From NCBI GenBank assembly GCA_023399455.1, contig JAEWPN010000033.1, forward strand, positions 1 through 26,748: a stretch of DNA of 26,748 bases, given 5' to 3'. A model generated the notes under the pieces. It made no database searches. It was not told the DNA's origin and worked only from the letters and a program-made list of their open reading frames with translations. The stretch is from Bacillota bacterium (GTDB taxonomy: Bacteria > Bacillota > Clostridia > Lachnospirales > Lachnospiraceae). Below are positions 1 to 26,748 of this stretch, piece by piece (within the stretch, counting starts at the first letter, position 1; every line of letters begins with the position of its first letter). The position numbers and the translations under genes are program-made.

Positions 1-489
1 TATAGAGGTATTCCTACAGCACTTATCTGGGTAATGATCGTAGTTCTTATATACGGTTATATCACATCGAATACTACCGTTGGACGTTATTTTTATGCGG
101 TAGGAGGTAACGAAAAAGCAACGAAGCTTTCCGGTATCAACACGAATAAGGTGTATTTCCTTGCATATTTAAATATGGGATTTTTAGCAGCTTTAGCCGG
201 AATGCTCACGATTGCACGTATGACATCAGCTCAGCCTACTTATGGAACAAACTATGAAATGGATGCTATCGGTTCCTGCTTTATCGGCGGTGCATCTGCT
301 TATGGCGGAACAGGAACGATTCCCGGCGTTATTGTCGGTGCGGCTCTTATGGGTGTTATCAACCTTGGAATGAGTATTATGGGAGTTGACCAGAATATTC
401 AGAAGGTAGTAAAAGGTTTGGTTCTTTTGGCAGCAGTTATATTTGATGTTGTATCTAAACGAGGCGGAAAATTAATTTCCAATAGTTAA
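1..489 (+). CDS. mmsB: Sugar ABC transporter permease, C-terminal part (5' end outside window)
   Basis: The reading frame is open from base 1 and ends at TAA 487-489, so only about 162 C-terminal residues are visible. The sequence is hydrophobic and carries features typical of RbsC/MglC/MmsB-type inner membrane permeases: an AVGGNEKATKLSGI segment after a membrane helix, then DAIGSCFIGGASAYGG and a KGLVLLAAVIFDV terminal helix. The closest family I recognise is the multiple-monosaccharide (MmsB/GguB) permease; MglC or a xylose-type permease are alternatives. It would form the membrane channel with an ATPase and a periplasmic-type binding protein encoded upstream of the window. Codon use (GGT, CGT, GCT rich) suggests high expression. 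A terminator follows 25 nt after the stop, so it is the last gene of its operon. The family is secure; the substrate is not. Confidence 0.85.
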   Translation, partial: YRGIPTALIWVMIVVLIYGYITSNTTVGRYFYAVGGNEKATKLSGINTNKVYFLAYLNMGFLAALAGMLTIARMTSAQPTYGTNYEMDAIGSCFIGGASAYGGTGTIPGVIVGAALMGVINLGMSIMGVDQNIQKVVKGLVLLAAVIFDVVSKRGGKLISNS

Positions 490-514
490 TTTTTCTAATA
501 TCTAATCAGGAAAG

Positions 515-548
515 GTTCCGACGTGCTTTTTAGTACGTTGGAACTTTC
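515..548 (+). terminator. Rho-independent terminator after the sugar permease
   Basis: A 13-bp stem (515-527 with 532-544, containing two G-T wobbles) closes on a four-T loop and is followed by TTTC. It lies 25 nt after the permease stop and before the MCP gene. The 3' T-tract is short, so read-through is possible. Confidence 0.75.
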
Positions 549-595
549 TGTAGTTCGAAAAACTGTTGGTATGATTAGGGAGGGAACAAAAGGCT

Positions 596-2380
596 ATGAG
601 TGTAAATCGGGAAAAAAAACAAAAGGCTAACAAAAATGTACCTAAGAATGAAAAATTAAAGAGCAGTATAGGAACTAAGATATATATTCAAATATTATTA
701 ATATCGCTGGTGGCCATGGCAGTTATCTGGTTCATGGTATCGTCTTTACAAAAAATTAGCGATGCAAATGAAAAGATCATCGATAAGCAAGTAGTTGAGG
801 TTGAGGCTATTTCTGAAATATCCAGAGACTTTTCTTATATTAACGGACAAGTCTTAATTCATGTTCTAACGGACAGAGAAGGGGATATGGAAAGTATAGG
901 TGAAGGGATTAATGAAAGAATTGCTGAATTAGATGTGAAAACAAAGGCTTTCGATTCTCTTTTGTGCAAAGATGATGCCAGACGTGAGGACTTCGATAAA
1001 TTTGCTGCAGATTATGCGCGGTATAAAAAAACGGTGGAAAGCCTGCTGAATACAAGTAAGGTGAATAAACAACAGGCAGAGGTATCCGCAACTTCCAATC
1101 TATCCATGTTCGATGCAAATATTGAAGGATATATAGATTCGATTATTGAATATACAAACGGGGAAATGGGAAGGGAGCAGGCATCGATAGCGGATATATT
1201 CGAAACGGTGCCATACATTGCATTTGGATCATTTGCCTTTTTTGCAATTTCTATTGTAATCAGTATTATAGTGATAAGTCTTACTGTGGTAAGACCTGTC
1301 AAAAAATCTACAAAACAAATTGATATGATCGTAAATGGGATAAAAGAAAAAGAGGGAGATTTAACGCAGAGAATCGAAGTCAGGTCAAGAGATGAAATAG
1401 GAAGATTTTCATCAGGAATTAATGATTTCCTGGGATTGGTACAAAATATCATATCGAGTATGATCGCATCCTGCAGCGAATTGGGAATACAAGGAAAAGT
1501 AGTAGAAAAGAATGTAGGAAATGCGAATGAGAAAGCTGATAATATTTCGGCAACGATGCAGGAACTTGCGGCTGGAATGGAAGAGGTATCCGCAACGATT
1601 ACTATGCTGAATGAAGATACCCTGAATATGGAAAATTCTGTTGTTCAGGCTGCGGGTAAAGCGGCCAGGGGAAGCGATTACGCGAAAGATGTTAAAGTAA
1701 AAGCACATGAGGTAGAGCAAAGAGCGATAAACAGCAAAGCAAAAGCGGTTAACATAATTGCGTCAATTGACACCTCGGTGAGTGAATCGGTGGAAAATAG
1801 TAAGCAAATCTATAAAATTACGGAATTGACGGAAGAAATATTAGGAATTACGAGCAAGACCAATTTACTCGCACTAAACGCTTCTATTGAAGCGGCAAGA
1901 GCCGGCGAAGCAGGCAGAGGATTCGCGGTAGTTGCGGATGAAATAAGAGCGTTGGCCGATAATTCCAGAAATACAGCAAATTATATTCAGAATATTAGCG
2001 GCGAAGTGGTAGGACATGTGGAGGATCTGGCCAATGATACACAGGAGATATTATCCTTCATACATAAAAATGTATTGGAAGATTATGAAACATTAGAAAG
2101 AACCGGAAAAGAATATTTTGAAGCAGCAGAAGAAATGGATGGCATTATGGAAGACTTCAAGACTTGTATGTCAGAGCTGCTTTATTTAGTTAAAAAGATA
2201 AACAAGGCAAACGATGGGATCAATACTACGGTCGGAGACAGCACACAGGAGATTACCGGTGTTGCGGAGGATACTTCTGAGCTGTCGGAGAACATGGGAC
2301 AGATCGTGAGAGCCTTGCAGGAGGTAAATGATGTGGTGGAAAGACTGGAGGGCAGTGTAAGTCATTTTATTAAATATTAG
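596..2380 (+). CDS. Methyl-accepting chemotaxis protein
   Basis: Membrane chemoreceptor of 594 residues that would signal through CheA/CheW. The start ATG has AGGGAGGG (577-584) upstream. Residues about 30-50 form the first membrane helix. About 51-204 form an extracellular helical sensor of roughly 150 residues, compatible with a four-helix-bundle ligand domain. About 205-232 form the second membrane helix, followed by a HAMP linker (about 233-285) containing RPVKKSTKQ and DEIGRF. The cytoplasmic coiled coil has the conserved hairpin tip at about 418-455 (TNLLALNASIEAARAGEAGR, then GFAVVADEIRALA). There is no C-terminal CheR-binding pentapeptide. The position after a sugar permease hints at sugar taxis, but the terminator between them makes this only an inference. 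The gene stands alone between two terminators. Confidence 0.95.
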   Translation: MSVNREKKQKANKNVPKNEKLKSSIGTKIYIQILLISLVAMAVIWFMVSSLQKISDANEKIIDKQVVEVEAISEISRDFSYINGQVLIHVLTDREGDMESIGEGINERIAELDVKTKAFDSLLCKDDARREDFDKFAADYARYKKTVESLLNTSKVNKQQAEVSATSNLSMFDANIEGYIDSIIEYTNGEMGREQASIADIFETVPYIAFGSFAFFAISIVISIIVISLTVVRPVKKSTKQIDMIVNGIKEKEGDLTQRIEVRSRDEIGRFSSGINDFLGLVQNIISSMIASCSELGIQGKVVEKNVGNANEKADNISATMQELAAGMEEVSATITMLNEDTLNMENSVVQAAGKAARGSDYAKDVKVKAHEVEQRAINSKAKAVNIIASIDTSVSESVENSKQIYKITELTEEILGITSKTNLLALNASIEAARAGEAGRGFAVVADEIRALADNSRNTANYIQNISGEVVGHVEDLANDTQEILSFIHKNVLEDYETLERTGKEYFEAAEEMDGIMEDFKTCMSELLYLVKKINKANDGINTTVGDSTQEITGVAEDTSELSENMGQIVRALQEVNDVVERLEGSVSHFIKY

Positions 2381-2389
2381 CTATTCATC

Positions 2390-2421
2390 AAAGGACCTGT
2401 GCATTTTGCCGGGTCCTTTTG
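2390..2421 (+). terminator. Terminator after the MCP gene
   Basis: AAAGGACC (2390-2397) pairs with GGTCCTTT (2412-2419), extended by a T-G and a G-C pair, and ends in a short T-run. It starts 10 nt after the MCP stop codon. Confidence 0.8.
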
Positions 2422-2432
2422 ACAGAATACTG

Positions 2433-2461
2433 TTTGTTTATTCTGCATTTGTTGTTATAAT
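2433..2461 (+). promoter_or_regulatory. Candidate promoter of the ANT(6)-GNAT gene
   Basis: A perfect -10 box TATAAT (2456-2461) is preceded, with a 17-nt spacer, by a weak -35 TTTGTT (2433-2438). The predicted transcription start near 2467-2468 coincides with the first base of the inverted repeat 2467-2522, so the transcript would begin with that hairpin. Confidence 0.55.
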
Positions 2462-2466
2462 AAAAG

Positions 2467-2522
2467 TACCATCGTTTGACAAGGTCACGCACGGTCGGAT
2501 AAGACCTTGTCAAACGATGGTA
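2467..2522. repeat. Perfect 20-bp inverted repeat in the leader of the resistance-type gene
   Basis: The left arm 2467-2486 and the right arm 2503-2522 are exact reverse complements over 20 bp, with a 16-nt spacer (2487-2502). No T-run follows, so it is not a standard terminator for the + strand. It lies between the -10 box and the ribosome binding site of the 2577-3905 gene. It could be a 5' mRNA-protecting stem, a dimeric repressor operator or a remnant of a small mobile element; the sequence does not decide between these. Confidence 0.9.
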
Positions 2523-2576
2523 AAGCGGTCTCGGAAGACAAGAACGCAATTGCAGAAAAATTGGGGGAAGATATTC

Positions 2577-3905
2577 ATGAGAAGTGAAAAAGAAATGATG
2601 GACCTTATAATTGGAACGGCAGAAAGAGACGAACGCATCCGGGGAGTGTATATGAACGGCTCCAGAACAAACAAGAATGCGCCGAAAGATATATTTCAGG
2701 ATTACGACATCGTATATGTTGTAACGGAGACGAAATCTTTTATTGAAGAGGAAAACTGGATTGACGTGTTCGGAGAGCGGCTGTACATGCAATTTCCGGA
2801 GAAGATGAGCGGTATATTAGGACATGAGTGTGACTTCGAGAATTGTTATGGGTATCTGATGCAGCTTGCCGATGGCAACCGCTTAGACCTTCACCTTATG
2901 ACCATGGAATACAGTATAAAGGATATGGAGCGGGATAGGCTGTGTATCGTTCTTCTGGATAAGGATAAGTCATTTCCGCAGATTCCTCCTTCTACTGATG
3001 AGGATCACTGGGTAAAAAAGCCCACAGAGGAAGAATACTTATGCAGCTGCAACGAATTCTGGTGGTTGCTTAACAATATGGGAAAGGGTCTATGGCGTGG
3101 GGAGATAACCTATGCTATGGATATGCTGAATTTCCACGTCAGGCCGGAATTTATCAAAATGCTTTCGTGGTATGTAGGTATACATACTTATTTTTCCAGC
3201 AGTATAGGAAAATCAGGAAAGTGTCTTTACAGATTTTTATCTCAGGATAAGATGGAACGGATACTGCTCATGTATCCGGCGGGGAATCCGGAAGCCATAT
3301 GGCAGTCACTTTTTGAAATGTGTGACTTTTTTGATGCTCTGGCCAGGGAGGTCGGACGTGGGCTGGGGTATTCCTATAATGAAAGGGAAGCGCACAACAG
3401 CAGACTGTTTTTGGACTGCACCTATGAACTTCCCGGGGATGCCAGGGAAATATTGATGGTGCGAAGGATGAAAGAAAGTGACGTGGAGGAGATTGCCCGG
3501 ATATGGCTGGAGGCCAATATCGAAGCCCATGACTTCATTCCTGAGGACTACTGGCTGGGCAATTATGAAGCGGTTAAAAATCAGTTATACGAGTCGGAGG
3601 CTTACGTTTATGAGGATCATGAGGGTATTCATGGCTTTGCAGGGATAAACAAGGGCTATCTTGAAGGCATCTTCGTGAAACGTTCGATGCGTTCAAAGGG
3701 TGTGGGAAAGGCCCTTATGGATATATGCAAATCGAAATATTTCAGGATAAACCTTCATGTATATTGTAAGAACAAAAAGGCCGTTAATTTTTACATAAGG
3801 GAAGGCTTTCAGATAAACAAGAAGTATGCGGGGGCACGAACGGATGACATAAAACCGGACTTAGCCGGATGTACCGAATTCGAAATGATATGGCAGAAAG
3901 AATGA
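2577..3905 (+). CDS. ANT(6)-like aminoglycoside adenylyltransferase fused to a GNAT acetyltransferase
   Basis: The 442-residue product starts at ATG 2577, where a GGGGGA site and the ANT(6) N-terminus MRSEKEMMDLI begin; the open frame continues upstream to 2406, but that part is leader and hairpin. Residues 1 to about 290 match streptomycin 6-adenylyltransferases (AadE/ANT(6)) along their full usual length, with the nucleotidyltransferase signature GSR at 28-30 and the metal-binding pair in QDYDI (D42, D44). Residues about 293-442 form a GNAT domain (RRMKESDVEEIARIWLEAN) with the acetyl-CoA loop RSKGVGKA, resembling housekeeping YjaB-type acetyltransferases. The family chemistry would be AMP transfer to streptomycin, plus acetylation of an unknown amine. 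Each half seems intact. A lipoprotein gene follows after 13 nt and is probably co-transcribed. Resistance is inferred; many chromosomal ANT(6)-like proteins have no tested activity. Confidence 0.88.
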   Translation: MRSEKEMMDLIIGTAERDERIRGVYMNGSRTNKNAPKDIFQDYDIVYVVTETKSFIEEENWIDVFGERLYMQFPEKMSGILGHECDFENCYGYLMQLADGNRLDLHLMTMEYSIKDMERDRLCIVLLDKDKSFPQIPPSTDEDHWVKKPTEEEYLCSCNEFWWLLNNMGKGLWRGEITYAMDMLNFHVRPEFIKMLSWYVGIHTYFSSSIGKSGKCLYRFLSQDKMERILLMYPAGNPEAIWQSLFEMCDFFDALAREVGRGLGYSYNEREAHNSRLFLDCTYELPGDAREILMVRRMKESDVEEIARIWLEANIEAHDFIPEDYWLGNYEAVKNQLYESEAYVYEDHEGIHGFAGINKGYLEGIFVKRSMRSKGVGKALMDICKSKYFRINLHVYCKNKKAVNFYIREGFQINKKYAGARTDDIKPDLAGCTEFEMIWQKE

Positions 3906-3918
3906 AAGGGAGTTATAA

Positions 3919-4584
3919 ATGATAAAGTATGGAAAAGCATTAGGCTTATGCCTCGCCGTATTGCTGCTGGCAGGCTGCGGAGGACCTCCTGCGGAGAAAA
4001 TTGAAGAAGCGAGGAGCGTGTACACCGAGCTGGTAAACAGGCATAATGAAGTAATCGAGGCATATGCCGATGTGGAGGACGACTCTTTGGACGGAGAGCT
4101 GGATAGCATGGCGGAGCAAATCAACCTTATCGGACAGCAGGATGTGGAACAAATGTCGGAAGAGGAGCTGGATGCGATTATTGAGAAGCTGCAGGCGAAT
4201 ATAGCGATGTACGACGGTATTTTGGAATCTATCGGACGGATGGGGGAAATAGAACCAACGGACGATGCTGCCGGCATTTCGGTAACGATTAGAAACAATA
4301 CCGGAGTGGATTTGAAAGAGGTCTATCTGTATAGAACTTCGGAAGAGTCTGAAAAGGTAAATCTGGCGGAGGATATCGGGGGACTGGGTGGCTTCGGCGT
4401 TCTCAGTATTGTTAATATCTATATGACGGGAGAAGAAACAGTATGGCATCTGGAAGCGATTGATACCGACGGAAACATTATAGAATCTGCGGATATAGGA
4501 TTTGACGGTTACCAGAATAAAGAAGTAACGATAAATCTGGAGTACAGCTTCGATTCGATGGAAGGCTGGGTAGAGCTTGAGTAA
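3919..4584 (+). CDS. Predicted lipoprotein of unknown function
   Basis: The 221-residue product has a type II signal peptide with lipobox LLAGC (cysteine at about residue 20), so it should be lipid-anchored on the outer face of the membrane. After GGPPAEKIEEA comes an acidic helical stretch (about 25-105), then a beta-rich domain starting near ISVTIRNNTGVDLKEVYLY. That domain resembles the small beta-sandwich modules found in secreted proteins of related anaerobes. AAAGGGAG (3905-3912) overlaps the end of the upstream gene, which points to a two-gene operon with the ANT(6)-GNAT gene. I do not recognise a specific family. No catalytic motif is visible. Confidence 0.8.
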   Translation: MIKYGKALGLCLAVLLLAGCGGPPAEKIEEARSVYTELVNRHNEVIEAYADVEDDSLDGELDSMAEQINLIGQQDVEQMSEEELDAIIEKLQANIAMYDGILESIGRMGEIEPTDDAAGISVTIRNNTGVDLKEVYLYRTSEESEKVNLAEDIGGLGGFGVLSIVNIYMTGEETVWHLEAIDTDGNIIESADIGFDGYQNKEVTINLEYSFDSMEGWVELE

Positions 4585-4844
4585 AGGTGAGAGTCCTAGC
4601 GCAGCTGCGCGTGCGAAATAAAAGCTATGCTGCCGAAGTATTGGACCAAGAGAGTACGAATCACACTTTTGTTCCTGCATATTTCAATAAAACGTAAGAA
4701 AAGTGCACAAATCCAGGCAGGGCATAATAGGGTAAATAAGACAAAAGTGGAAAAAGACGCAAAAAAAGGTAGTAAAATCCTATTTTCAGGGTAAAATATA
4801 AGTAGGACACTATGAACATTTTATTGAAGAAAAGAAGGGATAGC

Positions 4845-5366
4845 ATGTTTGAGAAAGGAGAATACGTTGTATATGGAAATACGGGAGTGTGCAAGATTGA
4901 AGATATTACAACTCTCGATATGAAGGGCGTGTCGGAAAGCAGGCTGTACTATATATTAATTCCCCGCCATCAAAAGGAAAGCAAGATATTTACACCGGTG
5001 GACAGCGAAAAAACTGTCATGAGAGCGGTGCTGACAAAGGCGGAAGCGGATGCGCTAATCAATGCCATTCCCGACATCGAAGAGCTGTGGGTGGGCGATG
5101 ATAAACAAAGGGAAGAAAAATATAAGGAAACTATTCGCAGCGGTGAGTGCAGAGACTGGATAAGAGTTATAAAGACGTTGTATGTCCGCAAGCAGAGGAG
5201 AATTGCCCAGGGAAAGAAAACAACGGTAATGGATGAAAAATATTTGAGGATGGCAGAAGATAATCTGTATTCGGAGTTATCAGTTTCGCTGGCGATACCG
5301 AAGGAACAAATGCAGGAATATATTACTGATCGTATATTTGAGATGGACGTGCAGGAAAGTAAATAG
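4845..5366 (+). CDS. CarD-family transcriptional regulator
   Basis: The 173-residue product starts MFEKGEYVVYGNTGVCKIED, the typical opening of the CarD_CdnL/TRCF RNA-polymerase-interaction domain (about residues 1-60). A basic, helical C-terminal part follows (about 75-170). Family members bind the RNA polymerase beta subunit and alter open-complex stability at promoters. I chose ATG 4845 over the upstream ATG 4812, because AGAAGGGA lies just before it and the domain begins at once. It is monocistronic between the lipoprotein gene and a tRNA promoter. It is longer than the RNAP-interaction domain alone but matches the CarD layout of clostridia. The target genes are unknown. Confidence 0.88.
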   Translation: MFEKGEYVVYGNTGVCKIEDITTLDMKGVSESRLYYILIPRHQKESKIFTPVDSEKTVMRAVLTKAEADALINAIPDIEELWVGDDKQREEKYKETIRSGECRDWIRVIKTLYVRKQRRIAQGKKTTVMDEKYLRMAEDNLYSELSVSLAIPKEQMQEYITDRIFEMDVQESK

Positions 5367-5385
5367 AAGTTTTTATTAAAAAGTC

Positions 5386-5414
5386 TTGCGCATAGAAACA
5401 AAATATGGTAATAT
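5386..5414 (+). promoter_or_regulatory. Promoter of tRNA-Gly(UCC)
   Basis: TTGCGC (5386-5391), a 17-nt spacer and TAATAT (5409-5414) lie 45 nt upstream of the tRNA. Confidence 0.6.
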
Positions 5415-5459
5415 CCTAACTGTCGGTAAAATAAATATGTCCGGTTTCGGATATTACAT

Positions 5460-5530
5460 GCGGGTGTAGTTCAATGGTAGAACACTAGCCTTCCAAGCTA
5501 GATACGTGGGTTCGATTCCCATCACCCGCT
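5460..5530 (+). tRNA. tRNA-Gly (anticodon UCC)
   Basis: A complete cloverleaf: acceptor GCGGGTG (5460-5466) pairs with CACCCGC (5523-5529), and the discriminator is T5530. The anticodon stem CTAGC (5485-5489) pairs with GCTAG (5497-5501), with anticodon TCC at 5492-5494. The T-arm contains GGTTCGATTCC. CCA is not encoded. A run of eight T (5530-5537) directly after it acts as terminator. Confidence 0.97.
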
Positions 5531-5676
5531 TTTTTTGTGCGTTCTTTTAAAAATTAAATAATATTAAGAAGTTATGAGCTGGAAAAGGCAGGTTATTTAT
5601 GTTACGCTTAAAAAGTCGGCGATTTAGGGGGCATCGATCGCTAAATAGCATGATTTTTAAAAGGAGACGAAGCGTA

Positions 5677-6507
5677 ATGAAGAAATGGACAAAATTTGCG
5701 GCTTTGGCGCTGTACCTTTGCTTATTATCCGGTACGGCGGCACAGGCGAGAGAGATTCCCACAGGAGGGATCGACTATTCCCCGGTGTTCGATGCGGAAT
5801 ATTATTACAATGCTTATCCTGATGTACAGAAGGCGGTAGGTCGCGATGCGGATAAGCTGCTTACGCATTTCATAACCTCGGGCATGAAGGAAGGACGTGT
5901 AGGCAAGGCAGATTTCAATGTGCGGGCTTACATGAAGAATAACCTCGACTTAATTCCTGTTTTGGGGATAAAGGATTTGAGCGCTTATTATTATCATTAT
6001 ATCCAGTCGGGCAAAGCAGAAGGCCGTGCAGCAGCCCAAACGGGTACGCTGACGGATGTGAATGAGATTTCTTCATATTCCACGAAATACAATACGGACG
6101 AAGACAGAGCGGTAAATATCGAGCTTGCGTCCGATAGAATAAACGGCATGGTGATTCAGCCGAAAGAGACGTTTTCCTTCAGTAATTCCGTCCTTTCAAG
6201 AACCACGGAAAACGGATATAAGCTTGCGCCTTCTTTTGCCAATGGGAGGGTCGTGACGAGCATAGGCGGAGGAATCTGCCAGGTGTCCTCAACTCTCTAT
6301 GTGACGATGCTGCTCTCTTCCATCCCGGCGACAGAGCGCTACACGCATTCCTTAGAGGTGGATTATGTACCGCAGGGGCTCGATTCAGCAATCGTGGAAG
6401 GCGCGAAGGACCTGAAGTTCAAAAACCCCTACGATTATCCCATATGTATCCATTCCGATGTGAAGGATGGCAATTTAACGGTAAGCATCAGCAAGGTGAC
6501 GGAGTAA
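5677..6507 (+). CDS. Secreted VanW-domain protein with two N-terminal cell-surface-type repeats
   Basis: The 276-residue product starts at ATG 5677, with AAGGAG at 5661-5666; the frame extends upstream to 5599 without a site. Residues 1-24 are a signal peptide ending AAQA. Two degenerate repeats follow (about 38-76 and 80-117), each of the pattern D-x-x-Y-Y ... L-x-x-H-F/Y-I-x-x-G-x-x-E-G-R, as in extracellular proteins of Lachnospiraceae. The VanW-like domain spans about 130-265 and includes GGGICQVSST (about 197-206) and the HSLEVDYVPQGLD segment. VanW proteins occur beside vancomycin-resistance genes and in many cell-envelope loci, but their biochemical role is not established. No van genes lie nearby, so resistance should not be assumed. 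The gene sits between two tRNA-Gly genes. Confidence 0.88.
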   Translation: MKKWTKFAALALYLCLLSGTAAQAREIPTGGIDYSPVFDAEYYYNAYPDVQKAVGRDADKLLTHFITSGMKEGRVGKADFNVRAYMKNNLDLIPVLGIKDLSAYYYHYIQSGKAEGRAAAQTGTLTDVNEISSYSTKYNTDEDRAVNIELASDRINGMVIQPKETFSFSNSVLSRTTENGYKLAPSFANGRVVTSIGGGICQVSSTLYVTMLLSSIPATERYTHSLEVDYVPQGLDSAIVEGAKDLKFKNPYDYPICIHSDVKDGNLTVSISKVTE

Positions 6508-6562
6508 TTAAATAGGTAAAAAGTACATTGGAATTAATAATTAGAAAAAATACAATTAGTGG

Positions 6563-6591
6563 TTGACAAAACGGTCAGTTATATGTAAAAT
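6563..6591 (+). promoter_or_regulatory. Promoter of tRNA-Gly(GCC)
   Basis: Consensus -35 TTGACA (6563-6568), a 17-nt spacer and TAAAAT (6586-6591), 61 nt upstream of the tRNA. Confidence 0.8.
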
Positions 6592-6652
6592 AATCAATGT
6601 TGACGCGTTAAAAGAGTACATTAATGCTGTTCATCATAGTTGTTTTACATTT

Positions 6653-6725
6653 GCGCGAGTGGCTCAGTTGGTGGAGCACGACCTTGCCAAGGTCGGGGTC
6701 GCGGGTTCGAGTCCCGTCTCGCGCT
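6653..6725 (+). tRNA. tRNA-Gly (anticodon GCC)
   Basis: Acceptor GCGCGAG (6653-6659) pairs with CTCGCGC (6718-6724), and the discriminator is T6725. The anticodon stem CGACC (6679-6683) pairs with GGTCG (6691-6695), with anticodon GCC at 6686-6688. The T-loop is GGTTCGAGTCCC. CCA is not encoded. A decayed integrase points at its 3' end, so it is a likely integration target. Confidence 0.97.
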
Positions 6726-6729
6726 CTTT

Positions 6730-6763
6730 AAGAGTCTAGTAAATACTAGGCTCTTTATTTTTT
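6730..6763 (+). terminator. Terminator after tRNA-Gly(GCC)
   Basis: AAGAGTCTAGT pairs with ACTAGGCTCTT (one T-G wobble) around a four-base loop at 6741-6744, followed by TATTTTTT. The T-tract doubles as the last codons of the integrase remnant on the opposite strand. Confidence 0.85.
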
Positions 6764-6960
6764 GTGTTGTAATTCGTGTTGTATTTTATCAGAATGTCCG
6801 ATGGTAATGTCTGTATATTTCTTGCTATATTCCTCAATCATTACCCGGTAAATTGCTTTTAATGTACGATCGGAATTCCATCCGCCACGTTGCGTTATGT
6901 ATCGGTTGGGGAATGACCATTATGTTCATTGTGTGTCGCTTAAATGTGTTTGGCAAATTG
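6755..6960 (-). pseudogene. Tyrosine recombinase (phage/ICE integrase), C-terminal remnant
   Basis: Reading the minus strand toward the tRNA gives, from about 6897 to the stop at 6755-6757, ITQRGGWNSDRTLKAIYR followed by a charged tail ending in QHELQHKK. This is the C-terminus of a tyrosine recombinase of the HDLRH...RGGW...VYRH type, with the catalytic tyrosine in AIYR. The preceding conserved part appears in another frame (NTFKRHTMNIMV near 6905-6955, equivalent to HDLRHT), so at least one frameshift has occurred, and the rest of the gene is missing. It is dead. Its orientation against tRNA-Gly(GCC) is the usual layout of an element integrated at a tRNA 3' end. Confidence 0.8.
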
Positions 6961-6972
6961 CAATATATATTA

Positions 6973-7734
6973 CTACAGCCAAACAGCCCAATCACCGTAA
7001 TCAAAGGTGCCGCTTCCATGATGAAGCTTTCCGTCAGCTTTCAGTTGGAGAAAAGCGTCTCGCATACGGATCAGAATTTCGGGCTGAATGTCCAGGCTAT
7101 GATGAGCCGGAAATATGCTTTTCACAGGTAGAATAGCAATCTTTTCAAGTGACGTAAGATATGCCTGTGGATCGGTGGAAGGGTAATATGCAAACAGCGT
7201 GTCCTTGTAGACAAGATCGCCGGTAAATAAGTATCCATGCTGTGGTTCCCAAAAACATAGATGTCCTGGAGAGTGTCCCGGCGTATGCAATGCAGTAATC
7301 ACTCGTCCCCCTAGGTCAATGGTGTTACCGTCTTGCAGTACCCGTGTCGGCATTCCTTGAAAGAACTTATAAGTGTTGACATCATAGCCCTCCGGCAAAT
7401 CACAACGGTCTGTCACCATATCCCGGATGGTATCCATCGTCAGTGGGAACTCGCCGTTCAGCCAGTTTAATTCTGTTTCATGTGCATAGAAATCTGGGTA
7501 GTATTCGTGTCCGCCGATGTGATCCCAATGGATATGTGTTGCCACGGCGATTACCGGCTTGTCCGTCAGCTTTTTCACTTCTTCGGAAATATTACAGATG
7601 CCTAGGCCTGTGTCGATGAGTAAGCACCGCTCGTTACCTTCAAGCAGATAACAGTGCGTTTCCTCCCAATGACGGTATTCGCTGATTATGTGAGTATTTA
7701 TATCAATTTGATCAAGTGTAAACCAATTTTCCAT
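6973..7734 (-). CDS. Metallo-beta-lactamase-fold hydrolase
   Basis: The 253-residue product starts at the ATG complementary to 7732-7734, supported by an AAGGAGA site (7741-7750 on the + strand); the open frame continues upstream through pseudogene sequence. The zinc-binding signature THIHWDHIGG is present, followed by HTPGHSPGHLCF and the downstream GDLVYKD and FPAHH histidine/aspartate ligands, so the dinuclear metal site looks complete. The superfamily includes glyoxalase II, quorum-quenching lactonases and many unassigned hydrolases. Nothing here marks a beta-lactam hydrolase. It is a soluble single gene within a field of decayed genes and may have come with the integrated element. The substrate is unknown. 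Confidence 0.9.
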   Translation of the reverse strand: MENWFTLDQIDINTHIISEYRHWEETHCYLLEGNERCLLIDTGLGICNISEEVKKLTDKPVIAVATHIHWDHIGGHEYYPDFYAHETELNWLNGEFPLTMDTIRDMVTDRCDLPEGYDVNTYKFFQGMPTRVLQDGNTIDLGGRVITALHTPGHSPGHLCFWEPQHGYLFTGDLVYKDTLFAYYPSTDPQAYLTSLEKIAILPVKSIFPAHHSLDIQPEILIRMRDAFLQLKADGKLHHGSGTFDYGDWAVWL

Positions 7735-7787
7735 GTGAAATTCTCCTTCTTGAACAATAGAATCTCTGTTGTAATTATACCTTTTAG

Positions 7788-8042
7788 CTTGCGGCCATTC
7801 GTAAATGCATTGATAGCGAAGATTGGTATTGGTATACAATAACGGATAGAGGCAACAAGATAATGGGAGAAACCGGGGCTGCGAATGTTTCCGCAATGGC
7901 GCTTCACCGATTTTACCATTATCATCTCCGATCCGGCAGAGCAGGGAAAAGGGTATGTGACAGAGACAATTAATCTGATGTTTGATCGCGCTTTTATTCA
8001 ATGGAATTTTAACCGGATTTCTATTGGAGTAGTTGGCTTTCA
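7788..8042 (+). pseudogene. GNAT acetyltransferase (RimJ/RimL-like), truncated and frameshifted
   Basis: The plus strand first reads AIRKCIDSEDWYWYTITDRG and then a segment ending MGETG (about 7791-7877). About one base later, in another frame, it reads MFPQWRFTDFTIIISDPAEQ (from 7885) and then GKGYVTETINLMFDRAF with the acetyl-CoA loop QGKGYVTE. Together these make one GNAT domain interrupted by a single-base frameshift. There is no start codon or N-terminus, and the C-terminus stops at about 8042, where an oppositely oriented GNAT fragment begins. It is a gene remnant. Confidence 0.75.
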
Positions 8043-8394
8043 ATACCTTCCACTGCTGTCAAACCTACCTCTATTTTAGCACCGGGAATAGCGGTGTTCT
8101 CATATGCTCTATAAGTCTGTTTACAATGCTTTATCCGATTCCTATTCCTTGGTATTCGAGTAAAACAGTAATTCCCTGCAAAAACCAATACATGGCTCCG
8201 TCACTGACAAGCCGTCCCATCCCAACAACCTTGCCACTATATATTGCTGAAACATTAAACAATCCATTTCTAAGGGCTTGCCCGGCTTGTTGCAGGGATC
8301 TGTCCATAAATCCGGCTGCAACCTTTAACCGGACAAAATCGTCTGCTTTTAATGCATTATCACCTATTGTAAACGATTTTTCAGATATTGACAA
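8038..8394 (-). pseudogene. Second GNAT acetyltransferase remnant (in-frame stop and frameshift)
   Basis: The minus strand encodes DDFVRLKVAAGFMDRSL and, further on, VVGMGRLVSDGAMYWFLQG ... EYQGIGIG, a GNAT domain with its acetyl-CoA loop. A TAA at 8128-8130 then interrupts SIVNRLIEHM. After a further frameshift it reads AIPGAKIEVGLTAVEGIES, which ends at the junction near 8040 without the usual FYEKFGF tail. The 5' end runs toward the two-hairpin repeat at 8419-8491 without a convincing start or ribosome binding site. It is clearly nonfunctional. Confidence 0.75.
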
Positions 8395-8418
8395 GAAATA
8401 TGGGTATATGTTTTTTAG

Positions 8419-8491
8419 AGATGATTTCTGCTGCGCAGAGCGAATTAATATGCAGAAATCATACGTTGCTGAGAACGCAGTGAACAGTAAC
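8419..8491. repeat. Two-hairpin dispersed repeat, copy 1
   Basis: A 73-nt element with two stems. ATGATTTCTGC (8421-8431) pairs exactly with GCAGAAATCAT (8452-8462), and GTTGCTG (8465-8471) pairs with CAGTAAC (8485-8491). It aligns without gaps to 11750-11822, with 60 of 73 positions identical by eye, and the stems are kept in both. It is probably a REP/MITE-like palindromic repeat family. Confidence 0.85.
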
Positions 8492-8529
8492 AGGTGGAGC
8501 GAAATGTAATAAAAACAGAATCATAGTTA

Positions 8530-8580
8530 TTGACATATGTCTGAAATGGAGTATACTAAGCGTATAAGCGGCATATGCCG
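8530..8580 (+). promoter_or_regulatory. Promoter with two CATATG-centred palindromes (candidate operators)
   Basis: Consensus TTGACA (8530-8535), a 16-nt spacer and TATACT (8552-8557). The palindrome GACATATGTC (8532-8541) overlaps the -35, and CGGCATATGCCG (8569-8580) lies just after the start point. Both fit GRCATATGYC, and their centres are 38 bp apart. This arrangement suggests repression or autoregulation of the downstream DUF134-Mrp-NifX operon. Confidence 0.7.
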
Positions 8581-8812
8581 GAAACTGCAAGCTGATGAAA
8601 AATTTATCAGAAAGAAATGGTGCGGATCTGGGACTCGATATGTCCTGTCCGAGGATCATTGGATGCGGTTTGCGGCGCTTCTGTCAGCAAAGAATTGACA
8701 AAGGATAATCGGAGGGAAATTTTCAGCCACAGAAGCGTGGATTGAAAAACCGCTTGCAGACATTGGCAGGCTGCTGGAAAGTCTGTGATGTAAACGGAAA
8801 TGAGGTGAAATG
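8581..8812. other. Leader before the DUF134 gene, no convincing gene
   Basis: About 230 nt separate the promoter from the first clear start codon. A 37-codon frame (8595-8708, with GADLGLDMSCPRI) has no good ribosome binding site, and other frames show short gene-like tails such as WIEKPLADIGRLLESL. This may be decayed coding sequence or a long leader. I recognise no riboswitch. Confidence 0.4.
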
Positions 8813-9193
8813 ATGCCAAGACCAAGAAAATGGAGAAGGGTCTGCTGTCTCCCCGAAAGCAATCGGTTCGGTCCGTTGGATTTACATTCGGAGGACATTG
8901 TGAAGATGACGGTAGATGAGTTTGAGTCCATCCGACTGATTGATATGGACGGGTTTACCCAGGAACAGTGCGCGTCTCAGATGGATATTTCCCGTACCAC
9001 AGTGCAAGGTATCTATGACAGTGCCCGGAAGAAGCTGGCACAGTCGCTGGTAAACGGCAAGGTGCTCCTGATAGAAGGCGGCGAATACCGGCTTTGCGAC
9101 GGACAGGGGCGTGGCTGCGGCGGCACAGGATGCCTTAGACATCGGTGTGGCAGGCACTTTACGGATATGGAGAACGAAGGTGAAAGAGTATGA
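8813..9193 (+). CDS. DUF134 (UPF0251) family DNA-binding protein
   Basis: The 126-residue product begins MPRPRKWRRVCCLPESNRF, the hallmark of the DUF134 family. It continues with a sigma-factor-like helix-turn-helix at about 40-80 (DGFTQEQCASQMDISRTTVQ). The C-terminus is cysteine/histidine-rich (CDGQGRGCGGTGCLRHRC) and could bind a metal or iron-sulfur cluster. Start: ATG 8810 is too close to GAGGTG (8802-8807), so ATG 8813 is preferred. The stop codon overlaps the start of the ATPase gene by 4 nt (ATGA), so translation is coupled. DUF134 genes commonly neighbour NifX-like and P-loop ATPase genes. A role as metal- or redox-responsive regulator of this operon is an inference. Confidence 0.9.
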   Translation: MPRPRKWRRVCCLPESNRFGPLDLHSEDIVKMTVDEFESIRLIDMDGFTQEQCASQMDISRTTVQGIYDSARKKLAQSLVNGKVLLIEGGEYRLCDGQGRGCGGTGCLRHRCGRHFTDMENEGERV

Positions 9194-10053
9194 ACGAAAA
9201 ATGTGACAACAACTGCGGAAACTGCGGCGATGACTGCACTGACCGCAATGACGAAAAGTATGATTTTCGTGCTGTGCCCAATGAATTGAGCCATGTAAAA
9301 AAAGTAATCGGTATTGTTAGCGGAAAGGGCGGCGTCGGGAAATCCTCGGTCAGTGCCCTGCTGGCAGTCACCATGCAGCGGCTTGGATACCGGGTGGGTG
9401 TGCTGGACGCGGATGTGACGGGTCCGTCCATCCCCAAGGCCTTTGGACTCCACGGAAAAGCTGAGGGCAGCAAATTAGGGCTGTACCCCAAGCAGAGCAA
9501 GACCGGTATTGAGATTATGTCCGTCAATCTGCTTTTGGAAAACGATACCGACCCGGTAATCTGGCGCGGGCCGATTCTTGGTAATACGGTAAAGCAGTTC
9601 TGGACGGATGTGATTTGGGGCGATTTGGACTTTTTATTTATTGACATGCCGCCCGGAACCGGTGATGTTCCACTGACGGTTTTTCAGTCCATCCCCGTGG
9701 ATGGAATTATTATTGTCACTTCGCCACAGGAGCTGGTTTCCATGATTGTCTCCAAGGCACTGAAGATGGCAGAGATAATGAAAATTCCCGTGCTGGGACT
9801 GGTGGAGAACATGTCATATTTTAAGTGTCCGGACAATGGGAAGGACTACAAAATCTTTGGGGAGAGCCATATTGATGAGATTGCCGGAAAACACGGGATT
9901 GACGTTCTGGCGAAGCTGCCCATCGATCCCCAAATCTCGGCGGCCTGCGATGCAGGGATGATTGAGCTGTTTGACGGGAACTGGTTTGACACCGTTAGCG
10001 GACAAATGGCAGGACGATTATTTAAATTAAATGAATCGGAGGAAAAAATATGA
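9190..10053 (+). CDS. Mrp/NBP35-type P-loop ATPase (iron-sulfur carrier)
   Basis: The 287-residue product has a deviant Walker A motif GKGGVGKSSV (about residues 42-51), a DADVTGPSIP switch segment and LDFLFIDMPPGTGD. These define the Mrp/ApbC/NBP35 family, which carries and transfers iron-sulfur clusters in the cytosol. The N-terminus has four closely spaced cysteines (C5, C9, C12, C16), reminiscent of the NBP35 extension. The usual CxxC near residue 213 reads CPDN, so the second cysteine is replaced by asparagine. That may be a subfamily trait, with the N-terminal cysteines taking part in cluster binding. It overlaps both neighbours by 4 nt, indicating tight co-expression with the DUF134 regulator and the NifX-like protein. 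Confidence 0.93.
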   Translation: MNEKCDNNCGNCGDDCTDRNDEKYDFRAVPNELSHVKKVIGIVSGKGGVGKSSVSALLAVTMQRLGYRVGVLDADVTGPSIPKAFGLHGKAEGSKLGLYPKQSKTGIEIMSVNLLLENDTDPVIWRGPILGNTVKQFWTDVIWGDLDFLFIDMPPGTGDVPLTVFQSIPVDGIIIVTSPQELVSMIVSKALKMAEIMKIPVLGLVENMSYFKCPDNGKDYKIFGESHIDEIAGKHGIDVLAKLPIDPQISAACDAGMIELFDGNWFDTVSGQMAGRLFKLNESEEKI

Positions 10054-10421
10054 TGAGAATTGCGGTTGCAGCCGAAGGAGATAATGTAACGGAACATTTT
10101 GGACACTGTGTCAACTTTATGCTGTATGATGTTGAAAATTATAAGATCACGAAAGCAGAATCCGTGGATAATCCCGGCCACGAGCCCGGATTTCTGCCTA
10201 ATTTCCTTGCGGACAGGGGCGTGAAGGTTATTATCAGCGGCGGCATGGGTCAGGGAGCTGTGGATATTTTCAACCAGCGGGATGTCGAGGTCATCACCGG
10301 AGCGTCCGGCAACGCTAAGACAGCGGTGGAGTTTTACCTGAGGGGTGAGTTGATAACCACCGGCAGCGTCTGTCATGAGCATCAGCACCACAATGAGTGC
10401 GGTAGTATTTCTTCATTTTAA
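10050..10421 (+). CDS. NifX/NifB-C-terminal-like protein (dinitrogenase Fe-Mo cofactor family)
   Basis: The 123-residue product opens MMRIAVAAEGDNVTEHFGHC and includes GVKVIISGGMGQGAVDIF, the typical core of the Fe-Mo cofactor biosynthesis fold that binds metal-sulfur cofactors or their precursors. The C-terminus (CHEHQHHNECG) is an added histidine/cysteine tail likely to bind metal. GGAGG at 10038-10042 serves ATG 10050; ATG 10053 is an equally possible start. It is the last gene of the trio. No nitrogenase genes are present, so a general role in Fe-S or metal handling is more likely than nitrogen fixation. No clear terminator is visible in the 115 nt that follow. Confidence 0.9.
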   Translation: MMRIAVAAEGDNVTEHFGHCVNFMLYDVENYKITKAESVDNPGHEPGFLPNFLADRGVKVIISGGMGQGAVDIFNQRDVEVITGASGNAKTAVEFYLRGELITTGSVCHEHQHHNECGSISSF

Positions 10422-10536
10422 TAGTTTTCCGTACAACCATTAACCGGAATTGACACTACTCCCAATTGCGTATAACGACCAGTCTGCCGGGCAGTAAAGA
10501 AGTTAGTATTGTTCAGGACATCTTGCCTTAGATTTG

Positions 10537-10869
10537 TTATAAAAGGATTAGGCCCCTGATGGATTCTATTGTCATCTGTTCGGAAGATTCATTGATTTCC
10601 ATAATAATGTGCCTGAATCCGTTTGAGATGCTTAACAAAGCATTTGCCGGTTCTCCAAGCTTATCACTTCGTTTAAGATATTTTTCCTTGATATTTTCCG
10701 TTAAGCCTAAGCCGGCGATTCTATTTGCGTAGTAAACGGTTTCACTTAATTCTGTAATGCTCTGATCTGATGCGGCTTCTTTAATAGCATTATACTGGCT
10801 GCTTACCAGATGCATACCCTTATGGCCGATTATGGTTCCGTCTTTTAATAGGTGAAAATTTTTTTGTCT
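10537..10869 (-). pseudogene. Unidentified gene fragment
   Basis: An open frame of 110 codons on the minus strand is bounded upstream by TAA at 10870-10872. It contains HLLKDGTIIGHKGMHLVSSQ, then QYNAIKEAASDQSITELSET, and ends in RGLILL. The first ATG (10815) has no separated ribosome binding site, and the protein-like sequence continues upstream of it, so this is probably an N-terminally truncated gene. It is mostly helical by composition. I do not recognise the family. The sequence between it and the cupin gene (10870-11016) holds only a TATAAT-like box near 10987 and a 17-codon plus-strand frame, neither convincing. Confidence 0.4.
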
Positions 10870-11016
10870 TTATTAGATCAGCGGTGTGAAAAAACACTCT
10901 ATTTATATACAAATTGCGGTACAAAAGTAATAAATATGGAAAATCAGGATATTGTCGAGTTAATTGAGGACTACATTCGCGTGTTATAATGTGAACACAG
11001 ACTTTAGGTATTCAGA

Positions 11017-11484
11017 TTATCGCGGTGCCCATGTATTATTATCTTCGTAGAAATCAAACCATTCTTGTGTTGTTCTGAAAACAGTGTTATAAGAATGCAT
11101 AGCGGGGGCATAAATGCTGTACATTTTTAAGTCTGAACTGCCAATGTTTACGACATTATGCCATGTTCCGGCAGGGACGATTATGGCGTAGCCTTCATAC
11201 ACGTTTACTTGAATGTTGAGGCAATTATAGCAATTTCCCATGTAAGCCAATGCTTCACCTCTTTCAATATAAAAAAACTGATCAGAATTATAATGGACAT
11301 CCAAGCCGGTTTCCGTATTCATGGGTACGGACATAAGTGCAAATTGCAGGTTTCTGCTGGTCCATCTTGTAGTATAAAAAAGAGTGTTATCTATGACCTC
11401 TTGCCGGAGATCTGTTATATAAGGGACGGAACCTCGATTTATATCATTCTGATTATAAATGGAGTTGCCGGTGTTAAAGTCCAT
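11017..11484 (-). CDS. Cupin-domain protein
   Basis: The 155-residue product has an AAGGAGT ribosome binding site (11491-11497 on the + strand) ahead of its ATG. A single beta-barrel cupin is visible: cupin motif 1 around HYNSDQFFYIERGEALAYMG (metal ligands would be in H-x-D-x-F-x-x-I-E-x-G) and motif 2 at IIVPAGTWHNVVN. It resembles small cupins annotated as mannose-6-phosphate-isomerase-like or spore-coat-associated proteins. The substrate and role are unknown. The N-terminus (about 1-30) is polar and extended. The gene is single, with an AT-rich promoter region to its right, and it has no obvious partner. Confidence 0.85.
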   Translation of the reverse strand: MDFNTGNSIYNQNDINRGSVPYITDLRQEVIDNTLFYTTRWTSRNLQFALMSVPMNTETGLDVHYNSDQFFYIERGEALAYMGNCYNCLNIQVNVYEGYAIIVPAGTWHNVVNIGSSDLKMYSIYAPAMHSYNTVFRTTQEWFDFYEDNNTWAPR

Positions 11485-11579
11485 GTGATTACTCCTTGAG
11501 CTTTCTTATAGTATTATTCTATGTACTTTGAGATGTAAAGTGTAAAAAAATGTCGAAAAATTAACAGGCTTAAGAGCAC

Positions 11580-11608
11580 AAAAAAATGCCCTGACATTTG
11601 TCAGGGCA
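11580..11608 (-). terminator. Minus-strand intrinsic terminator without an assigned gene
   Basis: The stem TGCCCTGAC (11587-11595) / GTCAGGGCA (11600-11608) has a 4-nt loop and is followed, on the minus strand, by seven T. It lies upstream of the cupin gene. It therefore ends a minus-strand transcript from 11613 or beyond, or acts as an attenuator in the cupin leader. Confidence 0.75.
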
Positions 11609-11704
11609 CACTTCATTATCCATTATACATATTTTTTTATTACAAGTCTACTATTTTTTTTCTTTTTTTGTTACCATTGTTACAGCTGGAGTTACCGTTA
11701 CACA

Positions 11705-11731
11705 GCAGCTTAATATTTGCTGTTAAGCTGC
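11705..11731. repeat. Short inverted repeat
   Basis: GCAGCTTAA (11705-11713) pairs with TTAAGCTGC (11723-11731) across a 9-nt loop. It lies between the orphan terminator and repeat copy 2, in the 380-nt gene-free stretch 11485-11865. It is otherwise unexplained. Confidence 0.7.
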
Positions 11732-11749
11732 GTAAGAACGTGATTCAAG

Positions 11750-11822
11750 AGATGATTTCTGCCTCGCGAAGCGAATTTAACTGCAAAAATCATGCGTTAC
11801 TGTGAGCGGAGTGAACAGTAAC
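11750..11822. repeat. Two-hairpin dispersed repeat, copy 2
   Basis: 73 nt. ATGATTTCTGC (11752-11762) pairs with GCAAAAATCAT (11783-11793) with one mismatch, and GTTACTG (11796-11802) pairs perfectly with CAGTAAC (11816-11822). It is the counterpart of 8419-8491 and ends 43 nt before the helicase start codon. Confidence 0.85.
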
Positions 11823-11865
11823 AAGATGATAGTATAAATGGAATGGGAAAAAATGGAGGACTAGT

Positions 11866-14800
11866 ATGAATCAGAAAGGTCGGACGAAAAGATTGCCGGG
11901 AGTTACCCTGGAAGAAGAAACAAAAATGCTTTCAGATATTATTGCTATTGCAGACGAGAATTTGAACCGGACAAAAGCAGTTGTTCAGAATCTGGCAGAT
12001 GAGCTGCATGAATTGAAGGAAGTATATGATGTGGAAGATAAAGAAGGTTTGGCGCTGTGGTTTAATACTGATGCCAGATTTCAGCAAGTCAGGCAGGAAC
12101 TGCTCCGCATGGAGCGCAGCAGGAAAAAGCCGTATTTTGGAAGAATTGATTTTAGGGATAGAAATCTGCTGAAGCAGGAGTGTTATTATATTGGGAAGTC
12201 TGCGATCAGCAAAGAAGCCGCAGATTTGATCGTCATTGACTGGAGAGCACCGATTGCATCGGTTTATTATGAGAAATCTCTCGGAGTATGTACATACTCC
12301 GTAAAAGGCGAAGGAGCATTTGAGATAGATCTTTCCAGAAAACGTACCTATGAAATAGAAAATGATAGACTGAAGGACTTTTTTGATTCTGATGTAGTGG
12401 CAAATGACGAGTTGCTGACGAAATACCTTGCCAGAAATAAGCGGGCCGTTTTAAGCGAGATAATCGCCACGATTCAGCAGGAACAAAATGAGATTATTCG
12501 TAAGAAGCCACAGCACAATGTTATTGTACAGGGCGGAGCCGGTTCTGGTAAAACAACAGTGGCGATGCATCGCATTTCTTATATACTGTATAATTACGAC
12601 TTGGAATTCAAACCAAAGGATTTCTACATTATTGGCAGTAACCGCATCCTCCTGAACTATATCACGGGTATTTTGCCGGACTTGGATGTTTACGGGGCTT
12701 CGCAGATGACGATGGAACAGCTTTTTATACGGCTTCTGTATGAGGACTGGGATGAACAGAAGTTTACGTTAAAGAGCCTGGACAAGGGAGACAAAACGGC
12801 CTGTGTAAAAGGCAGTTTTTCCTGGTTCCATGATTTAGAAGATTTTTGTGAGAGATATGAGTGGAATTATATTCCGCGGGAGGATATCTTCGCAGAAAAA
12901 ACCTGTCACCTGTTGATGAGCCGGGCCATGATTGAAAAGCTGCTTAAGGAGTTTCATTTTTTATCGCTTCCGGACAAACTGGATAAGCTGACCGAGCACC
13001 TTATGGCAAAAGTGGAAAATGAGATATATGGAAAATACCATACCTATCCGCTGGAAGAGCAGAAGGCGCTTCTTCGGTATTATCAGACATATTTTGGAAA
13101 AAGAGAGTGGAAGGGCTCTATTTTTGAATTGTACGGCGACTTTTTGCGTGAACAAAATGTGAAGAGAAACATGAATTTGTTATCCGGAACGGAGTTCGAT
13201 CTTTATGATTTGGCAGCACTTTCTTATTTGTACAAACGAATCAAGGAGACGGAGGTAATCCAGGAAGCAAGTCATGTTGTGATCGATGAGGCTCAGGATT
13301 TTGGTATGATGGTATATGGAGCGTTAAAATATTGCCTTAGTAAATGTACCTATACCATTATGGGCGATGTGTCTCAGAATATTTACTTCGATTACGGACT
13401 GACAGACTGGGAGGAATTAAGAAGTCTTATGCTTCCCGGAGAGTTTGATTATTTTGGGATCCTGAAGAAAAGTTACCGGAATACGGTGGAAATTTCGAAT
13501 TTTGCAATCAATATCCTGCAGCATGGAAACTTTCCCATATATCCGGTTGAGCCGATCATCCGGCACGGAAGTGAAGTTCGGACTACAAGATGTGAGGATG
13601 AGGGACAACTGGTTTTGGAGACTGTAGGCACGATTTTGCAATGGCAGGAAAAGGAATATGAAACAATTGCGGTTATTTGCAGAGATGAAGAGGAGGCGGT
13701 CAAAGTATCGGAAAAACTGAGGAAAAGAGTGGCGATTCGCGACTTTAATTCTGAAACGGAGGAGTTTGGGAGCGGTGTAATGGTTCTTCCGATAGAATAT
13801 GCCAAGGGATTGGAATTCGATGCCGTCCTTCTATTTAATGCGGACGATAAGAACTACCCGGCCGAAGATGGCTTTGCAAAACTGCTATATGTTGCAGCTA
13901 CGAGAGCGCTGCATGAAATGGTGGTACTTTATTCGGGAAGGCTGACGGATTTGATTGGAGCTCCGGTATCGGAAGAGAAGAAGCTGAAATACCTTAAGGA
14001 GCAGCCAAAACCCATTGCTCCGTCCCAATTCGAGAGTCAACCTAAGACCAAAAAGGAGCTGGAGTTGGAGCTGGCATTGGATGGGAAGCGCGAAATGGAA
14101 CTCCGTAACCGGATTGGCCCCAGAAGAATTGTGGTGCAGAATTCGGGAAACGAGAAGTCTTCTGAGAATATACAAGCAAAAGCCCCTGCGAGAATACGGC
14201 AGAAAGTCCGGGAGGAGTCCGAGAGCGGAGACATGGTAAGAAAAGCCGTCGTAAGAAAGGCAGCAATAGGAAGGACGGGGGTAGGAGAGTTCGGCGGGAT
14301 GCCGGGTACCACCAGCTTAAGACCGCCAGGTCATTCTAATATTAATTTGTCTGTACGATGGGTAACAGGTAATAAAAGCTATCTTGAGCTGACTAATGCC
14401 TGCGGAGTGCTTCGGCTTACGTCGATTACACAAGATACCATCCGGGTCAGCTTTGCGAGGGAGACGCTGGAAAAGCTTGCGGATATTCCGAAAGAAATTG
14501 TGACGCAGCCAAGCCCTGTCTGGAGTTTTAAGGAATTAAGGGACCGAGTGGAGCTGGCGACCGGAAAGCTGCACCTGTGTATAGATAAGAAAGCAGGTGC
14601 AATCTCTTTTTGCACGGCAAAAGAAAAGCAACTTCTTTCGGAAAGTATCCGGCTTCCGAGACAGATAGAGAAATTACCCGGGAATCAAACATGGACTTAT
14701 TTTAACTGGACCTCAAAAGAAATATTGAAAGCAAGAGGCGGATCCGACAATGAGTGGCTTGATCTCAAGGATACGGCAAGATATATTTCTTTCGGTGCAG

Positions 14801-14958
14801 AATCCGAAAGACCTGCCTGTATTATTTCGAACAACGGATATCAAATACTGATTCCGGCAGGCAGGCGGGTAATGTGCTGTACATTACCGGTGTATGGTTC
14901 TTATTTATACACAGAGGGTGAAAAACAGATAGATTATTTTTTCCGGACTGCATTATAA
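11866..14958 (+). CDS. HelD-type superfamily 1 helicase with a C-terminal GH31-N-terminal-like domain
   Basis: The 1030-residue product is preceded by GGAGG (11855-11859). Residues 1 to about 100 are a helical coiled-coil arm as in HelD, the motor that frees stalled RNA polymerase. The UvrD-like ATPase follows: Walker A GGAGSGKTTVAMHR (about 222-235), Walker B VVIDEAQDFG (about 470-479), GDVSQNIYFDYG, KKSYRNT, YAKGLEFDAV and LLYVAATRAL, so all helicase motifs are present up to about 690. A charged, low-complexity linker spans about 700-825. The last 205 residues match the N-terminal beta-sandwich of family 31 glycoside hydrolases: VLRLTSITQDTIRVSFA, then KLHLCIDKKAGAISF, YISFGAESERPACIISNNGY and a final QIDYFF. 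The protein ends where the catalytic barrel would begin. Standard HelD is about 690-780 residues long. The helicase is certain; the domain assignment is by pattern. Confidence 0.92.
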   Translation: MNQKGRTKRLPGVTLEEETKMLSDIIAIADENLNRTKAVVQNLADELHELKEVYDVEDKEGLALWFNTDARFQQVRQELLRMERSRKKPYFGRIDFRDRNLLKQECYYIGKSAISKEAADLIVIDWRAPIASVYYEKSLGVCTYSVKGEGAFEIDLSRKRTYEIENDRLKDFFDSDVVANDELLTKYLARNKRAVLSEIIATIQQEQNEIIRKKPQHNVIVQGGAGSGKTTVAMHRISYILYNYDLEFKPKDFYIIGSNRILLNYITGILPDLDVYGASQMTMEQLFIRLLYEDWDEQKFTLKSLDKGDKTACVKGSFSWFHDLEDFCERYEWNYIPREDIFAEKTCHLLMSRAMIEKLLKEFHFLSLPDKLDKLTEHLMAKVENEIYGKYHTYPLEEQKALLRYYQTYFGKREWKGSIFELYGDFLREQNVKRNMNLLSGTEFDLYDLAALSYLYKRIKETEVIQEASHVVIDEAQDFGMMVYGALKYCLSKCTYTIMGDVSQNIYFDYGLTDWEELRSLMLPGEFDYFGILKKSYRNTVEISNFAINILQHGNFPIYPVEPIIRHGSEVRTTRCEDEGQLVLETVGTILQWQEKEYETIAVICRDEEEAVKVSEKLRKRVAIRDFNSETEEFGSGVMVLPIEYAKGLEFDAVLLFNADDKNYPAEDGFAKLLYVAATRALHEMVVLYSGRLTDLIGAPVSEEKKLKYLKEQPKPIAPSQFESQPKTKKELELELALDGKREMELRNRIGPRRIVVQNSGNEKSSENIQAKAPARIRQKVREESESGDMVRKAVVRKAAIGRTGVGEFGGMPGTTSLRPPGHSNINLSVRWVTGNKSYLELTNACGVLRLTSITQDTIRVSFARETLEKLADIPKEIVTQPSPVWSFKELRDRVELATGKLHLCIDKKAGAISFCTAKEKQLLSESIRLPRQIEKLPGNQTWTYFNWTSKEILKARGGSDNEWLDLKDTARYISFGAESERPACIISNNGYQILIPAGRRVMCCTLPVYGSYLYTEGEKQIDYFFRTAL

Positions 14959-15085
14959 GAGTGTTGGATTCGAAAGCTTATCGGCATAGATTGCACAAAA
15001 AATCATGTCGCATTTATCCAATACACTTATCCGATATTGGTATATTTTATGTGTAAATAAAATATAAAGGAGATAAAAGTATAGT

Positions 15086-16039
15086 ATGGATAACAGTGTC
15101 TTTGATAAAGCGAGAAAATGGATTTGTTATAATGCCAGGCCGATAGACAGGGCAAGATTTCGGTATTTATTTGAAAATGGCAGCCGGGAAGCCGTATTGG
15201 CGGCCCTTATCGAATATCAAAATGATGATGGCGGATTCGGACATGCTTTGGAGGCGGATTCCTTTAACCCGTTTTCTTCACCGATACAAACCTGGGCGGC
15301 GACAGAAATACTGCATGAGATATGCCTTGAAGAGAATCATCCTATCACTCGGGGGATACTTAGGTACTTGGAAAGCGGCAAGGATTTTAATGGAAAATGC
15401 TGGCTTAATACAGTGCCATCAAATAATGATTATCCCCATGCGTCCTGGTGGATGTATGACAATCAATCCTATGATACGATTACCTATAATCCAACCGCTG
15501 CATTGGCAGGCTTTGCTCTGAGCTTTGCCGGTAAGGGTAGTAATATTTATAAAAAATGTTATGATATTGTTAAGGAAGCGATTGTTTATCTGAAAGAAGC
15601 GGATCAGTGCGATGAGATGCATATACTTGCCTGTTATGTGAGGATGACGCAGTATTGCCGTAAGGCGGGTCTTGCCGATGAACTGTCAATCGATGAAGTC
15701 GAGAAGATTTTACAGCAGAAGGTAAATAAAATTCTGACATGGAATAGGGACACATGGAGTGACTCTTATGTATGTAAGCCATCTCATTTCTTCATGGATA
15801 AGGAGTGTTTTCTGTATCATAGCTTCGGAGAGTTGGCGGATTATGAATGTAATTTCATAAAGAATAAGCAGAATACAGATGGAACATGGTCAATCAACTG
15901 GCAATGGGAAGAATATTTAGAGCAATGGCATATTGCAGAAAATTGGTGGAAAGCTCATCTGATCATAATGAACCTGAGGTTTTTACAGGGATTAAGCGAA
16001 GAAGCACGGGTAAAGGTTTCTGAGACAGGAAAAGAATAA
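15086..16039 (+). CDS. Alpha/alpha-toroid protein, prenyltransferase/squalene-cyclase-like repeats
   Basis: The 317-residue product has AAAGGAG (15066-15072) upstream. QW-like motifs occur near the N-terminus (EYQNDDGGFGHALEAD, about residues 43-58) and C-terminus (KNKQNTDGTWSINWQW, about 258-273), with helical pairs between them. This is the pattern of the terpene cyclase / protein prenyltransferase toroid superfamily. It lacks the DxDD catalytic motif of hopene cyclases, so enzyme activity is uncertain. No signal peptide is seen. It lies 127 nt after the helicase gene and 56 nt before the MFS gene. The superfamily is likely; the function is unknown. Confidence 0.75.
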   Translation: MDNSVFDKARKWICYNARPIDRARFRYLFENGSREAVLAALIEYQNDDGGFGHALEADSFNPFSSPIQTWAATEILHEICLEENHPITRGILRYLESGKDFNGKCWLNTVPSNNDYPHASWWMYDNQSYDTITYNPTAALAGFALSFAGKGSNIYKKCYDIVKEAIVYLKEADQCDEMHILACYVRMTQYCRKAGLADELSIDEVEKILQQKVNKILTWNRDTWSDSYVCKPSHFFMDKECFLYHSFGELADYECNFIKNKQNTDGTWSINWQWEEYLEQWHIAENWWKAHLIIMNLRFLQGLSEEARVKVSETGKE

Positions 16040-16095
16040 GTCTCCCCTGAATCAATAAACTGTATAATTATTGTAAAAATGAAAGGCGTTTATGG

Positions 16096-17469
16096 ATGAA
16101 AACAAAAACAAATTCTGCACATTTTTGGCTTTTTCTCTGGGGACTGGGGCTTGCCGGACAGCTATGCTGGAATATTGAAAACCAATGGTTTAATACCTTT
16201 GTATACGCCAAGATTGCCAAGGACTCTACTATAGTTACCCTAATGGTTGTTACCAGTGCTCTGGTTACTACCTTTAGCACCTTTCTATTTGGTACTTTGT
16301 CCGACCGTATCGGTTCACGGCGTAAATTTATAGCATTTGGCTACATTGCCTGGGGAATTTTTACGATTGTATTTGGTTTTACAGAATTTTTAAATACAGG
16401 CATCGTTGCTATGGGAGCGAAATCATCAATATGGATTGCCTTTTTAGTAATTTTAATCGATAATATCATGAGTTTTTTCGGCTCAATGGGTAACGACTCA
16501 GGCTTTAGCGCATGGAGCAATGATTTGACCACAAACCAAAACCGTGGGCAAGTAGGAGCTGTACTTGCCTTTTTACCTGTAATCGGTACTATTATTGGTA
16601 CAGTAGCAGGCGGTTTACTTATTGGCAGTGATGATAACTACAACCGTCTATTCTGGTGTATGGGCATTTTTGTAATTACTGCGGGTATTTTATCCTTGCT
16701 ATTTTTGAAAGACAGTCCGACTCTTTTACCGCACAGAAACGGCACCTTATGGCAGCAGTTTACTGCTGTCTTCCGTTCCAAAGGATTGTTCACACAAAAA
16801 GAACTTCTTCTGGTATGTGTTACTACAGCACTATTTTTCATTTCCTTTAACATTTATTTTGTACATATGGGCAACTGGATGATCTATCGTATGGGCTTTG
16901 GCGCGGACAGCATGGGACTTATTCAGGGCATCGGGCTTTTGCTGGCATCTTTATTAGTCATTCCATGTATTGGACTGATTAACCGTGATAAGACACCGAT
17001 TATCACATTTGCAGCAATTATCATTAACATGGCAGGCCTTTGGATTTTGGCATTGTTTATTCGTCCTGAAAATGTTGATACGCAAAAATTATTCAGCCCG
17101 CAAAATCTTCTTTTGTTTTTTGCAATTTTCCTGGCCGGTGCAGGCTACATACTTGTAGTGCAAAGTATGACAATGTGGGTAAAGCAGCTTTATCCTCAGG
17201 AAAGCCGTGGTCAATTTGAGGGAATACGCGTATTGTTTTTTACCTTGATTCCAATGATTATTGGTACGGTAATCGGAAATATTATTATTAAAAATGGAGC
17301 TGGAAGTATTGTCAATGAATATGGAATTACCGAAAACATTCCAACAGAAAGCATTTATCTATGGGCCGCGTTATTGCTGATCTTTCCCATGATACCTTTG
17401 CTGTTTGGAACAAAAGCTTATTATAAAAGAGTAAAGGAAGGCGCTTCGCAAGCGGAAGATAAATACTGA
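16096..17469 (+). CDS. Major facilitator superfamily transporter (sugar-type)
   Basis: The 457-residue product has about 12 hydrophobic segments and the MFS cytoplasmic loop motif GTLSDRIGSRRK between helices 2 and 3 (about residues 70-81). There is a conserved polar segment with NDLTTNQNRGQVG in the N-terminal half, and a second-half equivalent near YPQESRGQFEG. The helix 1 sequence and these loops resemble sugar-cation symporter-like MFS proteins, but the substrate cannot be read from sequence. Arginine is coded CGT in 9 of 13 cases, against 1 of 13 in the gene before it, so it was probably acquired separately. A strong terminator follows. AAAGG (16082-16086) is a modest ribosome binding site. 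Confidence 0.88.
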   Translation: MKTKTNSAHFWLFLWGLGLAGQLCWNIENQWFNTFVYAKIAKDSTIVTLMVVTSALVTTFSTFLFGTLSDRIGSRRKFIAFGYIAWGIFTIVFGFTEFLNTGIVAMGAKSSIWIAFLVILIDNIMSFFGSMGNDSGFSAWSNDLTTNQNRGQVGAVLAFLPVIGTIIGTVAGGLLIGSDDNYNRLFWCMGIFVITAGILSLLFLKDSPTLLPHRNGTLWQQFTAVFRSKGLFTQKELLLVCVTTALFFISFNIYFVHMGNWMIYRMGFGADSMGLIQGIGLLLASLLVIPCIGLINRDKTPIITFAAIIINMAGLWILALFIRPENVDTQKLFSPQNLLLFFAIFLAGAGYILVVQSMTMWVKQLYPQESRGQFEGIRVLFFTLIPMIIGTVIGNIIIKNGAGSIVNEYGITENIPTESIYLWAALLLIFPMIPLLFGTKAYYKRVKEGASQAEDKY

Positions 17470-17503
17470 CATTCATCCTGCCTTTTCTTTTCCGTCTACG
17501 CTG

Positions 17504-17545
17504 AAAAGGCGACGCATCGGGAATATCCATGCGCCGCCTTTTCTA
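17504..17545 (+). terminator. Terminator after the MFS gene
   Basis: AAAAGGCG (17504-17511) pairs with CGCCTTTT (17535-17542), and CGCAT (17513-17517) pairs with ATGCG (17529-17533), with one internal mismatch. Confidence 0.85.
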
Positions 17546-17890
17546 TAGGGGTATGATGAAACAACATTTATTGTGTTGTACCGCCATTGTAGTAATTTTG
17601 GAGTCAAATATGAGTTAGCCTGATAATATAATATTTAGGTAAATGGATTTGGAAACTTGTTCGCACTGAAATCCTACACAATATTACATTTTTTATGAAA
17701 TATAAAGAAAGGCTTCTGGCACCAAAACATGGAAAAGACTATACAAAGTTATAGCTTATCCATAAAAATGATGATATAATAAAGCCATACAGCCTATTGT
17801 GAAAAGCGCTTTGCTGAGCAAACTGGATATGTTTTTAAGACATATGAATGATGATAGATATATGAATATTTTTAAAATTATGGAAAGAAG
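17546..17890. other. Gene-free AT-rich stretch
   Basis: No convincing gene is seen. A TATAAT box at 17775-17780 with a poor -35 could start the SDR transcript. A 60-odd-codon frame (from about 17781, with MNDDRYMNIFKIMERSK) runs into the SDR start, but it lacks a start signal and is probably not real. Confidence 0.4.
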
Positions 17891-17940
17891 TAAGGCGTCC
17901 GGTTTTGAGACTAGCGAAGGCTGGCGAACCGGAGGCCTTA
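17891..17940 (+). promoter_or_regulatory. Strong hairpin just ahead of the SDR ribosome binding site
   Basis: TAAGGC (17891-17896) pairs with GCCTTA (17935-17940), and TCCGGTT (17898-17904) pairs with AACCGGA (17927-17933), with one G-G mismatch and a 22-nt loop. The stem ends 4 nt before the AAAGGAGG site (17945-17952). It lacks a full T-tract, so a translational or mRNA-stability role is as likely as attenuation. Confidence 0.65.
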
Positions 17941-17959
17941 TTATAAAGGAGGACAATAA

Positions 17960-18991
17960 ATGCGAGCATTATTTATAGGAGGGACCGGCACGATCAGTAC
18001 GGCTATCTCGAGGCAGTTACTGGAGGAAGGACATGAGCTGTATTTGATAAACAGAGGAAACCGGGGCGGTGTACTGCCGGAAGGGGTGCATTCCATCATT
18101 GCGGATATCGCGGATGAGGAAAGGGTAGAAGAACTGCTTGGAGATATGAAATTCGATGTGGTAGCAGATTTCATCGCGTTTGAAAAGAGGCAGCTGGAAA
18201 GAGACTATAGGCTGTTCAAAGGAAGATGCTCCCAGTTCATTTACATCAGCTCGGCATCGGCCTATCAGAAGCCCTTGTCTGATTACCGTATTACGGAGGG
18301 AACACCTCTTTCCAATCCGTATTGGGAGTATTCCAGAAATAAAATAGAAGGGGAAGAATACCTTATGAAGCTGTATAGGGAGGAAGGCTTTCCAATTACG
18401 ATCGTAAGGCCCAGCCATACATATGATGAACGTTCCGTTCCGGTTGGTGCGCATGGGAATAAGGGTAGCTATCAGGTCATCAAGAGGATGATGGAAGGAA
18501 AACCGGTCATCATTCACGGAGATGGAACCTCTCTTTGGACTATGACTCATAACAGCGATTTTGCCAGAGGATTTATAGGACTTATGAATAATATCCACGC
18601 TATCGGTGAAGCGGTGCAGATTACAAGCGATGAAAGTCTCACCTGGAATCAGGCATATGAAGCCGTTGCCAAGGCTTTGGGCGTGCCGCTTATTGCTATA
18701 CATGTGTCATCGGAATTTCTGGATGCAAGCAGCGATGTATATGATTTCAAGGGCGGACTTATCGGAGATAAAGCGAATACGGTGGTATTCGATAATCAGA
18801 AGCTGAAACGTCTGGTTCCGGGCTTCACCGCAAAGGTGAGATACGATCAGGGAATCAGGCAGACGGTAGACTATATTTTATCGCATCCGGAATACCAGAG
18901 GGAGGATCCTGAATTCGATGCGTGGTGTGATGCGGTGGTGGATGCAATCACGGAAGCGGCTGAGAAGGTGAAAAGTGTGCTGAAGAAATAG
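17960..18991 (+). CDS. SDR-family NAD(P)-dependent epimerase/dehydratase-like protein
   Basis: Extended short-chain dehydrogenase of 343 residues. The N-terminal Rossmann fold has FIGGTGTIS (cofactor loop GGTGTIS, about residues 7-13) and an acidic DIAD turn. The catalytic serine region is ISSASAY, and YSRNK (YxxxK) follows near residues 129-133. These are the features of nucleotide-sugar epimerases and dehydratases. It differs from classical GalE in the cofactor loop (GTIS rather than GYIG) and in its C-terminal half. It heads the galactose cluster, and no galE is seen within the window, so a sugar-nucleotide or sugar-oxidising role is plausible but unproven. AAAGGAGG at 17945-17952 gives strong translation. 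The AraC-type gene follows after 34 nt. Confidence 0.87.
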   Translation: MRALFIGGTGTISTAISRQLLEEGHELYLINRGNRGGVLPEGVHSIIADIADEERVEELLGDMKFDVVADFIAFEKRQLERDYRLFKGRCSQFIYISSASAYQKPLSDYRITEGTPLSNPYWEYSRNKIEGEEYLMKLYREEGFPITIVRPSHTYDERSVPVGAHGNKGSYQVIKRMMEGKPVIIHGDGTSLWTMTHNSDFARGFIGLMNNIHAIGEAVQITSDESLTWNQAYEAVAKALGVPLIAIHVSSEFLDASSDVYDFKGGLIGDKANTVVFDNQKLKRLVPGFTAKVRYDQGIRQTVDYILSHPEYQREDPEFDAWCDAVVDAITEAAEKVKSVLKK

Positions 18992-19025
18992 CGTAAAGCT
19001 GTAATGGCGTGAGGAGCTTGGAAAG

Positions 19026-19928
19026 ATGGAAAAGGCTTATAAGTTGGAATTTGCGGGGGAAAAGACGGGGAGCTTGTATGTGAATTGCTGCGGCTGTTCG
19101 AAGACGGAGCCGCTTCATAGCTTTGGACCGGCTCTAAAGCCCCATTATTTGATTCATTATGTTTTGAGCGGTAAGGGCAAGCTCTCTATCGGAGAAACGG
19201 TTTATCCGCTGGAGGCGGGATACGGCTTCTTGATTACTCCGGAGGAACTTGCTTTTTATCAGTCGGATGAAGAAAACCCATGGACCTATGTGTGGGTCGG
19301 TTTCAGTGGAACCAATGCAGAGGAATACGTGAAGTCCGTCGGTTTATCCGTGACTCATCCGGTGTTTAAATCGGAGCGTTCCGATGAATTGTATCAGATC
19401 GTAAGGGATATGATGGAGCATAACACCTTTGGGATAGCTAATGACCTTCGAAGAAATGGACAGCTGGGAATTTTTCTCTCCATCATAGCCGAGGGCGTGC
19501 CGGTTACAGAAAGAAATGAAAGTGACAGGGCAAATATTTATGTGCGAAAAGCCGTAGAATTCATTCAGGGAAATTATTGCAATCCCATAAAAGTGACGGA
19601 TGTGGCGGATTATGTATGTATCAATAGGAGTTATTTATATACGCTTTTTCAAAATTCGCTGGGAATGTCGCCGCAGCGGTTTCTGACAACTTTCCGCATC
19701 GCCAAAGCGACGGAGCTTTTGCAGCTCACGACTCTTTCTGTGGAGAGCGTTGCTCTTTCCTGCGGATATCAGGATCCTATTGTATTTACGAAAGCATTTA
19801 GACAGATGAAGGAAATGTCTCCATCCGCTTACCGGAAGGATATAGCGAAAGGGGAAACAAGAAGAAACAAAGAACACTTGGAACAGGTGGAAAAATTTAT
19901 CGATCAAATCAATCAGATTAGAAGTTAA
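19026..19928 (+). CDS. AraC-family transcriptional regulator
   Basis: The 300-residue product has an N-terminal AraC-type cupin sensor (about 1-150, including GLLITPEE-like and WVGFSG segments) and a C-terminal pair of helix-turn-helix motifs at about 170-275: DVADYVCINRSYLYTLFQ, then GMSPQRFLTTFRIAKATELL and VALSCGYQDPIVFTKAFRQM. The layout is typical of MsmR/RafR-like sugar activators. GAGGAG at 19011-19016 precedes the ATG. It lies between the SDR gene and galK, all on the same strand, so control of the galactose genes in response to a sugar is the natural inference. The inducer is unknown. Confidence 0.93.
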   Translation: MEKAYKLEFAGEKTGSLYVNCCGCSKTEPLHSFGPALKPHYLIHYVLSGKGKLSIGETVYPLEAGYGFLITPEELAFYQSDEENPWTYVWVGFSGTNAEEYVKSVGLSVTHPVFKSERSDELYQIVRDMMEHNTFGIANDLRRNGQLGIFLSIIAEGVPVTERNESDRANIYVRKAVEFIQGNYCNPIKVTDVADYVCINRSYLYTLFQNSLGMSPQRFLTTFRIAKATELLQLTTLSVESVALSCGYQDPIVFTKAFRQMKEMSPSAYRKDIAKGETRRNKEHLEQVEKFIDQINQIRS

Positions 19929-19940
19929 ATAATTAACATT

Positions 19941-19968
19941 TTGACTGGTAATTGCAACAAAGTATCAT
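19941..19968 (+). promoter_or_regulatory. Candidate galKT promoter
   Basis: TTGACT (19941-19946), a 16-nt spacer and TATCAT (19963-19968). A second -10-like TATAAT lies at 19990-19995 without a good -35. It falls in the 121-nt gap between the AraC-type gene and galK. Confidence 0.5.
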
Positions 19969-20049
19969 GGAATTTATACGTCGGTTTATTATAATTTTAA
20001 GTAGAGAGATAGCTACGAGAAACTATGATTTTAACAGAAAGAGACGGGT

Positions 20050-21231
20050 ATGAGTGAGACTATGAAAGAAATGATGCTGAAAAAGTTTGAGGAAGTGTTC
20101 GGAAACAGCGCTCAGGCTAAGGTTTACTTTGCGCCGGGACGCGTTAACATGATAGGAGAGCATACGGATTACAACGCAGGACATGTTTTTCCGTGTGCGC
20201 TTACTATGGGTACTTATGGCGCAGCGAGAAAAAGAGATGACAAGAAGCTCCGCTTCTATTCCATGAACTTTGAATCGCTGGGAATAATCGAATCCGGTAT
20301 GGAGGATTTGAAGCCGGAGAAGGAAGCCGGCTGGACCAATTATCCGAAGGGAGTTATGTGGGCCTTTGAAAAGAAGGGATATGAGATTCCCTGCGGAATG
20401 GACTTACTCTTAAATGGGAATATACCTAACGGCTCAGGATTATCATCTTCTGCATCGGTGGAAGTTCTTACGGGTTATATACTGAGAGAATTTTATGGCT
20501 TCGATGTGAGCAATCAGGATTTGGCGTTGATCGGACAGTATTCCGAGAACAACTTCAACGGGGTTAACTGCGGTATTATGGATCAGTTCGCAATTGCCAT
20601 GGGCAAAAAGGGACATGCCATTTTCCTGGATACGGCGGACCTTTCCTTCGAATACGCGCCTATTAAGCTGGAGAATGCAAAGATTGTGATCGCATGCAGC
20701 AATAAAAAACGAGGTCTGGGCGATTCTAAATATAATGAAAGAAGAAATGAATGCGAAACGGCACTTGCGGAGATTCAAGCTGCGGTGGGAATCGATGGCT
20801 TGGGAGATTTAACCGAAGAGCAGTTCGAGCTTTATAAACCTATGATTAAGGATGAGGTTCGCATAAGGCGTGCAAGGCATGCGGTGTATGAGAATCAGAG
20901 AACGATAAAAGCAGTAGAGGCCTTGAAGAACAACGATGTGGAACTGTTCGGCAAGCTTATGAACGAATCGCATATATCCCTTCGGGATGATTATGAAGTG
21001 ACCGGTATCGAGTTGGATACGCTGGCAGAAGAAGCTTGGAAAATAGACGGATGCATTGGTTCCCGAATGACAGGCGCCGGTTTCGGCGGCTGTACGGTGA
21101 GCATTGTTAAGACGGAGGCTATTGATACCTTCATAGAAAAGGTTGGCGCTGCATACAAAGAGAAAATCGGATATGCTGCTGATTTTTATGCGGTGGAAAT
21201 CGGAGACGGCCCTTCTGAGATTTGCAATTAA
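20050..21231 (+). CDS. galK: Galactokinase
   Basis: ATP-dependent phosphorylation of alpha-galactose to galactose 1-phosphate, the first committed step of the Leloir pathway, in the cytosol. The 393-residue length is normal. All three GHMP-kinase signatures are present: PGRVNMIGEHTDYNAGH with the galactokinase-specific signature (about residues 29-45), the ATP loop PNGSGLSSSASVEV (about 125-138) and MTGAGFGGCTVSIV (about 338-351). The catalytic aspartate is in CGIMDQFAIAMG. Translation starts at ATG 20050 after an AAAGAGACGGG site. galT follows after 15 nt, so the two are co-transcribed. Confidence 0.98.
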   Translation: MSETMKEMMLKKFEEVFGNSAQAKVYFAPGRVNMIGEHTDYNAGHVFPCALTMGTYGAARKRDDKKLRFYSMNFESLGIIESGMEDLKPEKEAGWTNYPKGVMWAFEKKGYEIPCGMDLLLNGNIPNGSGLSSSASVEVLTGYILREFYGFDVSNQDLALIGQYSENNFNGVNCGIMDQFAIAMGKKGHAIFLDTADLSFEYAPIKLENAKIVIACSNKKRGLGDSKYNERRNECETALAEIQAAVGIDGLGDLTEEQFELYKPMIKDEVRIRRARHAVYENQRTIKAVEALKNNDVELFGKLMNESHISLRDDYEVTGIELDTLAEEAWKIDGCIGSRMTGAGFGGCTVSIVKTEAIDTFIEKVGAAYKEKIGYAADFYAVEIGDGPSEICN

Positions 21232-21246
21232 GAAGGGGCGGATGAG

Positions 21247-22755
21247 ATGATACTGCAAGATATTAAGAAATTGGTTCTGTATGGCCTTCATACGGGACTG
21301 ATTGAAGAAGAAGACAAAATATATACCATCAATAAATTGATTGAGCTTTTTGGACTAGACAGCCCGGAGGAATACGGCAGCAGTGCAGAAGCAGCAGAAG
21401 AGGATTTAGAAAGTATACTTAAGGACATGACGGACTACGCCTATGAAACCGGCATTTTGTCTGAGGATGGCATCGTATACAGAGATCTGTTCGATACGAA
21501 GATTATGGGAATGCTCGTACCCCGTCCCAGCGAAGTGATTCGCAGATTCAAGGAATTATATGCGATAAGTCCCAAAAAGGCGACAGATTTTTATTACCAA
21601 TTCAGTCAGGATACGGATTATATCAGAAGATATCGTATTAAGAAGGATCAGAAATGGCTTGCATCCACAAAGTATGGGGATTTGGATATTACTATCAACC
21701 TCTCCAAGCCTGAGAAAGACCCTAAGGCTATAGCGGCAGCCGGAAATGCCAGACCCAGCGGTTATCCGAAGTGCCTGCTTTGCAGGGAGAACGAGGGCTA
21801 TGCAGGACACGTAAACCATCCGGCAAGGCAGAACCACAGAGTGATGCCTGTAGAGATCAATGGCTCTCGGTGGGGCCTGCAATATTCCCCTTACGTATAT
21901 TATAACGAGCATTGTATCGTATTCAACTCGGTCCATGAGCCGATGAAGATTGATCATGCCACTTTTTGCAAGCTCTTTGATTTTGTAAAGCAGTTCCCGC
22001 ACTATTTTGTAGGTTCCAATGCCGACCTGCCTATTGTAGGAGGCTCCATTTTAAGCCATGATCATTTTCAGGGAGGCCATTATGAATTCGCCATGGCGAA
22101 GGCTCCCGTAGAGAGAACTTTTCAAGTGCATGGCTTTGAAGATGTGGAAGCGGGCATAGTGAACTGGCCCATGTCCGTAATCCGTATATCTTCTAAGGAC
22201 AGCGAACGCCTTATCTCACTTGCGGACATAATACTGGATAAATGGCGCGGCTACACCGACGAGAAGGCTTTTATCTATGCGTATACCGAGGAAGAACCGC
22301 ATAATACTATTACCCCTATCGCAAGGAAGCGCGGGGATAAATTTGAGCTGGATCTGGTGCTGCGAAACAATATTACAACAAAAGAACATCCCCTGGGTGT
22401 ATATCACCCCCACGCCAAGCTCCATCATATTAAAAAAGAGAACATCGGCCTGATCGAAGTAATGGGACTTGCCGTCCTCCCGGCCAGACTAAAGGATGAA
22501 ATGGATGCCTTGGCAAAGGCCATTTTAGCAGAAGAAGATATTCATATAGATGAAGTGCTCGGAAAGCATGCGGATTGGGTAGAAGAATTTCTTCCGAAAT
22601 ATGAAGCTGCGAGCCGTGACACGAAAGAGAAATTAATGAAAATATTTCAAAAGGAAATCGGAGACATATTTATGCAGGTACTTGAGGACGCCGGAGTTTA
22701 TAAGAGAACGCCGGAAGGCCGGCTTGCATTTGACAGATTTATCAGTACATTATAG
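21247..22755 (+). CDS. galT: UDP-glucose--hexose-1-phosphate uridylyltransferase, type 2
   Basis: Transfers UMP between UDP-glucose and galactose 1-phosphate (Leloir pathway, second step). The 502-residue length and the N-terminus MILQDIKKLVLYGLHTGLI mark the Firmicute GalT type 2 family rather than the shorter E. coli type. The active-site HxHxQ motif appears as SHDHFQGG near residue 270. Cysteines in CLLCRENEGY (about 178-187) may bind metal. AAGGGGCG sits about 7 nt before the start. It is the last gene of the galactose cluster and is followed by a strong terminator. Confidence 0.97.
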   Translation: MILQDIKKLVLYGLHTGLIEEEDKIYTINKLIELFGLDSPEEYGSSAEAAEEDLESILKDMTDYAYETGILSEDGIVYRDLFDTKIMGMLVPRPSEVIRRFKELYAISPKKATDFYYQFSQDTDYIRRYRIKKDQKWLASTKYGDLDITINLSKPEKDPKAIAAAGNARPSGYPKCLLCRENEGYAGHVNHPARQNHRVMPVEINGSRWGLQYSPYVYYNEHCIVFNSVHEPMKIDHATFCKLFDFVKQFPHYFVGSNADLPIVGGSILSHDHFQGGHYEFAMAKAPVERTFQVHGFEDVEAGIVNWPMSVIRISSKDSERLISLADIILDKWRGYTDEKAFIYAYTEEEPHNTITPIARKRGDKFELDLVLRNNITTKEHPLGVYHPHAKLHHIKKENIGLIEVMGLAVLPARLKDEMDALAKAILAEEDIHIDEVLGKHADWVEEFLPKYEAASRDTKEKLMKIFQKEIGDIFMQVLEDAGVYKRTPEGRLAFDRFISTL

Positions 22756-22789
22756 AAAGTATCGATAAGCAGAAAATATCAACAAATAG

Positions 22790-22824
22790 AATGCGCCCTG
22801 AAATTGATTTTCGGGGCGCATTTT
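22790..22824 (+). terminator. Terminator after galT
   Basis: A 14-bp stem (22790-22803 with 22809-22822, one T-G wobble) with a 5-nt loop, followed by TTTT. Confidence 0.9.
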
Positions 22825-22870
22825 AAGTCTGTAAAATGACGTGGACTTAACCCTGAATGTATGGCATAAT
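22823..22870 (+). promoter_or_regulatory. Promoter with inverted repeat ahead of the radical SAM operon
   Basis: TGGACT (22842-22847), a 17-nt spacer and CATAAT (22865-22870). The inverted repeat TTAAGTC (22823-22829) / GACTTAA (22844-22850) overlaps the -35, so it may be an operator. Confidence 0.5.
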
Positions 22871-22931
22871 TTTCTTGTAGGAATGCAAAATATGTAGCGC
22901 ATTTCAATAAGGAAAGGACCCAGCTAAAAAC

Positions 22932-24743
22932 GTGAAATTCTTACTAACCGCTCTAAATGCAAAATACATTCACTCAAACCCTGCCCTATACAGCCTCCGC
23001 GCCTACGCAGGACAAGAGTATGCTTCTCACATTGCAATTGCCGAATATACCATCAATCACAGAGTAGAAAGTATATTGTCCGACATTTATAAGCATCGCC
23101 CTGAAGTCATTGCCTTTTCCTGCTATATTTGGAATTTCCGAATGATACGTGAAATTATCACAGAGCTTCATAAGATTATGCCGACCCTCCCCATATGGCT
23201 GGGCGGCCCTGAGGTTTCCTTCGATGCAGAAAAGCTGTTGAAGGAATATCCTATGATTACCGGAGTGATGATAGGCGAAGGTGAGAAGACCTTTCTCAGC
23301 CTGCTGCAATATTACTTACGGACCCTGGGGAAAGAGTCTCCGGATAAAGTGACCCCGGAGCATTCATCCGATGTTTTAACGCAACCATTTTTGTGCGAAA
23401 TCCCGGGTATTGCATTCCGCGCCGGAGAGAATATTACAACGACCGAAGCGCAGGAACTGACCGACATCAGTACTCTCCCCTTTTTGTATGAGAATCTCGA
23501 GCCCTTTCAAAATAGAATCATATACTATGAAACCAGCAGAGGCTGTCCCTATCGCTGCAGCTATTGTCTATCTTCCATCGATAAGAAGGTGCGCCTGAGA
23601 GATGCCCGGATCGTAAAAAAGGAGCTTCAATTTTTCTTAGATAATCGCGTGACCCAGGTGAAATTCGTGGATAGAACTTTCAACTGCAGCCACCGGCACG
23701 CCATGGAGATATGGAGATACATTCATGAGCACGACAACGGAGTAACGAACTTCCACTTCGAGATTGCTGCGGATATAGTAAGCGAAGAACAGCTGGAAAT
23801 CTTATCCGAGATGCGTCCCGGACTGGTGCAGCTCGAAATAGGGGTACAATCCACCAACCCTGCGACCCTGAAGGAAATCAACCGTTTCATGGATATGGAA
23901 AAATTAAAGTATATAGTGAAACGGATCCATAACACAAATAACATACACGTACATCTGGATCTGATAGCGGGCCTTCCTTATGAGGATTATCGTAGCTTCG
24001 GCAAATCCTTCGATGAGGTGTACGCGATGAGACCTCAGCAGCTCCAGCTTGGCTTCTTAAAAGTATTGAAAGGCTCACCGATGTATGAAAAAGCTGGAAG
24101 CTATGGAATAAATTACACCAGCGAACCTCCTTATGAAGTGTTATACTCCAAGTGGATGCCCTATGATAAGCTATGCGATTTGAAGCGGGTAGAAGAAATG
24201 GTAGAGCTGTATTATAACAGCAATCAGTTCACCCATACGCTGCCGGTGCTGGAAAGGGCTTTTGAGGGTGCTTTCGCTATGTACGAAAGGCTTGCAGAAT
24301 ATTATGAAGAAAGCGGATATTTCCTGAACAGCCCGTCGAGGGTGTACCGGTATGAAGCGCTGCTTCAATTTGCCTGCCTCTACGATAGAGAGAAAGAAGC
24401 GCTTTATAAAGAGCTTTTGACCTATGATATATACTTGAGAGAGAATATGAAGAGCAGACCCGGCTTTTCCAAGGATATGACGGCCTATAAAGAACAGCTT
24501 CAGGATTTTTATAAACATGAAGAAAAGTTGAGGGAGCTGCTTCCATTGTATACGGAGTATCAGCCCAGACAAGTAGCTAAGATGACTCATATAGAGGCGT
24601 TTTCCTATGCGGTGTGGGAGGAGAGTGTGGATAAACGTATGAGTAAATCCAAGGCGCCCGTAGCGGTGCTGTTCGATTACAGACAAAGGAGTCCGCTTAC
24701 GAACGAGGCAAGAATACTGCTCGTTCCTATGGAGGAAGGATAA
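22932..24743 (+). CDS. B12-binding-type radical SAM protein (DUF4080-like C-terminus)
   Basis: The 603-residue product starts at GTG 22932, with AAGGAAAGGA (22909-22918) upstream. Residues 1 to about 135 form a cobalamin-binding-like Rossmann domain (FLLTALNAKYIHSNPALYSL, then WLGGPEVSFDAEKLL and IGEGE). The radical SAM barrel follows with the [4Fe-4S] motif CPYRCSYC (about 204-212), FVDRTFNC, LEIGVQSTNP and HLDLIAGLPYEDY. The C-terminal 200 residues are helical and fit the DUF4080 extension. Family members are usually unassigned methyltransferase-like or rearrangement enzymes; the substrate is unknown. It is directly followed by nth with no gap, so the two share a transcript. Confidence 0.9.
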   Translation: MKFLLTALNAKYIHSNPALYSLRAYAGQEYASHIAIAEYTINHRVESILSDIYKHRPEVIAFSCYIWNFRMIREIITELHKIMPTLPIWLGGPEVSFDAEKLLKEYPMITGVMIGEGEKTFLSLLQYYLRTLGKESPDKVTPEHSSDVLTQPFLCEIPGIAFRAGENITTTEAQELTDISTLPFLYENLEPFQNRIIYYETSRGCPYRCSYCLSSIDKKVRLRDARIVKKELQFFLDNRVTQVKFVDRTFNCSHRHAMEIWRYIHEHDNGVTNFHFEIAADIVSEEQLEILSEMRPGLVQLEIGVQSTNPATLKEINRFMDMEKLKYIVKRIHNTNNIHVHLDLIAGLPYEDYRSFGKSFDEVYAMRPQQLQLGFLKVLKGSPMYEKAGSYGINYTSEPPYEVLYSKWMPYDKLCDLKRVEEMVELYYNSNQFTHTLPVLERAFEGAFAMYERLAEYYEESGYFLNSPSRVYRYEALLQFACLYDREKEALYKELLTYDIYLRENMKSRPGFSKDMTAYKEQLQDFYKHEEKLRELLPLYTEYQPRQVAKMTHIEAFSYAVWEESVDKRMSKSKAPVAVLFDYRQRSPLTNEARILLVPMEEG

Positions 24744-25403
24744 ATGACGAAAAAGACAAAGGAGATCATAGATCTGCTGGACGAAAGATACGGTACGGAA
24801 TACCGGTGCTTCCTGAATCATGAAAATGCGTGGCAGCTTCTGATCGCAACGATTTTAAGCGCTCAGTGCACGGATGCCAGAGTGAATGTGGTAACCCGGG
24901 ATTTATTCCGCAAATACCCCGGTGTGGAAGCTTTTGCGAAGGCGGAGCTTTCTGAGCTGGAAAAAGATATTCATTCCACCGGATTCTACCGCAATAAGGC
25001 CAAGAATATTATTGCCTGCTGCAAGGAGCTGATGGCAAGGTTTGACGGAGAAGTACCCCGCTCGCTGGAGGATCTCACTTCTCTTGCGGGAGTAGGGAGA
25101 AAGACGGCGAACGTTATCAGAGGAAATATTTACAACGAGCCGAGCATCGTGGTTGATACCCATGTAAAGCGGATTTCCAAAAAGCTGGGACTGACAAAGG
25201 AAGAGGATCCGTTAAAGGTAGAACTGGATTTGATGAAGGCTCTGCCAAAAGAGCATTGGATTCTCTGGAACATTCAGATTATTACCTTGGGACGGGAAAT
25301 ATGCAAGGCGCCCACACCAAAATGTGAGGAGTGTTTTTTGCAGGAGCAATGTGACGATTACCGGAAACGGAATAAGGATAGGAAAAAGAAGAATGATAAA
25401 TGA
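24744..25403 (+). CDS. nth: Endonuclease III (DNA glycosylase/AP lyase)
   Basis: Base-excision repair of oxidised pyrimidines. The 219-residue product carries the helix-hairpin-helix LAGVGRKTANVI (about 112-123) with the catalytic lysine in GRKTA and the catalytic aspartate in VVDTHVKRI (about 138). The C-terminal [4Fe-4S] loop is C-x6-C-x2-C-x5-C (CKAPTPKCEECFLQEQC). The length is normal, with a lysine-rich tail. The ATG follows the previous stop codon immediately, and its last 11 bases overlap the exonuclease gene. Confidence 0.97.
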   Translation: MTKKTKEIIDLLDERYGTEYRCFLNHENAWQLLIATILSAQCTDARVNVVTRDLFRKYPGVEAFAKAELSELEKDIHSTGFYRNKAKNIIACCKELMARFDGEVPRSLEDLTSLAGVGRKTANVIRGNIYNEPSIVVDTHVKRISKKLGLTKEEDPLKVELDLMKALPKEHWILWNIQIITLGREICKAPTPKCEECFLQEQCDDYRKRNKDRKKKNDK

Positions 25404-26088
25404 TTATGTGTCTCTGGACCTGGAGACTACAGGCTTGAATACGAAGCAGGACAGAATCATAGAAATCGGGGCGGTAAGGGTAAGGGGAGGAAAAGTGACG
25501 GACACTTTCCAAAGCTTTGTGAGTCCCGGAAGGTCTTTAAGCGAAACCGTATGCGCTCTTACAGGTATTACGGAGCAGATGCTGGAGAATGCTCCGGAAA
25601 TAGAAAGCGTTCTTCCTGAACTTTTGGAATTCATAGGCGGGGATATTTTGTTGGGACATCGCATTATATTCGATTATTCCTTCTTAAAGAGGGCGGCGGT
25701 GAATCAGAAAATGACGTTTGAAAAGGAAGGGATCGATACGCTGAAGCTGGCGAGAAAGTTTCTGCCGGATTTGGAAAGCAGGAAGCTGGAAAGCTTATGC
25801 AGATATTACAGGATAGAGCATAAAGCCCATAGGGCATTGGGAGATGCGCAGGCGGCCTCCGATCTGTTCCTTAAATTATCCGATCTTTTTTATAATGAGA
25901 GGGATTTCAAACCGCAGAAGCTGATTTATCAGGCAAAAAGAGAGACTCCGATTACGAAGCCTCAAAAAGAAAGGTTATATAAATTGCTGGACAAGCATAA
26001 AATAAATATTGATTATGATGTGGACAAGCTTACAAGAAATGAGGCGAGCAGGATTACCGATAAGATTCTCGCAAAATACGGACGATAG
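25393..26088 (+). CDS. DnaQ-like 3'-5' exonuclease (DEDDh family)
   Basis: The 231-residue product starts at ATG 25393, just before MINDYVSLDLETTGLN; the frame extends upstream inside nth, but the domain begins here. The DEDDh residues are visible: D9 and E11 in DLETTG, the second aspartate in HRIIFDYSFL, and H and D in HRALGDA (about 146-151). It resembles the proofreading epsilon subunit and stand-alone exonucleases. The last 60 residues form a small extra helical module with QKERLYKLL and LTRNEASRITDKIL, similar to DUF3072-type tails. Coupled to nth by overlap, it probably acts in DNA repair. Its 3' end overlaps the opposite-strand gene by 35 bp. Confidence 0.9.
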   Translation: MINDYVSLDLETTGLNTKQDRIIEIGAVRVRGGKVTDTFQSFVSPGRSLSETVCALTGITEQMLENAPEIESVLPELLEFIGGDILLGHRIIFDYSFLKRAAVNQKMTFEKEGIDTLKLARKFLPDLESRKLESLCRYYRIEHKAHRALGDAQAASDLFLKLSDLFYNERDFKPQKLIYQAKRETPITKPQKERLYKLLDKHKINIDYDVDKLTRNEASRITDKILAKYGR

Positions 26089-26662
26089 TGTCCTTGGATC
26101 CCGATCTGAGATTTTCCGCCCGTTTTAAAAGGTCTTCAATTTTTCCGGTCTGTCCTTCTTTGGTATAGATGGAGGCTAACAGACGATAGGTGCCGCTGAC
26201 ATCGGTATCGGTAGAAACGGCGAATTCCAGAATATTTTTTGCTTCCGCTGCATAACCTGCTTCGTAAAGCAGCAGAGCCCACTTTTGTAAGGTGCTGACG
26301 AGTGTGGTATAATTTTCATCATAGCGCATTAGAAGGTTGATATTGGGCGCGCCGTATTCCAGCTTTAGCTCCGTATTACTGATTCCTGTGAAGTTGACTA
26401 CGGGGGAATCCTTGAGAACTCCGAGGATCCGGTGGCATTCGGAGATTTTTTCATCGTCCGCAAGAAGCTCCATCGGAAGCTTTTCGAAGGGGATTGTGAT
26501 ATAGTTCAAGCCATCTAAGGGCTTGCGTCTTGTATGGTTGGCCTGTGCTTCTTTTTCCCAGAAGGAAGCTTCCCTTTTTTCGGAGCGGCGGCGTACCTTG
26601 GAAAGCTCGTAGGCGAGCCATACAATGAAGATGATAAAACTTGCAAAAAAAGGTATTTTCAT
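26054..26662 (-). CDS. Membrane-anchored TPR-like protein of unknown function
   Basis: The 202-residue product has one N-terminal membrane helix (IPFFASFIIFIVWLAYEL, residues 3-20), followed by a positive stretch (KVRRRSEKR), so the rest should be cytoplasmic. The C-terminal third contains TPR-like helix pairs (ALLLYEAGYAAEAKNILEFA, TYRLLASIYTKEGQTGKIED). A ribosome binding site complementary to TCCTTTC (26671-26677) supports the start. It converges on and overlaps the exonuclease gene, and its start codon is only 35 nt from a divergent gene. No enzymatic motif is seen. It probably acts as a protein-interaction factor at the membrane. Confidence 0.78.
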   Translation of the reverse strand: MKIPFFASFIIFIVWLAYELSKVRRRSEKREASFWEKEAQANHTRRKPLDGLNYITIPFEKLPMELLADDEKISECHRILGVLKDSPVVNFTGISNTELKLEYGAPNINLLMRYDENYTTLVSTLQKWALLLYEAGYAAEAKNILEFAVSTDTDVSGTYRLLASIYTKEGQTGKIEDLLKRAENLRSGSKDTIVRILRESYR

Positions 26663-26697
26663 ATATAATATCCTTTCAGTGGATAGGAGGCGTTAGT

Positions 26698-26748
26698 ATG
26701 TTTAACATGAACAATAACAAGACGAAGAAGATAATTTCATCCATCATT
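26698..26748 (+). CDS. Start of an unidentified gene (3' part outside window)
   Basis: ATG 26698 follows AGGAGG (26685-26690) at good spacing, and 17 codons are visible (MFNMNNNKTKKIISSII). This polar, lysine-rich start leading into a hydrophobic run suggests a signal peptide or membrane anchor. It is divergent from the 26054-26662 gene. Confidence 0.6.
   Translation, partial: MFNMNNNKTKKIISSII

Follow-up and report, generated by a model that had tools for sequence, protein, structure and literature searches.

What would a domain with the fold of a sugar enzyme be doing at the end of a motor that presumably recycles RNA polymerase (RNAP)? The question is raised by one gene in the window, the whole 26,748-nt stretch of DNA analysed here (positions 1 to 26,748, forward strand, of contig JAEWPN010000033.1, assembly GCA_023399455.1, from a Bacillota bacterium of the Lachnospiraceae). 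A first-pass annotation had read in it a single open frame carrying SF1 helicase motifs, a charged linker and a domain like the N-terminal beta-sandwich of GH31 glycosidases, and all three are found in one 1030-residue protein (Table 1); the stretch that it had assigned to the GH31-like domain, 14341-14958, covers nearly all of the tail as delimited here.

Table 1. Features of the tailed HelD gene, in positions of the window
Feature	Position	Strand	Basis or remark
Whole gene: HelD motor, basic linker and GH31 N-domain-like tail	11866..14958	+	single open frame, 1030 aa
HelD-type motor core, residues 1-698	11866..13959	+	HelD_BACSU, 6wvk, tailless relatives
DWRAP motif of HelD, residues 125-129	12238..12252	+	invariant in 66/66 aligned proteins
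Walker A, GGAGSGKT, from residue 223	12532..12555	+	K229 and T230 invariant in 66/66
Walker B / motif II, DEAQD, residues 474-478	13285..13299	+	invariant in 66/66
Charged, net basic linker, residues 699-814, 116 aa	13960..14307	+	pI 9.93, no W or C
Linker motif IGPRRI, residues 750-755	14113..14130	+	IGP[KR][KR][IV] pattern in the window's subgroup
Junction motif F-G-x-x-P, residues 809-813	14290..14304	+	pattern count over 91 proteins
GH31 N-domain-like beta-sandwich, non-catalytic, residues 815-1030, 216 aa	14308..14955 + stop	+	profiles, predicted fold
Region aligned with the GH31 loop of G[LM]G[QE] and QxN; motifs absent	14722..14790	+	alignment, pattern counts
CCTLPVYGSY, the tail's most conserved stretch	14875..14904	+	C191, P194, Y196, G197 and Y199 invariant in 76/76

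A HelD motor with a further domain

The SF1/HelD motifs can be placed: those of Table 1, among them DWRAP, which is described as a HelD motif in a part of the HelD-classes paper (PMC8655204), are joined by KGLEFD at residue 647 and YVAATRAL at residue 675, with motif VI in place. Against the NCBIfam model HelD_BACSU (NF041464) the core scores 348.6 bits (E 5.5e-104), which misses the curated naming cut-off of 419 bits, and the protein is thus filed as a member of the HelD family, not as that equivalog. B. subtilis HelD (6wvk) matches at E 2.1e-72, a second aligned stretch bringing window residue 698 onto residue 763 of the 774-residue chain, and 6yxu matches at E 3.6e-27; three tailless HelDs (L153-L155) end at the equivalent of window residue 697. 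By its SF1 motifs, DWRAP and core homology, the core is assigned to the HelD family as class I-like, and its job is presumably RNAP recycling, as for B. subtilis HelD. The two proteins have motor core and motifs in common (class I; PDB 6wvk, 6zca, 6zfb), but the B. subtilis protein ends, after 774 residues, with its 2A head, whereas the window protein continues for another 332 residues, first through a basic linker and then into a folded domain.

The linker, 79-280 residues long in 91 relatives, is the fastest-changing part at the protein level; its composition and length variation suggest that it is probably flexible. Two short motifs recur in it. IGP[KR][KR][IV] is found in 64 of the 70 proteins of the window's subgroup versus none of the 21 in the divergent subgroup, and FGxxP occurs at the junction with the tail in 89 of 91 proteins once printed misses are counted (the stricter FGxMP was found by script in 59). 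Both could be docking motifs.

Where does the tail come from?

Taken as a single sequence, the window's tail has no Pfam or NCBIfam match, none to PF13802 even at E<=1, and phmmer matches nothing to it in the PDB; the GH31 domain is visible through family profiles and fold only. PF13802 is matched in 14 of 19 tails scanned singly (E<=1, best 4.6e-7), although the scores of the L012 and L087 tails, 21.0 and 17.9 bits, lie under the 27-bit cut-off. A profile of 19 tails matches 14 sequences of the PDB at E<=1, all but one of GH31 type (best 1.3e-9); a one-model hhalign comparison of the tail gives 99.8%, E 6.4e-28, over 213 columns; and structure prediction returns the GH31 N-domain fold (PF13802, galactose-mutarotase-like). 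Profile and predicted fold thus bear out the original identification, and the tail is almost certainly a homologue of the GH31 N-domain and a conserved working part of the protein. Automatic annotation has already met the domain, since some database tail pieces carry the name 'DUF4968 domain-containing protein'.

The nearest known relatives of the tail are the N-terminal domains (PF13802) of GH31 enzymes, such as the alpha-xylosidases 5jou, 7kmp and 5zn6 and an enzyme encoded in locus L131. Unlike these enzymes, which have a barrel and catalytic residues, the tails have neither and are attached at the C-terminus of a motor. The catalytic barrel, PF01055, begins at residue 266 of the L131 enzyme and is not matched in the window protein, which, judged by its sequence, is not a GH31 enzyme: barrel and catalytic acids are gone. 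How sharp is the cut? When 10 tails are aligned with the 4 GH31 enzymes nearest to them, divergent tails stop near ...AYAYLCGKL, aligned with ...GYRYLTGK of the enzyme, which continues with ASMLPKW, the opening of the barrel. The first-pass claim that the domain ends exactly before the missing barrel is therefore literally correct for divergent tails, but tails of the window's subgroup, its own included, finish some 20 residues earlier, at ...DYFFRTAL. All 10 aligned tails also lack a stretch of about 35 residues that the 4 nearest GH31s have as an insert.

The G[LM]G[QE] and QxN loops face the sugar in GH31s. Of 17 GH31 frames inspected, 16 carry G[LM]G[QE] and 14, reading the loops by eye, have the N of a QxN-type loop; both strict patterns are absent from all 91 tails. 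Column by column, Q or E follows the G in 0 of 76 tails, and at the QxN site Q appears in 3, N in 10 and both together in none. GH31 N-domains are not known to bind sugar by themselves. Across the 76 tails, with identity down to 32%, ten columns are invariant, and L4, P6, H9, Q119, K136, A157, S161, C191 and Y196 are conserved in tails and unseen in the 4 nearest GH31s.

Charge also sets the two apart, GH31 N-domains being mostly acidic and HelD tails basic. Over 91 proteins, the cores have a median pI of 5.22, the linkers of 9.70 and the tails of 9.31; 90 tails and 87 linkers have a pI of 7 or above, and in a second set all 76 tails exceed 7.5. The acidity of the core within the same protein means that the basic tail is not a matter of base composition alone. 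Nineteen GH31-like N-domains from related genomes have a median pI of 5.36, with 3 above 7, and values of 4.7-5.2 are found for the four that are closest to the tail. Eight tail positions (5, 11, 17, 21, 51, 75, 136 and 158) carry a basic residue in at least 86% of 76 tails. None of the four nearest GH31s has one at 51, 136 or 158, while one or two of them do at each of the other five, and position 136 has K in 71 of 76 tails versus an acid in those four. Conserved acidic positions are present in the tails too, and the window's tail is without a basic residue at 11, 21 and 136.

Distribution and history

Is the fusion peculiar to this genome? A protein search with the tail region (candidates restricted to 0.55-1.75 times the query length) returned 90 proteins, every one with UvrD-type helicase domains, and a scan of named genomes by tail peptide pattern confirmed 92 places, 80 of which were kept, with a HelD core preceding the tail in all 80; the HelD-plus-domain architecture thus recurs elsewhere in Lachnospiraceae. 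Core and tail share one frame in 79 of the 80 (L071 is cut by the contig start), and in L034 the frame breaks just before the tail. Carriers include Hungatella effluvii, Acetatifactor muris and Clostridium sp. chh4-2, and the tailed HelD P0005 is from Kineothrix alysoides.

Genome samples of widening scope outline the range. At family level, a close HelD (E<=1e-80) is present in 41 of 250 genomes; the tail is matched at E<=1e-30 in 18 of these and unmatched in 23. Sixteen of the 18 have frames of 1011-1145 aa; in G189 the frame is broken, and in G088 core and tail lie on separate contigs. The order sample has 8 matches among 295 genomes (E<=1e-20), of which five are frames of 1016-1080 aa, all in Lachnospiraceae, the window's family, and the remaining three are GH31-enzyme-like frames of 788-800 aa in other families. 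The single match among the 398 genomes of the phylum sample is G001 itself, and the tail is unmatched in 72,556 plasmid records. Closer to the window, 9 of the 16 genomes of the genus group (G001-G016) have the HelD core and 8 the tail, the ninth core (G007) running into a contig end; in each of the nine a single HelD locus was found (E<=1e-30), and the tailed form is the only HelD seen there.

Profile matches at E<=0.01 in 61 relatives are either HelD frames or frames of 495-841 aa; one of the latter, that of L131, was checked with Pfam and is a complete GH31 enzyme. The tail profile also matches 110 short proteins, many of which sit on short contigs and are therefore probably pieces, though some may be free-standing tails. 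P0111 is probably the broken-off tail of L152, and P0195 and P0196 (21% identity, with PF13802) are probably fragments of GH31 enzymes. The frame is broken between motor and tail in two relatives, L152 (in G189; 2919-3887) and L034 (7980-8702). The intact protein P0061 has a tail identical to that of the broken L152.

A maximum-likelihood tree was built by a quick method (LG+G4) from 100 HelD cores, with L071 omitted for its length and L034 and L152 labelled as tailed by hand since their tails lie in another frame. One branch (SH-aLRT 99) splits the 91 tailed from the 9 tailless rows, so that 1 change suffices, with long branches among the outgroup and some tailed rows. On this tree, in which losses are under-sampled because carriers were fetched by their tail, the tail was gained once, within Lachnospiraceae. 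Core and tail distances correlate closely over the 91 rows (Mantel r 0.934, versus at most 0.125 in 999 permutations), which argues that the domain has been inherited with its motor, and the tail evolves faster than the motor (median distance ratio 1.46).

Nei-Gojobori dN/dS in nine pairs served to gauge selection. Five of the pairs have a tail dS below 1, and in these dN/dS is 0.009-0.067 for the core, 0.13-0.41 for the linker and 0.196-0.231 for the tail; four wider, partly saturated pairs give 0.067-0.173 for the tail. Where tail and linker values are both defined, the tail is lower in 5 of 7 pairs and higher in the other 2. The tail is under purifying selection and less constrained than the motor. 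Together with the conserved architecture in relatives, this upholds the first-pass judgement of a functional module; its other suggestion, a captured gene fragment, is correct as to origin and wrong if a decaying relic is meant.

Genes around the motor

In a survey of 100 loci, many of them cut by contig ends, the window's neighbours recur only at that of the near-identical G001 (L162); L166 has just the NifX-like gene in common with the window. The commonest neighbour family, read as ABC transporters, occurs at 20 loci, and an operon partner of the tailed HelD was found at none of the 100. The window has a set of galactose genes on the + strand at 17960-22755, encoding a galE-like epimerase, an AraC-type regulator, a galactokinase (galK) and a galactose-1-phosphate uridylyltransferase (galT). 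A link between the tailed HelD and a sugar operon was considered and rejected, gal neighbours being seen in G001 alone among the 100 loci.

Other features of the window are recorded for their own sake. Directly after the HelD gene, 15086-16039 (+) encodes a protein of 317 aa that is without a match in Pfam at E<=1. A CarD-like protein (PF02559), another RNAP-binding type, is encoded at 4812-5366 (+), 6.5 kb from the HelD gene, in a neighbourhood shared with G001 only. The stretch 6973-10421 holds genes for a metallo-beta-lactamase-fold protein, a DUF134 protein, a Mrp/ParA-type ATPase and NifX-like proteins, where the matching stretch of G001 (L162) has a second cupin instead; it is a strain-variable block. 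A 499-aa frame at 2406-3902 (+), a possible fusion, joins a streptomycin adenylyltransferase (PF04439, E 7.6e-111) to a GNAT acetyltransferase domain. At 22932-26088 (+), a gene for a radical-SAM/B12 DUF4080 protein is closely followed by one for an HhH-GPD repair glycosylase, which overlaps an RNase T-type exonuclease frame.

What might the tail do?

On the reading that we favour, a HelD-type recycling motor acquired the N-terminal beta-sandwich of a GH31 glycosidase once, in Lachnospiraceae, the captured piece being attached after the 2A domain and ending just short of the start of the catalytic barrel. The tail has lost the GH31 loop motifs, retained the fold and turned basic; hanging on a basic, probably flexible linker, it would be a tethered accessory hand acting from the head of HelD. 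Such a hand may grip nucleic acid stripped from RNAP, or an acidic surface of RNAP, and its grip would raise the affinity of HelD or aid release while HelD opens the clamp. In B. subtilis, according to parts of one report (PMC7749167), the HelD head lies on the downstream side of RNAP and the clamp arm turns a positive patch towards downstream DNA. A basic domain that a basic linker tethers behind the 2A head would be in a good position to capture DNA or RNA as they are displaced, or to keep hold of an acidic RNAP surface. The intact motor motifs, and the one HelD locus per genome in nine genomes of the genus group, fit an accessory hand; on the other side, 3 of 19 GH31 N-domains are basic as well, one tail and four linkers of the 91 fall below pI 7, the tail is dispensed with in 23 of the 41 related genomes that have a close HelD, the basic positions are not all new, and the tails also keep acidic ones. 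We consider a hand that grips nucleic acid or the polymerase plausible, with a chance somewhat short of even.

Could the tail take the place of the delta subunit? Delta and HelD act jointly, delta augmenting recycling by HelD (in a part of PMC8655204), and the unstructured C-terminal domain of delta is negatively charged (in a part of PMC7749167). Like the tail in its proposed role, delta (RpoE of Bacilli) is accessory to HelD recycling; unlike it, delta is a separate, unrelated subunit. Among 31 chosen genomes, the HARE-HTH domain of delta is missing from 20 of the 21 with tailed and 9 of the 10 with tailless HelD (it was found in the B. subtilis control). A trade-off between tail and delta was rejected on these counts: as delta is mostly missing with or without the tail, the tail is not a simple stand-in for it. 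The broader proposal, that a GH31 N-domain turned nucleic-acid- or polymerase-binding would be a built-in stripping helper for HelD in mostly delta-less bacteria, strikes us as rather doubtful.

The residues conserved in tails alone, and the F-G-x-x-P motif at the junction, resemble an interaction surface and would suit a protein partner equally well, and beta-sandwiches are often protein-binding. The tail may thus dock a partner other than RNAP (the ribosome, the replisome or another factor) or pack on the motor to regulate it, with nucleic acid uninvolved. Yet no conserved neighbour gene presents itself as the partner, the commonest family being found at a fifth of the loci (20 of 100), and docking by itself leaves the basic linker and tail unexplained; we think this unlikely, if far from negligible. 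A carbohydrate- or ligand-sensing role, which the first-pass annotation had put forward and in which a cytosolic sugar or sugar phosphate would gate RNAP recycling, draws on a fold derived from sugar enzymes, on gal genes 3-8 kb downstream in the window and on invariant residues that hint at some conserved site. However, the loop patterns are gone by either count (0/91 and 0/76), the domain is basic, and the gal genes adjoin the HelD gene in near-identical G001 alone; the sensor idea is left without positive support, and we regard it as improbable.

Why not suppose that the tail does nothing, a captured fragment drifting behind a motor that alone matters? Tailless close HelDs exist (in 23 of the 41 genomes), the frame breaks near the tail in two loci (L034 and L152), and the tail changes faster than the motor. 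A drifting fragment would be hard to square, however, with a single gain and not one loss over the 91 tailed rows (losses being under-sampled), with tail dN/dS of 0.067-0.231 in all nine pairs, with ten invariant columns in 76 tails, or with the survival in intact P0061 of the very tail that is cut off in L152. This explanation is strongly disfavoured, and we give it hardly any credence.

A non-catalytic enzyme domain with a possible part in RNAP recycling

Published differences among HelDs are explained by the sizes of the arms, the core helicase domains being similar in size, and lengths of up to 872 aa are given in the main text of the HelD-classes paper, from which the terms 'C-terminal', 'extension' and 'glycos' are absent (PMC8655204). 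A search of the open-access literature for HelD together with glycoside hydrolases, GH31 or domain fusions gave no report of this architecture, and there was nothing on a reused dead glycosidase domain or on the GH31 N-loop. The tailed protein is apparently an undescribed, conserved form of HelD in which a non-catalytic GH31 domain has been reused.

It offers a clean example of the reuse of an enzyme domain without its active site, in which the origin, the single capture, the boundary and the change of charge can all be read from sequence. An extra folded domain, selected across many Lachnospiraceae genera, is a new candidate element of RNAP recycling; if the tethered accessory hand is its true role, a GH31 domain would be at work in transcription.
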